Shown: in pieces, positions 1 through 64,000 of the stretch
Numbering within the stretch: the stretch's first letter is position 1
Layout of the letters: each line of letters opens with the position of its first letter
Assembly (NCBI GenBank): GCA_039819165.1
Contig: JBCBSM010000001.1
Span: forward strand, 806,001 to 870,000
From: Planctomycetota bacterium
Lineage (GTDB): Bacteria > Planctomycetota > Phycisphaerae > Phycisphaerales > UBA1924
Reading direction: 5' to 3'
Length of the DNA: 64,000 nt
Notes under the pieces: generated by a model
Database searches by the model: none
What the model was told of the DNA's origin: nothing
The model's input: the letters and a program-made list of their open reading frames with translations, nothing else
Translations under genes and position numbers: made by a program

Positions 1-114
1 ACCGCGGGGCCGCCGGCAAGCCGCCGGACGCCTCCGCGTTAGCCCCTTCGAAACGCCGGGCCGTTCTCGCCGATCAAGGGGGCAGTCCGCGAGGCAATCA
101 AGGAGGACGCCGCG

Positions 115-996
115 ATGCCCAGCACGGGACACAGCCCCGACACCCGCACGCCGACGTGGCTGAGCATCGCCGCGATGCTGATGGCCGCCTGCCCCGCGCT
201 CGCCCAGGAGGGGACGGAACCGAAGGAGGGAGCCGCCCCGATCCTGGGCGGGCCGAGCGTCGAGGCCGCCGCGACCCGGGCCACGCTCGTCTCGCGGACC
301 TATGCCGGCGAACTCGAGCGGCTGTCCCGCCATCCCGCGGAGGCCGCTCTCGACTTCGTCGAGCCTCCCGAGGCCACGAGGCCCGCCATCGAGGCCATCC
401 TCGCCGAGCGGCGGGCGGTGCTCGACGGGCTGGTGATCGATCGCCTGGACCTGCTGATCAAGCTGGGCAACGGCGGCGGCGCGAGCGACCGCCGCGAGGC
501 CATCGCCGAGCTGGCCCGGGCGATGGCGCCGCTCGCCCGCAAGGGCGCCCTGGGCGACCGCATCCGCGCCGAGCTGCCGCCCGAGGCCGCCGCAGAACAC
601 GAGCGGCTCGAGCAGGAGTACAACGAGGCCGCGCTGGCCGATCGCGTACGGCTGCTCAGCGAGGAGCGTCGCGGCGGCGAGCGGGGCCTGCGATTCCGGG
701 CCCGCGCCATCGAGCGGCTGGTGGGACTGGGGGCCGAGGTCCGCAGCGCCTACGAACGCACGCTGCTGCAGCGGGCCCAGGAGCTCGACGAGCTGATCGC
801 CAAGCTCGACCTCACGCCCGATCAGGAGAGCAACGTCCGCCGCATCATCCAGCGGTACGGCGAGAAGACGCTCCTGAACCCCGACAAGCGATCGCAGACC
901 GAGCGGGACCGCCTCGGCGTGTTCCTCGAGGTGGCAAAGGAACTGACACCCGAACAGCGGCGGACGCTCATCCGCATCTCGCGGGGCGAGGCCTGA
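115..996 (+). CDS. Exported helical protein of unknown function
   Basis: A 293-residue protein I do not recognise. The first 30 residues look like a signal peptide: a hydrophobic stretch, then an A-L-A/Q cleavage site near residues 28-31, so it is probably periplasmic. The rest is rich in Glu, Arg, Ala and Leu with no Cys, which suggests long alpha helices or coiled coil. The C-terminal third has two short repeats of the type LTPDQE/LTPEQR, as in Spy/CpxP-like helical periplasmic proteins, but overall resemblance is weak. The ATG at 115 is preceded by AAGGAGG at an 8-base spacing, which fixes the start. It converges on the moxR gene 45 bases away. Confidence 0.7.
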   Translation: MPSTGHSPDTRTPTWLSIAAMLMAACPALAQEGTEPKEGAAPILGGPSVEAAATRATLVSRTYAGELERLSRHPAEAALDFVEPPEATRPAIEAILAERRAVLDGLVIDRLDLLIKLGNGGGASDRREAIAELARAMAPLARKGALGDRIRAELPPEAAAEHERLEQEYNEAALADRVRLLSEERRGGERGLRFRARAIERLVGLGAEVRSAYERTLLQRAQELDELIAKLDLTPDQESNVRRIIQRYGEKTLLNPDKRSQTERDRLGVFLEVAKELTPEQRRTLIRISRGEA

Positions 997-1041
997 ACGA
1001 CTGCAAATTGGCTGGATCCGAATAAGCCCGGACCCAAGCCA

Positions 1042-2091
<1,050 letters not shown>

Positions 2092-2166
2092 ATCGCGGCC
2101 CTCCGTGGGCCCGATCATACCGGCGGGGCCGCGCCGATGGCCGCACTCCGATGGCCGATGAGGTGC

Positions 2167-2195
2167 TTGGGCAAACGGCCGGTTTCCCGTATCAT
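2167..2195 (+). promoter_or_regulatory. Candidate sigma-70 type promoter for the 2258 hydrolase gene
   Basis: A TTGGGC box (2167-2172) and a TATCAT box (2190-2195) are separated by 17 bases, 62 bases upstream of the ATG at 2258. The -10 matches TATAAT in five of six positions; the -35 matches TTGACA in only three. Position, spacing and the lack of another candidate in the divergent moxR gap support it. Confidence 0.4.
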
Positions 2196-2257
2196 GCCAC
2201 CGAGGCTCCAGGCACGCGCCACCCGAGCGGCCACGCAAGAGAGAAAGAGGGACATCC

Positions 2258-4438
2258 ATGCCCACGCGTTCCGCACGCGCCGCCGCTCTGGCCGCCGCCA
2301 TCCTCCCGGTGCTCGCCAGCGCCGCCCTCGCGCAGCCGTCGTGCCCGGCCGACCTCGATGGCGACGGCGAGCTGACCGCCCTGGACTTCCTCGCCTTCCA
2401 GACGCTCTTCGACGCCGAAGACCCCGCCGCCGACTTCGACGGAGACGGCCGCTTGCTCATCCTCGACTTCCTGGCCTACCTCAACGCCTTCAACGCGGGC
2501 TGTCCGGGCGAGCCGATCGCCACCCAGCTCGCCGGCGTCGCGCTGGATGCCTATCCCCACTTCCAGTACGTCCGCGCCTTCAATGCGGGCGACGTCGTTC
2601 GCGTGTCGATCGATCCCGATCGATTCCCGGCGATCCGCGGAGTCACCGCGGACATCTACCTCGTCGCCGCGAGGTCGGCCGACGAATGGGCGAGCGATCC
2701 AACGCTGGCCGACGTGCGGCCGAGCGGGCCGCAGGAACATGCGTTCCTTGCGGCCTCGGTGGAGGACGCCGCGGTTGCGCTCGCCGCATCCGAGCTGCTC
2801 GCCGCGGGCACGGGGCTGGCGATCTCCGGCGGCTACGACGTCGTGATCGACGCCGATCGCGACGGCCTGCTCGGCGCGGGCGACTTCATCGACGGCCTCG
2901 GCAGCGACGATCAACCCCCCGAACGAGGCTTCAGCGTCTACACCGACCTGACCCAGCCCGGCCCGCTCACCCCGACCACGGTGGACACCTCGACCATCCG
3001 CGGCGACCTGCGGCTGACCTACCCCGCCGAGATCGCGTCGGCCGGCCCGCTGCCGCTGGTGGTGATCGCCCACGGCGGCGGCCACGACTTCCGCTGGTAT
3101 GACTACCTCCAGGACCACCTGTCGAGCTGGGGCTGGATCACCGTCAGCACGCGGAACTTCAGCGCGGGCACCGGCCTGAGCATGCTGCTGCAGACCGAGA
3201 CCGTCATCGAGACGCAGGCGACCCTCGCCGGCGGCGTGCTCGACGGCTTCCTCGACGACTCGCGCATCGCCTGGATCGGCCACAGCGCCGGCGGCCGGGA
3301 GGCCGTCATCGGCGCCGAGCGGCTGCACACCGGCGACTTCGTGCCCCGCAGCTACGGCACGGGAGACATCGTGCTGCTGAGCGCCATCGCCGCCAACAGC
3401 GTCGGCGACTTCGCCCGCATCGACGGCGATCCCGGCCCCATCACCTTCCACATGATGTGGGGCGCCGCCGACGGCGACATCACCGGCCGGCCCGCCGAGC
3501 AGACCGTGCCCTTCCGCCACTACGACCGCGCGCGGGGCGTCAAGCACTCCACCTACATCCACGGCGCCGACCACAACGACTTCAATTGCTGCGGATTCGA
3601 CGACTTCGCCGGCCCGCCCGCCACCGAGATCGGCCGCGCCGAGAGCCAGCGGATCGCCCAAGCGATCTACCTCGCGCTGCTCAAGCACCACGCCGAGGGC
3701 GACGCCGACGCGATCGACTATCTCACCCGCCCCTGGGAGCAGTTCCGCCCGGCATCGGTCAGCCCCGGCACCACGGTCGTGCACATGCACCGGTCCGATC
3801 CCGTCGCCGCCGCCAGCGGGATCATCGACGACTTCCAGCGCAACCCATCCACAACGACCAGCAGCTCGGGCGGAGCCGTCTCGATCGGCGTGGACAACCT
3901 CGTCGAGACCAAGCTCAGCGACACCGATGGCTCCTTCACCTGGTCGCCCACTAGTCCGGCCAACGGCATGACCTACGCCTTTACGCAATTCGACCGATCG
4001 CGGGGCGCCATCTTCGACTTCGACGGCGCCGGCTTCCTCGAGTTCGCGATCACGCCGGACCTCGCCGACGCCACCGGCTACGACCACCTCAGCTTCCGGG
4101 CGTGCCAGGGCACGCGGCACCCACTCACCACGGCCGACCTGGGAGACGTTGACCTGACCGTGTCGATCATCGACGGCGACCGCCGCAGCGGCTCGATCCG
4201 GATCAGCGCCTACGGCGGCGGCATCGAGGAGCCCTACCAGCGCACCGGTGCCGGCGACGGCACGGGCTGGCAGAACGAGTTCGAGACCGTCCGCATCCGC
4301 CTCACCGACTTCCTGGCCGGTGGCACCCAGGTCGATCTCTCCAATCTGGCCGTGGTTCGATTCGACTTCGGCCCGGACTCGGGCGCCGCCCGCGGACGGC
4401 TCGGTCTGGACGACATCGAGTTCGTCGCCGACCGCTGA
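2258..4438 (+). CDS. Exported dockerin-like alpha/beta hydrolase (paralogue A)
   Basis: A 726-residue exported protein. A signal peptide (about 1-25, ending ALA/Q) is followed directly by two EF-hand/dockerin-type repeats: DLDGDGELTALDFLAFQ near residue 30 and DFDGDGRLLILDFLAY near residue 60. The middle is an alpha/beta-hydrolase domain with an oxyanion-type HGGGHD (around 272), the nucleophile elbow GHSAGG (around 343) and a likely catalytic His in HGADHND (around 437). The last 200 residues are Ser/Thr/Gly-rich and beta-like, perhaps a binding domain. It should be a secreted serine esterase or related hydrolase; the substrate is unknown. The protein at 52325-54505 has the same length, domain order and motifs and is a clear paralogue. 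Confidence 0.85.
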   Translation: MPTRSARAAALAAAILPVLASAALAQPSCPADLDGDGELTALDFLAFQTLFDAEDPAADFDGDGRLLILDFLAYLNAFNAGCPGEPIATQLAGVALDAYPHFQYVRAFNAGDVVRVSIDPDRFPAIRGVTADIYLVAARSADEWASDPTLADVRPSGPQEHAFLAASVEDAAVALAASELLAAGTGLAISGGYDVVIDADRDGLLGAGDFIDGLGSDDQPPERGFSVYTDLTQPGPLTPTTVDTSTIRGDLRLTYPAEIASAGPLPLVVIAHGGGHDFRWYDYLQDHLSSWGWITVSTRNFSAGTGLSMLLQTETVIETQATLAGGVLDGFLDDSRIAWIGHSAGGREAVIGAERLHTGDFVPRSYGTGDIVLLSAIAANSVGDFARIDGDPGPITFHMMWGAADGDITGRPAEQTVPFRHYDRARGVKHSTYIHGADHNDFNCCGFDDFAGPPATEIGRAESQRIAQAIYLALLKHHAEGDADAIDYLTRPWEQFRPASVSPGTTVVHMHRSDPVAAASGIIDDFQRNPSTTTSSSGGAVSIGVDNLVETKLSDTDGSFTWSPTSPANGMTYAFTQFDRSRGAIFDFDGAGFLEFAITPDLADATGYDHLSFRACQGTRHPLTTADLGDVDLTVSIIDGDRRSGSIRISAYGGGIEEPYQRTGAGDGTGWQNEFETVRIRLTDFLAGGTQVDLSNLAVVRFDFGPDSGAARGRLGLDDIEFVADR

Positions 4439-4541
4439 GCACGGCGCGGCATCTGGCCGGCCACCTTCCCCCGCCTATGACCACACCGCGGATCTCGTCA
4501 TCCGCAGTCGTAGCTGTCTCGGATAGAAGGGGAGTTCGAGC

Positions 4542-5771
4542 ATGAAGTGCATACTCGTCGTGGTCCTGCTGCAGATGGTCATGCTCCTGCCCGCATGCGG
4601 ATCCCCCAGAGCGATGGGCGACGCATCCCAGCACCCCATGGCCGCCGCCCGGATGGACCACGCGTGCCTGGTGACCCGGGACGACGAGCGGCTCATCGCC
4701 TGGTACCGCGACGTGCTGGGATTCGTCGTCGAGGTGCACTGGGAAGCCCCCGACGTCGTCCCCGGCGCCCGCCTGTCCTACCTCGTGCATCCCTCGGGAT
4801 TCCGCCTCGAGATCGTCGGCGATCCGAACGCGGCGCCGCAGGCCCCGGCGCAGACCGTGCCGGCGGACTTCGCCGCCGCCGGCTACCGGCACCTCTGCTT
4901 CGCCGTGGACGACGTGGACGCCGCCCGCCGCGAGATGATCGCGCGTGGCGCCATCGCGATGGGCGAGCCCTTCGACTACCCGCTGCTCAGCCGGCGGCTG
5001 GCCTTCCTGCAGGACCCCGATGGCAACGTCATCGAGATCGTCCAGCCCATGGCGGGCGCGGGCGTCCTTCCGGGCCACCTGCTCCAAGCGGCGCACGGCA
5101 TCGAGGGCCACGTCACCGTCATCACCACGATGCAGTCCCGCGCCGGCACCGAGCGCGATCTCGAGCACCGGCTGGCAGCCATCGATCGGGCGGGCGCCGT
5201 CCGCTGGCAGGCACTCCGCAACCCGGAGGTCGCCGGTCGCTACGCGATCGTCCAGACATGGGAAAACACCGACGCCCTCGAACGCCACGCCTCGAGCAAC
5301 CAGGGGCAATTCGAGACGATCACGGACCTGCTGCACGGTCCGCCGCTTGCGCAGCTGCTCAGATCCAGCGAGCAGCCGGATGCTCCGCGGCGAGCGCTGC
5401 CCGACCAGCAAGAAACGCCGCTGCTCGATGCACTCCGGACGCGTGTCCGCGCCGCCGCGAGCCTGGACGAGCCGTTCGTGCTCGTCGTGCGGCTCCCAAT
5501 GACCGTCGACGGCGATGCCACGACCGATGCGGCGGCATGGGCCCACTCGATCGCCCGTGCGACCCGCGCCGAGCCGCGGAACGGCGACTACGCGTTCTTC
5601 CGAGAGGCCGACGACCATCGCGCCTGGGTGCTGCTCGAGCGATGGCCCGAGTTCGCCGCCATGGAGGAGCACGTCACCCTGCCGCACTTCGGCGACCTGA
5701 TGCGGCTGCTCGCCGCGTACGGCGGCGACCGTCGCCGCGCCGAACTGTACGTGCCGCTTGTCGCTCCGTAG
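4542..5771 (+). CDS. Lipoprotein with VOC (glyoxalase-like) and ABM-like domains
   Basis: A 409-residue predicted lipoprotein. The N-terminus is hydrophobic with lipobox L-P-A-C (Cys19), so it should be tethered to a membrane. Residues about 38-165 form a vicinal-oxygen-chelate fold: the paired beta-alpha-beta motifs begin MDHACLV and HLCFAVDD, and FRLEIV and VIEIVQP supply typical Glu metal-ligand positions. Two further segments (about 195-285 and 315-405) resemble antibiotic-biosynthesis-monooxygenase-like ferredoxin folds, including YAIVQTWENTDALERH and WVLLERWPEFAAMEEH. VOC enzymes are usually cytoplasmic, so an exported VOC plus two ABM modules is unusual. The reaction is unknown. It converges on the PDZ gene across a hairpin. 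Confidence 0.75.
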   Translation: MKCILVVVLLQMVMLLPACGSPRAMGDASQHPMAAARMDHACLVTRDDERLIAWYRDVLGFVVEVHWEAPDVVPGARLSYLVHPSGFRLEIVGDPNAAPQAPAQTVPADFAAAGYRHLCFAVDDVDAARREMIARGAIAMGEPFDYPLLSRRLAFLQDPDGNVIEIVQPMAGAGVLPGHLLQAAHGIEGHVTVITTMQSRAGTERDLEHRLAAIDRAGAVRWQALRNPEVAGRYAIVQTWENTDALERHASSNQGQFETITDLLHGPPLAQLLRSSEQPDAPRRALPDQQETPLLDALRTRVRAAASLDEPFVLVVRLPMTVDGDATTDAAAWAHSIARATRAEPRNGDYAFFREADDHRAWVLLERWPEFAAMEEHVTLPHFGDLMRLLAAYGGDRRRAELYVPLVAP

Positions 5772-5854
5772 GAACGCCGAGCATCACCATGCGGCCTATC
5801 CGCGGCCGCCCTTCATCGCGCTCACGCCGCGTGTAGTTCACCCCCAAACGGACC

Positions 5855-5889
5855 GCCGGGCCTGGATCCTGCCCGATCCAAGGCCCGGC
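5855..5889. terminator. Hairpin between convergent genes, possible bidirectional terminator
   Basis: GCCGGGCCTGGATC (5855-5868) pairs with GATCCAAGGCCCGGC (5875-5889, one bulged A) around a 6-base loop. It lies in the 269-base gap between convergent genes ending at 5771 and 6041. There is no clear T tract on either strand, so it may be an intrinsic terminator of the GC-rich type or only a structured spacer. The rest of the gap shows nothing. Confidence 0.5.
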
Positions 5890-6040
5890 GTAGGGGAGGT
5901 CACGGCGACGCGGAGCCCGGCGGGTCAGGCGCCGGGGCGTCCGCGGCCGCGTGAGTTCGGTATCCTGCTTCTTCCGATCCGGAGGGCCGGAGTTGCACGG
6001 CGAGTGCAAAAATTCCGCCCTGGATCGCTCGCAGGACCCG

Positions 6041-7435
6041 CTAGCGGCCACCGCCCGAACGGCCGCGGGCGCGATCACGCTCCAGCGACTGCTCCAGGCG
6101 ATGCATCAGCCTCTCGACCATGGCCTCCATGCGGTCCTCGAAGCGCTCGATGGCGTCCTCGAAGCGATCCTCGAAGTCCTCCAGGCGATCCTCGAGGGCC
6201 TCGAGGCGGTCCTCCATCGACTCGGAGTCGAAGCCCTGCCACTCCTGGGGCGGCAGCCGGAAGGTGAAGCCCTGGCCCGGCTGGTGCTCGGCCCAGAAGC
6301 GGGCGCCATCGCCCTCGAGCTCGCGGAGCCGCGCCAGCGCGTCGTTCTGCATGCCGCGGAGTTCCTCGGCGTCGAAGGTGAACGCCTGCTGCTGGTTCTT
6401 CCGCAGCGCCTCGATGGCCCGCCGCATCGCGTGCTGGGCGTGCTCGTGGGCCTCGTGGGCCTCGTGGGCGGCCTCGCCCTGCAGCCGCGCGATCATCTCG
6501 GCGGCCTGCTTCAGCGCGGCTTCGGCCTGCTCGGCGTGATCCATGGCCCGGCCTTGGCCCTGGCCCTGCGCGCCCCGCCACGGGTTGGCGTCCTGCGCAC
6601 GCGGCGCCGCCGGGGGTGCGGGCGGACGCGCGCCGACGCCCCCGCCGGCGGTCGGAGCACGGCCCAGCGCGGTCGCGTCGAAGGCCTCCAGCTTCACGTC
6701 AAAGGTCTTGGCCTGCCCCTTGCGGATGACCTTGACCTTGACCTTCTTGCCCGGTTCGGCCTTCCGGAGCACCACGCGGATGTCGTCGGCCGAGCGCGGC
6801 TCGGCGTGGTCGCCGAAGCCCACGATGATGTCCTTGGCTTTCAGCCCGGCCTTGGCGGCGGGCAGCCCGTCGATCACCCGCTCCAGCAGCACGGCCCTGT
6901 CGCCGTCCAGCCCCAGGTGCTCCAGCAGCACGTTGTCGGGCTCGCCCATCACGACGCCAAACATCACGCGGGGCTGGTCAGTGGCGTCCTGGACCTGCGC
7001 GACGCCGACGCGGACGGCCGGCGCGGGCCGTGCAAGCTGCACGATCTCCAGCTCGGGAGCCACGCCACCCAGCAGCGTCACGGGGGCCGAGGGCGCCCGC
7101 GGCACGCGGAAGGTCACCGCGCGGCCGGTGTCGTCGAGAACCACGATGGTGTCGCCCTTCCGCTCGATGCGGCTGGCGTCGACCTTCTTGCCGTTGATCT
7201 CCGCCGTCAGCTTGCCGTTGCGCTCCCGCACGGTCACGGCGTGGCCGTCCTGCGAGCGGGTCATCACGATCTCGCGGACCGACTGGGTCGGGGCGGTCTC
7301 GGCGACCACCTCGTAGCGGTCCGCGGTCGGGGCGGCGTCCTGCGGGGTGAGCGCGATCGCCGCCGCCGGCAGACCGGCGATGGCGGCAAGAGTGAGAGCG
7401 GTGCGCGAGAATGCCCTGGTACGAAAACGAGTCAT
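6041..7435 (-). CDS. Exported PDZ-domain protein with coiled-coil tail
   Basis: A 464-residue protein with an N-terminal signal peptide (about 1-28). Residues about 160-250 form a PDZ domain: FGVVMGE, the G-L-PAAKAGLKAKDIIVGFG core and KVIRKGQ/DVKLEAF strands, as in HtrA- and S1C-associated peptide-binding domains. No protease domain is present. The last 65 residues are a repetitive charged coiled coil of ED-R-[LF]-E units, ending in a short basic Gly-rich tail. The ATG at 7435 follows AGGAGG at 8 bases. It lies 209 bases downstream, in the same direction, of the ECF sigma/anti-sigma pair, so it could be a regulon target or envelope-stress sensor; that is inference. Confidence 0.8.
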   Translation of the reverse strand: MTRFRTRAFSRTALTLAAIAGLPAAAIALTPQDAAPTADRYEVVAETAPTQSVREIVMTRSQDGHAVTVRERNGKLTAEINGKKVDASRIERKGDTIVVLDDTGRAVTFRVPRAPSAPVTLLGGVAPELEIVQLARPAPAVRVGVAQVQDATDQPRVMFGVVMGEPDNVLLEHLGLDGDRAVLLERVIDGLPAAKAGLKAKDIIVGFGDHAEPRSADDIRVVLRKAEPGKKVKVKVIRKGQAKTFDVKLEAFDATALGRAPTAGGGVGARPPAPPAAPRAQDANPWRGAQGQGQGRAMDHAEQAEAALKQAAEMIARLQGEAAHEAHEAHEHAQHAMRRAIEALRKNQQQAFTFDAEELRGMQNDALARLRELEGDGARFWAEHQPGQGFTFRLPPQEWQGFDSESMEDRLEALEDRLEDFEDRFEDAIERFEDRMEAMVERLMHRLEQSLERDRARGRSGGGR

Positions 7436-7644
7436 GGATCGGTCCTCCTGCGGTCAGAATCCGATTGGCCGGTGCATCCCAAAGCGAATGCGTGGATGCG
7501 GGCCGGTGCATGATGGACACGCGGCGCGGGCAGCTCGTCGCGCACGTGGAATGCGGACGCATCGCCCGCCCGTTGGCTACTGGAACGCTCCCGGCAGACG
7601 GCCGAGAAGCGGTATCGCGATGTGGCACCCCCGCGCCACATCGC

Positions 7645-8547
7645 CTACATCGGCCCCGACGTCGGCCGGCTGAGCCGCATGGGCACCGGCCGCGGCGTGT
7701 TGGTGTCGTCGGGCTTCACCTGATACAGGTCGGCCTCGTCGATCACAGTCCGCTCGACGAATCGCCTGAGGTAGACCAGTTCGACGCGGCCATCGGGCAG
7801 CCGGCGGGCCTGCAGCAGCATCCGCTCGGGCAGTTCGCTGGACTCGCCGGCGCTCGCCAGCATGAACGGCTCGCCGGGCGAGACCATGCCGGGGCGGGAC
7901 CCGCCCGCGTCGCCGGCCATCTCGCGACGCAACTCGGCGGCCGCCTGCGCCCGGCGCTGCTCGAGTCCCTCCCGCACCAGCGTCGTCGGCACCTGCTCGA
8001 GGGGACCGACGAAGTAGTCCGTTTCGTCGAAGGACGGCGCTCGGGCGATGTCGATCGACTCCTCACCAACCAGCTGCCCCGCTGACGCTTGCTGGCCAAC
8101 CCAATCCGCGGGAGCCTGCGGCGGAGCGACCGGCGGCGGATCGGCCGGCGGTGGATCGGCCGCGACCATCGTGCCCTCGCGATCGGGCGCACCGCCCAGG
8201 CCGAAGGCCTGCGGCAGCATCCACGCGGCGACGACCGCCGCCGCCGCCCAGCCGACCCAGCCCGCCGCACGAACGACCGCGACCGGCCGCAGCCGGCCCG
8301 CGGGCAGCTGGTCGAGGGGCACCTCCACGCCGTCGGCCACCGAGATGGCATCGCCGACGATACGGGCGAGTTCCGCCTGGGCGTGCTGCGCCTCGAACAG
8401 CTCCCGCCACAGAGATGGATCGTCCTCGGCCATCGCACGCAGCAGGGCCCAGTCCTGGGCGCTCGCCGCGTCATCGACGACCCGTGTGATGAGCAGGTCG
8501 CGATCGGGCGGGCTGGGGCTATCGCTTCGGGGCTCCGTGTTGCTCAT
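7645..8547 (-). CDS. Probable membrane anti-sigma factor
   Basis: A 300-residue single-pass membrane protein. It has a roughly 85-residue acidic cytoplasmic N-terminal region, one transmembrane helix (about 87-112, W-V-G-W-AAAAVVAAWML) and a Pro-rich extracytoplasmic part. Its ATG overlaps the TGA of the upstream ECF sigma gene (ATGA at 8544-8547), the usual arrangement for an anti-sigma factor. The zinc anti-sigma HxxxCxxC motif is absent, so any inhibitory domain is of another kind. The assignment rests on topology and coupling rather than a recognised domain. Confidence 0.65.
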   Translation of the reverse strand: MSNTEPRSDSPSPPDRDLLITRVVDDAASAQDWALLRAMAEDDPSLWRELFEAQHAQAELARIVGDAISVADGVEVPLDQLPAGRLRPVAVVRAAGWVGWAAAAVVAAWMLPQAFGLGGAPDREGTMVAADPPPADPPPVAPPQAPADWVGQQASAGQLVGEESIDIARAPSFDETDYFVGPLEQVPTTLVREGLEQRRAQAAAELRREMAGDAGGSRPGMVSPGEPFMLASAGESSELPERMLLQARRLPDGRVELVYLRRFVERTVIDEADLYQVKPDDTNTPRPVPMRLSRPTSGPM

Positions 8548-9194
8548 GGGTCCATTCCTCGCCAGCGATCGGCTGGTGTGCCGATCCGCTCGGCTTCGCG
8601 CTCGCGGGCGCTCGCGATCCGTTCCCGCAGCATGCGGCGGCCGCGTGCGATCCGCGTCTCGATCGTCGTCTCCGGCAGGCCCGTCAGCTCGCTGATGGCC
8701 TTGTAGTTCATGCCCCGCACGCAGCGGAGCACCAGGGGCTCGCGGTAGCCCTCGGGCAGATCGGCGATCAGGCCCAGCAGCCACCGCGCTTCGTCGCTCC
8801 GCTCGGGCGCCGCGGGCGTCTCGTCGGGCGCTTGCTCGCCCGCGAAACGGCCCGGGTCGCTCGCCGCCTGCGCGTCCAGCGCTCTGCGGCGGCGGGTCTT
8901 CTTGCGTCCGGCGGCGCGGGCGGCGTTGATGGCGACCGTTCGCAGCCAGGGCCGAAGCGCCGCGGACGTGCGCAGCTCGCCAACGCTGCGCACAAAGGTC
9001 GCGGCGATGTCCTGCAACATGTCGTCGAGCTCGCCATCTCGTGGCATGTGGGCGAGCACGATGGCGGCGACCCACCGGCGGTGCGATTGCCACAGACGCT
9101 GTATGGACTCGCCGTCCCCGGCCATGGCCCGCTCGACGAGCCGCGGATCGACCTGCCGGCGAGCGGCGGCCGCGGATGCTTCGGCTGGACTCAC
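8544..9194 (-). CDS. ECF-type RNA polymerase sigma factor
   Basis: A 216-residue sigma-70 family protein with only regions 2 and 4. Region 2 includes LWQSHRRWVAAIV and ELDDMLQDIAATFV. Region 4 is a clear helix-turn-helix: LPEGYREPLVLRCVRG, then NYKAISELTGLPETTIETR with a basic tail. I chose GTG at 9194 because GGAGG lies 5 bases upstream; an upstream ATG at 9359 would add 55 low-complexity residues. It is translationally coupled to the membrane protein behind it, so the pair probably forms a sigma/anti-sigma switch. It is divergent from tatC across 218 bases, where I found no convincing ECF promoter. Confidence 0.85.
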   Translation of the reverse strand: MSPAEASAAAARRQVDPRLVERAMAGDGESIQRLWQSHRRWVAAIVLAHMPRDGELDDMLQDIAATFVRSVGELRTSAALRPWLRTVAINAARAAGRKKTRRRRALDAQAASDPGRFAGEQAPDETPAAPERSDEARWLLGLIADLPEGYREPLVLRCVRGMNYKAISELTGLPETTIETRIARGRRMLRERIASAREREAERIGTPADRWRGMDP

Positions 9195-9412
9195 GATCGC
9201 CTCCGGTTGCAACCCACTCGGACTCCATCCCGCAACGGGCTCCGCACTTGGCCCGGATGCGCCCTGCGGGTTCCCCCGGCGTGCGGACCCAAGAAATTGC
9301 GGACGGCGGGCATGCCCTCCGCTATCGTCGCGTTCCGATATCGGGTTCGCGCCTTGCACCGATCCCGGCCGGATGCGGGGGATGCCGGGGAGGCCGACGC
9401 GCAGGACGGCGT

Positions 9413-10456
9413 ATGTTGGGTTCTCGTTCGCATGACTCCTCGCCCCGCGACGCCTCCATGCCGCTGGGCGACCACCTCGACGACCTCCGCCGCCGGCTGA
9501 TCCTCGCGGGCCTCGGCCTGCTGCCCATCGTCGTGCTCGCCTTCGTCTTCGGGACGTGGCTGATCGACACGATGTTCCAGCCGCTGTACGCGGCGCAGAA
9601 GGCCCGCGGCTATCCGCCCGGCGCCCAGGCCACCGGGCCGCTGGAGAGCTTCGGCACCTACCTGCGGGTGGCCTTCGCGGTCGCCATCGTGCTCGGGCTG
9701 CCCTGGCTGCTCTACCAGGCCTGGAAGTTCGTCGCCCCGGGGCTCTACGCCGCCGAGCGGCGCTTCGTGTACGTCCTGGCGCCGCTCAGCGTGCTGCTGA
9801 CCATCCTCTCGGTGCTCTTCCTCTACTTCGTGATGCTGCCGGTGGTGCTGGCGTTCTTCCTGGGCTTCGGTAAGGCGCTGGGCGAGCTGGACCCCGGCGA
9901 GGCCAGCCCTCCCGCTGGGATCGCCTATCCGAGCGTGCCGGTGCTCGATGGCGATCCGCCGTCGCCCGAGCTCGGCAGCATGTGGGCCAACACGAGGCTC
10001 CAGCAGCTCCGCATCGCCGTACCGGCGCGCACGGCGGTCGTGGACGAGTCGTCGGAGTCCGCAGCCTTGGCGGCCCCCGCGGTGCGCGTGCTCGGCGTGC
10101 CGCTGGGCGAAACGGCGGGCCTGAGCCAGCAGTACCGCATGACCGAGTACGTGCGGTTGATGTTCCAGCTCGCGATGGCGCTGTCGGTCGGCTTCCAGAC
10201 ACCCGTGGTCGTGCTGCTGCTGGGGTGGGCGGGCCTGATCGTGCCCGAAGAGATGGGTCGCTATCGCCGCTACGCCGTGCTCGCAGCGGTCGTCGTGGGC
10301 GCGGTGCTGACGCCGGCCGACCCGGTGTCGATGGTCGTGCTCGCGGCGCCGCTGTACCTGCTCTACGAGTTCGGCCTGCTGCTGTGCCGGGTGCTGCCGG
10401 CCGAGCGCGTCGCCGGGGCGCGCCGCGAGGGCGACGTTGACGACGAGGGCGCCTGA
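9413..10456 (+). CDS. tatC: Sec-independent protein translocase TatC
   Basis: A 347-residue multi-spanning membrane protein. The N-terminus has the TatC signature HLDDLRRRL with the first helix behind it; later come PWLLYQAWKFVAPGLYAAERR and a TPADPVSM-type segment before the last helices. TatC binds twin-arginine signal peptides with TatB. Most TatC proteins are about 250 residues; this one carries an extra hydrophilic loop of about 90 residues between GFGKALGE and MTEYVRLMFQ. I chose the ATG at 9413 because AGGA lies 6 bases upstream; ATG at 9458, directly before the signature, is an alternative. tatA and tatB are not in the window. Confidence 0.9.
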   Translation: MLGSRSHDSSPRDASMPLGDHLDDLRRRLILAGLGLLPIVVLAFVFGTWLIDTMFQPLYAAQKARGYPPGAQATGPLESFGTYLRVAFAVAIVLGLPWLLYQAWKFVAPGLYAAERRFVYVLAPLSVLLTILSVLFLYFVMLPVVLAFFLGFGKALGELDPGEASPPAGIAYPSVPVLDGDPPSPELGSMWANTRLQQLRIAVPARTAVVDESSESAALAAPAVRVLGVPLGETAGLSQQYRMTEYVRLMFQLAMALSVGFQTPVVVLLLGWAGLIVPEEMGRYRRYAVLAAVVVGAVLTPADPVSMVVLAAPLYLLYEFGLLLCRVLPAERVAGARREGDVDDEGA

Positions 10457-10997
10457 CGTGCTCGGGAGGCTCTTCCGCGGCCGGACCGAGCCAGGCCGGG
10501 GCGCCGTGCCGCAGCCCGCGAGCCCGGACGCCGCCACCGACGCCGACGCGGACGCCATGGCCCGCGCCCTCGAGCTCGCCCGGGAGGCGGCGGACGCCGG
10601 TGAAGTGCCCGTCGGCGCCGTGGTGTACGAGACCGCGACCGGTCGGACCATCGCCGAGGATCGCAACCGCCGCGAGCACTCGAGCGATCCCTGCGGCCAT
10701 GCGGAGTTGCTCGCCGTGCGGGCGGCCGCATCGGCGCTGGGCGACTGGCGGCTCACCGGATGCACGGTGGTGGTCACGCTGGAGCCGTGCCCGATGTGCG
10801 CCGGGATGCTCGTGCAGGCGCGCGCGGCCCGGGTGGTCTTCGGGGCCTTCGACCCCAAGGCCGGCGCCGCGGGCAGCCTGATGAACCTGCTGGCCGACGA
10901 CCGGTTGAACCACCGGCCCGAAGTCGTCGGCGGCGTGCAAGCGGACGCGTGCGGTGCGCTGCTCCGCGACTTCTTCCGCGCGCGACGACGCGGCTAG
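10437..10997 (+). CDS. tadA: tRNA-specific adenosine deaminase-like nucleoside deaminase
   Basis: A 186-residue zinc deaminase of the cytidine/deoxycytidylate-like fold. The zinc and catalytic residues are visible: His88 and Glu90 in GHAELLAVR, and Cys118 and Cys121 in LEPCPMCAG. The following GAFDPKAGAAGS and LNHRPEVVGGV segments match TadA, which makes inosine at the wobble base of tRNA-Arg(ACG). The first 35-40 residues are a low-complexity extension; real translation may start at GTG 10458 or ATG 10557. It overlaps the end of tatC by 20 bases, and its stop overlaps the dnaA stop in a CTAG. Confidence 0.85.
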   Translation: MTTRAPDVLGRLFRGRTEPGRGAVPQPASPDAATDADADAMARALELAREAADAGEVPVGAVVYETATGRTIAEDRNRREHSSDPCGHAELLAVRAAASALGDWRLTGCTVVVTLEPCPMCAGMLVQARAARVVFGAFDPKAGAAGSLMNLLADDRLNHRPEVVGGVQADACGALLRDFFRARRRG

Positions 10998-12454
10998 TCC
11001 GGAGCCTCGTCGACGCCGAGCTGCGACTCGAGGTGGTCCAGTTCCGCGGAGAGCGCGCGGTCGGTCGCCCGCAGCGAGGTGATCTTGTTGGCGCCGTGCA
11101 TGATGGTCGTGTGGTCGCGGCCGCCGAGGTAGCCACCGATCTCCTCGAGCGAGTGGCGGGTGTGCCGCCGGGCGAGGTACATGAGCACCTGCCGCGGACG
11201 GGCGATCGAGCGGGTCTTCTTCTTGCTCTGTAGGTCGCTGAGCTTGACGGCGTAGTAGTCGACGATGAGGTCGATCACCCGCTGCATCGTCGCCGCGACG
11301 TGTGGCTTGGTCTCCGCCGGCGGCTCGATGGTGGCACGGGCCAGGTCGAGATCGATCGGCCGTTCATCGACCTTGGCGCGGACCTGCAGATTGACGATCG
11401 CGCCCTCGAGTTCGCGGATGTTGGAGTCGATGGCCGCCGCGATGTGCTCGGCCACGCCCTGGCCCAGATCCACGCCGCGGAGCCGGGCCTTGGTCTGGAC
11501 GATGGCGATCCGCGTTTCGTAGTCGGGCTGCTCGACGCCGGTGACCAGCCCCCACTTGAACCGGCTGACGAGCCGCTCCTCGAGATCGGGGATGTCCTCG
11601 GGAGGTGCGTCGGAGCTGAGCACGATCTGCTTGTTGCTCTGGTAGAGCACGTTGAAGGTGTGGAAGAATTCCTCCTGGGTGCGATCCCGCTTGGCGAGGA
11701 AGTGGACGTCGTCGATCACGAGCATGTCGATGTCGCGGAACTCGTGGCGAAACTCGGACATGCGTCCCGCTTGCACGGCCTCCATGAACTCGCTGGTGAA
11801 TTCCTCGCACGAGACGTACTCGACCACCCAGTCGGGATTCTGGTCGGCGATGCTGAGGTAGATCGCCTGGAGCAGGTGGGTCTTGCCCAGCCCAACGCCG
11901 CCGTGGATGAACAGCGGGTTGTACCGCCGTCCGGGCTCCTCGGCCACGGCGGACGCCGCCGCGTGCGCCAGCCGGTTGCCCGGTCCCATGACGAAGTTGC
12001 GGAATGTGTTGTCGGGGTTGATGGCCAGGCGGAGCGCCCCGCGGGCCCGCCTCTCGGCGGTGCGCTGGCCCATGCCGCCGCCGATCACAACGGCCCGGTC
12101 GGAGCCGTTCTGGTCCGCGGCGCTGCCGGCCGCCGCGTCGCCGGCGTGGGGTGCGGACTGGGCGTCGTCCTCGCCCGGCGCAACGAAGCGGATGTTGAGC
12201 AGGTGCCCCGACACGATGCGAAGGGCGTCGGCAAATACGCCCCGATACTCGGCGTGCAGGTGGTCCCGCTCGACGCCGCTCTGGGTGCGGACCAGAAGCA
12301 CGCCGTTGCGGATCTCCAGCGGATGCAGCGCGTCGAAGCGGGCCCGGCTCTCGGCGGGGTTGTTGGCCCGGAGGTAGTTGAGCGTCTCGCTCCAGAGCGC
12401 CGCGGCCTCTCCGCCGCTCCCGTGTTGCTCCGCCCGCCGCGCCGGTTGTGCCAT
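10994..12454 (-). CDS. dnaA: Chromosomal replication initiator DnaA
   Basis: A 486-residue DnaA. The N-terminal domain I (about 15-95) is followed by a linker with many Ala, Gly and Asp. The AAA+ core shows NTFRNFVMGPGNRLA, Walker A GGVGLGKTH (around 184-192), Walker B MLVIDDVHFLA and the sensor region ERLVSRFKWGLV. Domain IV carries the DNA-binding signature RPRQVLMYLARRHT and GGRDHTTIMHG. The chosen ATG at 12454 has no strong Shine-Dalgarno site; the frame stays open upstream, so the start is uncertain by a few codons. The gene stands alone, with no dnaN, recF or gyrB beside it and no cluster of DnaA boxes in the 252 bases upstream. Confidence 0.95.
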   Translation of the reverse strand: MAQPARRAEQHGSGGEAAALWSETLNYLRANNPAESRARFDALHPLEIRNGVLLVRTQSGVERDHLHAEYRGVFADALRIVSGHLLNIRFVAPGEDDAQSAPHAGDAAAGSAADQNGSDRAVVIGGGMGQRTAERRARGALRLAINPDNTFRNFVMGPGNRLAHAAASAVAEEPGRRYNPLFIHGGVGLGKTHLLQAIYLSIADQNPDWVVEYVSCEEFTSEFMEAVQAGRMSEFRHEFRDIDMLVIDDVHFLAKRDRTQEEFFHTFNVLYQSNKQIVLSSDAPPEDIPDLEERLVSRFKWGLVTGVEQPDYETRIAIVQTKARLRGVDLGQGVAEHIAAAIDSNIRELEGAIVNLQVRAKVDERPIDLDLARATIEPPAETKPHVAATMQRVIDLIVDYYAVKLSDLQSKKKTRSIARPRQVLMYLARRHTRHSLEEIGGYLGGRDHTTIMHGANKITSLRATDRALSAELDHLESQLGVDEAPD

Positions 12455-12706
12455 CTGGTTCTGCCCCGCACCCAACCCACGAACGCCAACCCCGCAGCGG
12501 GTCGGTTCATGCCGCCTCCGCGACGTGGCGCAGCAATACCCACAGCACGGACCATGGGGCGGTCCAGGCTGTCGCGCGCCTGCGCGGAGCGTCTCGTCGG
12601 CGGCTTGGAATCTGACCCGGCTCACAAGGTAACGCGACGCTCGCCGAGAGTCAACACGGCTCTTTCCGCATCGCGGGCGACGGCCCCCCAAGGGGCGTGG
12701 AAACGC

Positions 12707-13639
12707 CTATGCGCTGCCGCTTGCGACCGCCTCGGCGGACCGGGCCTCGGCTTCCTGCCGTTCGTAGGCCTGGCGGTTGTGGCGGTGGTCCATCAGCACG
12801 CGGATGCGGGCGGCCTGTTCGTCGCCCAGACGCTCCTGCAGCACGCGGCGGGCGTCGTTGACGTGCGTCCGGCGGGAGATGTGGCCGACCACGAACGTCT
12901 CGCAGGCCAGCAGCGGCATCCACTCGGCTAGGTCGTCCACGTGCATGTGCATGCCGATGCGGGACCGCTTGCGGTGGCCGGGCTCGAAGAACGTGCACTC
13001 GCTGATGACGACGCGCGCGCTGCGGATGTCCTCGCGCAGCAGGTGGGAGCCGGGCAAGGTATCCCCGGTATAGGCGATCAGCGGCACCTCGAAGCTGCGG
13101 GTGATTTCCTGGCCTCGCTTCTTGAGTTCGACGAGCTTCTCCTGCGGCAGCCCGACGTATTCGTCGCGGAGCTTGGTGCGTTTCTCGGCGATCACGAAGC
13201 CCACCGACGGGGCGGTGTGCTCGGTGTGGAACGCCCGGATGACGTGATTGGGCTTGATCTGCCAGGCCTGGTCGGCCTCGAGCGGCACGATCTCGTAGGG
13301 CGTCCGCTGCCGCTCGAGCGCGACGTAGCCCTCGAGCATGGACCGCAGGTCGTGCTCGATGCGGGCGTCGCAGACGACGGTGCCCGTGCCCATGCCCTGG
13401 AACTGTCGCTGCGACAGGTAATACGCCAGCCCGCCGATGTGGTCCATGTGGCCGTGGCTGAGCGCGCAGATCGGGCTGGCGAGCATCGCCCGCGGGCATG
13501 CACCCATGTCGAAGCACACGTCCAATTCGGGGATCTGGATGGCGGTGGCCTCCCCCGCGATCGAGACGCCCTGGATGCGGAAGGGCGGCGCGTAGATAAA
13601 GCCCAGCGAGGGATCACGCGGCGGCGGCTTGGGGATCAT
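12707..13639 (-). CDS. Metallo-beta-lactamase-fold hydrolase, RNase Z-like
   Basis: A 310-residue protein of the metallo-beta-lactamase fold. The dinuclear zinc motif is SHGHMDHIGG (HxHxDH). Further ligand candidates are the His in RAFHTEH, Asp in YTGDT and the late His in VVGHISRR. The layout resembles RNase Z/ElaC-type hydrolases, which process tRNA 3' ends, but the exosite arm is not obvious and an unrelated phosphodiesterase function is possible. The start at 13639 is supported by GGAG 5 bases upstream. It is divergent from the membrane protein gene at 13804; the 164-base gap shows nothing else recognisable. Confidence 0.75.
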   Translation of the reverse strand: MIPKPPPRDPSLGFIYAPPFRIQGVSIAGEATAIQIPELDVCFDMGACPRAMLASPICALSHGHMDHIGGLAYYLSQRQFQGMGTGTVVCDARIEHDLRSMLEGYVALERQRTPYEIVPLEADQAWQIKPNHVIRAFHTEHTAPSVGFVIAEKRTKLRDEYVGLPQEKLVELKKRGQEITRSFEVPLIAYTGDTLPGSHLLREDIRSARVVISECTFFEPGHRKRSRIGMHMHVDDLAEWMPLLACETFVVGHISRRTHVNDARRVLQERLGDEQAARIRVLMDHRHNRQAYERQEAEARSAEAVASGSA

Positions 13640-13803
13640 GGTGGCTCCGGCCCCGGACGGGGAGGAAGGCGGTGCGACGGCCGCTAGGCCGGCGAACGCG
13701 TGCAACGGGCCATCCGATCGTCCGCGGGGCTGGCCCGTATCGCCCCCGCATTCGCCAACGATAGGACGCGTTCGCCGGCCGGCTCCGGGCGTACGCTGGT
13801 GCC

Positions 13804-14847
13804 ATGAGCAAGGACGCGGCACCGCCGCCGCAGGAAGATCCAGGGCTGGGTGCCGCCGGGGCCGTGGACGCGGATGCCGCGGCGAAGGCCAGCAAGGCCG
13901 CCGACCGGCTGTTCACCCTCGGGCTGTCCCTGTACCTGGGAGTCATCGGGCTGGGGCTGCTGCTGCGGTCGCTCCCCGAAGCGCTGGCCGGCTGGCTTGT
14001 CGACAATCTGTACGCCAGCGAGCAGCGGCTGCTGCCCGTCGCCATCGCGGCGCTCGGGGCGATCCTGCTCGCGTTCGGCATCACGCTCTCGATCGGGCAC
14101 ACGCGGCTCATGGCGGGCGTTCGGCTGCTCCGCGAACTCGGCCCCGCTGGCGTGCTCGGGCTGCTCTGGACCGCCATGCCGCCGGTCTCCGGCACGCTGC
14201 TGGTGGTCTACATCGGGGACATCTCGGCCTTCCTCGAGCGGCAGGGACCCGCGGGCCTGGTGCTCTACGTCGTGATCTTCATCCTGAGCGCCGGGCTGGG
14301 CTGCCTGCCCACGTACGCGCAGGCCATCCTCGGCGGCTGGGCCTTTGGCACCACCGTGGGTTTCCTGGCGGCTTGGGTCGGCTTCCTGGGCGGGTCGCTG
14401 ATCGGCTTCCACGTCGCCCGCACGGTGTCCAAGCAGCGAGTGCAGCGGGTCATCGCGAGGAACGCCAAGGCGCAGGCCATCCGCGATGCGCTCATCGGCC
14501 ACGGGCTTGCGAGGACGACGCTGATCGTTGCGCTGCTGCGGCTGCCGCCCAACTCGCCCTTTGCGCTCACGAACCTGGCGATGGCATCCTCGGGCGTGCG
14601 GGCGTTGCCCTTTGCTGTGGGTACCGCGATGGGCATGGCGCCGCGGACGTTCATCGCGGTGCTGCTCGCCGCCGAGGCCGCCAAGCGGGGCGACGACATC
14701 GGCGAGGTGCTGGGCCGCGACCCGATCATGGTCGTTGCGGGGCTGGGCGTCGCCTTCGTCGCGCTGGGCATCATTGGCATGATCGCCAAGCGGGCGCTGG
14801 CGCGGGTGACCGCGGCGAGCGAAGCGCCCGCTGCGGGTCCCGCCTAG
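13804..14847 (+). CDS. TVP38/TMEM64 (VTT-domain) membrane protein
   Basis: A 347-residue integral membrane protein with about six or seven hydrophobic segments. The core (about 150-290) matches the VTT/DedA-superfamily domain: GGWAFGTTVGFLAAW with a GG-S-IGF-VAR segment behind it, then RLPPNSPFALTNLAM, the conserved second re-entrant-loop motif. Members act in lipid scrambling or undecaprenyl-phosphate and membrane homeostasis, but the exact job of bacterial TVP38 proteins is not settled. The first 35 residues are a soluble Ala-rich tail. It is monocistronic and convergent with the small membrane protein at 14891. Confidence 0.8.
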   Translation: MSKDAAPPPQEDPGLGAAGAVDADAAAKASKAADRLFTLGLSLYLGVIGLGLLLRSLPEALAGWLVDNLYASEQRLLPVAIAALGAILLAFGITLSIGHTRLMAGVRLLRELGPAGVLGLLWTAMPPVSGTLLVVYIGDISAFLERQGPAGLVLYVVIFILSAGLGCLPTYAQAILGGWAFGTTVGFLAAWVGFLGGSLIGFHVARTVSKQRVQRVIARNAKAQAIRDALIGHGLARTTLIVALLRLPPNSPFALTNLAMASSGVRALPFAVGTAMGMAPRTFIAVLLAAEAAKRGDDIGEVLGRDPIMVVAGLGVAFVALGIIGMIAKRALARVTAASEAPAAGPA

Positions 14848-14890
14848 CGCGATCGATCCGAGTTCATCCGGGATTGCACGACACGACCGC

Positions 14891-15199
14891 TCACTCGGGC
14901 GGATCGCCCCGTGGAGCCAGGAGCCCCGCCACGGCTCCGAGCGCCGTCGTGCCCATGGCGGTCACGACCTGGCTGGGCTCGGTGCCGTTCTCGGCGAGGC
15001 CCGCGAACAGCAGGGCGATGATCACCACCGCCAAGAGGCCTATTACGACGAGCCGGTAGAACACCTTGTCGTTCGAGTAGGCCGGCGCCGTGATCGCGCG
15101 GAGAGCCGACTCCGGATCGTTCTGGATCCTGCGAACGAGATCGGGGTTGCGTGCGAGTTCATCGGCGAGCGCCGACGTGCTCCGGAATCGCTTGCTCAT
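14891..15199 (-). CDS. Small two-helix membrane protein, last gene of the protease operon
   Basis: A 102-residue protein I do not recognise. Residues 1-40 are a soluble helical region (ALADELARNPDLVRRIQNDP). Two hydrophobic helices follow, near 55-73 and 80-95. Two ATG codons are adjacent; I chose the second (15199), which lies 7 bases from GGAGG. That ribosome site lies in a perfect hairpin (15206-15225). It is the third gene of an apparent operon with the protease and the 86-residue protein, so it may anchor or regulate them. Confidence 0.6.
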   Translation of the reverse strand: MSKRFRSTSALADELARNPDLVRRIQNDPESALRAITAPAYSNDKVFYRLVVIGLLAVVIIALLFAGLAENGTEPSQVVTAMGTTALGAVAGLLAPRGDPPE

Positions 15200-15205
15200 C
15201 ATCCA

Positions 15206-15225
15206 CCCTCCCGGCACCGGGAGGG
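15206..15225 (-). promoter_or_regulatory. Hairpin sequestering the ribosome site of the 14891 gene
   Basis: CCCTCCCGG and CCGGGAGGG form a perfect 9-base-pair inverted repeat with a 2-base spacer (about 4 unpaired bases in a real loop), 10 bases after the upstream stop codon. The minus-strand GGGAGG used to translate the 102-residue protein is inside one arm. It could act as an RNA structure that lowers or couples translation, or as a weak terminator; no T run follows. Confidence 0.5.
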
Positions 15226-15235
15226 CGCCGCGTGG

Positions 15236-15496
15236 TCATTGCGACTTGATCGGACCCGTCACGCGTACTCGGGTGGGGACGCCGTTGATCTCGGGCGGGA
15301 TGCGATCCCGGGCTCGCGGATCGCCCAGGAGGACGACGATCGTGGCCGCCCCCCCGCTCTCTTCGATCATGCATCCCTCGACGCCGTCGATCGCGAGCAA
15401 CCGATCGCCGTGCTCGGCGAGCACGGCGTCGGCGTGCGTTGCGCCACCCGTGGCATCATCGCGCTCGGGGTCGTACGAGACTGCACCGGACTCCAT
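15236..15496 (-). CDS. Small acidic protein between the protease and membrane genes
   Basis: An 86-residue soluble protein without signal peptide. The fold-like core is LLAIDGVEGCMIEESGG, then a hydrophobic strand (TIVVLLGD) and IPPEINGVPTRVRVTGPI. From general memory, similar short alpha/beta modules occur next to bacterial trypsin-like proteases, and here the gene lies 43 bases behind one. I infer an inhibitor, chaperone or regulatory partner of the protease. The ATG at 15496 is supported by AAGGAG 5 bases upstream. An ATG at 15568 would overlap the protease and is less likely. Confidence 0.6.
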   Translation of the reverse strand: MESGAVSYDPERDDATGGATHADAVLAEHGDRLLAIDGVEGCMIEESGGAATIVVLLGDPRARDRIPPEINGVPTRVRVTGPIKSQ

Positions 15497-15539
15497 GGCC
15501 GCTCCTTCGCGGCCGGAATGCGCTGCGCCGCCCGCTGCT

Positions 15540-16694
15540 TCAAGTATATAGCTGCACGCCCAGGCCACTCAGCACCCGCCGGATCTTGTTGCCGAACGTG
15601 ATGCCGCCTCCTCCGGCGAAGAGCAGCCCAACGGGGTTGCGACGGCGGTCCCAGTTCCAGATCAGCGAGCCCGAATCACCGCCCTGGCTGAACGGCTTGC
15701 GGCCGATGCCCCGGACGGCCATCTGGTCGGTGAACACCGCGACTCGACCGCCCCCGAAGTTCACGCGGATGGTGGCGTTGGTGCTCAGCACGCGTCCGCA
15801 GGTCAGCTGCGTGGTGCGGCCCGTCTTTCCGACCACCCGGCCAACGCGTGGATCCGCCGGTCGCGACGACACGCGGAAGAACCTGCGGCGGCCCTTGTAC
15901 ACGTAGATCAGCTCTCGCCGCACCAGCCGGGGGCTGGTCCATCCCAGTGCACAGTCGACGTAGTTCTTCTTCCCGGAAAAATCGATGGTGACCCACTTGT
16001 GGAGACGAGCGATGCAATCCCGTGGATTGCGGCCGCCGTCGTAGGGTCCGGGCTGCAGGATGGGATCGCCCACGCGGGCGTTGTTGCTGTTGGCCAGCAC
16101 GTGGTTGTTGCTCAGGATGTAGAGACGGCGGCGATCCCGCACGAGGCAGCCCAGGGTGCCCGCGCTGATGCGGACGTGCCCGACCGAGACGCCACCGGGC
16201 GCCGGGCGTATCCGGAACCGATGCGCCTCGGCATCGATCTCGCCGGTCTTGATGGGCACGATCGGAAAGCCGTCGTCCGACGCGGCTTGCACGTCCATGG
16301 CGTCGTGCAGCGTGCGCCGGATGGACTCTTCGTCGGCGTCCTCGACCGTGAAGACGCCCAGCGCACCCTCGCCCGGTGGCACGATCTCGTCCTCGAGCGG
16401 CATGGGCAGCGCCGCGGCGCCCACGACGTTGCCCGGCCCTTCGATGTCGTCGAGGGTTTGCACGCCGGCGGACGCCGACCGCTGCAAGCTTGCGGTGATG
16501 CTCTCCATCGCTCGGCGGACGGGCTCGCTGCCCGCCTCGGCTTCGGCGGACGCCTCGTCGTCGGCGTCGGAGTCGGCACCGAAGTCTTCGGGGTCGCCGC
16601 CGAGATCGGGCTCCTCGAATCCGTCTCCGCCGTCCTCTCCCGGCAGATCCTCGGGCAGTTCGAATGCGCCCCCGTCTTCTGGTATGTCCGTCAT
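15540..16694 (-). CDS. Trypsin-like serine protease without signal peptide
   Basis: A 384-residue protein with a strongly acidic N-terminal half (about 1-150, many Asp/Glu/Gly) and a chymotrypsin-fold C-terminal domain. The triad is visible: His198 in LSNNHVLA, Asp247 in YVDCALGW and Ser341 in GGDSGSL. The active-site surroundings suggest a functional protease. There is no signal peptide or membrane segment, so it is either cytoplasmic or leaves by another route. The acidic region may be a propeptide. It heads a three-gene operon with the 86- and 102-residue proteins. The upstream 181-base gap to 16876 shows no recognisable promoter. Confidence 0.8.
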   Translation of the reverse strand: MTDIPEDGGAFELPEDLPGEDGGDGFEEPDLGGDPEDFGADSDADDEASAEAEAGSEPVRRAMESITASLQRSASAGVQTLDDIEGPGNVVGAAALPMPLEDEIVPPGEGALGVFTVEDADEESIRRTLHDAMDVQAASDDGFPIVPIKTGEIDAEAHRFRIRPAPGGVSVGHVRISAGTLGCLVRDRRRLYILSNNHVLANSNNARVGDPILQPGPYDGGRNPRDCIARLHKWVTIDFSGKKNYVDCALGWTSPRLVRRELIYVYKGRRRFFRVSSRPADPRVGRVVGKTGRTTQLTCGRVLSTNATIRVNFGGGRVAVFTDQMAVRGIGRKPFSQGGDSGSLIWNWDRRRNPVGLLFAGGGGITFGNKIRRVLSGLGVQLYT

Positions 16695-16875
16695 GGCCGT
16701 GGTTCTCCCTTCTTCGTCCTGCGCGTCGCGAGCGTCGCGGCGCAGCGAGAACCTAACGGACGACGAGCCATTCGATCAATCCCCTAATCTGGTGGATGCC
16801 GGCAGAATCTCGATGGGTCGATGCCGCCGGGGCTGCATCCCGTGCAGCTGCGTCCGCAGCGGGCGCCCACGGCCC

Positions 16876-17397
16876 CTACCCGCCGGCCCGGTGCACGCCC
16901 GTGGCTCGGATCGTCAGCACATCTTGGGACGGCCGGGCCCCGACCGTGCCGGTGACGATCACCTCCTGGAGGGGCTCGAGCCCGGCCGCGATCACGTCGT
17001 CGCCGACCGGAGCGCCGCTCGCATCGACGATCTGCACCGTGGCGGCGTGCCGCATGAGTTCCTCGGGGGGGTTGCAGCAGTAGTCCCACGGCGTGGGGCA
17101 GTGGTCGTCGTCGCCGACGCACGGATTCTCGAGCGAAGCATCGATGATCTGGAACACCGGGCTTTCGGGGCTGAGGGCCTCTACCCGGCCGCCGATGATG
17201 CCCCGCACGGTGATGGTGTCTCCCTCCGTGGCCTCCGCCTTGGCCGAGATCACCGACCTTGCGTCGCCTGGCGCTGTCGCGAGCATCCACGGGACATCGG
17301 TGGAGCGCGTCGCCGAGCTCGATTCGGTAGTCGATTCGCTGCATCCGACCAGGAACAAGAACGGGATGGCGCACAACGTGATTCTCTGCATGATCAT
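16876..17397 (-). CDS. Lipoprotein, last gene of the ABC export operon
   Basis: A 173-residue predicted lipoprotein: hydrophobic start and lipobox L-V-G-C (Cys19). The mature part has an OB-fold-like beta pattern (DTITVRGIIGGRVEAL, VIVTGTVG, VLTIRATGV) and a Cys-rich loop (NPCVGDDDHCPTPWDYCCNP) that could bind metal or form disulfides. The ATG at 17397 follows AGGAG at 5 bases. It starts 18 bases after the second permease gene, so it probably belongs to the same transcript and may be an outer component or substrate sensor of that system; function is otherwise unknown. Confidence 0.7.
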   Translation of the reverse strand: MIMQRITLCAIPFLFLVGCSESTTESSSATRSTDVPWMLATAPGDARSVISAKAEATEGDTITVRGIIGGRVEALSPESPVFQIIDASLENPCVGDDDHCPTPWDYCCNPPEELMRHAATVQIVDASGAPVGDDVIAAGLEPLQEVIVTGTVGARPSQDVLTIRATGVHRAGG

Positions 17398-17415
17398 GGC
17401 AACTCCTCTCGCGAT

Positions 17416-18588
17416 TCAGCTTGCTCTGAGGGCCTCGGCGATCGGCAGACGCAGGCATCGAATGGCCGGTGGGATCGCACCGACAAACCCGAGGACCAGT
17501 CCGCCACCGACGCCCGCCAGCAGCACGGGTGGATCTAGCACAAGGGCGAACGCGCCCATCGAGAAACGAACGGCGATGCCGTCGAGCAGGGCGAGCCCGA
17601 TGGCGACGGCCAGCAGTGCGCCGCACGCCGACGCGAAGATCGATTCTTCGACCAGGCTGACGACGATCGCTCCGCGCGTGTAGCCGAGCGCCTGCAGCAT
17701 GCCGACCTCCCGCACCCGCGACGCGAACGCGGCGTACATGGTGTTGAGCCCGCCGAAGATGCCACCCAGGGCGATTAGCGCGGCGGTCACGAGCACCATG
17801 ATCCGGATCGGCGCATAGAACGAAGCGATCGACGCGTAGTACGCGGCCTCACGGATCGCCGTGATCTCGAGGTCGAGCCTGCTCTTGGCAAAGAGATCGA
17901 CGTCCGCAAAGCCCGCGTCATCGAGCGTGACGACGACGCACGAGATCGTGCTCTCGCGCCGCGTGGCGATCTGCAGGTCCGTCAGCGGGACCCAGATCTC
18001 GGCGTCCATCACCGTGTGCGGCGCCGAAAACTGTCCGACGATGGTCCACGGGCGGTCGTCGAACCACAGCGCTTGGCCGATGGCGACCCGCTCGGCGGGC
18101 ACGCCCAGGCGGGTGGCGGCGAGCGAGCCCACCATCAACTCGTCCGCACCAGAGCGGGGCATGCGACCCGCCGTGATCTCCACTTCGGGGTGCACAAGCA
18201 ACGCGACCGGCCGGACGCCACGCAGCACGGCGGGGAGGTCGGCTTCGTCCTCCGCCTCCAGCCGGAGTGGCAGGGCCGCGTGGATCTCGGACGACGCATA
18301 AACGACGCCCGCTCGCTGCTTGAGCCCACGGATGCTGGCCGCGGCGATGCCCTCGACGGCCGCATCGATCTGCGAGCGCTCCACGCCCTCCTCGGACCCG
18401 GTGCCGAGGATCATGACGTTGGCGTGCAGCGGCTCGCGCTGGGTGAGCGTGTGCTGCATTCCACGCACGAAGCCACCGGAGGCCAGCACCAGCAGGACGA
18501 CCAGCGTGGACCCGACCAGCGACGCGATCAGTCGCACCCGACCCCGACCGAGGTTGCGGAACGCGTAATGGAAGGGCAGCCGACTCAT
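17416..18588 (-). CDS. FtsX/MacB-type ABC transporter permease (second)
   Basis: A 390-residue permease: one N-terminal transmembrane helix (RLIASLVGSTLVVLLVLAS), a large periplasmic domain of about 230 residues and three C-terminal helices with the FtsX signature region (FGGLNTMYAAFASRVREVGM, then LQALGYTRGAI). This is the MacB/LolCE architecture used for exporting or extracting molecules from the periplasmic face rather than across the inner membrane. The ATG at 18588 lies 8 bases after the stop of the first permease. The two permeases are different paralogues and probably form a heterodimer with the ATPase encoded upstream. Confidence 0.85.
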   Translation of the reverse strand: MSRLPFHYAFRNLGRGRVRLIASLVGSTLVVLLVLASGGFVRGMQHTLTQREPLHANVMILGTGSEEGVERSQIDAAVEGIAAASIRGLKQRAGVVYASSEIHAALPLRLEAEDEADLPAVLRGVRPVALLVHPEVEITAGRMPRSGADELMVGSLAATRLGVPAERVAIGQALWFDDRPWTIVGQFSAPHTVMDAEIWVPLTDLQIATRRESTISCVVVTLDDAGFADVDLFAKSRLDLEITAIREAAYYASIASFYAPIRIMVLVTAALIALGGIFGGLNTMYAAFASRVREVGMLQALGYTRGAIVVSLVEESIFASACGALLAVAIGLALLDGIAVRFSMGAFALVLDPPVLLAGVGGGLVLGFVGAIPPAIRCLRLPIAEALRAS

Positions 18589-18596
18589 GGCGCACA

Positions 18597-19748
18597 TCAT
18601 GCTGTCCGTAGGCAGGCCGCGATCTGCCTCGAAGAAGCCTGCCACGCCGGCACGAGCCCGGCCAGAACGGCGAGGGCCGCGCACACCAGCAGTCCGACCA
18701 GCAGGAGCGAGGCGTCGGCCGAGATGGGGATCGAGACGCCCTCGACCGAGAGCGCGAGGCTGCCATAGCTCGCGGCCCCGACCGCCACAAGGGCACCGAG
18801 AGATCCCCCGATGACGGCGAGCACCAGGCCCTCCAGCACGATGAGCGCGGCGAGCAGCCGGCCGGAGTATCCCAGGGTCTGGAGCACCGCGTGCTCGCTC
18901 ACGCGGCTCTGCACGCCCAGCACGACGGAGTTGGCAACCAGCGCCAGCACCGCCGCCAGGCACCCAAGTCCCAGCCAGCGGGCGAAACCGACCAGCTCGA
19001 TGATGTCGTCGGCGACGCGACCGATGAAGGCCTTCTCCGTGAACGTGGCCGTGGGTTCTTGCGCGACGGCGAATTCGGCGTCGATGGCGGCCGCAATGTC
19101 CTCCAGCATCGAGGGATCCTCGACCCTGACGTTGAACTGGGTGACGATGCCGAGCTCGTCGCGGCCCGCGAGTTGCACGAACTCGATCGCCGTGTACGCG
19201 ACGTTCTGGTCCTGTGGACTATCCGAGCGGATGATCCCCGCGACGTAGGCGGTGATGCCCGCCGCATCGAAGGTCATGCCCGGCGAGAGCCCCCTGCGGG
19301 TGGCCAGGGTCTCGCCGAGGAGCGCCGCGTCCGTGCGCCGGGACCAGTCCTCGTACGAGCCGGCGACGAGCTCGATGTCGCGATTGGATCTGGCGAGGAA
19401 CTGATCCTTGGGAACGCCGCGGAAGGTCACGACGTCCAGGCTCGTCCGGCAATTCGAGACGACAACCTTGACCGGGATCGCGGACTCCACGCCCTCGATG
19501 CGTTCGATGCGCGCGCGGTAGTCCTGCGGCAGCAGGCTAGTCGCCGGGCAGTAGCGGTCCTCCCGGTAGACGATGAGGGTGGTGTCCTTGGCCGTCTGCT
19601 GGGTCGCGATGGCGACGCCGCGATTCATGGCTTGCACGGCGGTGAAGAGGAACATCGCGATGCCGATGCCCAACACCGTGAGCAGCGACCGCACACGGTG
19701 CCGCCAGATCTGCTTGAGGACGTACGGCGAGCACTTCAGGAGCGTCAT
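18597..19748 (-). CDS. FtsX/MacB-type ABC transporter permease (first)
   Basis: A 383-residue permease with the same one-plus-three helix plan. It has an N-terminal helix after RHRVRSLLTVLGIGIAMFLF, a periplasmic domain and a C-terminal FtsX region with VLGVQSRVSEHAVLQTLGYS. Its start overlaps the ATPase stop by 4 bases (ATGA, 19745-19748), so translation is coupled. The periplasmic domain includes a Cys pair (around 62 and 95) not obvious in the second permease. With the adaptor, ATPase and second permease it should form a MacAB-like tripartite pump; the substrate is not evident. Confidence 0.85.
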   Translation of the reverse strand: MTLLKCSPYVLKQIWRHRVRSLLTVLGIGIAMFLFTAVQAMNRGVAIATQQTAKDTTLIVYREDRYCPATSLLPQDYRARIERIEGVESAIPVKVVVSNCRTSLDVVTFRGVPKDQFLARSNRDIELVAGSYEDWSRRTDAALLGETLATRRGLSPGMTFDAAGITAYVAGIIRSDSPQDQNVAYTAIEFVQLAGRDELGIVTQFNVRVEDPSMLEDIAAAIDAEFAVAQEPTATFTEKAFIGRVADDIIELVGFARWLGLGCLAAVLALVANSVVLGVQSRVSEHAVLQTLGYSGRLLAALIVLEGLVLAVIGGSLGALVAVGAASYGSLALSVEGVSIPISADASLLLVGLLVCAALAVLAGLVPAWQASSRQIAACLRTA

Positions 19749-20446
19749 GCGAGCACCTCCTCCCGTGGTTCGGCGGCGGGCACGAGCCGCCCCTTGTCCA
19801 GGTGCAGCGTGCGCTTCGCGTAGGTCGTGGTGTTCGGATCATGCGTCACCATGATGACGGTGGCGTCCAGCCGCTCGTTCAGTTCTTGGAGGAGGCGCAT
19901 CACCGACTCGGCGCTCCGCTTGTCGAGATCGCCGGTCGGCTCGTCCGCCACCAGGATGTCCGGCTCGGCCACGATCGCGCGCGCCACGGCCACCCGCTGC
20001 TCCTGGCCTCCCGAGAGCTGCCGCGGAAAGTGGTTGCGTCGCTCGGCGATGCCGACGCGCTCCAGGGCGGTCATGACGCGCTCGTGGCGTTCTCGCCTCG
20101 ACAGACCGTGCAGCAACAGTGGGAGTTCCACGTTCTCGTACGCGGTGAGCACGGGCACAAGGTTGTACAGCTGGAATATGTACCCGACGTGCTCCGCTCT
20201 CCACGCGGCGAGCCTGCGTCGTGCCAGCTTCGAGATATCCGAGCCATCGACGACGAGCGAGCCGCTCGTCGGTGAGTCGATCCCGGCGATGAGATTGAGC
20301 AGCGTGGTCTTGCCGCTGCCGCTCGGACCCATGAGCGCGAGGAAGTCGCCCCGCGGGACGTCGAGGTCCAGATCCTCCAGCGGCCGGATGACCTCCCCGC
20401 CCCGCCGGTACTCGCGTGTCAGGTTTCGGCATTCGATGAGGCTCAT
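19745..20446 (-). CDS. ABC transporter ATP-binding protein (MacB/LolD type)
   Basis: A 233-residue ATPase. Walker A is GPSGSGKTT (about 40-48), the Q-loop lies in FQLYNLVPVLTAYEN, the signature is LSGGQEQRVAVARAI, Walker B is ILVADEPTGDLD and the H-loop is VTHDP. The size and the LTAYENVELPLLL region are typical of the LolD/MacB/FtsE branch, which pairs with FtsX-fold permeases. It overlaps the adaptor gene upstream and the first permease downstream by 4 bases each, so the three are translated as a unit. Confidence 0.92.
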   Translation of the reverse strand: MSLIECRNLTREYRRGGEVIRPLEDLDLDVPRGDFLALMGPSGSGKTTLLNLIAGIDSPTSGSLVVDGSDISKLARRRLAAWRAEHVGYIFQLYNLVPVLTAYENVELPLLLHGLSRRERHERVMTALERVGIAERRNHFPRQLSGGQEQRVAVARAIVAEPDILVADEPTGDLDKRSAESVMRLLQELNERLDATVIMVTHDPNTTTYAKRTLHLDKGRLVPAAEPREEVLA

Positions 20447-21981
20447 TGGTCGCCCCCCTTGCCGATTCGAACGGATTGACCCGGGCGATAGCCCTGCTCC
20501 GGGTGCGCGAGCAGATCGCCCGCACGCAGCGGGCCGCTCACGAGGATCCAGCCGTCCTCCCGGCTATGGGTCTGGACGGCAACCGGTTGCAGACGCCCGC
20601 GTGAACCCCGGCGGTCGGCAACGAGCCACACGCGACCATCCTGCATGGACGACTCTGGGATGAGCACGGCCGCCGACGGATCGGAGGGATTGCCGCCGGC
20701 GTCCTCACCGGACGGCAGGAACTTCACGCGGGCGAGCATCTCGGGCCGCAGCAGCGGAGACGGCTCGAGCACGCGAACCTTGACCTGCAGCGTGTTCTTC
20801 TGCAGGTCCGCCTCGTGCGTCACGCGGAGCACCGAGCCGTGGAAGACCGTGCCGGGCAGGACATCCACGACGATCTCGCACGCCTGGCCCGGATGCACCT
20901 GCGACGCGTCGGCGAGCGGCACATCCACGCGTACCTGCAGCTTGGCTGGGTCGTACACGTGCACCAGGTGGGCTGAGTGGGCATCATCCATGCCCCGGAT
21001 CGCCTTGTCCCCGGGCGCTTTCAGCCGACGGAGGACGACGCCATCCATCGGCGAGCGGATGACCATGCGATCCAACGCGAGCCGGGCGTCGTCCCGCTCG
21101 GCGCGACGCCGAACGACGTGCGCCTCGGCGCGCGCCAGGATGGCCGTCGCGGCGTCGAGCGCACGACGCTCGTCGATCCTCAGCTCGAAGTCTCGCTCCG
21201 CCGCCCTGAGTTCGGCCTGGAGCCTCTCGACGCCGGCTCCCAGCACGGGCTCGCTTGCGCGGAGGGCGGCGACCTCGGCCCGCTGCGCGGCGACGCGTTG
21301 CTCCGCGACCACGAGCTCGAGCTCCACCGTCGCGCCGCGTTGCCGGGCCGACCGCGCCCGCTTGGCCTCCTCCTCGAGGCGGACCAGCGTGGCCTCCGCC
21401 GACTCGATGAGCGTCGGCAGCCGGGCGAGCTCCGCACGCCGCTGGGCGAGCTCCGCACGCGCGACCGCTACGGCCTTCTCTCGTGCGACGGGCTGGTCCC
21501 ACGCCTCCTGGGCGGCCCGAAGATCGGCCAACGCCACGGCGCGGTCCGCCTCGGCGGCGGCGAGCGCCGCCGCCGAAGAGGCGAGATCCAAGCGTGCCTC
21601 GTCATCCACAAGGGTGGCCACGAGCTGGCCGGCCCGCACGGGCTCGCCCTCGAGCACGTCGATGGTCTCGACGATCCCATCGGCGAGCGTGGTGACGGCG
21701 GTGTAGTACGGCTCGGCTTCCACCCACCCGGGCGCCTGCACCATTCGGGTCGAGGGGGTCGCCGCGGATTCCGACTCGGCCTGCGGCTCGGACTCATCCG
21801 GCACGCTGAACACGACCTGCGCGACCTGCACGGTGCGCGTCGGTCGGACGATGGGCCACGCCGACCAGCCAAGCACGGCGAGCGTTGCGAGCACGACGGC
21901 GATGGGAATCACCGTGGACGGCCACGACCGCCGCAGCGTTGCGTCGCGCGGGCTCGCCGCGCGTGCGTGTGCTTCCTGCAT
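20443..21981 (-). CDS. HlyD/MacA-type periplasmic adaptor
   Basis: A 512-residue membrane-fusion protein: an N-terminal membrane anchor (about 20-45), a biotinyl-lipoyl-like half (DGIVETIDVLEGEPVRAGQLVA), a long Ala/Glu/Arg-rich coiled coil (about 130-300), the second lipoyl half (VIRSPMDGVVLRR, then APGDKA) and beta-barrel domains with a C-terminal membrane-proximal region. It should link the inner-membrane transporter to an outer-membrane or periplasmic partner. The coiled coil is unusually long for a MacA protein. No TolC-like gene is in the window. ATG at 21981 follows GGAG at 8 bases. Confidence 0.87.
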   Translation of the reverse strand: MQEAHARAASPRDATLRRSWPSTVIPIAVVLATLAVLGWSAWPIVRPTRTVQVAQVVFSVPDESEPQAESESAATPSTRMVQAPGWVEAEPYYTAVTTLADGIVETIDVLEGEPVRAGQLVATLVDDEARLDLASSAAALAAAEADRAVALADLRAAQEAWDQPVAREKAVAVARAELAQRRAELARLPTLIESAEATLVRLEEEAKRARSARQRGATVELELVVAEQRVAAQRAEVAALRASEPVLGAGVERLQAELRAAERDFELRIDERRALDAATAILARAEAHVVRRRAERDDARLALDRMVIRSPMDGVVLRRLKAPGDKAIRGMDDAHSAHLVHVYDPAKLQVRVDVPLADASQVHPGQACEIVVDVLPGTVFHGSVLRVTHEADLQKNTLQVKVRVLEPSPLLRPEMLARVKFLPSGEDAGGNPSDPSAAVLIPESSMQDGRVWLVADRRGSRGRLQPVAVQTHSREDGWILVSGPLRAGDLLAHPEQGYRPGQSVRIGKGGDQ

Positions 21982-22049
21982 GTGATGGGCTCCAAGTTCT
22001 GGCGAACCACCGCGCACGGCCTGCGCGCACCTTCGGCGTTGGCGTGTGG

Positions 22050-22439
22050 TCAGAACTTGGGCGGATGGGCTGGGTCGTCCGCGAACGCATCACGAGGGGC
22101 TTCGGTGAGCACCATCGCAACCGGCGCGGAGGCATCGCTCCAGAGGAGGCTTCGTGGCTGCTGCGGAATGGCCGGCGTGGCTCCGCCGATCTTGCAGCAC
22201 GACCGCGGGCATTCGCAGTCGCCATCCCTGGGGCACGGGAGCCGGGGCTTGTCCTCGGTCTCGTCGCATTGGGCCGGAGCAGGTGCTGCACAACACGAAT
22301 TCGACGCGGCCTCGGTTGCAACCTCGGCCGCGTCGTGTGCATGCCCGCTGCAGCACCCCGAAGCGAAGATGCTTGCGAGTGCGGTCGTCGGCTGGCAGAC
22401 GAGTGCCAGGACAAGGAAGATGGAGAGCACGCCCGGCAT
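22050..22439 (-). CDS. Small exported Cys-rich protein, first gene of the ABC export operon
   Basis: A 129-residue protein with a signal peptide (hydrophobic LSIFLVLALVCQPTTALA) and a mature region with about ten Cys and several His: SGCCSGHAHD, SNSCCAAP and CPRDGDCECPRSCCK. The pattern suggests soft-metal binding or a disulfide-rich periplasmic protein. Such small Cys/His-rich proteins often precede metal-efflux genes, and this one lies 68 bases upstream of the adaptor gene. I chose ATG at 22439 (AGGA 9 bases upstream) over a GTG at 22460. The metal link is inference. Confidence 0.65.
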   Translation of the reverse strand: MPGVLSIFLVLALVCQPTTALASIFASGCCSGHAHDAAEVATEAASNSCCAAPAPAQCDETEDKPRLPCPRDGDCECPRSCCKIGGATPAIPQQPRSLLWSDASAPVAMVLTEAPRDAFADDPAHPPKF

Positions 22440-22652
22440 CCAACGGAATCCTATCGGCACGATCGAGTGCGGGTCGAGTGATCCGGAAAGCCTGTCGTGA
22501 AAGCACTCTCAATAGCAGCCGACCCGCCCACCGCATCCGCCACGAGCAGGGGATGCCCGCTCCGGCCCGACCTCTCGGATCCGGATCGTCCGCGCAACGC
22601 GTTGGGTTTGTGGGTTACGCCGCCGGAGCGCTTCTACCGCCGTTCGGCCAAG

Positions 22653-22726
22653 TGGGCGATACAGGACTTGAACCTGTGACCTCCTCGATGTCAACGAGGC
22701 GCGCTAGCCAACTGCGCCAATCGCCC
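22653..22726 (-). tRNA. tRNA-Val (anticodon GAC)
   Basis: A 74-base tRNA cloverleaf on the minus strand. The acceptor stem is GGGCGAT/ATCGCCC, the D arm is GCGC/GCGC, the anticodon stem is CCTCG/CGAGG with loop TTGACAT (anticodon GAC, Val), and the T arm is ACAGG-TTCAAGT-CCTGT. The discriminator is A and CCA is not encoded. All four stems pair perfectly. Confidence 0.95.
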
Positions 22727-22763
22727 AGGATGTCGCCGCCACGGCCGTGCGTCGCGGGCCGGG

Positions 22764-22769
22764 AGTATA
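22764..22769 (-). promoter_or_regulatory. Possible -10 box for tRNA-Val
   Basis: Read on the minus strand, TATACT lies 38 bases before the tRNA 5' end and matches TATAAT in five of six positions. No good -35 box is visible 16-18 bases further upstream, so this is a partial promoter call. Confidence 0.3.
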
Positions 22770-22897
22770 TCGGTCCCATCGCCCGGCGTCGCCGCTGGAC
22801 GCAACTCGCGGGCGCCCGGCCCGTACACTCTTCGAGTGATCGGCTCGGGAGCCCCACCCTGGCAGCCGACGCACGGACGCCCTTGCGGGAGCCGAAC

Positions 22898-23884
22898 ATG
22901 CACAGGACGTATCGCATCAGCCTTGCGGCCTTGGTGGCCACGATCGCGGGTACACCGGCGCTCGCCCAGCAACAGCCGGCCGCACCCCGGCCGCCGTCGC
23001 TGCCCGCCGTGGAGGACCCCGCGGGGATGCCCGAGGCGGTCGACTACGAGCAGGCCGTGCGCGAGATGAACCGCCGCCGCCGCGGGCTGGAATTCGAGCT
23101 CCGCAAGCTGAAGCGGACCTACTTCCGCAACCCGCGGGCCCAGGAGCTCCGCGAAGCCGGCATCCGCAAGCTGCGGGAGTACACGGACCCGGCGATCTTC
23201 GAGAGCATGCTCGAGATCTTCGGCCGCTCGGGCGACGACGTGCGTCGCGCCATCGTCGAGCACCTCGCGCAGCTCGGCACCGACGAGGCGCTGGCCATGG
23301 TCGCGTGGACGGCCGTCTTCGACAAGGACGAGAGGCTCCGGGTCATGGCAGCCGAAACCCTCGACGACGTGCTGAGCGGCAGGGACGTGCCGCGGAGCGT
23401 GCAATCGGTCGTCGCCGAGGGGCTCCGCCGATCGGACAACACGCCCGCGTCGGCGGCCGCAGGACTGGCGGCGACGCTCCGCATCGCGGACGCCATTCCG
23501 GCCATGATCGCTTCGCAAATCGCCGGCCGACGCAACGACAGCGACGGCAACGGCGCCCTGGCGTACATCCTCGTCGGCCAGCAGCAGGCGTTCGTCAGCG
23601 ATCTGACGCCCGTCGTCAGCGACAGCGCCGTGGCGTTCGACCCGGAGTTGAGCGTGGTCACCGAGGGCGTCATCCTGCGGGTCATCGACGCCGCCGTCGT
23701 GCAGTACCGCGTGGAGATCCACGACGCGCTCGTCCGCCTGACGAGCGATCTCTACGGCGAGGATACCTCGCGGCTGGGCTGGGACCAGGACGCATGGCGG
23801 CAGTGGTACGCCACCGACTTCGTGCCACACATGCAGGAGCAGCTCGCGAAAGCGGACGGCGCGGGCGACGCCGGACCGGGCTGA
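22898..23884 (+). CDS. Exported HEAT-like repeat protein
   Basis: A 328-residue protein with a signal peptide (about 1-23, ending ALA/Q). The region about 65-240 is made of roughly 35-residue helical pairs with a HEAT-like pattern, for example DDVRRAIVEHLAQLGTDEAL and ERLRVMAAETLDDVL. That suggests a scaffold for protein-protein contact in the periplasm. No catalytic motif is seen. The ATG at 22898 has GGAG upstream. It converges on acpS with a 13-base gap. A structural or assembly role is possible but unproven. Confidence 0.7.
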   Translation: MHRTYRISLAALVATIAGTPALAQQQPAAPRPPSLPAVEDPAGMPEAVDYEQAVREMNRRRRGLEFELRKLKRTYFRNPRAQELREAGIRKLREYTDPAIFESMLEIFGRSGDDVRRAIVEHLAQLGTDEALAMVAWTAVFDKDERLRVMAAETLDDVLSGRDVPRSVQSVVAEGLRRSDNTPASAAAGLAATLRIADAIPAMIASQIAGRRNDSDGNGALAYILVGQQQAFVSDLTPVVSDSAVAFDPELSVVTEGVILRVIDAAVVQYRVEIHDALVRLTSDLYGEDTSRLGWDQDAWRQWYATDFVPHMQEQLAKADGAGDAGPG

Positions 23885-23897
23885 TCGCGACGCGGCA

Positions 23898-24275
23898 TTA
23901 GCCCTCGGCGATCGCCGAGGCCATCGCGTGCGTATCGGTGTGGCTGATCGAGAGCGTCCACCGCTTGGCGTCCAGGCGGCGCGCGTGCTCCGCGGCCAGA
24001 TTGTGCAGCGCGACGCCCGGCCGTCCGGCCGCGTCCCGGGTGACCTCGACGTCCGTCCAGGCGATGCCGCCCGACCAGCCCGTGCCGAGCGCCTTGAGGA
24101 CGGCCTCTTTGGCGGCGAAGCGTGCGGCGAGATGCTCGAGGCGGCGGGCGCGATCGGCCGCGTAGCGCCGCTCGTTCTCGGTGAACACACGCTCGAGGAA
24201 TCGGTCGCCGAAGCGATCGATCGAGCGATGGATGCGGGCGACCTCGACGAGATCGACACCGTGGCCGACGATCAT
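23898..24275 (-). CDS. acpS: Holo-[acyl-carrier-protein] synthase
   Basis: A 125-residue AcpS, which moves 4'-phosphopantetheine from CoA to a serine of acyl carrier protein. Both family motifs are present: GHGVDLVEV with metal ligand Asp8, and RFAAKEAVLKALG with Glu57 and the catalytic Lys. The C-terminal WTLSISHTDTHAMASAI strand pair is typical. The length is normal for the family. Its ATG overlaps the end of the fmdB-like gene by 4 bases, so it is the last gene of the chaperone operon. Confidence 0.93.
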   Translation of the reverse strand: MIVGHGVDLVEVARIHRSIDRFGDRFLERVFTENERRYAADRARRLEHLAARFAAKEAVLKALGTGWSGGIAWTDVEVTRDAAGRPGVALHNLAAEHARRLDAKRWTLSISHTDTHAMASAIAEG

Positions 24276-24622
24276 CCGGCGGGGGCCTTCTTGTCGGGCT
24301 TCTTCTCGGCGCTTGGCTTCGCCTTCTTCGCGGCGTCGGGCTTCTTCGAGGTGCCGGTGTTGTCACCGGATTTGTCGCCGGCGTTCTTGTCGCCCGTGGA
24401 CTCGGGGCTGTCCGCCTTGGCCGCCTTCTTGTAGCTATCGCTGCGGTAGTCGGTCTCGTAGAAGCCCGAGCCCTTGAAGAGCACCGCCGCACCCGTGCCG
24501 ATGAGGCGCTCGAGCTTCCGCTTGCCGCACTCGGGGCAGGTCTTCTTGGGCGCGTCCTTCATGGACTGGAACAGCTCGAACTCGTGCTCGCAGGCGTTGC
24601 AGCGGTAGTCGTAGGTGGGCAT
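24272..24622 (-). CDS. FmdB-family zinc-ribbon protein
   Basis: A 116-residue protein. The N-terminal half is the FmdB putative regulatory zinc ribbon: MPTYDYRCNACEHEFE with a second Cys pair in KKTCPECGK, and then GSGFYETDYR. The C-terminal half is a Lys/Ala/Asp-rich disordered tail. FmdB-like proteins are widespread and of uncertain function. It starts 1 base after the grpE stop codon and overlaps acpS by 4 bases. Confidence 0.85.
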   Translation of the reverse strand: MPTYDYRCNACEHEFELFQSMKDAPKKTCPECGKRKLERLIGTGAAVLFKGSGFYETDYRSDSYKKAAKADSPESTGDKNAGDKSGDNTGTSKKPDAAKKAKPSAEKKPDKKAPAG

Positions 24623-24623
24623 G

Positions 24624-25211
24624 TCACTCGTCCTCCGCCGGCGCGACGCCGACCTTGGCCGGCCGCAGCACCCGCTCGCCCATCGCGTAGCCCGCCTGCA
24701 GCACGAGCGCGATGCGTCCGGCTGCCACGCCCTCTGCGGGCTGCTTCATGACCGCCTCGTGCAGGTGCGGATCGAACTCGTCGCCCACGGTGGGCGCGAT
24801 GGGCTGCACGCCGTGGCGGGCCATCGCCTTGCTGGCCTCGCTGCGGATGGTCTCGACGGCCTGAATCATCTGCCGGGCCGTGATCTTCTCGGGATCCTGC
24901 GCGAGCGCCATGTCCAGGCTGTCGAGTGCGCCGAGCATCGCCTCGCAGACGTCCCGCACGCCGCGGGCGCGGGCCTCGGCCTCGTTCGTCGACGCCCGCC
25001 GCTGGAAGTTCTGGAACTCCGCGAGCGTCCGCTTCCAGCGATCGTCCATGTCGGCCAGGCGATTCGACAGATCGGCGAAGAACAACCTGGCGGATTCGGC
25101 GACGAGATCGCCGTCCTCGGTCCGCTCGATGTCCCCGAACGACGCCGGCGCGGCCGCTCCCCGCTCCTCGTGGGCGGCATCGTCGATCGTCTCGTGCTCG
25201 CTGTCGGCCAT
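24624..25211 (-). CDS. grpE: GrpE, nucleotide-exchange factor for DnaK
   Basis: A 195-residue GrpE: an acidic, disordered N-terminus, a long dimerising helix (about 45-100, including RLADMDDRWKRTLAEFQNFQRR) and the C-terminal beta domain with the signature VGDEFDPHLHEAV and AGRIALVLQAGYAMGERVLRPAKV. GrpE releases ADP from DnaK. The ATG at 25211 follows AAGGA. dnaK itself is not in the window. It lies 57 bases downstream of dnaJ. Confidence 0.92.
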   Translation of the reverse strand: MADSEHETIDDAAHEERGAAAPASFGDIERTEDGDLVAESARLFFADLSNRLADMDDRWKRTLAEFQNFQRRASTNEAEARARGVRDVCEAMLGALDSLDMALAQDPEKITARQMIQAVETIRSEASKAMARHGVQPIAPTVGDEFDPHLHEAVMKQPAEGVAAGRIALVLQAGYAMGERVLRPAKVGVAPAEDE

Positions 25212-25268
25212 CGCGTGCGTCCTTTTGGCGTCGTCCCGGTGCACCGCTGGTGCGCCACGGGTGCAAGA

Positions 25269-26417
25269 TCAGAACAGGTCGCGGATCTTCTTGAGGAAGC
25301 CCTGGCTCTCGGGCAGGACGTCGTGGTCCTCGGTCTCGGCGAACTCGCGGAGCAGGCGCTCCTGGTCGTCGCTGAGCTTCTTGGGGATCTCGATCTGGGC
25401 GAGCAGCACCAGGTCGCCCCGGCGGCCGCTCCGCAGGTTGGGCAGCCCCTTGCCGTGCATGCGGAAGATCGCGCCGTGCTGCGTGCCGCGGGGCACGGTC
25501 GTGGTCGCCTTCTCGCCGAGCGTGGGCACGTCGATCTCCGTGCCCAGCGCCGCCTGCGTGAAGCTGAGGGGCATCTCCATCACGAGGTGGTCGCCGTCGC
25601 GCTGGAAGAACTCGTGCTCGGCGATCCGCGCGACGACGTGCAGGTCGCCCCGCACGCCCGCGCCGTTCGCGGACAGCTCCGCCGGCGGCGGCTCGCCCTC
25701 GCCCTGCACGCGGACGGCCTGCCCGTCGTGGATGCCCGGCGGGATGCGGACGCTCAGCGACCGCTTGCGGGGCACGCGACCCTTGCCCTTGCAGGCCTCG
25801 CAGTGCTCCTTGATGATGGTGCCCCTGCCCCGGCAGCTCGGGCAGGCGGTGACCATGCGGAACATGCCGCCGAGACCCTGCTGCTGCACCTTGCCCTGGC
25901 CCTCGCAGGTCGGGCAGGTCGCCGGCTCGGTGCCGGGCTTGGCGCCGCTGCCGGTGCAGGTGTCGCAGACGTCCAGCCGCGTGAACTCGACATCCCGCTC
26001 CACGCCCGTGAGCACGTCCTTGAGGCTCATCTCGACCTCGGTCTCGAGGTCGTAGCCCCGCGCGACGCGCTGGCGGCCCCGCTGCTGGCCGAACCCGCCG
26101 AATCCGCCGCCGCCGAAGATGTCGCTGAACATCGAGAAGATGTCGTCGACGTGCATGCGGCTGAAATCATGAGCCGCGCCGCCCTCGCCGCGGAGGCCCT
26201 CGTGGCCGTACTGGTCGTAGCGGGCCTTCTTGCCCTCGTCGCCCAGGACCTCGTAGGCCTCGGCCGCCTCCTTGAACCTCGCCTCGGCCTCGGCGTCGTC
26301 GGGGTTGCGATCCGGGTGGTACTTGAGCGCAAGGCGGCGGTACGCCCGCTTGATGTCGTCCCCGGACGCATCACGCTCGAGGCCGAGGATCTCGTAGTAG
26401 TCGCGGGTGGTGGGCAT
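25269..26417 (-). CDS. dnaJ: Chaperone protein DnaJ
   Basis: A 382-residue type I DnaJ. It has an N-terminal J domain with the HPD motif in [10 protein letters not shown], a Gly/Phe-rich linker ([13 protein letters not shown]) and four CxxCxGxG zinc repeats: [24 protein letters not shown] and CEACKGKG. The substrate-binding and dimerisation domains follow. It stimulates DnaK ATPase and presents substrates. It lies 48 bases behind groEL1 and before grpE. Confidence 0.95.
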
Positions 26418-26465
26418 GCGACCTTTCTGTTGATCGACCTAGTGCGACAGAGCTGGCGCCACGCC

Positions 26466-28079
26466 TTATGCCACCGCCCCCGCCGCCGGCTCGGTCTCGT
26501 CCTTGAGCTCGGTCACCAGCACGTCGGTGGTGAGCATCAGGCCCGCGACGCTCGCGGCGTTGACCAGCGCGGTGCGGGCGACCAGCGCCGGGTCGATGAT
26601 GCCGGCCTTGATGAGGTCGACGTAATCGCCCGTGGCGGCGTTGAAGCCCTCGTTGGCCTCGCCCTCGCGGACGTTCTCGACGACGAGATCGCCATCGAAG
26701 CCCGCGTTCTCGGCGATCTGGCGGACGCACGACTCGACGGCGCTGTGCACGATGTCGAAGCCGATCTGCTCGTCGCCCTTGGCCTTCTTGCGGCCGGCGG
26801 CGATCGCCTCCTGGGTCCGCAGCAGCGACACGCCTCCGCCGGCGACGTAGCCCTCCTTGGCCGCGGCGCGGGTGGCGTGCAGCGCATCGTCGACGAGGTC
26901 CTTGCGCTGCTTCATCTCGACCTCGCTGGCCGCGCCGACGTGGATGATGCACACGCCGCCGGTGAGCTTGGCGTGCCGCTCCATCAGCTTCTCGCGGTCG
27001 TAGTCGCTGGTCGAGGCGTCGTGCTGGGCCTTGATCTGCTCGGCCCGGGCGGTGATGTCCTTCTTCTTGCCCGCGCCCTCGATAACCGTGGTGTCGTCCT
27101 TGGTGATGACGATCTTCTTGGCCTTGCCCAGCTCGTTCAGTTCGATGGACTCGAGGCTTCGGCCGAGATCCTCGCTGAAGTACGTCCCGCCGGTGAGGAT
27201 GCCGATGTCCTGGAGCATCGCCTTGCGGCGGTCGCCGAAGCCCGGCGCCTTGACGGCGGCGATCTTGAGCGAACCGCGCAGGCGGTTGACCACCAGCGTC
27301 GCGAGGGCCTCGTTCTCGACGTCCTCGGCGATCAGCAGCAGCGGCTTGCCGGCCGACACGGCCTTGTTGAGCAGCGGCAGCAGATCGGTCAGGTTGGCGA
27401 TCTTCTTCTCGTGCAGCAGGATGAGGCAGTCGTCCAGCACGCACTCGGCGGTCTTGGGATCGGTCATGAAGTACGGCGAGAGGTAGCCCTTGTCGAACTG
27501 CATGCCCTCGACGAACTCCAGCTCGGTCTCGGCGCCGCGGCCCTCCTCGACCTCGACGACGCCCTCGGCGCCGACCTTCGAGATCGCATCGGCGATGAGC
27601 TGGCCGACCTCGGCGTCGTGGTTGGCCGACACCGTGGCAATCTTGCGGTAGTCGTCCTTGCCCTTGCACGGGGTCGCCGCGGCATCGATCGCGTCGGCGG
27701 CGGCCTCGGCGGCCTTGTTGATGCCCCGCTGGATCTGCACGGCGTTCGCGCCGGCGGCCACGTGCTTCAGGCCCGCGGTGAAGATGGCCTGGGCCAGCAC
27801 CGTCGCCGTGGTCGTGCCGTCGCCGGCCTTGTCGGCGGTCTTCTTGGCAACCTGGTGCACCATCTTGGCGCCCATGGACTCGAAGGGATCGGGCAGCTCG
27901 ACCTCGCGGGCGACCGACACGCCGTCCTTGGTGACCTTCGGGCCGCCGAAGCTCTTCTGGATCACCACGTTGCGGCCCGCGGGGCCCATGGTGCACTTGA
28001 CGGCGTCGGCCAGCCGGTCCACGCCCTGCTTCATCTCGAGCAGCGCGGAGTCGTCGAACATGATCTGCTTGGTGCTCAT
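26466..28079 (-). CDS. groEL: 60 kDa chaperonin GroEL1, without the GGM tail
   Basis: A 537-residue GroEL with the ATP-binding motif [14 protein letters not shown], apical region FNVAT-like SANHDAEVG, and [12 protein letters not shown]. The C-terminus ends [10 protein letters not shown] and lacks the Gly-Gly-Met repeats found in the second copy and in most GroELs. That tail normally projects into the folding chamber. The ATG at 28079 follows AAGGA at 6 bases. It is separated from groES by a four-helix-bundle gene flanked by inverted repeats, and followed by dnaJ and grpE. Confidence 0.93.
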
Positions 28080-28109
28080 TGGTCGTCCTTCGGGCCCGGC
28101 GTGGCGACT

Positions 28110-28133
28110 AGCCACTCGCCACTGGCCATTAGC
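28110..28133. repeat. Left inverted repeat of the four-helix-bundle cassette
   Basis: This 24-base arm, rich in GCCACT units, is the reverse complement of 28527-28550 at 21 of 24 positions. The stop codon of the enclosed gene (28129-28131) lies inside it. Together the arms bound a 441-base segment. Confidence 0.65.
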
Positions 28134-28506
28134 GTTCTGTCAACTTCGCTTCGATGCTCCGCAGCAAGCCCGAGACAACTCTGCCGACTTGCTGCACGTC
28201 CGACATCAAATCCTCAAAGTCCACAGCTGCAACGAATCCAAGTTCACTAGAAATGAGCAGCTGCGTCTGCAATTCGTACGCCGATCCTCGGGCCACCCGG
28301 ATGAACCTCGCGTAGTCGCGGGTCTGTCCTCTGCCCCAGCCTTCGGCGATGTTGCTCGGGACCGCAACGGCGCTCCTCCGCATCTGGCTCACGAGGCCGA
28401 ACCGTTCATCGCTCGGGAAGGCCGCCGTCGCCCGGTACACCCTGGTGGTGAGCGACACGGAGAGCTTCCAGGCCTGAAGATCCTCGAACGACCGGATCTC
28501 GCTCAT
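28129..28506 (-). CDS. Four-helix-bundle protein (S23/23S rRNA intervening-sequence family)
   Basis: A 125-residue protein of the family first described in 23S rRNA intervening sequences (TIGR02436 type). The signature order is visible: [41 protein letters not shown] and [15 protein letters not shown], as four amphipathic helices that form a pentamer in known relatives. Its function is unknown; relatives include the accessory protein Avd of diversity-generating retroelements. I chose ATG at 28506, directly before SEIRSFED. It sits between groES and groEL1, an atypical place, and is flanked by 24-base imperfect inverted repeats. Confidence 0.88.
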
Positions 28507-28526
28507 CCCGCCCCCAGCGGCTCGTG

Positions 28527-28550
28527 GCCAATCGCCAGTGGCCAGTGGCT
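28527..28550. repeat. Right inverted repeat of the four-helix-bundle cassette
   Basis: The partner of the 28110-28133 arm, ending 4 bases before the groES stop codon (28554). The mismatches are at three positions. I see no clear target-site duplication in the bases beside the two arms. Confidence 0.65.
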
Positions 28551-28553
28551 TCA

Positions 28554-28844
28554 TCAGCCCTCCACCACCCCCAGCAACTCACTCTCCCGCAAAATCAGAT
28601 GCGCATCGCCCTTCACCTCGACCTCGGTGCCGGCGTACTTGCCGTAGACGACGGTGTCGCCCTTCTTGACGGTCGGCTTGGCCCGCTCGCCGTTGTCCAG
28701 CCGCCGGCCCGGGCCGACGGCCAGCACCTTGCCGGTCATGGGCTTCTCCTTGGCGGTCTCGGGCAGGAAGATGCCCGACTCGGTCATCGCCTCCTTCTCC
28801 ACGGGGCGGACGACGATCCGATCATCGAGGGGTTTGACGTTCAT
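28554..28844 (-). CDS. groES: 10 kDa co-chaperonin GroES
   Basis: A 96-residue GroES of normal length. It starts [15 protein letters not shown], carries the mobile-loop region [18 protein letters not shown] and ends [15 protein letters not shown]. It caps the GroEL ring. The ATG at 28844 follows GGAG at 8 bases. It lies 68 bases downstream of groEL2, so the order is groEL2, groES, insertion, groEL1. No CIRCE element was found upstream of either groEL or groES. Confidence 0.95.
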
Positions 28845-28912
28845 GGCTGCTGCTCCTGCAGGTCTTGGTGCGTACTCAGATGCGATCGAGGGATGGGCGA
28901 TTCGAGGCGGGA

Positions 28913-30676
<1,764 letters not shown>

Positions 30677-30933
30677 GGGCAGCGATCTCCGTTTGGTTCT
30701 GCGTCACGCGGCAGCACGCCGCCGCACGCGGCGAGCACGCTTGGCGAGGCCCAGTACAACCGGCGCGCCAGTCCGCGAAGCGATATGGGATCGCCTACGC
30801 CGGACCGCGTGACTGCCCGAGCCCCGCCACGCCCCGCACGAACCGCCAAACTGGCATCCCGGTGAGCGACCTCGGACCTCGGCGGGCGTCGCGGTGAACG
30901 CTCGTGCGGGTGGCCGACGCCTATCCTCGGCCC

Positions 30934-31341
30934 ATGCTCGCCGGACCCACGACTCTGGGCACGACCGACCCCGCGGCCTTCTTGCCGCTGATCGTCATCA
31001 TCATGGCGGTCGTCGGCTTCAGCGTGATGAACATCGTGCTGACGCGGATCCTCGGGCCGAGCCGGCAGGGCGAGACCAAGGGTGCGACCTACGAGAGCGG
31101 CATGGAGGCGGTCGGCACCGCCCGCAAGCGGTTCAACGTCCGCTTCTACCTGATCGCGATGGTCTTCCTGGTTTTTGATGTTGAGATCGTGTTCCTGTAT
31201 CCATGGGCCACGACCTTCGCGAATCTCGGGCTCGACGCGGACGAGCGGCTGCTGTGGCTCGGCCGCATCCTCTTCTTCCTGCTGACCACCGTGGTCGCCT
31301 ACCTGTACGGTCTCCGCAAGGGCGTCTTCCAGTTCGATTAG
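30934..31341 (+). CDS. nuoA: NADH-quinone oxidoreductase subunit A
   Basis: A 135-residue membrane protein with three transmembrane helices. The NuoA family core is visible: YESGMEAVGTARKRFNVRFY, then LIAMVFLVFDVEIVFLYPWA. This subunit is part of the membrane arm of complex I and helps form the quinone site. An in-frame GTG at 30904 would add ten residues; no good Shine-Dalgarno decides between them. No other nuo gene follows; a histidine kinase comes next. An isolated nuoA is unusual, since complex I subunits are normally clustered. Confidence 0.88.
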   Translation: MLAGPTTLGTTDPAAFLPLIVIIMAVVGFSVMNIVLTRILGPSRQGETKGATYESGMEAVGTARKRFNVRFYLIAMVFLVFDVEIVFLYPWATTFANLGLDADERLLWLGRILFFLLTTVVAYLYGLRKGVFQFD

Positions 31342-31509
31342 CAGCGGCTTCGGCCAGCCGGCTTATCGGCGACAGGGTTCCCCGTGCCACGGGCGAACCC
31401 GGGGCATTGCCTTGAGCCCCCGATCCCTCCAACCGATACAGCGCCGCGACGAGCCCCCGCCGCGGGGCTCGACGGGTTCGATCGCGGGTGCGCGGGGGGG
31501 CAAAAAGCC

Positions 31510-32943
31510 ATGGACTGGAGGCCGATGCAGTCCAGAGAACGGGCGTTGGCTCCCTTCGGCCTGGCGACCGTCGGGCTGCTGATGCTGGTGACGGCGGCCC
31601 ACGGCTGGCTCGTCGTCCGCGCAGGATCGACCACGGGCCTGCCGGTGATCGTCGAGTTCGGCCTTCTGGTGGCCCTTTCCGCCACCGCCAGCGCCCTCGC
31701 GTACCGGTGGCTGCGGAAGCGGCTTCTGGCGATGGCGGCGCTCCGCGAGGCCGTCCTCGCCTCGGTCGAACGGAAGGCGGCACCCGAAGAACTCCGGATC
31801 GGCCAGCGCTTCGGCGCCGAGGCCGCCGCCTGGAACGCGCTGCTCGAGCGGCTCGAGGCCCCCGCCGCGGAGCCCGCTTCCGCGTCGCCCGGCGTCCCCA
31901 TCCCATCCAGTGGTGACGCAAGCCTCACGGGCGCCGTGTGCGCCGCGCTGTGGCAGGGCGTGCTGGTGGTCGACGCCGAGCTGCGGGTCTGCTTCGCGAA
32001 CGAGGCGGCCGCCATGCTGCTCAACGCGGATCCCTCGAAGCTCGCCGGTGCGGACATCGCCGACCACCTCGAGCTCGATGGGCTGCTGGGCACGTCGGAA
32101 GGCGGGCGTCGCGAGCTGCGCCGCTCGAGCGTTGAAGTAGACCGCAGTCTAGGCGACACGCGGGCGTGCCTGCGGGTGTCGGTCCGGGCGTGCGAACTGC
32201 CGGGCCACAGCGTGCTGGTCGTCGAGGACGTCACGCAGCTGAACGCCGCCGAGGACGCCCGCGCCAACTTCGTCGCGCACGCCACGCACGAGCTGCGGAC
32301 CCCGCTGACCAACATGCGGCTGTACGCCGAGACCGCGATCAGCGACGAATGCGACGAGGCGATGCTGGGCACCTGCCTCAACGTGATCAACCAGGAGGTT
32401 CGCCGGCTCGAGCGGGTCGTCTCCGACATGCTCTCGGTCAGCGAGATGGAGGCTGGCGCGCTCTCGATCCAGGAGGGCGAGGCCCGCAGCGACCAGCTGT
32501 TCGAGGAGCTCCGCGGCGAATTCGTCCCCCAGGCAACGGCCAAGAGCGTGGACCTGCGGTTCAAGCTGCCGCCGAAGCTGCCGGTGATCCGCGGCGACCG
32601 CGACAAGCTGCTGCAGGCCTGCCACAACGTGCTGGGCAACGCCATCAAGTACACGCCCGAGGGCGGCGAGGTGGACGTCGTCGTCGACAGCGGCGTCGAC
32701 GGCATGACCATCGAGGTGCGCGACACCGGCGCGGGCATCTCGGCCCAGGACCGCGACCGCATCTTCGAGCGCTTCTATCGCGCCGACGACGCTCGCAGCT
32801 CGGGCACGCAAGGCACGGGGCTGGGCCTGACGCTGGCCAAGGAGATCATGCTCTGCCACGAGGGATCAATCAGCGTCGATTCGGAGGTCGGCAAGGGCAG
32901 CGTGTTCACCCTCTCCATCCCATCGGGCCGGCTCGTCGCCTAA
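31510..32943 (+). CDS. Membrane sensor histidine kinase
   Basis: A 477-residue histidine kinase. Two transmembrane helices lie near 10-30 and 43-65. A PAS-like region (about 150-245) starts at WQGVLVVDAELRVCFANEAA. The dimerisation domain has the H-box HATHELRTPLTNM with His260. The ATPase domain has an N box (CHNVLGNAIKYTPEGG), G1 (EVRDTGAGI) and G2 (GTGLGLTLAKEI). The start is the ATG at 31510; another at 31525 is possible. It heads the pseudopilus operon, but no response regulator follows directly. The nearest, at 44501-44917, is across the cluster. Upstream, 31450-31471 forms a hairpin (CGAGCCCC/GGGGCTCG). Confidence 0.87.
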   Translation: MDWRPMQSRERALAPFGLATVGLLMLVTAAHGWLVVRAGSTTGLPVIVEFGLLVALSATASALAYRWLRKRLLAMAALREAVLASVERKAAPEELRIGQRFGAEAAAWNALLERLEAPAAEPASASPGVPIPSSGDASLTGAVCAALWQGVLVVDAELRVCFANEAAAMLLNADPSKLAGADIADHLELDGLLGTSEGGRRELRRSSVEVDRSLGDTRACLRVSVRACELPGHSVLVVEDVTQLNAAEDARANFVAHATHELRTPLTNMRLYAETAISDECDEAMLGTCLNVINQEVRRLERVVSDMLSVSEMEAGALSIQEGEARSDQLFEELRGEFVPQATAKSVDLRFKLPPKLPVIRGDRDKLLQACHNVLGNAIKYTPEGGEVDVVVDSGVDGMTIEVRDTGAGISAQDRDRIFERFYRADDARSSGTQGTGLGLTLAKEIMLCHEGSISVDSEVGKGSVFTLSIPSGRLVA

Positions 32944-32956
32944 GGGGGTCGCCGCG

Positions 32957-33288
32957 ATGCGCATCGACGAGCAGGTTCGTGGAGCCGTCACCTTCCTGAG
33001 GCCCGACGGCGCGATCGCCCAGGCCGACTCCATCGAGTTCCGCCGGCAGCTGCTGGATCTGGCCCGCCGCTCGATGGGCCGCTGCGTCGTCGATGCGTCG
33101 GCCGTCCCCTTCATGGATAGCAAGGCGCTCGAGGCGCTGCTGGACGCCACCGACGACCTCGCCCGAGCCGGGCGGGTGCTCAAGCTCTGTGGCCTGAACG
33201 AGACGGTGCGGACCTGCCTGGACCTCACGGGCATCGCCCCGAAGTTCGACATCTACGACGACGGCGTGTCGGCCGCCAGGAGCTTCCT

Positions 33289-33292
<4 letters not shown>
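32957..33292 (+). CDS. STAS-domain protein (anti-sigma-antagonist-like)
   Basis: A 111-residue single-domain STAS protein. The sequence VVDASAVPFMDSKALEALL keeps the conserved Asp-Ser of SpoIIAA-type proteins, where the Ser is phosphorylated by a partner kinase. It probably relays a signal by binding or releasing a switch kinase. It begins 13 bases after the histidine kinase and overlaps gspE by 4 bases. No SpoIIAB-like kinase gene is in the window. Confidence 0.8.
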
Positions 33293-35102
<1,810 letters not shown>

Positions 35103-35106
<4 letters not shown>

Positions 35107-36308
35107 AGTTCATCTACACCGGCTTCGACGCAAACGGCAAGTCCCGCCGCGGCGTGATGGAGGCCGCCACCGAGCAGGCCGCCCGCGAGAAGCTCCGCGC
35201 CGATGGCGTGCTCGTGCTGGAGCTCGGCGAGGCCGATCGCGTGGACGACGAGCGCGTCCGCGGGCCCAAGGGCAAGCTAGGCGAGATCACCCAGTGCCTG
35301 CGGCACCTCTCGGTGCTGCTGGCATCGGGCACGCAGCTGTCCGAGGCCGTGGACAGCCTTGCGTCGCAGGCCCGCAACCCCAAGTTCGCGGCCGTGCTCG
35401 AGGACATCCGCGACCACATCGAATCGGGCAGCGCACTGTCCGAGGCGATGGCCAAGCACCCCGGCTACTTCGATCGCGTGTGCCGCGCGATGATCTCCGC
35501 CGGCGAGGACAGCGGCCGGATGAGCGAACTGCTCGACCGCGTCGCCCGCATGCTGCAGCAGCAGCTCCGCGTGCAGCGGACGCTCGTCGCCTCGATGATT
35601 TATCCCGTGCTGCTGATCGGCATCGGGCTGGTCGTCGTCGTCTCGATGCTGGTGTTCGTCTTCCCGCGGTTCGAGGAGCTGTTCGACTCGCTCGATACGC
35701 CCATCCCGCCGAGCACGCAGCTGTTCATGACCATCAGCTACGTCCTGCGGAACTACTGGTGGGCCGTGGTGCCCTCGGTGCTCGGCGTGGGCGCGCTGGG
35801 GTGGCTCGCGACGCGGCGGCCCTCGACCGGACGCCTCATCGGCGGCGCCATGCTGCGAACGCCCAAGATCGGCCCGCTGCTGCAGGCGTTCGCTAACGCC
35901 CGGGTCGCGCGGATGTTCGCCCTCCTGCTGGACAGCCACCTGCCGCTGCTTGACGTGCTCGAGCTGTCGTCGCGGTCGATGCGGAGCCCCGAGTACGTCG
36001 ACCTGCTGCGGTCGGCCCGGGACGCCGCCGAATCGGGCCAGCCCATCAGCTCGGTCTTCGATGGCAGCGACCTGGTGCACCCCCTCGTGCGCGAGGGCGT
36101 GCGGACGGGCGAGCGCACGGGCTCGATCGGGCGGATGATGAACAATGTGGCCGAGTTTCTTGAGGAGGAGAACGACGCGGCCCTCAAGACGCTGACGAGC
36201 ATCATCGAACCGCTGCTGCTGGTGACGCTCGGGCTGATCGTCGGCACGATCGCCATCAGCATGTTCCTGCCGCTCTTCGATCTCACGGCCACCGCGGGGG
36301 CGCCATGA
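35103..36308 (+). CDS. gspF: Inner-membrane platform protein GspF/PilC
   Basis: A 401-residue polytopic protein with two repeated GspF domains. The first starts after ITQCLRHLSVLLASGTQLSEA, the second at ARVARMFALLLDSHLPLLDV. Transmembrane helices lie near 165-190, 215-235 and 370-395. It is the platform on which GspE acts to add or remove pilin subunits. Its start overlaps gspE in ATGA, and its end overlaps the pilM-like gene by 4 bases. Confidence 0.92.
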
Positions 36309-37225
36309 CGAACCTGGGGAACCTCATCTCCGCGGCACGACGGCGGCCCCGGATCGGCGTCGAGATCCTGCCGTCCGAGATCCGCATCGCCGAGGTCGTC
36401 GGCGTCGCCGGCGACTGGAGGCTCGCGTGCTCGGGCGTCATGGGCCGCCTCGACGCCGGCGACGTGCTTGACGAGACCGATGCCCGGCGGCTGGAGTCGC
36501 TGCTGTTCCGCCGCGGCGCTCGGGGCACCGAGGTGGTCGTGTCCGCTCCGGCCGAATCGCTCGTGCATGCGACGATGAACATGCCGCCCGCGTCGTCGGA
36601 CGCGCCCTTCGCGAAGCTGGCTCGCGCCGAGTTGGAGCGCCTCCGCAAGCTCGAGCAGACGCCCTTCGAGTTCTCCGCCTGGAGCCTGCCGGCCACCGGC
36701 TCTCGGCACGAGATGATGGTCATCGGCTGCAAGACCGAGCCCGCCGACGCCCTCGCGGGCGTGCTGGAGCTGGCGGGCCTGCGGGTGGCCGGCATGGACG
36801 ATCCGACGCGGGCCATGGCCCGCGCGGTGCACGGCGAAGCGGCCGGCGGCGATGCGTTCCGAGTGATCGTCTGCGTCGAGGCGGACGCCTGCGTGCTGGC
36901 GGTGCATCGCGGAGGCGTGCAGACCTACGCCCGGGCGCTGCCCGAGCTGCGGCTGCGGGACCACGGCCGATCGCTGTCCGTGCTGGGCACGGCAATCGCC
37001 GAAGAGGTGCGCGCCTGCGTGGGCTTCGAGAGGCATCGCTGCCGCTCGTCGGCGGACTTCGTGACGGTGCTGTGTGGCGTCGGCGGCACGCTGCCGACGC
37101 TGCGTGCGGTGGTAGGCGAAGCCCTCGCCATCGACGTGCGGCCGTTCGCGGCGCCGGACGGCGGCGAGGTGGACGCGCGCTTCGCCGGCGCGATCGGCCT
37201 CGCCCTGCTGGAGGACGCGGCATGA
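36305..37225 (+). CDS. PilM-like actin-fold assembly protein
   Basis: A 306-residue cytoplasmic protein with an ATPase-like start (RIGVEILPSEIRIAEVVG), as in PilM and the cytoplasmic half of GspL. Later parts (EEVRACVGFE and CGVGGTLPTL) match the FtsA/PilM fold. PilM binds PilN at the inner membrane and couples to the ATPase. Resemblance is partial, so GspL is an alternative label. It overlaps its neighbours by 4 bases each. Confidence 0.75.
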   Translation: MTNLGNLISAARRRPRIGVEILPSEIRIAEVVGVAGDWRLACSGVMGRLDAGDVLDETDARRLESLLFRRGARGTEVVVSAPAESLVHATMNMPPASSDAPFAKLARAELERLRKLEQTPFEFSAWSLPATGSRHEMMVIGCKTEPADALAGVLELAGLRVAGMDDPTRAMARAVHGEAAGGDAFRVIVCVEADACVLAVHRGGVQTYARALPELRLRDHGRSLSVLGTAIAEEVRACVGFERHRCRSSADFVTVLCGVGGTLPTLRAVVGEALAIDVRPFAAPDGGEVDARFAGAIGLALLEDAA

Positions 37226-37785
37226 CCCCGACGAATCTGCTGCCTCGCCATCGCGTGGCCGCACTGCGAGTGCGACGCTGGCTGGAGCACTGGTGCGTGA
37301 CGACCGGCCTCGTCGCGGGCGCCGGCTTCCTAATCGTGGTCGGCCTCCGCAGCGCGGCGCCGCCGGTGGGCAGCCTGTCGGCCGACCTCGCGGTCCAGGC
37401 CGAGGCGGACCGCTCCATGCTGGCCACGCTACACAACGAGATCAACGCGCTGACCACCCGCGAGCGGGCCCAGCGGCGGGCGTCGGTCATGCCGGCCTGG
37501 GACGCGGTGCTCCTGGTCATCGCCCACAGCACGGGCGATGGCGTGGTGCTCCGCAGCATCACCGTCAAGGAGCGCGCTCCGAGCGGCCCCCCGCAGTGGC
37601 GGGTCGTCATCGATGGATTCGCCGGCAGCACGCCGCTGGCGCAGGGCATGTCGCAGCGGCTCGACTCGTTGCGGCTGTTCTCGAACACCGTGCTGGTGTA
37701 CTCGCGGGTGGCGCCCCCCGGGAGCCCCGCGAGCACGAGCTTCCAGATCGAGTGCACGGTCCAGCCCGGGAGCGCCAAGCCATGA
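37222..37785 (+). CDS. PilN/GspL-like bitopic membrane protein
   Basis: A 187-residue protein with a short basic cytoplasmic N-terminus, one transmembrane helix (about 28-48) and a periplasmic part: a coiled-coil segment (about 55-95) followed by a ferredoxin-like domain ending in VLVYSRVAPPG. Topology and position behind a PilM-like gene suggest PilN. Sequence signatures for PilN are weak in general, so the call relies on context. Start and stop overlap the flanking genes. Confidence 0.65.
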   Translation: MTPTNLLPRHRVAALRVRRWLEHWCVTTGLVAGAGFLIVVGLRSAAPPVGSLSADLAVQAEADRSMLATLHNEINALTTRERAQRRASVMPAWDAVLLVIAHSTGDGVVLRSITVKERAPSGPPQWRVVIDGFAGSTPLAQGMSQRLDSLRLFSNTVLVYSRVAPPGSPASTSFQIECTVQPGSAKP

Positions 37786-38402
37786 AGCCCGCCTCGCTCC
37801 AGAGCCTGGCAAGCCGCCTGACACCGGCGCACGTGCACGCGCTCGGCTCGGGCGTACTGGTGGTGCTTGCCGGACTCGTGTACCTGCTGGGCGTTGGTCC
37901 CATGCAGCACGCCCGCGAGGCGGCGCGTGCCCAGGAGGTCATCGCGGCCGCGGAGCGAGCGGCCGCCGTCCAGCGCGCCGAGGAAATGGACGCACTCCGC
38001 ACGCGGATCGCTGAACTGCGGCGGACGCTGCGGCTGGACGCGCAGCAGCCCGCGGCGATCGCGGCGGGCTCGATCTTCCAGCGGCTCTCGGATGGCGCCG
38101 AAGACTGCGGCCTCGTCGTGCGCGGCGTCGACACGATGGACCGCCGGGAGGAGGACGGGCTGCTCCGCACGCGGATGCTGCTGCAGGGGGCCGGGCGGCT
38201 GGAGGGGCTCATCGAGCTGATCGGCTTGCTCGAGGACGATTTTCCGGACGTGGCGGTCGACCACGTGACCGTCTCCCGGGGTACGAGCGCCGAGCAGCCC
38301 CAGGTGTTCCAGCTCGGCCTGTCGCGCTATTCCGCGCCTTCGGCAGGGCCCGAAGCCGGGCGGGGCGGGTCGGCTCCAGGGTCCGCGCCGCCGGCTCGAT
38401 GA
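37782..38402 (+). CDS. PilO/GspM-like bitopic membrane protein
   Basis: A 206-residue protein with an N-terminal transmembrane helix (about 20-42), a periplasmic coiled coil (REAARAQEVIAAAERAAAVQ and onwards to about 85) and a ferredoxin-like domain (GLVVRGVDTMDRRE, GLIELIGLLEDDF). This is the PilO/GspM plan. It should dimerise with the PilN-like protein encoded before it. A disordered Gly/Pro/Ala-rich tail ends the protein. Confidence 0.65.
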   Translation: MKPASLQSLASRLTPAHVHALGSGVLVVLAGLVYLLGVGPMQHAREAARAQEVIAAAERAAAVQRAEEMDALRTRIAELRRTLRLDAQQPAAIAAGSIFQRLSDGAEDCGLVVRGVDTMDRREEDGLLRTRMLLQGAGRLEGLIELIGLLEDDFPDVAVDHVTVSRGTSAEQPQVFQLGLSRYSAPSAGPEAGRGGSAPGSAPPAR

Positions 38403-38409
38403 ACGCTGC

Positions 38410-38961
38410 ATGAAGCTAAACAAGGAGCGTCGCGTCTACGTCGCGCTGCTGGGCTGCGCCGGGTTGGTCCTGGGCGTCGATCAACTGCTCAGCGCTGGGC
38501 CGCAATCGGCCCAGGCCGGCGCACCGGTGCCCATGCACGACGCGACCACCGGGGACGCAGGCGCAGGGGCGGCTGCCCGACCGCTCGACGAACGCAAGGC
38601 GATGGCCGGCTGGAACGAGGCGGCCCGGGCACTGATGGCCCAGAAGAACGAGTCGGGGGGCGTGCCCGATCCATTCGCGATGCCCGATGCAGGGGCTGGC
38701 GAGGCCGTGGCGTCCGCGGGAGGCTCGTTCGCGTCCCGCCACACGCTCAGCGCCGTGCTGGCCGCGGGGCCCGATAGCGTGGCGATCATCGACGGCAGGC
38801 CCGTGCGCATCGGCGAAAAGATTGACGGCATGACGCTGGTGGAGGTCGAGCGGCGGGCGGCGGTCTTCGAGAGCGGCGCTCGGCGGATCCGCGTCGAGCT
38901 ACCGGACCAGGCCACGGCTCCCGGTCGCCGGGGCGTCTCGGTTGGCGCTCCGCGGCGCTAG
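38410..38961 (+). CDS. GspC/PulC-like inner-membrane protein
   Basis: A 183-residue protein with one N-terminal helix (about 9-28), an Ala/Gly/Pro-rich linker and a small beta domain (LSAVLAAGPDSVAIIDGRPVRIGEKIDGM, then VEVERRAAVFES) that resembles the homology region of GspC and PilP. That region normally contacts the periplasmic N0 domain of the secretin. Finding such a domain without a secretin gene in the window is notable. It starts 7 bases after the PilO-like gene. Confidence 0.6.
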   Translation: MKLNKERRVYVALLGCAGLVLGVDQLLSAGPQSAQAGAPVPMHDATTGDAGAGAAARPLDERKAMAGWNEAARALMAQKNESGGVPDPFAMPDAGAGEAVASAGGSFASRHTLSAVLAAGPDSVAIIDGRPVRIGEKIDGMTLVEVERRAAVFESGARRIRVELPDQATAPGRRGVSVGAPRR

Positions 38962-39105
38962 CCGCACAGCCGGCACAGACCGCCCGAGCGACGCGATGAA
39001 GGCCCCGCAACGGGGATGGGTGGCTGGATACGGGCAACGAGAACGCCGATGCCATCCTCGGCGAGCCAGGATGGCCCGCCGGGATCCGAGGTGGAGGTGA
39101 CGGAC

Positions 39106-39582
39106 ATGCTTGGGGTGCTGCGTCAACGCCGGTGTGGCTTTAGCTTGATCGAGCTGGTGATCGTGATCGCGATCCTCGGCATCCTGGCCGCCGTCGCGGT
39201 CCCCCGTATGAGCCGAGGCGCCGCGGGCGCGGCCTCGTCGCGGCTCAAGTCGGACCTCGCGACGCTCCGCGGGGCGCTGGAGCTCTACTACGCCGAGCAC
39301 CAGAACAACTACCCGGCACTGGCCGACTTCACCAACGCCATGGTCGTGCAGTTCTCGGATGCCGAGGGCAACCTGAGCGCGACCAAGACCGGCGAGTTCA
39401 TTTACGGTCCCTACCTCAAGGAGATCCCGACGATCCAGATCGGCACCGAGAAGGGCAGCAACGGCGTCGGCGCCGCGCCCGGTGCGGGCATCGCCTGGAT
39501 CTACGACGACACGACCGGCAACATCTCCGCGAACACCGGTGCGCTCACCGACGACGCCGGCGTGCTGTACACCTCGTACTAG
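39106..39582 (+). CDS. gspG: Major type II secretion pseudopilin GspG
   Basis: A 158-residue prepilin with a short basic leader and the class III cleavage site: RRCG/FSLIELVIVIAILGILAAVAVP, Glu at +5 and a hydrophobic alpha1. The C-terminal part has a Trp-Tyr-Asp segment (GIAWIYDDTTGNIS) like the calcium-binding end of GspG. It forms the shaft of the pseudopilus. I chose the ATG at 39106 because GGAGG lies 8 bases upstream. The 144 bases before it show nothing clear. Confidence 0.88.
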   Translation: MLGVLRQRRCGFSLIELVIVIAILGILAAVAVPRMSRGAAGAASSRLKSDLATLRGALELYYAEHQNNYPALADFTNAMVVQFSDAEGNLSATKTGEFIYGPYLKEIPTIQIGTEKGSNGVGAAPGAGIAWIYDDTTGNISANTGALTDDAGVLYTSY

Positions 39583-39605
39583 CGTCGCGACGCTCGGAGG
39601 GCTCG

Positions 39606-40058
39606 ATGCTCCGGCGTGCCTTTAGCCTCACCGAACTCGTGATCGTGCTGGTGGTCATCTCGGTGGCCGCCGGCCTTGCACTTCCGGCCTACTCCTCCGC
39701 GACGGGCCGCTACCGGGCGCACGGCGGCGCCCAGCAGCTCGTCGCGGATCTCGACCGCGCAGCCGCGCACGCCCGTACCACCGCCACCCAGGTCGACGTC
39801 GCGTTCCTGTCCGCCCCCGACCGCGTCGAGTTCAGCGGCCTGCCCGACCGGCTCGATGCCGCCGTCGACCACGTGCTGCAGCTGGAGGGAGATCCGTTCT
39901 CGGTCCGGCTCGTGACGGCCGACTTCGGCGGCTCGGCGGCCTTTACGTTGAACGAGCTGGGCGTGCCCTCCTCGGGCGGCACCATCGAGCTCGACGGCGG
40001 CGGCCGCAAGTGGATCCTCGACGTCGACCCCACCACCGGCGAGGCGAGCATCCGATGA
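39606..40058 (+). CDS. Minor pseudopilin GspH-like
   Basis: A 150-residue prepilin-like protein: leader MLRRA/FSLTELVIVLVVIS with Glu at +5, then a beta-rich domain (LNELGVPSSGGTIELDG at the end), as in GspH/FimT. The ATG at 39606 follows GGAGG at 5 bases. GspH is a minor pseudopilin that joins the tip complex. It overlaps the next gene by 4 bases. Confidence 0.8.
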   Translation: MLRRAFSLTELVIVLVVISVAAGLALPAYSSATGRYRAHGGAQQLVADLDRAAAHARTTATQVDVAFLSAPDRVEFSGLPDRLDAAVDHVLQLEGDPFSVRLVTADFGGSAAFTLNELGVPSSGGTIELDGGGRKWILDVDPTTGEASIR

Positions 40059-40996
40059 TCGGCCGTGCGCACCATCGCGGCCTGACGCTGATCGAAGTGA
40101 CGATCTCGCTGGGGATCACCTCGACGGTGATGATCGGCGCGATCGCCGCCATCGGCATCGGCGGCCAGGCCTTTCGCGCCGCCGCCGACCAGAGCCAGAT
40201 GAGCGCGGGCGCCGACGGCCTGGCGCGGATGACCGCCGACCTGCGGCTGGCCCGTGAATTCCTGGAGAGCAATCCGAATTCGGTGACGTTCACGGTGCCC
40301 GATCGCACGGGCGACGGCATCGAGGACCGGCTGCGGTACGCCTGGTCGGGCACGCCGGGCGACCCGCTGACGCTCTCGATGAACGACGCGACGCCGGTCG
40401 CGATCGTCGACGCGGTGGACGGCCTGGGGATCAACTACGTCGACATCCGGGTGGCCGGCACGGATCGGTACCAGGCAATCCCCGTGGTCATCGAGGAGTT
40501 GCTCTTCGAACGCACGGACGCCAGCGGATCGGGCGGCGTGGATCGCATTCGCGCCGACGAGTGGGTCGGCGCCGTCGTGGAGCCCGATCTGCCCGCAGAC
40601 GCGGTGGCCTGCGAGATCACGCGGCTGGTGTTCGAGATCGAGCAACGCGGGGCCCCGGATCAGGAGATGGTGTTCCAGGTGCGTCCGGTCGACGGCGGCG
40701 GGCTGCCCGAGACGACCGTGCTGGCCGAGGTCCGGCTATCCGAGTCAGAATTTGCCGTGGGCGACCCCGAGCCGTACGAGGTCGTGCTGCCCACGCCCGT
40801 GCGGATCGCCGCGGGCGACCACGTGGCGATCGTCATGGGCATGTACGGCGGCGGGGCGGCGGGCGCACTGGCCATCGACACGTCGTCGCCCGAGTTCCTC
40901 GCCGACGGCTGGCTGGTGACGGGCGACGAGACGAGCTTCACGATCAATGGCTCGCAGGACCTGGTGCTGGAGGTCTACGGGGTGATCGAACGATGA
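40055..40996 (+). CDS. Minor pseudopilin GspJ-like with extra C-terminal beta domain
   Basis: A 313-residue prepilin: leader MIGRAHHRG/LTLIEVTISLG with Glu at +5. Residues about 30-150 look like a normal minor pseudopilin. Residues about 185-313 are a second beta-sandwich-like domain (ITRLVFEIEQRG, then ETTVLAEVRLSESEF and PVRIAAGDHVAIVMGMYGG). That domain resembles the extracellular choice-of-anchor jelly-roll modules. This would place a binding domain at a pilus tip. The fusion is unusual for GspJ, which is typically near 200 residues. Confidence 0.72.
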   Translation: MIGRAHHRGLTLIEVTISLGITSTVMIGAIAAIGIGGQAFRAAADQSQMSAGADGLARMTADLRLAREFLESNPNSVTFTVPDRTGDGIEDRLRYAWSGTPGDPLTLSMNDATPVAIVDAVDGLGINYVDIRVAGTDRYQAIPVVIEELLFERTDASGSGGVDRIRADEWVGAVVEPDLPADAVACEITRLVFEIEQRGAPDQEMVFQVRPVDGGGLPETTVLAEVRLSESEFAVGDPEPYEVVLPTPVRIAAGDHVAIVMGMYGGGAAGALAIDTSSPEFLADGWLVTGDETSFTINGSQDLVLEVYGVIER

Positions 40997-41625
40997 GCAC
41001 GCGGCGAGGCACGCAAACCAGCCGGCGAAGCGGCTTCTCGATGGTCGAGGCAACGCTCGCGGTGATCCTCGTGGGCACCTCCATCGTGGCGGCCGTGGGC
41101 GTGGCTGGTGCGTCGGCAAGGGCAAATGGCAGCGCGACCAATCGCCGGCAGGCCGAGGCCCTGGCGGGCATGCTGATGAACGAGGTGCTGCAGCAGTCGG
41201 CCGCGACCGACGGCGCGACGAGCTCGATGGCCTCGCGGCTGGACAACTACGACCACGTGCTGGACTACGACGGGTTCAGCGAATCGCCGCCGCGGACGCC
41301 CGCGGGCGTCGCCTGCGCGCCGGCGGGGTGGTCCTGGGAGGTCGCGGTGGCCAGCCTGGCGAGCGACGCCGTGGCGGCCACCACCGTCGGCGGGCTGTAC
41401 GAGGTCACCGTCACGGTCATCGCGCCCGACGGCACGCAAGCGATCCGAGAGGCCCTACGCGGGGACACGGACGCGGTGATGCCGCCCCCCGTGGCGAACA
41501 CCGAGTTCCTGGCCCGCGTCGACGTCACGATGACGCTCTCGGACGGCACCGACCTGTTCGGCACCGCGGCCGTCGAGAGCCGGCGGCCGCCCGGCGGGCC
41601 GACGCGGACGGAGGCGCTGCGATGA
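40993..41625 (+). CDS. Minor pseudopilin GspI-like
   Basis: A 210-residue prepilin-like protein: basic leader, SG/FSMVEATLAVILVGTSIVAAVG with Glu at +5, then a beta-rich domain (GGLYEVTVTVIAPDG, RVDVTMTLSDGTD). The position between GspJ- and GspK-like genes suggests GspI. The start overlaps the previous stop (ATGA) and the end overlaps the next gene by 4 bases. Confidence 0.75.
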   Translation: MSTRRGTQTSRRSGFSMVEATLAVILVGTSIVAAVGVAGASARANGSATNRRQAEALAGMLMNEVLQQSAATDGATSSMASRLDNYDHVLDYDGFSESPPRTPAGVACAPAGWSWEVAVASLASDAVAATTVGGLYEVTVTVIAPDGTQAIREALRGDTDAVMPPPVANTEFLARVDVTMTLSDGTDLFGTAAVESRRPPGGPTRTEALR

Positions 41626-42893
41626 GCCGAGCCCGCCACGAGAGGGGCGCGGCCTATCTGCTGGCGTTGATGGTCGCCTCGATCACGTCGGCCGCGGGGC
41701 TGGCGGCGCTGTCGATCGCCACCACCAAGGCCCGCACCTCGATCCTCGAGGACGACTTCTCGCGGGCGCAGCTCAACGCGCGGTCGGGCTCCGAGCACGC
41801 CATGCGGACGCTGGCGGCATCGATCGCGGACGGCACGGGCTGGCGGGCGAACCTCAGCGGACTGGTGCACTGGCAGGACGTGGATCGCGGCCAGTTCGCG
41901 TGGCGGTTCACCGAGTTCGACGGCAGCACCCTGCTCGACAACGGCGACGGCCCCGTTCGGCTGGCAGTCCGCGGCGTTCACAGCGAAGCCCGCTACCGCG
42001 TGGAGGCGACCTTCGTGCCCTCGGGTGACCCGCTGGACGTGCTCGAGGTCGGGCTGTACTGCGGCAACGACCTGTACTTTGGTGCTGGCGCGACGATCAC
42101 GAGCGACGTGGCCATCGCCACGGGCGCGAACGCCGATGCGCCGCTCGGCAGTACCATCAACGCCGACGTCGAGGCGGTCGGCACGATCAACGGCTCGACC
42201 TACTCGGGCACGACGACGGCCGGGGCGTCCGCGCGGCGGCTGCCCGACCCGTCGCTGGTCACCTACTACAACACAAGGGGCACGGTGATCCCGCTGGCGA
42301 GCCTGCCCAACGTGCTCGGCACGCGGTACCTGCAGGACGTACTACTCAGCGACGCGTCGAATCCGTACGGCACGCCCAACGAGGAGGGCATCTACATCGT
42401 TGATTGCGCCGGCGCCAACATCGTGGTGACGCGGTGCCGCATCGTGGGGACGCTGGTGCTGATCAACCCCGGCCTCTTCAGCACCATCGGGGCCGGCGTG
42501 CTGATCCAGGGCGACAAGCCGTACATGCCGGCGCTCGTGGTGGACGGCAGCATCACGTTCGCGGGCACCACGGCGGGCCCGGACGAGGCCGCCTCGGGCA
42601 TCAACTTCAATCCGGAGCACACGCCCTACCTGGGCGACGGCGACGACGACCAGGTCGACGCGTATCCCTCGGGGCTCCGCGGGCTGGTGTATGTCGACGG
42701 AGACATGACCTTCGCGTTCCCGCGGATGGACTTCGTGGGCACCGTCATCGCGACGGGCCGCAGCAGCGCGCTCGCCGGAGCGACGATCACCATCCAGCAC
42801 GATCCGCAGATCCCGACTTTGCCGCCGGTGGGCGCGTTCGTGGACGAGGGCGCGGTGGCGCTCGACCCCGAGAGCTGGATCTGGACCTGGTAG
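41622..42893 (+). CDS. GspK/PilX-like pseudopilin with beta-helix-like domain
   Basis: A 423-residue protein. The N-terminus (RGAAYLLALMVASITSAAGLA) is a pilin-like helix, but the usual Glu at +5 is missing, as in GspK. A long region (about 135-330) is Gly/Thr/Asn-rich with repeating short strands (GAGATITSDVAIATGANAD, VGTINGSTYSGT), like a right-handed beta helix. The tail ends in WIWTW. GspK caps the pseudopilus tip; this domain could bind substrate. It converges on the HD-GYP gene with a 21-base gap. Confidence 0.65.
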   Translation: MSRARHERGAAYLLALMVASITSAAGLAALSIATTKARTSILEDDFSRAQLNARSGSEHAMRTLAASIADGTGWRANLSGLVHWQDVDRGQFAWRFTEFDGSTLLDNGDGPVRLAVRGVHSEARYRVEATFVPSGDPLDVLEVGLYCGNDLYFGAGATITSDVAIATGANADAPLGSTINADVEAVGTINGSTYSGTTTAGASARRLPDPSLVTYYNTRGTVIPLASLPNVLGTRYLQDVLLSDASNPYGTPNEEGIYIVDCAGANIVVTRCRIVGTLVLINPGLFSTIGAGVLIQGDKPYMPALVVDGSITFAGTTAGPDEAASGINFNPEHTPYLGDGDDDQVDAYPSGLRGLVYVDGDMTFAFPRMDFVGTVIATGRSSALAGATITIQHDPQIPTLPPVGAFVDEGAVALDPESWIWTW

Positions 42894-42914
42894 CGGGCGG
42901 AGCGTTGGGAAACG

Positions 42915-44504
42915 TCAGGCGGCCTTGCGCTCGGCGATGCCGGGCGTCTCCTCGCTGTGCCGCAGCAGTTCGTCGAACTCGGTAAAGTCCAGGTCGAGGA
43001 AGGCGCGGGCCATCCGGGGATCGAAGTGCGAGCCCGAGCACCGCTGGATCTCGGCGATGACCTCTTCGCGGGGCAGGGCCTTGCGGTAGGCGCGATCGGA
43101 GCTGAGCGCATCGAAGACGTCCGGGACGGCCAGCAGCCGGCCGAAGAGCGAGATCTCCTCGCCCGCCGCGCCGGTGGGGTAGCCCTTGCCGTTCCACTTC
43201 TCGTGGTGGTGCAGCACGCCGGGCAGCACGTCCTCGAGGGAGGGGATGCCGCGGAGGATGTCGTAGCCGATGCGGGGGTGCTTCTTGATGAGGTCGAACT
43301 CGCCCTCGGTCAGCCGCCCCTTCTTGGTGAGCACGGCCTCGGGCACGCCGATCTTGCCGATGTCGTGCAGCAGTCCGGCCAGGTGGACGCGCTCGCAGGT
43401 GTGCTCGTCGTGCCCGAGCGCGCGGGCAAGCTCGCGGGCGCCCCAGGCGACGCGCTCGGAGTGGCCCTTGGTGTAGGCGTCCTTGGCGTCGATGGCCGCG
43501 GTGAGCGAGCCGACGACGCCCATGAACATCTGCACCTGCTGCTCGTAGCGGCGGAGGTTGTCGTGGAAGACGCCCATCAGATCGGCCACGGCATCGAGGA
43601 TCTGGATGTCGACGCTATCGATGACCGGACGGCGGCCGCCCTTCTCGCCGCAGATGATCAGCGCGACGGTGCGGCCCTCGTGGGTGATGGGCTCGACGAG
43701 GATCTCGCCGTTGGCGATGGCGCCGAGCTCCTCGTCGCCCGGATCGATCACCCGCGTCCACGCGTCTGCGGGGTGGCTGGTCGCATAGGCCTCGCAGGCG
43801 GTGCGGAGGGCTCGCTCGCTAAACGGCGGGCTGCCCATGACCGCCGTGGTGCCCGAGATGCTGACGGCGGCGCCGCGGCCCTCGAGCACGACCAGCGCGA
43901 GCCAGCCGTACCTCATCGTGCGGCGGACTTCCTGGGCCACCGTCTGCAGCACGGCGTGCGGGTCGGCGACGTGGTTCATGAAGCGGCCGACGTACAGCAG
44001 CAGGCTGATGTGCTCGTAGGACTCCGAGAGCTGCTCGCTGAAGGTGTTCACTAGGTCGTCGCGGCCCGAGACCAGCTCGATCTCGCGGGAGAGCGCCCAG
44101 TCGCCGTACTGCGCGAGCCTATCGATCTCGCCGGGCGTGTGGACGGCTACACGCCGCACGGCCGACCGGAGGCCCTGGGCGGATGTGCCGGCCGCGGAGG
44201 CCATGGCATCGAGCTCGGGATGATCCAGCAGTTCTTCGGTGAACGCGACGGCCAGCTCATAGTCCCGCCTGGACGTGGGATCGCTGCCGCGGCTGAACCC
44301 CACCACCTCCACGCCGGGCATGATGGTCCGAGCGCCGTGGTCGATCCGCGTCGATCGGCAGAGCGCATCGAGCTTCTCTCGCCATTCGGGTTGCTCGAAG
44401 AGGGCCGCGAGTTCGGGCGGGCAGGGCGAGGAGGAATCGACGCCGTGCACCGGGGACCACCGGAGGATGATCGGTGCGTTGGTCGCGTCGAAGGGCTCGC
44501 TCAT
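42915..44504 (-). CDS. GAF/HD-GYP phosphodiesterase (probable c-di-GMP hydrolase)
   Basis: A 529-residue protein with a GAF-like sensor domain (about 180-330) and a C-terminal HD-GYP domain. The latter has GHSERVAW, the metal pair HD (380-381) in GLLHDIGKIG, then KHPRIGY, HHHEKWNGKGYP and a DVFDALSSDRAYR motif. HD-GYP proteins hydrolyse cyclic-di-GMP. Its ATG overlaps the upstream response regulator gene by 4 bases, so the two act together. It faces the pseudopilus operon, whose ATPase carries MshEN-type repeats. Confidence 0.9.
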   Translation of the reverse strand: MSEPFDATNAPIILRWSPVHGVDSSSPCPPELAALFEQPEWREKLDALCRSTRIDHGARTIMPGVEVVGFSRGSDPTSRRDYELAVAFTEELLDHPELDAMASAAGTSAQGLRSAVRRVAVHTPGEIDRLAQYGDWALSREIELVSGRDDLVNTFSEQLSESYEHISLLLYVGRFMNHVADPHAVLQTVAQEVRRTMRYGWLALVVLEGRGAAVSISGTTAVMGSPPFSERALRTACEAYATSHPADAWTRVIDPGDEELGAIANGEILVEPITHEGRTVALIICGEKGGRRPVIDSVDIQILDAVADLMGVFHDNLRRYEQQVQMFMGVVGSLTAAIDAKDAYTKGHSERVAWGARELARALGHDEHTCERVHLAGLLHDIGKIGVPEAVLTKKGRLTEGEFDLIKKHPRIGYDILRGIPSLEDVLPGVLHHHEKWNGKGYPTGAAGEEISLFGRLLAVPDVFDALSSDRAYRKALPREEVIAEIQRCSGSHFDPRMARAFLDLDFTEFDELLRHSEETPGIAERKAA

Positions 44505-44917
44505 GCCGCATCCCCCCGGGCCGAGCGGAAGTTCTCCAGGTAGTCGCCGACGATCTGGAGAAGCTCGGTCGGGCTGAAGGGCTTGCGGAGGATGTGCTCC
44601 ACGCCCGTGTTTTCGAGTTCCGAGCGGCTGATGCGGTGCTCCAGGGCCGTCAGCAGGATCACCGGGATGCGTGCGGTCTCGGGGCTCTCGGCCAGCGTGC
44701 GGACGAGGCGGATGCCGTCGATGTAGGGCATCTGGTAATCGCTGATGATGAGCGCCGGGTGGTGCTGCTGCGCGAGCGCCAGCGCGGTGCGCCCGTCCGC
44801 GGCGGTCAGGATCTGGACGTCCTGCTCCTTGAGCTTCCACTCCAGCATGAAGCGGATGTGGTGCTCGTCGTCGGCGACCAGCACGATCGGCCGGGATGGA
44901 TCAAGGGGTGTGTCCAC
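44501..44917 (-). CDS. Single-domain response regulator (CheY-like)
   Basis: A 138-residue receiver domain with the acid pocket ADDEHH (Asp16, Asp17), phospho-acceptor Asp60 in LIISDYQMP, the Thr in LLTALEH and Lys in LRKPFS. There is no output domain, so it probably acts on the translationally coupled HD-GYP protein. Its kinase could be the orphan at 31510. Upstream (44918-45128) no promoter is evident. Confidence 0.88.
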   Translation of the reverse strand: MDTPLDPSRPIVLVADDEHHIRFMLEWKLKEQDVQILTAADGRTALALAQQHHPALIISDYQMPYIDGIRLVRTLAESPETARIPVILLTALEHRISRSELENTGVEHILRKPFSPTELLQIVGDYLENFRSARGDAA

Positions 44918-45102
44918 GGGTGTGCCTTCGGGGCTCTATCGGCCTTTCGGGGACGGCGGTGGACTCCGGATGCCGTGGATGGCGCGTGGTTCGGGGAAAC
45001 GATGGGACCGGCCGGGGTACCCGGCGGTGGTCGCGGCTTATCGGTGCTGCGGCCACCGGAACGCGGCTCGGCAAGCCCGGAAGCCGCGTATCGTCTTATC
45101 GG

Positions 45103-45123
45103 CCGCGGGGGAAGCCCCCGCGG
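45103..45123. other. Perfect hairpin directly upstream of tRNA-Ser
   Basis: CCGCGGGGG and CCCCCGCGG pair perfectly around an AAG loop, 5 bases before the tRNA 5' end. It could mark a processing site in the precursor or a terminator of an upstream transcript (no T run). Confidence 0.45.
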
Positions 45124-45128
45124 AGGCC

Positions 45129-45215
45129 GGTGCGGTGGCCGAGCGGCTGAAGGCGTTGGTCTTGAAAACCAATGAACCCAATTGGGTTCCGTGGGTTCGA
45201 ATCCCACCCGCACCG
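45129..45215 (+). tRNA. tRNA-Ser (anticodon TGA)
   Basis: An 87-base class II tRNA. The acceptor stem is GGTGCGG/CCGCACC, the anticodon stem TTGGT/ACCAA with loop CTTGAAA (anticodon TGA, Ser), then a long variable arm (GAACCCAATTGGGTTC), the T arm GTGGG-TTCGAAT-CCCAC and discriminator G, as expected for serine. CCA is not encoded. Confidence 0.95.
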
Positions 45216-45329
45216 CTTGTGATCGAGATCGGCGAGGCACCGGGCGGCCAGTCGTGGCCCGGCGAAGGCCAATCGGGGCCCGACCCGGTTTTGGGCACGA
45301 TTCCCGTGATCTCCGGCTGGCGGACGGAG

Positions 45330-46172
45330 ATGCCCGGAGAGTTCTTCGGGTACCATCTCGTTATCGTGGGCCCTGCCAGATTCCATGTGCGCCGCTTCCG
45401 TTGCGTGGGCCGGACCGGACCGTCGTCCCATCGCCGGGGCGTCACGCTGGTCGAGTCGCTGCTCGTGCTGGCCGTGCTCGGGCTGCTGCTGGGCATCCTG
45501 CTGCCGGTGCTCTCTGGATCACTCCAGGCGGCTCACTCGTTTGCCTGCCAGATGTCGCTTCGGAACACGGCGTTCGATCTCCAGATGTTCCTCGACCCGC
45601 GGCTCGTGGACGGGCTGGAGCACGATCCCTGCGATCGCCGGGGACACGTGGGCCTGGAGACGTTCCAGGAATCCCAGTACGGCATCGACGAGTTCTGGGC
45701 GTACGGCGGCGATCGATCGAGGGCGACGCTGACCAACGCCGCGGACGTACCGCTCCGCTGCGCATCGGTCCGCGGAGATCTGGAGTTGCGGCGTGACGCC
45801 CCGTGCAGCGCCGGCGGCGTCGCGAGCTGGCAGACGGTCTCGTACGGCTTCAACAGCCGGCTGCATCGAGTCGACGGGCCGGGAGGCCGATCCGTGCAGG
45901 CCTGCCTGGCCGAGCACGTGCTCGAGACCGCGGGCGACGTGCCGCTGGCGTGGGATGTCGACGGCGTGGAGGCCACGCGGCGGGGCGTGACCCCCGTGTT
46001 TTCCGCGCCTCCGATGGGCGGCGACGGGCAGTACGACGACGGCCACGCGTGGATGCCGGCCGTGCGGCACGGCGGCAAGGTAAACGTCGCGTTCATCGGC
46101 GGCCACGTGCTGTCGTCGGCCGATCCCCTCGCCGAGGCCTCGTGGCGATGGGCGTTCCAGCTCGATCCCTAG
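45330..46172 (+). CDS. Prepilin-type N-terminal cleavage protein
   Basis: A 280-residue protein with a prepilin leader: a basic N-terminus, RRG/VTLVESLLVLAVLGLLLGILLP (Glu at +5) and a soluble domain ending FIGGHVLSSADPLAEASW, like the H-X9-DG-type prepilin-like secreted proteins common in planctomycetes. Their role is uncertain. The start is not settled: ATG at 45330 lacks a Shine-Dalgarno, and GTG at 45387 gives a shorter leader. The last codons overlap the histidine kinase gene, so they are coupled. Confidence 0.7.
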   Translation: MPGEFFGYHLVIVGPARFHVRRFRCVGRTGPSSHRRGVTLVESLLVLAVLGLLLGILLPVLSGSLQAAHSFACQMSLRNTAFDLQMFLDPRLVDGLEHDPCDRRGHVGLETFQESQYGIDEFWAYGGDRSRATLTNAADVPLRCASVRGDLELRRDAPCSAGGVASWQTVSYGFNSRLHRVDGPGGRSVQACLAEHVLETAGDVPLAWDVDGVEATRRGVTPVFSAPPMGGDGQYDDGHAWMPAVRHGGKVNVAFIGGHVLSSADPLAEASWRWAFQLDP

Positions 46173-47716
46173 CCCGCGCTGCCGATCGGGAGCGTGGCAG
46201 CGCTGCCTGGCGGCTACGGACGCAGTCGCTGCGGCTGCGTTTCGCGCTGCTCATGAGCGCCATCTGTCTGGCCGTCGGGCTCAACGTCGCGACGACCGCG
46301 TGGGGCTTGTTCTTCCTGGAGCGGCAGTACGCCGAGCCCATGCGGGCGACCGAGACCGCTCTATCGCTTCTGAGCGCTACGAAGCGGGCGGTCGGCGAGC
46401 AGCACAACCTGCTGGGCGAGGGCCATAGCGAGGCCGCCATCGGTCCCCGTGCGGCGACGGCGGGCCGCGACGACGAGCAGCGTGCGGTGCAAATCCGGGG
46501 ACTCAGCACGGCCTCCGGAGCGACGGCCGCCAGGCTCACGGCCGCCACCAACCTTGATTCGGTCCTCGGCCGCGGTGTGCCGCGATATGTTGCGCAGCGG
46601 CTGGACATGGCGGCCCGAGAGGTGGATGCTGCGCTCGAGGGTGACCTCGCGGCTCGGGGTCGGGCGCTGGCGATGCTGTTCGAGATCCACGAGCGGATCG
46701 AGGAGACCGAGGCACGGATCGTCGAGAACGCCGATCGAGCGTCGGTTCATGCCGGCCGGATGCGCAACCGCGTGCTGGTGTCGGTCGGGGTCACCCTGGC
46801 GATCACGATGCTTGCCGGCGTGCTGGCGGTGCAGCTGGTGCGACGGTGGATCCTGCGGCCGATCGAGCGTCTCCGCCTCGCCACGGAGCGGTTCGCGGCG
46901 GGCGACCTCGACTACCGCGTTTCGATACCGGGTCGGGACGAGGTTGCCAAGCTTGGCGAGGAGTTCAACGCCATGGCGTCCACGATCCTCGCCATGCAGT
47001 CCGAGCGGCTCGATCGCGAGCGGTTGGCGGCCTTCGGGGCGGTGACCAGACGAATCGTCCACAACATCAAGAGCCCGCTGGGCGGCATCCGCATGCTGTC
47101 CGAGCTGGCGCAGCAGGACGCCGCCACCAACGCGTCGCGGGAGCACCTCGCCCGCATCGCCGGCACGGTCGACCGCCTGGATTCGTGGCTGCGGCGGCTG
47201 CTCGACGTGACGAGGCCGGCGGACATCCAGCCCGTGGAACTGCCCGCCGGGCGATGGCTGGAGGGCGCGGTGGAAGCCCTGCGGCCGACGGCGGAGGGCG
47301 GCGACATCGAGCTGCGGGTGGACGCCTCGGCCGGCCCAGAGGATGCCGAGTTCGACCCTGCGCACCTTGAGCAGGCGGTCGTCGCGCTCGTCTCGAACGC
47401 CATCGAGGCCACGCCGGCGGGCGGCACCGTTCGCGTGACGGCGTGGAGCGATGGTAATGGACGCTGGGGCGTGGACGTCGCCGACGGCGGGCCCGGCGTG
47501 TCCGAAAACGCGGCCGCGGAGCTGTTCGAGCCGTACTTCACCACAAAGCCCGGTGGTTCGGGCATAGGCCTTGCTATGGCCCGGAAGGTGGCGCGGGACC
47601 ACGGCGGCGACGCCTGGCTCCGCGACGCCGGAGAGGGCCGAGGGGCGGTCTTTGCGATCGAGTTGCCGTGCGTGGCGGCGGCGTCGCCGGCCACGAGTAG
47701 CCCGGCGGAGGCCTGA
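46148..47716 (+). CDS. Sensor histidine kinase (NtrB-like)
   Basis: A 522-residue membrane kinase. Transmembrane helices lie near 30-55 and 210-235, with a periplasmic coiled-coil sensor between them. A HAMP domain follows (WILRPIERLRLATERFAAGDLDY). The H-box is RIVHNIKSPLGG with His305. The ATPase domain shows VVALVSNAIEATPAGG, DVADGGPGV and GGSGIGLAMARKV. The short ATPase and H-box match the NtrB-like group that pairs with sigma-54 activators. Its ATG overlaps the previous gene by 25 bases and its regulator starts 1 base after its stop. Confidence 0.88.
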   Translation: MGVPARSLARAADRERGSAAWRLRTQSLRLRFALLMSAICLAVGLNVATTAWGLFFLERQYAEPMRATETALSLLSATKRAVGEQHNLLGEGHSEAAIGPRAATAGRDDEQRAVQIRGLSTASGATAARLTAATNLDSVLGRGVPRYVAQRLDMAAREVDAALEGDLAARGRALAMLFEIHERIEETEARIVENADRASVHAGRMRNRVLVSVGVTLAITMLAGVLAVQLVRRWILRPIERLRLATERFAAGDLDYRVSIPGRDEVAKLGEEFNAMASTILAMQSERLDRERLAAFGAVTRRIVHNIKSPLGGIRMLSELAQQDAATNASREHLARIAGTVDRLDSWLRRLLDVTRPADIQPVELPAGRWLEGAVEALRPTAEGGDIELRVDASAGPEDAEFDPAHLEQAVVALVSNAIEATPAGGTVRVTAWSDGNGRWGVDVADGGPGVSENAAAELFEPYFTTKPGGSGIGLAMARKVARDHGGDAWLRDAGEGRGAVFAIELPCVAAASPATSSPAEA

Positions 47717-47717
47717 C

Positions 47718-49145
47718 ATGGCCGCAATCCTGCTCGTCGAGGACGATGTCGACCTGCGGTACTCGGTGCGCGCCACGCTGGAGCGCGAGGGGCACGCCGT
47801 GGCCGAGGCCGGCGACGTGCCCGAGGCGCTGCGGCTGTACGCCGACGGCGAGTACTCCCTGGTGCTGACCGACCTGCGGCTGCCCACCGATTCGGGGCTG
47901 GCGCTCATCCGCGCGGTGCGGGACGAAGACGCCGACGTCCGCATACTGGTCATGACCTCGGACGACAGCGTGCACACGGCCATCGAGGCGATGAAGCTGG
48001 GAGCCGACGAGTACCTGCTCAAGCCGTTGCGGGTGGCCGAGCTGACGCTGACGGTCGATCGGGCGCTGCGGCACCGCCGGCGGGACGCGCAGCTGCGTCT
48101 ACACCGGCGGCTATCGCACGCCGACGACCACGACGAGCCCATCGGCGAGAGCGCCGCGTGGGCCGGAGTGCTGGCGCTCGCGCGCCGCCTGGCCGAGATG
48201 CCCCTGCCCGCCCCCGGCAAGGCCCGGCGGCTCGGGGGCAACGCGCAGCCAACCGTGCTGATCACCGGTGAGACCGGCGTGGGCAAGGGCGTGGTGGCCC
48301 GTGAGATCCACGCGGCCGCCAGCGACCAAGAGGCGCCGTTCGTGCACGTCAACTGCGCCGCCCTGCCGCCGGCCCTGATCGAGGCCGAGCTGTTCGGCCA
48401 CGAGCGGGGTGCCTTCACCGATGCGAAGGAGGCGCGCGAGGGGCTCTTCGAGATGGCCGAGGGCGGCACGATCTTCCTCGACGAGATCGGCGAGCTGCCG
48501 CTGGACCTGCAGAGCAAGATGCTACTGGTGCTCGAGGAAGGCGTGGTGCGCCGAGTCGGGGGCACGCGGACGCGGAGCGTGTGCGCTCGGGTGGTGGCGG
48601 CGACCAACATCGATCTGCCCGCCCGCGTGCGCGAGGGCGACTTCCGCAGCGACCTCTTCTACAGGCTCAACACCTTCACCATCACCATTCCGCCGCTCCG
48701 CGAGCGCGAGGACGACGCCGTAGGGATCGCCCGCGTCGCGCTGCAGCGCTTCGCTCGGCAGTTTGGCCGCGAAGGCATGCGGCTGGGCGAGGACGCCGAG
48801 CGGGCCATCCGCGGGCACCGCTGGCCCGGCAACGTCCGCGAGCTTACCAACGTCATCCAGCACGCAGCGATGCTGTGCGATCAGCCCCTCGTCCGGGCCT
48901 CGGATCTCGCGATCACCCGCATCGGCAGCGATGAGCGTGGCTCGGATGGGCTGCGGTTCGACTTCGATGGCGGCCCGCACACCGCCGAGGACGTCGAGAG
49001 GGCGCTCGTCGAGCAGGCACTCCAGCACACGGGCGGCAACGTTACGGCGGCGGCGCGGCTCATCGGCATGCAGCGCAGCAGCCTCCGCAATCGCATCGAT
49101 CGATACGGCCTGCACGAACTCGTCAAGGAGCTAACGGCATCATGA
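47718..49145 (+). CDS. Sigma-54-dependent response regulator (NtrC-like)
   Basis: A 475-residue NtrC-family regulator. The receiver domain has Asp52 in LTDLRLP and Lys in LLKPLR. The AAA+ domain has Walker A GETGVGKG (184-191), the L1-loop motif reading GAFTDA (231-236) in place of the usual GAFTGA, Walker B GGTIFLDEIGELP and WPGNVREL. A Fis-type helix-turn-helix (NVTAAARLIGMQRSSLRNRI) ends the protein. It overlaps the exported protein at 49142 by 4 bases. A sigma-54-like promoter lies further down at 50735. Confidence 0.9.
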   Translation: MAAILLVEDDVDLRYSVRATLEREGHAVAEAGDVPEALRLYADGEYSLVLTDLRLPTDSGLALIRAVRDEDADVRILVMTSDDSVHTAIEAMKLGADEYLLKPLRVAELTLTVDRALRHRRRDAQLRLHRRLSHADDHDEPIGESAAWAGVLALARRLAEMPLPAPGKARRLGGNAQPTVLITGETGVGKGVVAREIHAAASDQEAPFVHVNCAALPPALIEAELFGHERGAFTDAKEAREGLFEMAEGGTIFLDEIGELPLDLQSKMLLVLEEGVVRRVGGTRTRSVCARVVAATNIDLPARVREGDFRSDLFYRLNTFTITIPPLREREDDAVGIARVALQRFARQFGREGMRLGEDAERAIRGHRWPGNVRELTNVIQHAAMLCDQPLVRASDLAITRIGSDERGSDGLRFDFDGGPHTAEDVERALVEQALQHTGGNVTAAARLIGMQRSSLRNRIDRYGLHELVKELTAS

Positions 49146-50608
49146 GGCGACGGCTTGCCGCTATCGCGGGGCTCGTAACCGCGGCGTGCGCGACGGACAC
49201 GCTCGCGCAGCACCAGACGGTGTTCCCGGATGTCGCCGGCGACGCGGTCGCTCGGCCCACCGACCGCGGAGGCCGCGGCACGATCCACCCCGACTCGGCG
49301 TTGCCCGACCTGCTGCGCGTCACGGCGTCGGGATGGCAGCCCGCGAGGCCCGCGTTCGATCCCTACGAGGGCGTCGTGGTTCGGGGCGACGAGGCCAGCA
49401 TCTTCCGCATCCAGGCGATCTTCGACGGCCTCGTGAACCCCCCAGGCACGCTGGGATTCGCGGGCCAGCCGTTCGACCCGTTCCGCTTCGGCCCTAGCCC
49501 GGTGCTCGGGTACATCGAGTTCAGTGTCGATGGTCGCAAGGACACGGGGGGCCACCTCGGATCCTCGGCGGAACAGCGGACGCTCGCGAATGCCGCCCGC
49601 TTCGGCGGACGGCCCGAGGGTTCGATCGGCGCGCGAGCCGCGACGAGCGCGCGCGACTACGACCGAGACATCTTCTCGGGTCCCCAGTTCGAGCGCAGCG
49701 GCACGGACTTCGCGCTGTCTCTGTGCGGCTGCGAGGCCGTCGTGCTCGTGCGCGAGGTCGGCGACGGCGATGGCGCGTTCGAGGCCGGCGAGTCGATGCT
49801 CGTTCGCAGTCGCTTTTTTGCCCGAGCCGAGGGCTACATCCGTCCGAGCGGCATGCGGGGCGGTTCGGTGCCGGGCGCCTACGACCCCGTGGTCAATCTG
49901 CTCTTCGTGCACGACATGGCACGGGATGAGACCGCGGTGACCTTCGTCGGTCCTTTGACGATGCTCGGCGCCGGCTTGCTCGCCGGCGCCGAGCCGGAGC
50001 CCATCGACCTGCGGGCGAACAACCAATGGTCGATCGAGGAGGGCGTGGTCGATCTGGTCGATTCGGCACCCTTCGCCGAGGGGGAGTCGCACGTCCTCAT
50101 CGAAGACTGGGACGGCCGCGATCCAGAGGATTCGCTCGACCCGACCGACTGGGAGGCCATGGCGATCGTGGGCACGAGCTACGCCGAGCCCGGCGTCGAC
50201 GGCCTGTTCGTCTGGAGCGACGTTGGCTTCGAGACGCGCCGCGGCGATCTGGACGGCGACGCCCTCGCCGGCCCGCTCGATCGGGCGATGCTCCGATCCT
50301 GGGTCTACGCCGTCGATGGCGGCGTGATCGACGAAGACGGCACCAAGAACGGCCGCGTGGTCCTGGCGGACGCGCCGTTCGACTTCTCGCTGTTCGATCT
50401 CGATGCCTCGGGGATCGTCGAGCACGAGGATCTTGCGGCCTACGGATCGCGTGCGGACCTCGACGGCGATGGCCGCCTGACCATCTTCGATTTCCTGGTC
50501 TTCCAGAACCTCTTTACCGCCGGAAGCCCCGTCGCGGACTTCGACCTTGATGAACAGCTGGACCTGTTCGACTTCCTCGCATTCCAGAACGCCTTCGACG
50601 GCGGCTGA
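49142..50608 (+). CDS. Exported dockerin-like protein of unknown function
   Basis: A 488-residue protein with a signal peptide (about 1-22) and no recognised catalytic domain. The body is beta-rich, Asp/Gly-rich and of adhesin-like composition. The C-terminus carries two EF-hand/dockerin-type repeats: DLDGDGRLTIFDFLVFQ near 440 and DFDLDEQLDLFDFLAFQ near 475. It overlaps the sigma-54 regulator by 4 bases, which suggests co-expression. The 262 bases downstream hold the sigma-54-like site. Confidence 0.8.
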   Translation: MRRRLAAIAGLVTAACATDTLAQHQTVFPDVAGDAVARPTDRGGRGTIHPDSALPDLLRVTASGWQPARPAFDPYEGVVVRGDEASIFRIQAIFDGLVNPPGTLGFAGQPFDPFRFGPSPVLGYIEFSVDGRKDTGGHLGSSAEQRTLANAARFGGRPEGSIGARAATSARDYDRDIFSGPQFERSGTDFALSLCGCEAVVLVREVGDGDGAFEAGESMLVRSRFFARAEGYIRPSGMRGGSVPGAYDPVVNLLFVHDMARDETAVTFVGPLTMLGAGLLAGAEPEPIDLRANNQWSIEEGVVDLVDSAPFAEGESHVLIEDWDGRDPEDSLDPTDWEAMAIVGTSYAEPGVDGLFVWSDVGFETRRGDLDGDALAGPLDRAMLRSWVYAVDGGVIDEDGTKNGRVVLADAPFDFSLFDLDASGIVEHEDLAAYGSRADLDGDGRLTIFDFLVFQNLFTAGSPVADFDLDEQLDLFDFLAFQNAFDGG

Positions 50609-50734
50609 GTGCATCGCTGCTGCCGCGCTGCCCCAGCTGGCTCCGAATGGCCGACCACCGGCCATCGCGGGCCCCGCGGGCCGACGCATGGCTCATCGGA
50701 CTGGCCCCTGGATGCTCGTGCGTGCGTGGACCGC

Positions 50735-50751
50735 TTGGCACGAGTCTTGTA
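50735..50751 (+). promoter_or_regulatory. Candidate sigma-54 promoter for the 50871 gene
   Basis: TTGGCACGAGTCTTGTA matches the sigma-54 consensus YTGGCACGrNNNTTGCW at every position but one: GT instead of GC at -12. It lies 120 bases before the ATG at 50871, in a gap, and just downstream of an NtrC-like regulator gene. Confidence 0.5.
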
Positions 50752-50870
50752 AAGCACCACGCAGTCGCCGGCGTCCGGAGGAGGACGCCACGACCCAGAG
50801 CGGCATGCGTGTGCCGACGACACCCAAGGCCGTCCCTCCCCACGGACGAGCATGACCAGGAGACTCGAAG

Positions 50871-52136
50871 ATGCAGCGAACCACTTTCATCCTTGCGGCG
50901 ACTGGTGCGGCGGCGATCGCCAACGCGCAGATCGGCTTTGCGCCCCGCGCGGACTTCTCGACGCCCAACCGTCCGTCCGGCATCGCGGCGGCCGACTTCA
51001 CGGGCGACGGCGTGCCGGACCTGGCGGTGATCGCCGATGATCGCGATCGGGTTATCGTGCTCGCCGGCGACGGCGCCGGGGGCTTCGTCGCCGGCCCGGT
51101 CACCTTCCTGGGCTCGGGCACCGGTGCGGACGCCGTGATCCACCACGACATCGACGGCGATGGCAACCAGGATCTGGTGATCGTCTTCGACGGGCCGAAC
51201 ACCGCACAGGCTTGGCTCAACGATGGCGCGGGCGGTTTCGCCCCCGGGGCCAGCGCATCCACCGGCATCGAGCCGGTCTGGATCACGAAGGGCAACCTCA
51301 ACGGCAACCGGGATGCCGACTTCGTGGTGGTGAACCGCGACTCGAACTCGGTCTCGATCATCCTGGATCTGGGCGTGGCGACGGCCGCGTCGCAGCTGGC
51401 GGTGGGTCTTGAGCCGCGGACGGCGGACATCGCGGACTTCGACGGCGATGGCAACGCGGATCTCGTGGTCACCAGCCACGACGATCGCACGATCCGGATC
51501 CTGGGCGGGAATGGTGCCGGCGGGTTCACGCCGGGCCAGGTGATCACCACGCCGGCCCAGCGGCCCGAGGGCGTGGTCGCGGCCGATTTCGACGGCGACC
51601 GCGACATGGACCTAGCCGCCACGGTCGACAACGCCGTGCGGCTGTACATCAACACCGGCGGCGTGTTCGCCGGCGGCGCCCTGCTGCCCGTCGGATCCGT
51701 GGACCCGTCGGCGATCTACATCGGCGATTTCGCGGCGGGCGGCCCCGGGCCGGATCTGCTGACGATCAACGACGATGGCGGCTCGATCTCGGTGTTCGAG
51801 AACTTCGGGAGCGGCGCCTTCGGCACGGCTCAGGTGTTCTCGACGGGCATCTCGCCGCAGTTCGCGGCCGTCGGCGACTTCGATCGCAGCGGCACCGACG
51901 ACATCGCGGTCACGAACAGGGACAGCAATACCACCAGCGTGTTCCTCAACCGCGACACGGCCCTGCCGTGCCCGGCCGACTTCGACGGCGACGGGGAGGT
52001 CAACCTCTTCGATTTCCTGGCCTTCCAGATCGCCTTCGACCTGGGCCGCCCGGCCGCGGACATCGATGGCGATGGGATGCTGACGGTGTTCGACTTCCTC
52101 GCCTTCCAGAACCTCTTCGTGCTCGGCTGCCCGTAG
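50871..52136 (+). CDS. Exported FG-GAP/VCBS-repeat protein with dockerin module
   Basis: A 421-residue protein with a signal peptide (about 1-20) and seven or so repeats of the FG-GAP/VCBS type, such as AADFTGDGVPDLAVIADD, HHDIDGDGNQDLVIVFDG and IADFDGDGNADLVVTSHD, that fold into a calcium-binding beta propeller. The C-terminus has two dockerin-like EF-hands (DFDGDGEVNLFDFLAFQ and DIDGDGMLTVFDFLAFQ). It is likely an extracellular binding or adhesion protein. The ATG at 50871 follows AGGAG at 8 bases. Confidence 0.85.
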   Translation: MQRTTFILAATGAAAIANAQIGFAPRADFSTPNRPSGIAAADFTGDGVPDLAVIADDRDRVIVLAGDGAGGFVAGPVTFLGSGTGADAVIHHDIDGDGNQDLVIVFDGPNTAQAWLNDGAGGFAPGASASTGIEPVWITKGNLNGNRDADFVVVNRDSNSVSIILDLGVATAASQLAVGLEPRTADIADFDGDGNADLVVTSHDDRTIRILGGNGAGGFTPGQVITTPAQRPEGVVAADFDGDRDMDLAATVDNAVRLYINTGGVFAGGALLPVGSVDPSAIYIGDFAAGGPGPDLLTINDDGGSISVFENFGSGAFGTAQVFSTGISPQFAAVGDFDRSGTDDIAVTNRDSNTTSVFLNRDTALPCPADFDGDGEVNLFDFLAFQIAFDLGRPAADIDGDGMLTVFDFLAFQNLFVLGCP

Positions 52137-52156
52137 CGGCGCCCGACGCGGCGCCG
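52137..52156 (+). terminator. Hairpin immediately after the 50871 gene
   Basis: CGGCGCC and GGCGCCG pair around CGACGC, starting at the base after the TAG stop. No T tract follows, so this is a weak terminator call. Confidence 0.4.
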
Positions 52157-52324
52157 AGATCCGTTCGGACTCCGTCCGCATGCTCGATGGCGTGCGGACG
52201 GTGCTTGCGTGCGCTGGTGGGCGGTGCGTAGTGATACGGCGGCCCGGAAACACCCTTATACCGATCCGGGTGCTCCGCAGACCCGTGTGGGCACCAGCCG
52301 CCACCACGACGAGGAGATCGAGCC

Positions 52325-54505
52325 ATGTTCCACGAGCCCTGGCGTGCCGCCGCCGCGATCGCGTTCGCAGCCTGTGCGGCCGTCGCCCACGCGCAATCGG
52401 ATTCCACCTGCCGCGTCGACCTGGACGGCGACGGCGAGGTGACGCTGTTCGATTTCATCGAGTTCCAGAACCTGTTCGACGCGATGGACCCGATCGCCGA
52501 CTTCGACGGCGATGGCCGGTTCACGGTGTTCGACTTCCTGGAGTTCCAGAACGAATTCAACCAGGGCTGCCCGGAGGACCCGATCGCGACGCAGCTGGCC
52601 GGCATCCCGCTGGGCGAATACCCGTGGTTTGAGTACACCCGCGCGTTCAACGCGGGCCAGACCGTGCAGCTGGCGATCGATCCCGATCGGTTCCCGTCGA
52701 TCTTCGGCGAGACCGGCGACATCTACATCGTGGCGGCCAAGAGCGAGGCGGAGTGGGCGGGCGATCCGAGCCTCGTCGACGTGCGCGCGGGCGGCCCGCA
52801 GGAACACACCTTCGATGCGCTGGGGATCTCGTCGGCCGCGGTGCTGCTGGACGGCAGCGCCGCCCTGCCCGCCGGCGATGGCCTGGCGATCGGACGGGGC
52901 TACGACGTCGTCGTCGACGTTGACCGCGACGGCGTGCTGGGCGATGGCGACTTCATCGACGGGCTGGGCCTGGTCCGGCCGGACGAGAACGGCTTCTCCG
53001 TGTTCGTCGATCTGACGACGCCGGGTCCGCTGACGCCGACGATGATCGACACAAGCGTGTCGGCCGGCGTCATCCGGCTGAACTATCCAGCAGAGATCGC
53101 CACCGAGGGCCCCCTGCCGCTCTGCGTGATCATCCACGGCGGTGGCCACGATTACCGCTGGTACGACTACCTGCAGGACCACCTCTCGAGCTGGGGCTGG
53201 GTGAGCATCAGCGGACGCAACGACTTTAGCGGCACGGGCAACAGCCCGCTGCGGTACACCGACGCCATCATCGCGCAGCAGGGCACCGTCGCCGGCGGCG
53301 TGCTGGACGGGCTGATCGACACGTCGCGGATCTTCTGGATCGGCCACAGCCTGGGCGGCCGCGAGATCTGCATCGGCGCCGAGCGGCTGCACCGCGGTCT
53401 GTTCACGCCGGCGAACTACACGCAGGACGACATCGTGATGCTCAGCTCGATCGCGGCCAACAGCATCGGTGACTTCGGCAGCCTGGACGCCGATCCCGGG
53501 CCGCTGCCCTTCCACATGATCTGGGGCTCGGCCGACGGCGACCGCAGCGGGGCGCCCGACGTCCAGGCCGTCCCCTTCCGCCACTACGACCGCGCGACGA
53601 GCACAAAGCTATCCACGTACATCCACGGGGCCGACCACAACGACTTCAACTGCTGCGGCTTCAACAACTTCACGGGCCCGCCCGCGACGGAGATCGGCCG
53701 CGACGAGGCCCAGCGGATCGCCAAGGCCATCTGGATCGCGCTCGCCAAGATCTATGGCGAGGGCGAGACCGACGCCATCGACTACCTCACGCGGCAGTGG
53801 GAGAGCTTCCGGCCGCTGACGGTCAGCTCGGGCACCACCGTCGTCCACATGTATCGACCCGATCCGGACGCCGACGGCAGCGTCGTGATCGACGACTTCC
53901 AGACCAATCCCAGCACCGCAACCAGCAGCTCGGGTGGCACGGTTTCGCTCACGGTCTCGAATGCCGAGGAGTTGCGGCTGATGGATGGCGGCGGCGGCTT
54001 CACGTGGCAGCCGACGGATCCGGCCAACGGCATGACCTACGCGTGGCTGACGCGGGACTTCTCGCGTGGGCTGGTGTTCGACTACATGAACACCGGGCGC
54101 TCCATCGAGTTCGAGGTGCCCGCGGTGCTCCGCGACGTGTCCGCCCTCGACCACCTCTCGTTCCGCGCATGCCAGGGCACGCGGCACCCCAACACCACGG
54201 CCGAGCTCGAGGACCTGACCTTCACGGTCTCGCTCATCGACGGCTCGGGAGCGTCCAGCGCGATCCACATCGGCGCGTACGGCGGGGGCATCGAGGAGGT
54301 CTACCAGCGGAGCGGCAGCGGCACGGGCACCGGTTGGCAGAACGAGTTCGAGACCATCCGCATCCGGCTCACCGACTTCCTCGCGGAGGGTGCGGGCGTG
54401 GACCTGTCCGACGTGGCGGCCGTCCGCTTCGATTTCGGCCCGAGCTTCGGGTCGGATCTCGGGCGGCTGGGCCTCGACGAGGTGGAGTTCACCGTGGATC
54501 CGTAG
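52325..54505 (+). CDS. Exported dockerin-like alpha/beta hydrolase (paralogue B)
   Basis: A 726-residue exported hydrolase, the same length as the protein at 2258 and like it throughout. It has a signal peptide (about 1-23), two N-terminal EF-hand/dockerin repeats (DLDGDGEVTLFDFIEFQ and DFDGDGRFTVFDFLEFQ), oxyanion-type HGGGHD, the nucleophile elbow GHSLGG and HGADHNDFNCCGF. The active-site elbow differs by Ala to Leu. The C-terminal beta domain is also conserved. The substrate is unknown. It is followed by a strong intrinsic terminator. Confidence 0.86.
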   Translation: MFHEPWRAAAAIAFAACAAVAHAQSDSTCRVDLDGDGEVTLFDFIEFQNLFDAMDPIADFDGDGRFTVFDFLEFQNEFNQGCPEDPIATQLAGIPLGEYPWFEYTRAFNAGQTVQLAIDPDRFPSIFGETGDIYIVAAKSEAEWAGDPSLVDVRAGGPQEHTFDALGISSAAVLLDGSAALPAGDGLAIGRGYDVVVDVDRDGVLGDGDFIDGLGLVRPDENGFSVFVDLTTPGPLTPTMIDTSVSAGVIRLNYPAEIATEGPLPLCVIIHGGGHDYRWYDYLQDHLSSWGWVSISGRNDFSGTGNSPLRYTDAIIAQQGTVAGGVLDGLIDTSRIFWIGHSLGGREICIGAERLHRGLFTPANYTQDDIVMLSSIAANSIGDFGSLDADPGPLPFHMIWGSADGDRSGAPDVQAVPFRHYDRATSTKLSTYIHGADHNDFNCCGFNNFTGPPATEIGRDEAQRIAKAIWIALAKIYGEGETDAIDYLTRQWESFRPLTVSSGTTVVHMYRPDPDADGSVVIDDFQTNPSTATSSSGGTVSLTVSNAEELRLMDGGGGFTWQPTDPANGMTYAWLTRDFSRGLVFDYMNTGRSIEFEVPAVLRDVSALDHLSFRACQGTRHPNTTAELEDLTFTVSLIDGSGASSAIHIGAYGGGIEEVYQRSGSGTGTGWQNEFETIRIRLTDFLAEGAGVDLSDVAAVRFDFGPSFGSDLGRLGLDEVEFTVDP

Positions 54506-54532
54506 AGCGAGGGAGCCAGTTCGAGCACGCCA

Positions 54533-54563
54533 CGAGGGCGGGAATTGATCCCGCCCTCGTTTT
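54533..54563 (+). terminator. Rho-independent terminator after the 52325 hydrolase
   Basis: CGAGGGCGGGA (54533-54543) and TCCCGCCCTCG (54549-54559) form a perfect 11-base-pair stem with loop ATTGA, followed by TTTT. It ends the plus-strand transcript, 32 bases before the end of the convergent gene. Confidence 0.85.
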
Positions 54564-54594
54564 GTTGCATCGTGTTCGTGCTCGGCACGCCCGC

Positions 54595-56544
54595 TTATCC
54601 GGCGGGGCAGCCCGTGTCGAATGCATTCTGATAGCACAGGAAGTCGAAGAGGTCGAGCGAGCCGCTGCGGTCGCAGTCGGCCGCCAGGTCACCCGCATCG
54701 AAGGCGTTCTGGAATGCGAGGAAATCGAACAGGTCGACCTCGTCGTCACCGGCGAACTCGGCGTAGCAGCTCTCGCGGATGCGGCCCTCGCCGCCCTCGG
54801 GGTAGTCGGCGGCGGTGATGAGGCCGGCCAGGCGGTTCTCGATCTGGTCGGCCAGGCTCTGCTGGTAGGTCACGCCGACGCTGGTGAACGGAGCGCCCCG
54901 GAACGGATATTGGTCGCCACCGCGGGCCAGGAAGTCGACGATCGCGATCGTCACGGACGGCGCGCCGCGGAGCACCACGCCATCCTCGATGAGGACCGTG
55001 CCGTCGTCCAGGGCGGCCTCGCGGACGCGCGCACCCGGCGTGAGCACCATGCCGAAGTCGTCCAGCTCCTGGGCTTGCTCGCGGAAATCGAACTCGAACG
55101 TGAAGCCGCCGACCTGGGCGAACCGGCCGCTGCTGAAGCCCTGGCGGCTCACCGCGTTCTCGAGGATCTGCTTGAACTGCACGGGCGGCACGTCGGGAAC
55201 GACCGTGATGAAGTTGGTGAAGGGCAGGATGTCGAAGGTGTCCAGCTCGCTGATATCGCCCGGGCCGATGATGCTGTCGTTGCGGATGCCGCCGCCGTTG
55301 GCAAGGGCGACGTCCGGCTCGGCGACGCCGAAGACCGGTGCCAGGTCGATCGCGGTGGCCAGGAAGCTGTCAGCGATCAGGTTGCCGAGATTGGTCTCCA
55401 TGTTGCGGACGCTGCTGCGGCGGCCATCGAGTTCTACCTCGGTGAAACCAATGATGTTAGCGGCCAGGGCGGCCACCGCGTCGGCCACCGGGTCGACGAC
55501 GTCGGCCTGGATGGTCGGGTCGGGGTCGACCGCGTCGGGATCCACGCCCGAGACGCGCACCGGGCCGGACTCGTCGAGGATCTCGACCAGGTTCCCGTCT
55601 GCATCGAAGCCGAGAATGAGCCGGCCGACGTACTTGTACGCGCCGCTGGTGGTCACCACGGGCACGGTGTTGCCGTCGGCATCGGTGCGGGTCAGCGGGT
55701 AGCCACTCTCACCGAGCACGGTGTCGGGCGTATCGCCCGGGAGCAGCAGGTCGCCGGGGTTGGCCAGCAGCTCGTCGCCGCCGCCACCAATGACCGCGTC
55801 GATGCCGCTCAGTTCAGCGATGAGGTCCAGCTCCGTCTCGAGGCCCTGCAGGTGGCTGCTGAGCAGGATGATGTCCACGCCCGCGGCCTGGAGGTTGTCG
55901 ACCTCATCCTGAACGGCCGGCAGGACGGCGTTGATGACCACGTCGCGGGGGCTGGAGATGCTGCGGAGGCTCTCGGTGGTCGCGCCGATGACGCCGATCC
56001 GCTTGGTGCCGGCGGTGCTGGTCGGCACGTCGATGATCGTGCTGGCGGCGATGCGGCCGCCATCGACGAGGGCCTGCAAGCCGGGCTCGCCGCTGAAGTC
56101 GAGGTTGGCCGAGAGGAACGGCGCAGGGTTCACCGAGAAGCCGGCGATGAAGTCCTCGAGGATGTCGGGTCCGAAGTCGAACTCGTGGTTGCCGATGACG
56201 AAGGCGTCGTAGTCGATCAGGTCGAGCGCGATGGTGTCGAAGAAGGGCACGCCCTTGTCGAGGCTGGCGTTGAACTCCGGGCCGGCCAGGAAGTTGTCGC
56301 CGCTAGTGATGAGCACCGAACCGGTCTCGGCGCCCGCCGGGAAGGCCAGCGCCTCGGCCCGCAGATTGGCGACCACGGTGGCGAATCGGGCCACGCCGCC
56401 GAAGTCCCCGAGGCCGCTGCCCGCATCGATGAGCTGGCTCTCGGCGTCATTGTTGTGCAGCACGTGCAGGTAGAAGTCGGCGGTCTGGGCGGTGGCGGTG
56501 CCGGCGAAGCCGGCCATGGTCAGCAGTATCAGCGGATGGCGCAT
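54595..56544 (-). CDS. Exported 5'-nucleotidase/metallophosphatase with dockerin module
   Basis: A 649-residue exported enzyme of the UshA/5'-nucleotidase family. It has a signal peptide (about 1-19), a metallophosphatase domain (LHNNDAESQL, GDNFLAGPEF, GNHEFDFG, LSSHLQG) and a C-terminal substrate domain (ALANGGGIRND, ARGGDQYPF). The C-terminus has two dockerin-type repeats (EVDLFDFLAFQ and SLDLFDFLCYQ). It should release phosphate from nucleotides outside the cytoplasm. The first motif reads NNDAE rather than the usual NDxH, so a metal-ligand change is possible. AAGGGAG precedes the ATG. Confidence 0.85.
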   Translation of the reverse strand: MRHPLILLTMAGFAGTATAQTADFYLHVLHNNDAESQLIDAGSGLGDFGGVARFATVVANLRAEALAFPAGAETGSVLITSGDNFLAGPEFNASLDKGVPFFDTIALDLIDYDAFVIGNHEFDFGPDILEDFIAGFSVNPAPFLSANLDFSGEPGLQALVDGGRIAASTIIDVPTSTAGTKRIGVIGATTESLRSISSPRDVVINAVLPAVQDEVDNLQAAGVDIILLSSHLQGLETELDLIAELSGIDAVIGGGGDELLANPGDLLLPGDTPDTVLGESGYPLTRTDADGNTVPVVTTSGAYKYVGRLILGFDADGNLVEILDESGPVRVSGVDPDAVDPDPTIQADVVDPVADAVAALAANIIGFTEVELDGRRSSVRNMETNLGNLIADSFLATAIDLAPVFGVAEPDVALANGGGIRNDSIIGPGDISELDTFDILPFTNFITVVPDVPPVQFKQILENAVSRQGFSSGRFAQVGGFTFEFDFREQAQELDDFGMVLTPGARVREAALDDGTVLIEDGVVLRGAPSVTIAIVDFLARGGDQYPFRGAPFTSVGVTYQQSLADQIENRLAGLITAADYPEGGEGRIRESCYAEFAGDDEVDLFDFLAFQNAFDAGDLAADCDRSGSLDLFDFLCYQNAFDTGCPAG

Positions 56545-56710
56545 CGTGCGGTCGCTCCCTTGCGTGCGCGTTCGCGGCCCCGACGGCCTACGTGCCGGTC
56601 GGATCTCTCGGCAGCCGCGAACGACGATCGCACGGTAAAGGCGACCCGTCCGGCACTCGCTAGGACGGCCGGAAGAGTGCGCGAAGATGTGGCTAAGCCG
56701 GCGCCGGCGA

Positions 56711-58153
56711 TCAGCAGCCGGCGTCGAACGCGTTCTGGAACGCGAGGAAGTCGAACAGCGTGAGGCTGCCGTCGCCATCGAAGTCGGCGGCGAGGTCGCC
56801 CGCGTCGAACAGGTTCTGGAAGCCCAGGAAGTCGAAGAGCGTCAGCAGGCAATCGCCGTCGATGTCGGGACGGCAGAAGTCCAGCGTGAAGGCGTGCAAT
56901 GCGCCGACGCCGGGATCGCCGGCGATGGGCGTGCCGGCATCGTCGGCGGGCGCTCCGACGAAGAGCCGAAGGCCGGTGGGTCCTTCGTACAACGAGGCCG
57001 ACGAGCCGAAGCGGGCGAACGGGACCGGATCCGTCGGGCGGATGATCGCGGTCTGGATCGGGGCGGCCGGATCGGTGATGTCGAAGGTGTAGGCCGTGCC
57101 CGCCAGGCTGGTCTCGCCCGAGAGCGCGCCGGCGAGCAGCACCTCGGCCGTAAGCGAGACCGAAACACCGAAGTCGCCGGGCGTAAACGTGTCGGTCGCG
57201 GTCACGCGGGCGAGCTGGACGGGCGCGCTGCGATTGCTCACGTCGAAGAGGTAGACCGAGCCGTCGCTGCCGTCCGGGTTCGCCCCGGTCGCGGCGATGG
57301 CGGCCAGAGCAACATCGCCCTCGATGAGCAGGTCGACGGCGGCGCCGAAGTTGTCTCCCATCGCCCCGTCGTCGGGCAGGATCTTGGCGATCTCCTCGCC
57401 CGTCTCGATGTTGAAGAGGTAGGCCGAGCCCGAACTGGACCCGACGTCGTCGTTGAGCGGCGCGCCGATCAGCGCATAGGCGACCTCGCCCGCGGTCACG
57501 CCCCCGCCGTCGATGGCCACCGAGCTGCCGAAGCGATCGACGGCCGCAGCGTCGGAGGCGGTCAGCTTGAATCGCTCGACGGCGTCGGTGCCGACGACCT
57601 CGAAGACGTACACGGCTCCGGTAGCGCTCGACTTGTCTGGCGCCGCCACGACGGCGCGGTCGAAGTCGACGTCCAGGGCGTTGCCGAAGAGATCCAGCCC
57701 GCGGCCGTCGCTGGCGGTGAGCTTGTCGAGCTGCGTGCCGGTGGATCGCAGGAAGAGGTAGGCCGCGCCGGCCGCGGGGCCGAGTTCGCCGTCGAAGGGC
57801 GCCCCAACGAGTGCCAAGGCGTTGTCGGCGGCGACCTCGCTCCCGAATTGCTGGTTCGCGATGGCATCGTCCGGCAACAGCTCGAAGAGCAGCTGGGGAA
57901 CGGCGGTGTTCAGCGTGTACAGGTACGCCCGACCCGCGCCGCCCCCGGCCTCGTCGCCCGCATCCGGTGCCCCCACGATGCCGAAGCCCGCGGCCGCCGC
58001 GTCGAACGAGGACCCGAAGTTGTCGCCGTCGAGCCCGGTGGTGGGCGAGACCTTGGCGTCCTCGCTGCCGCACTGGGTCTGGGCGTGCGAGGCGGCGGCG
58101 GCCACCAGGATGGCGGCGATCGACGATGCGGGCGTGCGCAGGCTGCGGCTCAT
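56711..58153 (-). CDS. Exported FG-GAP-like beta-propeller protein with dockerin module
   Basis: A 480-residue protein with a signal peptide (about 1-24) and six or seven repeats of the form DxFGxxV...GDVALAGAP...G-A-YLF, like FG-GAP propellers. Examples are DNFGSSFDAAAAGFGIVGAP and DRFGSSVAIDGGG. The end has two dockerin-type repeats (DIDGDCLLTLFDFLGFQ and DFDGDGSLTLFDFLAFQ). No enzyme motif is visible. It probably binds a surface or matrix component. Confidence 0.83.
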   Translation of the reverse strand: MSRSLRTPASSIAAILVAAAASHAQTQCGSEDAKVSPTTGLDGDNFGSSFDAAAAGFGIVGAPDAGDEAGGGAGRAYLYTLNTAVPQLLFELLPDDAIANQQFGSEVAADNALALVGAPFDGELGPAAGAAYLFLRSTGTQLDKLTASDGRGLDLFGNALDVDFDRAVVAAPDKSSATGAVYVFEVVGTDAVERFKLTASDAAAVDRFGSSVAIDGGGVTAGEVAYALIGAPLNDDVGSSSGSAYLFNIETGEEIAKILPDDGAMGDNFGAAVDLLIEGDVALAAIAATGANPDGSDGSVYLFDVSNRSAPVQLARVTATDTFTPGDFGVSVSLTAEVLLAGALSGETSLAGTAYTFDITDPAAPIQTAIIRPTDPVPFARFGSSASLYEGPTGLRLFVGAPADDAGTPIAGDPGVGALHAFTLDFCRPDIDGDCLLTLFDFLGFQNLFDAGDLAADFDGDGSLTLFDFLAFQNAFDAGC

Positions 58154-58186
58154 TGGTTCTCTCTCCCTTCGATGCGTGAAGGCGGG

Positions 58187-58215
58187 GTTGTACGCGGCCA
58201 GCCCGGGCGGGACAA
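58187..58215 (-). promoter_or_regulatory. Possible sigma-70 promoter for the 56711 gene
   Basis: On the minus strand TTGTCC (58210-58215) and TACAAC (58187-58192) are 17 bases apart, about 34 bases before the ATG at 58153. Each matches its consensus at four of six positions. Weak but well placed. Confidence 0.35.
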
Positions 58216-58367
58216 CCCGGGCGGCGTGCCGTGCGTCTGCGTGCGCGTCGCTAGATCGCCCCCATTGCCCGCTTCGCCAGCCGGGCGGCCGATTGATCGC
58301 GGGTGACCGCATCATCCGACATATGCTGCGGTGCAGGGACGCACGATGCCGACCGCAGGGCCGCACC

Positions 58368-60311
58368 ATGGAGGAAGGCTTGGCCGCGAAGAAGACCACG
58401 AGCACGTCGCGGGCGACCGCCGAGACCATGGCGGGCCGGCAGCGGGAGATCTCGGTCAGCGAGTTCTTCGCCAAGAACCGCCACCTGCTGGGCTTCGACA
58501 ATCCCCGCAAGGCGTTGCTGACCACGGTCAAGGAGGCCGTGGACAACGCGCTGGACGCCTGCGAGGAGGCCGGCATCCTGCCCGACATCGAGGTCCGGAT
58601 CGAGGAGTTGTCCGCCCCACCCTCGGCGAGCAAGCCCGGGCGATACGCCGTCACGATCACCGACAACGGCCCGGGCATCGTGCGGAAGCAGGTGGAGAAC
58701 ATCTTCGGCAAGCTGCTGTACGGCAGCAAGTTCCACCGCATGAAGATGAGCCGGGGCCAGCAGGGCATCGGCATCTCGGCGGCCGGCATGTATGGCCTGA
58801 TGACCACGGGCAAGCCCATGGCCATCACCACCAGGCCCAAGAAGACCAGGCCGGCCCACCACCTCGAGCTGGCGATGGACACCACCAAGAACAAGCCCGA
58901 GGTGACCATCGACGTCGAGACCGACGACTTCCCGGCCACCTCCAGCGGCACGGGCACGTCGGTGCGGATCGAGCTGGAGGCCCGCTACCAGCGGGGCAAG
59001 GCCAGCGTCGAGGCCTACCTCGAGCAGACGGCCATCGCCAACCCGCACGCGCGGATCACCTTCGTGCCCCCGGACAAGGCGAGCGACGGGCCCGCGCTGG
59101 ATGCCGAGGACTCCGAACTCGAGCGCACGACGGAGCTGGCCGACCGCATCATCTATCCTCGCACCGTCGAGGAACTGCCGCCCGAGACCGAGGAGATCAA
59201 GCCGCACCCCTACGGCGTGGAGCTGGGCAACTTCCTCAGGATGCTCAAGGCGACCAAGGAGAAGCAACTCGCGGGCTTCTTCAAGCACGAATTCTGCCGG
59301 GTGCCGCCCGCGATCGTCAAGGAGGTCTCGAGCAAGGCCGGCACCAAGAAGAAGACCGTCACGGGCCAGACGTGGATCAAGAACGTCGACCACGATTCGG
59401 CCGAGCGGCTGTACCGGGCGCTCCAGGACGCCAAGCTCCGCAGCCCCCCCACCGACTGCCTCGCGCCCATCGGCGTGCGACAGATGCTGTCGGGGCTGCT
59501 CAAGGGCGTGAAGGCCGAGTTCTACGCGGCGAGCACACGAGACCCGGCGGTCTACCGCGGCAATCCGTTCCAGATCGAGGCGGCGATCGCCTTCGGCGGC
59601 GACCTGCCGGGCGACGAACCCGCCCGCGTGATCCGCTTCGCCAACCGCGTGCCGCTGCTCTACCAGCAGAGCGCGTGCTGCTCGTTCAAGGCGGTCGTCG
59701 AGGCCAGCTGGAAGAACTACGGGCTGAGCCAGCCCCGCGGCGCCCTGCCCGTCGGCCCGATCGTGATCATGATCCACATGGCCAGCGTGTGGGTGCCGTT
59801 CACGTCGGAGTCGAAGGAAGCGATCGCCGACTACGACGAGATCCGCAAGGAGATGAAGCTGGCGCTCCAGGAGTGCGGCCGCAAGCTCGGTACGTACCTC
59901 CGCCGCCGCCAGAAGATGCGCCGCGAGAGCCAGCGTCGCGACATCTTCGGCCGCTACATCGCCGAGATCGCGCGCTCGACGGCGGCCCTGACGGGCGAGG
60001 ATGAGGCGAAGCTCCTGGAAGCCCTCCAACGCCAGGCCCAGAAGCGGACGGCGATCGCCGACGCCGAGCTCGACGAGGACGGCAACTTCGTCAGGAAAGA
60101 GCGCAAGGAGCCGGGGCTGGACGACGGCGTGCTGATCGTGGACAACGGCGTCGCGGCCGAGCCCGCGAGCAAAGAGCACGCGGATAACGGGCACGCCAAT
60201 GGCACGATCGAGGGGAAGGAAGGCCAGCCCGGCCTCTTCGTGAACGAGGGGAGCGAGCCCGTGCGCCATACCAAGAAGACCGTTCGTCGCAACACGGTGG
60301 CAAAGAAGTAG
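58368..60311 (+). CDS. top6B: DNA topoisomerase VI subunit B
   Basis: A 647-residue type IIB topoisomerase ATPase subunit. The Bergerat (GHKL) fold is visible: N box TVKEAVDNALDACEEAG (residues 53-69), DNGPGI (99-104) and the G2 loop SRGQQGIGISAAGMYG (128-143). A helix-two-turn-helix region and the transducer domain follow. The transducer includes RFANRVPLLYQQSACC and the switch-lysine loop VPFTSESKEAIADYDEI. The C-terminal 100 residues are charged and disordered. ATG at 58368 is used; a TTG at 58380 has GGAGG 5 bases upstream and could be the true start. top6A follows after 3 bases. Confidence 0.92.
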   Translation: MEEGLAAKKTTSTSRATAETMAGRQREISVSEFFAKNRHLLGFDNPRKALLTTVKEAVDNALDACEEAGILPDIEVRIEELSAPPSASKPGRYAVTITDNGPGIVRKQVENIFGKLLYGSKFHRMKMSRGQQGIGISAAGMYGLMTTGKPMAITTRPKKTRPAHHLELAMDTTKNKPEVTIDVETDDFPATSSGTGTSVRIELEARYQRGKASVEAYLEQTAIANPHARITFVPPDKASDGPALDAEDSELERTTELADRIIYPRTVEELPPETEEIKPHPYGVELGNFLRMLKATKEKQLAGFFKHEFCRVPPAIVKEVSSKAGTKKKTVTGQTWIKNVDHDSAERLYRALQDAKLRSPPTDCLAPIGVRQMLSGLLKGVKAEFYAASTRDPAVYRGNPFQIEAAIAFGGDLPGDEPARVIRFANRVPLLYQQSACCSFKAVVEASWKNYGLSQPRGALPVGPIVIMIHMASVWVPFTSESKEAIADYDEIRKEMKLALQECGRKLGTYLRRRQKMRRESQRRDIFGRYIAEIARSTAALTGEDEAKLLEALQRQAQKRTAIADAELDEDGNFVRKERKEPGLDDGVLIVDNGVAAEPASKEHADNGHANGTIEGKEGQPGLFVNEGSEPVRHTKKTVRRNTVAKK

Positions 60312-60314
60312 GCC

Positions 60315-61523
60315 ATGGCCAAGAAGAAGACTACTCGAAAAAAGACCACCAAGAAGGTCCGCAAGGACGCCGCCTCCACCCCCGCGCCCGCGAGGCCCAA
60401 GTCCGAGGCGGCCGCCGCTCGGGACGAGAAGACGCAGAAGGCCCTCAAGGGGCTGGCCGGCGGCATCGCGAAGTCGGCGCTCGCGGGCCGGGAGCCGACC
60501 TTCGACGTGCCGACGCGATCGGCGTCCAACACCCGCTGGAACAAGTCGCGCGGCATCCTGCAGATGGGCAGCGCCGCCAGCACGCGGCAGATCTTCAACC
60601 TGGGCCAGGCCCGCAAGTTCATGCAGAGCCTTCGGCACGCCCACGGCATCAGCCGCCTCATCGACCAGAACAAGACGACCAGCCTCCGCGGCATGTTCTA
60701 CACCGGGCTGGGCGACGTGCACGACGCCGCCGGCTCGAAGACCCGCGAGAAGACCTTCGACGACCAGACCGAGAGCGATGCGATCCTCGAGGATCTGGAG
60801 GTCACGCTGGGTGCGCTCCGAGAAGAGCTGCACATCTTCGCCAAGAAGCGCGGCGCCATGGTCGGCAACATCACGCTCAACGACAGTGGCGACACCATCG
60901 ACTGCCGCAAGATGGGCAGCGGCGGCTATGCCATCCCGAGCATCTGCGAGCCCGACCGGCTGCGCTTCGAGAAGTGCGAAGCGGACTTCGTGCTGCACGT
61001 CGAGAAGGACACCGTCTGGCAGCGCTTCAACGAGGACCGCTTCTGGGATACGCACAACTGCATCCTGACCGAGGGCAGCGGCCAGCCGCCGCGGGGTGTG
61101 CGGCGGCTGCTACACCGGCTGAACAAGGAACTCGGGCTGCCGATCATCTGCCTGCTCGATTGCGACCCGTGGGGGCACTACATCTACAGCGTCATCAAGC
61201 AGGGCTCGATCAGCCTCGCCTTCGAGAGCGAGCGGCTGGCGATCCCCGACGCCAAGTTCCTGGGCATCCGCTCGGACGATTTCGAGCGCTGCAACCTGAG
61301 TGATAGCGTGCAGATCAGCCTGAACGACCGCGACATCACGCGGGCCAAGCAGATCGCCGAGTACCCGTGGTTCAAGGGTCACCGCGGCTGGCAGAAGGAG
61401 ATCGCGAGGCTGCTCAAGAACGGCTTCAAGCTCGAGGTCGAGGCCCTGATCAACATCGACATCAGCTACGTCACCGAGACCTATGTGCCGGAGCGGTTGG
61501 CGGCGGAGGATTGGCTGAGCTGA
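60315..61523 (+). CDS. top6A: DNA topoisomerase VI subunit A (Spo11-like)
   Basis: A 402-residue type IIB topoisomerase cleavage subunit. The first 60 residues are Lys/Ala-rich and probably disordered. The 5Y-CAP domain has the catalytic Tyr129 in TTSLRGMFYTG. The Toprim fold has its Glu230 in LHVEKD and the metal-binding DxD (Asp282, Asp284) in LLDCDPWGHYIY. The C-terminal region (HRGWQKEIARLLKNGFKLEVEA) is also family-typical. With subunit B it should form an A2B2 enzyme that passes DNA through a 2-base-staggered double-strand break. Confidence 0.92.
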   Translation: MAKKKTTRKKTTKKVRKDAASTPAPARPKSEAAAARDEKTQKALKGLAGGIAKSALAGREPTFDVPTRSASNTRWNKSRGILQMGSAASTRQIFNLGQARKFMQSLRHAHGISRLIDQNKTTSLRGMFYTGLGDVHDAAGSKTREKTFDDQTESDAILEDLEVTLGALREELHIFAKKRGAMVGNITLNDSGDTIDCRKMGSGGYAIPSICEPDRLRFEKCEADFVLHVEKDTVWQRFNEDRFWDTHNCILTEGSGQPPRGVRRLLHRLNKELGLPIICLLDCDPWGHYIYSVIKQGSISLAFESERLAIPDAKFLGIRSDDFERCNLSDSVQISLNDRDITRAKQIAEYPWFKGHRGWQKEIARLLKNGFKLEVEALINIDISYVTETYVPERLAAEDWLS

Positions 61524-61537
61524 GTCCGGGAGCATCC

Positions 61538-61780
61538 ATGGCCATTGAGTACGAGCCACAGACCAAGGCCGATCTTATCGAGGCCCTGCGCGCCTACGTC
61601 CTGGACAACCTCGACCGCGACATGGGCGATCTGCAGGCCGGGACGCTCTTCGAGTTTGTCGATGGCCTGGTGGGCGCTGCGGCGTACAACCGGGGCGTCG
61701 CCGACGCACAGGCGTGGTTGACGACACGGATCTTGGACATGCCCGCCGACCTGCACGAGAGCGTCGACTACGGCTCCTGA
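61538..61780 (+). CDS. DUF2164-family protein
   Basis: An 80-residue protein that fits the DUF2164 family: RAYVLDNLDRDMGDLQAG, FEFVDGLVGAAAYNRGVADAQ and a final acidic helix. The family pattern is YF..ELD..IG.L.A...L.F....G..IYNQGV.DA. Function is unknown. It starts 14 bases after top6A with GGGAG 5 bases before its ATG, so it probably shares the transcript. Confidence 0.8.
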   Translation: MAIEYEPQTKADLIEALRAYVLDNLDRDMGDLQAGTLFEFVDGLVGAAAYNRGVADAQAWLTTRILDMPADLHESVDYGS

Positions 61781-61821
61781 ATGGCCCGATCCCCGCGATG
61801 GCCTGCGCCTACGAACCCACC

Positions 61822-62724
61822 ATGCCCCATGCCACGCACCGCGTCGCCGTCGTCCAGCATGCCCCAGCCGCCTTCGATCGCGACGCTACGCTGGCTATCG
61901 TCGCCGACCGCACGGCCGAAGCCGCCGCTAAGGAGGCCGAACTGGTTCTCTTTCCCGAGGCGTTCGTCCCGGCGTACCCACGGGGCCTCGGGTTCGGCAT
62001 GGTCGTCGGCAGCCGCACGGACGCAGGCAGGGAACTCTGGCGGCTCTACAGCGAGCAGGCCGTCGAGGTGCCTTCGCCCGCAAGCGAGCGGCTCGGGGCG
62101 ATCGCCCGCGAGCACGCGGTCCACCTCGCCATCGGCGTGGTCGAACTCGATGCCGTCACGCGCGGCACCCTGTACTGCACGCTGCTGGTCTTCGGCCCCG
62201 ACGGAAGACTGCTCCACCACCACCGCAAGCTCAAGCCCACGGCGGCCGAGCGGCTGGTGTGGGGCGAGGGCGATGGCTCGAGCCTGCATTCGATCGACAC
62301 CGACCTCGGCCGCGTCGGCGGGCTGATCTGCTGGGAGAACTACATGCCCCGCGCCAGGGCGGCGATCTACGAGTCGGGCTGCGAGGTGTACCTCGCGCCG
62401 ACGGCGGACCACCGCGAGGCCTGGCAGCACACGATGCGGCACGTCGCGCTCGAGGGCCGGTGCTTCGTGCTGGGGTGCAACCAGGTCATGGATGCGTCCG
62501 TGTATCCGCCGCACGTGCGGGCGCTGGAGCCCGACCTCGACGAAGCCCGCGCCGTCAGCCGCGGCGGTAGCGTGATCGTGGCGCCGACGGGCGAGGTGCT
62601 GGCAGGGCCGCTCTGGGATGAGCCCGGCATGCTTGTCGCCGACCTCGACATGGATCTGCTGCGGCAGACGCGGCTCGACTTCGACGTCGCGGGGCATTAC
62701 GCGCGGGCGGACGTGTTCCGCTAG
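61822..62724 (+). CDS. Nitrilase-family hydrolase
   Basis: A 300-residue carbon-nitrogen hydrolase with the Glu-Lys-Cys triad: Glu46 in LVLFPEAF, Lys136 in HHHRKLKPT and Cys170 in GGLICWENYMP. The ERLVWGEGDGS segment marks the true nitrilase branch, which converts nitriles to carboxylic acids, rather than amidases. The substrate is unknown. I chose the ATG at 61822; ATG at 61798 would add eight residues. Neither has a clear Shine-Dalgarno site. Its stop overlaps the convergent dehydrogenase gene by 4 bases. Confidence 0.88.
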   Translation: MPHATHRVAVVQHAPAAFDRDATLAIVADRTAEAAAKEAELVLFPEAFVPAYPRGLGFGMVVGSRTDAGRELWRLYSEQAVEVPSPASERLGAIAREHAVHLAIGVVELDAVTRGTLYCTLLVFGPDGRLLHHHRKLKPTAAERLVWGEGDGSSLHSIDTDLGRVGGLICWENYMPRARAAIYESGCEVYLAPTADHREAWQHTMRHVALEGRCFVLGCNQVMDASVYPPHVRALEPDLDEARAVSRGGSVIVAPTGEVLAGPLWDEPGMLVADLDMDLLRQTRLDFDVAGHYARADVFR

Positions 62725-63791
62725 TCCCGCCAGTCGAGGACGATCTTGCCGAACTGCTCGCCCGCCTCGAGGCGTTCATACGCCGCGCGGCCGTCCGCCG
62801 CCGGAAAGACCTTGTCGACGACGGCGGCCAGCTTGCCCGCTCGAAAGAGCGCGGCAACCTCGCGGAACTCGGCGGGCGTGCCCATGGTCGAACCCAGCAC
62901 GCGGAGCTGGTTCCAGAAGATGCGGGCCAGGTCGGTCGTGGCGTCGGGACCCGTGGTGCAGCCCGGCGTGACGTAGGCCCCGCCGCGGGCGAGGCTCTTG
63001 ATGCAGCTCAGGTGCGTGGCCTTGCCGCTGCTGTCGACGGCCATGTCGACGCCGCGCTTGCTGGTCCACGCGCGGACGTCGCGGGACCAGTCCTCGCCCG
63101 TGTCCGGCACGGCGTGCTCCGCCCCCATCGCCAGCGCTCTGTCGAGCTTCCACTGGTGGCGGCTCGTCACGCACACCCGGCAGCCGTGGTGCAGCGCGAT
63201 CTGGAGGGCGCTCGTGGCGACGCCGCCGCCGATGCCGGTGATCAGCACGCTCTGGCCGCTGCTAAGTTGGCCCTTGGTGACCATCATGGACCACGCCGTC
63301 AGCGCCGTCAGGCCGAAGGCGGCGGCCCCGATGGGATCGATGTCGCTCGACGCGTCGGGACCCAGGTCCGCCAGGTGCGTCGCGGGGGCGTGGAAGAACT
63401 GGCGGTGCATGCCGTTGTGGTGCTCGCCGATGAGCTCGTAGTCGGCGGCGAGCGTCGAGGCGGGCGGATCGCCCGGCCGTTCACGGGGCGGCACCTCGAC
63501 GGCGGCGTTGACGATTACGCGGCGGCCGACCCAGGCGGGATCAACGCCGTCGCCGACCTCCTCGACGACGGCGCACGCATCGCACCCACTGACCCGCGGC
63601 CACGACAGATCCACGCCCGGGATGCCCCGGCCCACCCACAGGTCCATGTGGTTGAGTGCGCTGCACAGCGTGCGGAGCTTGGCGTGGCCGGGCGGCGTGG
63701 GCCCGAGATCGGGCCAGTCGGCCTGGAAGTCGATGCCGGGCGCGACGGCCTCGCCCCGGCCGGCTTGCTTGGTGCAGACGAGTGCGTGCAT
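62721..63791 (-). CDS. Medium-chain dehydrogenase/quinone-oxidoreductase-like protein
   Basis: A 356-residue zinc-type alcohol-dehydrogenase-fold protein. The N-terminal GroES-like domain shows LCSALNHMDLWVGRG and SGCDACAVVEEVG. The Rossmann domain has the nucleotide-binding motif GIGGGVATSALQIA. The usual structural-zinc Cys cluster is not evident, and the catalytic zinc ligands are incomplete, so it may act like a quinone oxidoreductase or enoyl reductase. It converges on the nitrilase gene and could handle related metabolites. Confidence 0.82.
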   Translation of the reverse strand: MHALVCTKQAGRGEAVAPGIDFQADWPDLGPTPPGHAKLRTLCSALNHMDLWVGRGIPGVDLSWPRVSGCDACAVVEEVGDGVDPAWVGRRVIVNAAVEVPPRERPGDPPASTLAADYELIGEHHNGMHRQFFHAPATHLADLGPDASSDIDPIGAAAFGLTALTAWSMMVTKGQLSSGQSVLITGIGGGVATSALQIALHHGCRVCVTSRHQWKLDRALAMGAEHAVPDTGEDWSRDVRAWTSKRGVDMAVDSSGKATHLSCIKSLARGGAYVTPGCTTGPDATTDLARIFWNQLRVLGSTMGTPAEFREVAALFRAGKLAAVVDKVFPAADGRAAYERLEAGEQFGKIVLDWRD

Positions 63792-63810
63792 GGGCGACGA
63801 TATGCCAACG

Positions 63811-63832
63811 AAAAAGCCGCCTCCCGGCGGCT
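63811..63832 (-). terminator. Rho-independent terminator of rplS
   Basis: On the minus strand AGCCGCC and GGCGGCT pair around a 4-base loop and are followed by TTTTT. It lies 22 bases past the rplS stop codon. Confidence 0.88.
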
Positions 63833-63854
63833 CGTACGTCGTTTGCCATGCGCG

Positions 63855-64000
63855 CTACTTCTGGACCGTCTTCAGCCCCTCGACGTGCTTCATGCCGCGG
63901 CGGCGGTCGCGGAGGCGGCGCTTCTTGCCCACGCGGTCCCGCAGGAAGTAGAGCTTGGCGCGGCGGGCGTCGGCGCGGCGGACGACCTCGAACTTGGCGA
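63855..64000 (-). CDS. rplS: 50S ribosomal protein L19, C-terminal part
   Basis: Only the last 48 codons are in the window; the 5' end runs past the right edge. The visible part reads FEVVRRADARRAKLYFLRDR, then VGKKRRLRDRRRG, and ends GLKTVQK. The EVVRR...RRAKLYFLRDRVGK pattern is the L19 signature, near the 30S-50S interface. A strong intrinsic terminator follows the TAG stop. Confidence 0.92.
   Translation of the reverse strand, partial: AKFEVVRRADARRAKLYFLRDRVGKKRRLRDRRRGMKHVEGLKTVQK

Follow-up and report, generated by a model that had tools for sequence, protein, structure and literature searches.

Two adjacent genes, top6B and top6A, in a 64,000-nucleotide stretch of a Planctomycetota genome (the window) are predicted to encode an ordinary topoisomerase VI (topo VI), a new planctomycete example of a known enzyme that is familiar mainly from archaea. 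We consider it most likely, with a probability of roughly 0.7, that this enzyme carries out the unlinking of replicated chromosomes that is done by topo IV in sister lineages. Both the enzymatic activity and decatenation as its main role are read from the genes and from genome comparison.

top6B (positions 58368 to 60311, plus strand, 647 aa) comprises a GHKL ATPase, a transducer and, starting near residue 545, a charged tail at the C-terminus. Its product matches PF09239 (4.8e-58), HATPase_c and NCBIfam PRK04184 (637 bits, cut-off 274), and aligns to the solved structure of the Methanosarcina mazei subunit (2q2e_B, 1.8e-139, 470 bits), nearer than to that of Saccharolobus shibatae (2zbk_B, 4.1e-83). 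The N-box (EAVDNALDA, residue 56), G1 (DNGPGI, 99), G2 (GQQGIGIS, 130), the G3 region (GTGTS) and the switch-lysine loop of the transducer (SESKEA, 480) are all present. top6A (60315 to 61523, plus strand, 402 aa) has a Lys/Arg-rich N-terminus, a winged-helix domain with Tyr129 and a Toprim domain with Glu230, Asp282 and Asp284. It matches PF21180 (1.9e-58), PF04406 (4.5e-15), PF20768 and NCBIfam PRK04342.1-2 (490 bits, cut-off 465). Subunit A is nearer to S. shibatae (2zbk_A, 1.1e-72, 40% identical, same catalytic residues) than to M. mazei (4.7e-41). Aligned with three archaeal structures (S. shibatae, M. mazei and M. jannaschii), Tyr129, Glu230 and Asp282/Asp284, which we take to be the functional positions, are invariant. 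The two subunits are on separate polypeptides (two ORFs), as in topo VI. The first-pass annotation had proposed this identity, the B-A order and intact key residues; profiles, structures and motif alignment bear it out, and the misaligned tyrosine or GHKL residues that it named as a possible objection were not seen, the catalytic residues aligning with the archaeal structures. It also pointed to an extra charged N-terminus on A and tail on B. Both exist (residues 1 to 60 of A are 30% K+R, the tail of B is of mixed charge), but alignment reveals similar extensions in order-mates, so they are not peculiar to the window genes.

The predicted assembly is A2B2, which would perform ATP-dependent double-strand passage with 2-nt overhangs. 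Subunit B would bind ATP and dimerize, trapping the transported duplex; subunit A would cut the other duplex via Tyr129 and the Toprim metal site, let the duplex pass and reseal the break. In a host that has gyrase and lacks topo IV, such an enzyme would unlink replicated chromosomes. M. mazei topo VI is described as a preferential decatenase (PMC8837201) and as complementing a parE-ts E. coli strain, the latter as unpublished data (Allen & Maxwell, PMC11302465).

The window's own genome encodes one PF00521 protein with two GyrA boxes and one PF00204 protein, and therefore gyrase only. The question raised at the outset, whether gyrase and topo IV are also present, is thus answered: one gyrase was found and topo IV is absent from the assembly. 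Top6A occurs in at least 187 of the 392 genomes sampled in the phylum, a lower bound, so that the earlier description of topo VI as only sporadic among bacteria understates its spread in Planctomycetota. Top6A is accompanied by one type IIA A subunit (PF00521) in 164 genomes and by two or more in 18. Among genomes with no Top6A, 107 have two or more PF00521 proteins and 95 have one; one of these 95 (G364) was missed by the Toprim model, yet gives a 191-residue N-terminal match. Eight genomes have no PF00521 (GyrA/ParC) match. Top6A thus tends not to occur together with a second type IIA A subunit, ParC (Fisher p 1.4e-20, 392 genomes). The same holds for the 217 high-quality genomes (109 Top6A only, 10 both, 36 neither, 62 second subunit only; p 3e-18). 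In the 10 Top6A-negative genomes with two PF00521 proteins that were checked, a GyrA box is present in one copy and missing from the other (10/10); the 18 genomes scored as having both enzymes are PF00521 counts, in which a split gene may sometimes pass for two. In family f3, of the same order as the window, all seven genomes have two PF00521 and two PF00204 proteins and no Top6A; judged by gene content, this sister family has gyrase plus topo IV. Topo IV is a type IIA enzyme whose cleavage subunit is not homologous to that of topo VI. The role that the f3 enzyme (ParC-ParE) probably shares with the window's topo VI is decatenation.

Topo VI is not indispensable, because a same-genus genome (G172, 98% complete) lacks both topo VI and topo IV and many other genomes seemingly have gyrase alone. 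In G172 neither Top6A nor Top6B was found, the contig is unbroken beside the conserved right flank and there is one PF00521 protein; gyrase alone thus seems enough there. The 95 genomes with neither enzyme (36 of the 217 of high quality) and the 18 with both count against strict substitution, and a published survey states that having topo VI need not go with lacking topo IV (PMC11302465). These observations would fit an accessory, dispensable topo VI, acting for example in positive-supercoil relief or repair, with gyrase alone segregating the chromosome and the avoidance of topo IV reflecting the common descent of a few lineages. Members of one family are indeed not independent, and many contrasts come down to few events: the three topo IV genomes of family f37 belong to one genus. 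However, the avoidance persists when stratified by family (p 1e-4 for all genomes, 0.003 for those of high quality), and families f20, f37 and f72 contain no sampled genome with both enzymes and none with neither. We therefore regard a purely accessory role as unlikely. Far less probable still is a topo VI-related defence or DNA-breaking system (JetD/Wadjet, Spo11-like or topo VIII) in place of a strand-passing topoisomerase. The Toprim domain of A does match JetD1 marginally (E 8e-4, 16 bits over the whole protein, with no stretch passing alone), but this falls short of a JetD profile match over the protein, and the Top6A and Top6B profiles match at full length above their cut-offs. A Spo11/TopoVIB-like pair is distinguished, according to PMC11302465, by a B partner without an intact GHKL site, whereas the N, G1, G2 and G3 boxes and the switch lysine of the window's B are intact. 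The A and B genes are separate, unlike those of topo VIII. In topo VIII, A and B are not on separate polypeptides. PADLOC gave no match for B or for the DUF2164 protein encoded next to top6A, and Top6A had no match in 50,697 phage records. Decatenation in place of topo IV remains our preferred reading.

Planctomycete topo VI is already known from Pirellula staleyi, Lacipirellula parvula, Sedimentisphaera cyanobacteriorum and others (Allen & Maxwell 2024, PMC11302465); these resemble the window in having two subunits, intact motifs and gyrase, with topo IV absent. That survey covers 17 bacterial sequences; neither of the strings 'planctomycet' and 'phycisphaer' appears in the main text, although planctomycete families are named in the legend of its Figure 6. 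Its authors describe two bacterial Top6A clusters, near Methanococcales and near DPANN respectively, as well as two Top6B clusters, and conclude that each subunit was transferred at least twice (PMC11302465). We accordingly dropped the idea that two kinds of planctomycete Top6A (types I and II) are new.

The two subunits appear to have had different histories in the window's lineage. The window's A groups with Pirellulaceae and its B does not; AU tests reject congruence both ways (A p 1e-6, B p 0.001). In the GyrA tree the order is a clade (support 100/99), and the A tree conflicts with both the B and the GyrA trees. The trees include 38 of the best 80 named loci (ranked among 554 relatives by similarity to S. 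shibatae A) and 12 of the 20 same-order loci, with others chosen for breadth; loci L215 and L226 were left out, and a search for Top6B at L220 found none. Family f72 is taken to be Pirellulaceae because it groups with a Blastopirellula record in the trees. The conflict suggests an exchange of subunit A without B in this lineage. In archaea, the A and B trees reportedly track taxonomy on the whole (PMC9348778). The first-pass annotation had left horizontal transfer and a lineage trait side by side, and both apply: Top6A is widespread in the phylum and thus a lineage trait, and, since its tree departs from those of B and GyrA, it has probably also moved horizontally.

A more general mosaic, to which we give about even odds, is that A in bacterial topo VI can swap alone between distant lineages and B stays, the A of the window's lineage having come from or been donated to Pirellulaceae and other planctomycetes pairing an M. 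jannaschii-like A with a B whose relatives are in other bacteria. The same conflict could come from hidden paralogy (an ancient pair of type I A genes and differential loss) or tree error, and this explanation carries real weight, though we think it somewhat doubtful. Some genomes do have two Top6A copies (G054; and G016, where one copy has a stop), the trees contain some long branches, and the tree program flagged the deep split of the A tree as a place where such branches come together. That split, however, is not the branch that bears the window-lineage conflict, and congruence is rejected both ways while GyrA backs the order as a clade. Moreover, the window's A, searched against 66 of the 187 Top6A genomes, found no second full type I copy; any further matches were short pieces or resembled type II. 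Our search of open-licence papers turned up no report of single-subunit topo VI exchange or of planctomycete topo IV/VI exchange.

For type II, the B data place the planctomycete B with bacteria. A tree that joins it to M. mazei and two haloarchaea is rejected (p 0.008, in a B sample without M. jannaschii), whereas the test does not reject a position outside the clade of type I bacterial B (p 0.64). Because that position stands and the sample is without M. jannaschii B, the case for an A/B conflict in type II is no more than suggestive. The conflict in the window's lineage is independent of the type II question.

Close relatives, even within one order or genus, thus combine gyrase with topo VI or with topo IV, or apparently have only gyrase, so that substitution can be tested directly by complementation. 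If A can indeed be exchanged alone, A-B compatibility is testable with natural pairs. A mosaic enzyme together with topo IV avoidance would, if true, mean that the phylum offers a natural experiment in which decatenases have been swapped both entire and piecemeal.

The locus lies on a 2.6 Mb contig. GC3 is 0.95 for top6B and 0.93 for top6A, and GC is 0.675 and 0.653, against 0.698 for the whole window. In three of four sampled same-genus genomes top6BA lies between the same flanks. On the right, a zinc-type alcohol dehydrogenase gene (62721 to 63791, minus strand, PF00107 2.2e-24) is kept across the genus, including the genome without top6BA (blastn to L063-L065 and L133). On the left, an FG-GAP repeat secreted-type protein gene (56711 to 58152, minus strand, start approximate, PF14312 4.7e-48), whose listed open frame extends to 58957, is kept in the three same-genus genomes with top6BA: about 56714 to 58115 matches L063 and L065 and lies within a longer match to L064, and L133 gives short partial matches only. 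The long contig, the synteny and the window-like composition rule out a contaminant of archaeal composition, a possibility that had been raised initially.

The earlier proposal of a top6B-top6A-DUF2164 operon holds for the B-A order and the 3-base spacing. In 74 of the 80 named loci (best 80 of 554 relatives) and in 16 of 20 same-order loci, the two genes share a strand and B precedes A within 700 bases. The DUF2164 gene (61538 to 61780, plus strand, 80 aa, PF09932 1.2e-17) starts 14 bases after top6A by ORF coordinates and was found in one of 23 same-order genomes, the window's own, and at none of 114 topo VI loci (single-sequence search). It is therefore no conserved partner of top6BA but a neighbour private to this genome among those examined, and the three genes are ruled out as a conserved unit. 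Its adjacency suggests that it may share a transcript with top6BA. Positions 61524 to 62727, which hold DUF2164 and a carbon-nitrogen hydrolase ORF (61714 to 62724, plus strand, PF00795 9.6e-53; an open frame with the true start inside), have no blastn match in L063-L065, the three same-genus regions with top6BA. A promoter and terminator scan gave one promoter-like and four terminator-like sites, all on the minus strand, and none for the top6BA operon.

A phage or mobile origin was rejected: besides the phage records mentioned above, mobile-element matches comprised three haloarchaeal plasmids and one IMG/VR contig, the latter across three pattern-based scans. In PHROGs, Top6A had no match and the ATPase of Top6B weakly matched a phage topoisomerase II subunit family (4.5e-7).

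The two subunit genes lie on the forward strand, top6B at 58368-60311 and top6A at 60315-61523. Both are complete, and Pfam and NCBIfam profiles, matches to solved structures and residue alignments all identify the predicted pair as topoisomerase VI. In the alignment Tyr129, Toprim Glu230 and Asp282/Asp284 of Top6A, which we take to be the catalytic positions in M. jannaschii and S. shibatae, are intact, as are the four GHKL boxes and the switch-lysine loop of Top6B. These data bear out the first-pass annotation, which had claimed a topoisomerase VI with its key residues.

The same genome encodes one PF00521 protein (type IIA A subunit, GyrA/ParC; open frame of 940 amino acids) with two GyrA boxes, located with what we take to be the GyrA-box sequence pattern, and has one PF00204 (type IIA B subunit) match. 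Section 14 of PMC11302465 describes the GyrA box as a means of separating GyrA from ParC. The question of its other type II enzymes, raised by the first-pass annotation, is thus settled: the genome has gyrase and no topoisomerase IV. By the established mechanism of the family, with the M. mazei topoisomerase VI data of PMC8837201, an A2B2 enzyme would cut one duplex, pass another and reseal, favouring crossings, and such a preference amounts to decatenation. Such decatenation would supply the missing topoisomerase IV function in a gyrase-only background, and we infer enzymatic activity and a decatenation role for the window's topoisomerase VI.

We take Anaerohalosphaeraceae, Sedimentisphaeraceae, Lacipirellulaceae, Pirellulaceae and Thermoguttaceae to be planctomycete families. 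For these, section 14 of PMC11302465 has already described topoisomerase VI in planctomycetes without topoisomerase IV. In our phylum-wide sample of 392 genomes, Top6A was found in 187 and at least one PF00521 protein in 384. Top6A accompanied one PF00521 protein in 164 genomes and two or more in 18; genomes without Top6A had one in 95 cases and two or more in 107. The 8 genomes without PF00521 comprised 5 with Top6A and 3 without. Top6A and a second PF00521 protein avoid each other (Fisher odds ratio 10.3, p 1.4e-20), also among the 217 high-quality genomes (109, 10, 36 and 62 in the same order; odds ratio 18.8, p 3e-18) and after stratification by family (p 1e-4; high quality, 0.003). Families f37 (18 genomes with Top6A alone, 3 with two PF00521 and no Top6A), f72 ('Pirellulaceae', inferred from grouping with a Blastopirellula-titled record; 7 and 1) and f20 (3 and 2) had no sampled member with both or neither. 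Family f3, a sister family in the window's order, has two PF00521, two PF00204 and no Top6A in 7/7 genomes; family f63 runs contrary to the avoidance, with both in 6 genomes. In ten hand-picked Top6A-negative genomes with two PF00521, one copy had the GyrA box and the other lacked it in every case; in genome G302 the box-less copy is short and has no Tyr motif either. A search of the class for Top6B gave matches in 36 of 61 genomes. In families f29, f39 and f49, 16/16, 14/16 and 18/23 sampled members carry a single type IIA A subunit without Top6A and apparently have gyrase alone.

Strict substitution is argued against by the 95 genomes that have neither Top6A nor a second PF00521 protein, by the 18 that combine them, and by G172, the fourth same-genus genome, in which neither Top6A nor Top6B was found. 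Next to the conserved right flank the G172 contig is continuous, with no N, and a frame that reads as thiolase-like in translation and other genes lie on the far side; only short pieces match the left flank. We take the absence as real and probably a loss.

Trees built from 73 rows for A and 71 for B place Phycisphaerales nearest to the window among named records for both subunits, which marks the organism as a planctomycete. Planctomycete Top6A forms two distant groups: type I, the window's kind, groups with DPANN archaea, Thermoproteota and other bacteria, and type II with M. jannaschii (100/96). The window's A was searched against 66 of these 187 Top6A-bearing genomes, and the best scores per genome are sharply two-peaked, with 28 genomes reaching at least 371 bits and 38 no more than 201. 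Forcing all bacterial A rows into one clade is rejected (log-likelihood lower by 152.6, p 8e-6), with a long-branch warning at this deep split; two bacterial clusters of A already appear in section 9 of PMC11302465. Three genomes of family f53 have, besides type I Top6A, short and very diverged second Top6A-like matches in the Toprim half (65-114 bits; G171:C2:2430147-2430740, G076:C97:16385-17086, G141:C80:52065-52562). Genomes G054 and G016 each have two near full-length type II-like matches, one of those in G016 interrupted by a stop codon. Locus L181 (labelled archaeon SI047_bin88) carries a topoisomerase VI of bacterial kind, its A pairing with that of a planctomycete (L220, genome G272; 99/94) and its B within the bacterial clade; either transfer or a mislabelled bin would explain this.

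Phylogeny of both subunits, a check proposed in the first-pass annotation, revealed a conflict in the window's lineage. In the A tree the window's group has 12 rows (the window, nine from families f1, f4 and f5, and two named records) and adjoins three Pirellulaceae-type rows (15 rows, 100/97), whereas A of family f2 and of one f1 member, G278, falls in a different clade. The B tree unites 16 rows, 13 from the window's order with three named records among them, in one clade (100/99), distant from the Pirellulaceae-type rows. Each grouping was taken from one subunit's tree and tested against that of the other subunit: forcing the 16 B-clade rows together in A was rejected (139.1 lower, p 1e-6), as was forcing the A-type grouping in B (45.6 lower, p 0.001). 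In the GyrA tree the window's order is a clade (14 rows, 100/99), and a grouping of the window's group with f72 is rejected (p 7.6e-5). Hidden paralogy is the main rival explanation of the conflict between A and B; the simplest reading of the trees is an exchange of A alone, in either direction, between Pirellulaceae and the lineage of the window. Whole-pair transfer may also happen, since row L166 and G278 have both subunits in common. As far as the open-licence literature searched shows, the A-B conflict, the absence inside the genus and the scale of the avoidance within one phylum are new. Top6A of the public contigs L208 (titled Candidatus Kuenenia), L191 and L206 (titled Singulisphaera) scores 557-595 bits to the window's, on par with order-mates, and L208 adjoins family f4 in both trees; these record titles may be wrong.

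The locus lies on a 2.6 Mb contig. Conservation of the proposed operon holds for the top6BA pair, found between the same flanks (FG-GAP protein gene left, alcohol dehydrogenase gene right) in three of the four sampled same-genus genomes, G002, G034 and G095. It fails for the DUF2164 gene (61538-61780, forward strand) that adjoins top6A: DUF2164 is present in 1/23 same-order genomes, the window's own, and a single-sequence search found it near none of 114 topoisomerase VI loci. The DUF2164/carbon-nitrogen hydrolase stretch has no nucleotide match in the G002, G034 and G095 regions. Among the genomes examined, DUF2164 is a private neighbour of the locus and no conserved member of the operon. The A start follows the B stop by 3 bases in the window; in G002, G034 and G095 the A open frame begins 353-642 bases after the B stop, and the G002 and G034 intergenic sequences are unlike each other. 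The gap seems tolerant of insertions. The extra sequence differs between L063 (G002; 6951-7593) and L064 (G034; 7255-7646), and a frame inside the G002 gap is HD-domain-like by eye. Elsewhere in the window, at several places in 50450-56876, a DNA stretch of ∼ 150 bases codes for FDFLxFQNxF...DxDGDG ends (dockerin/EF-hand-like by eye) and is repeated across several genes of secreted type, both in this region and in relatives.
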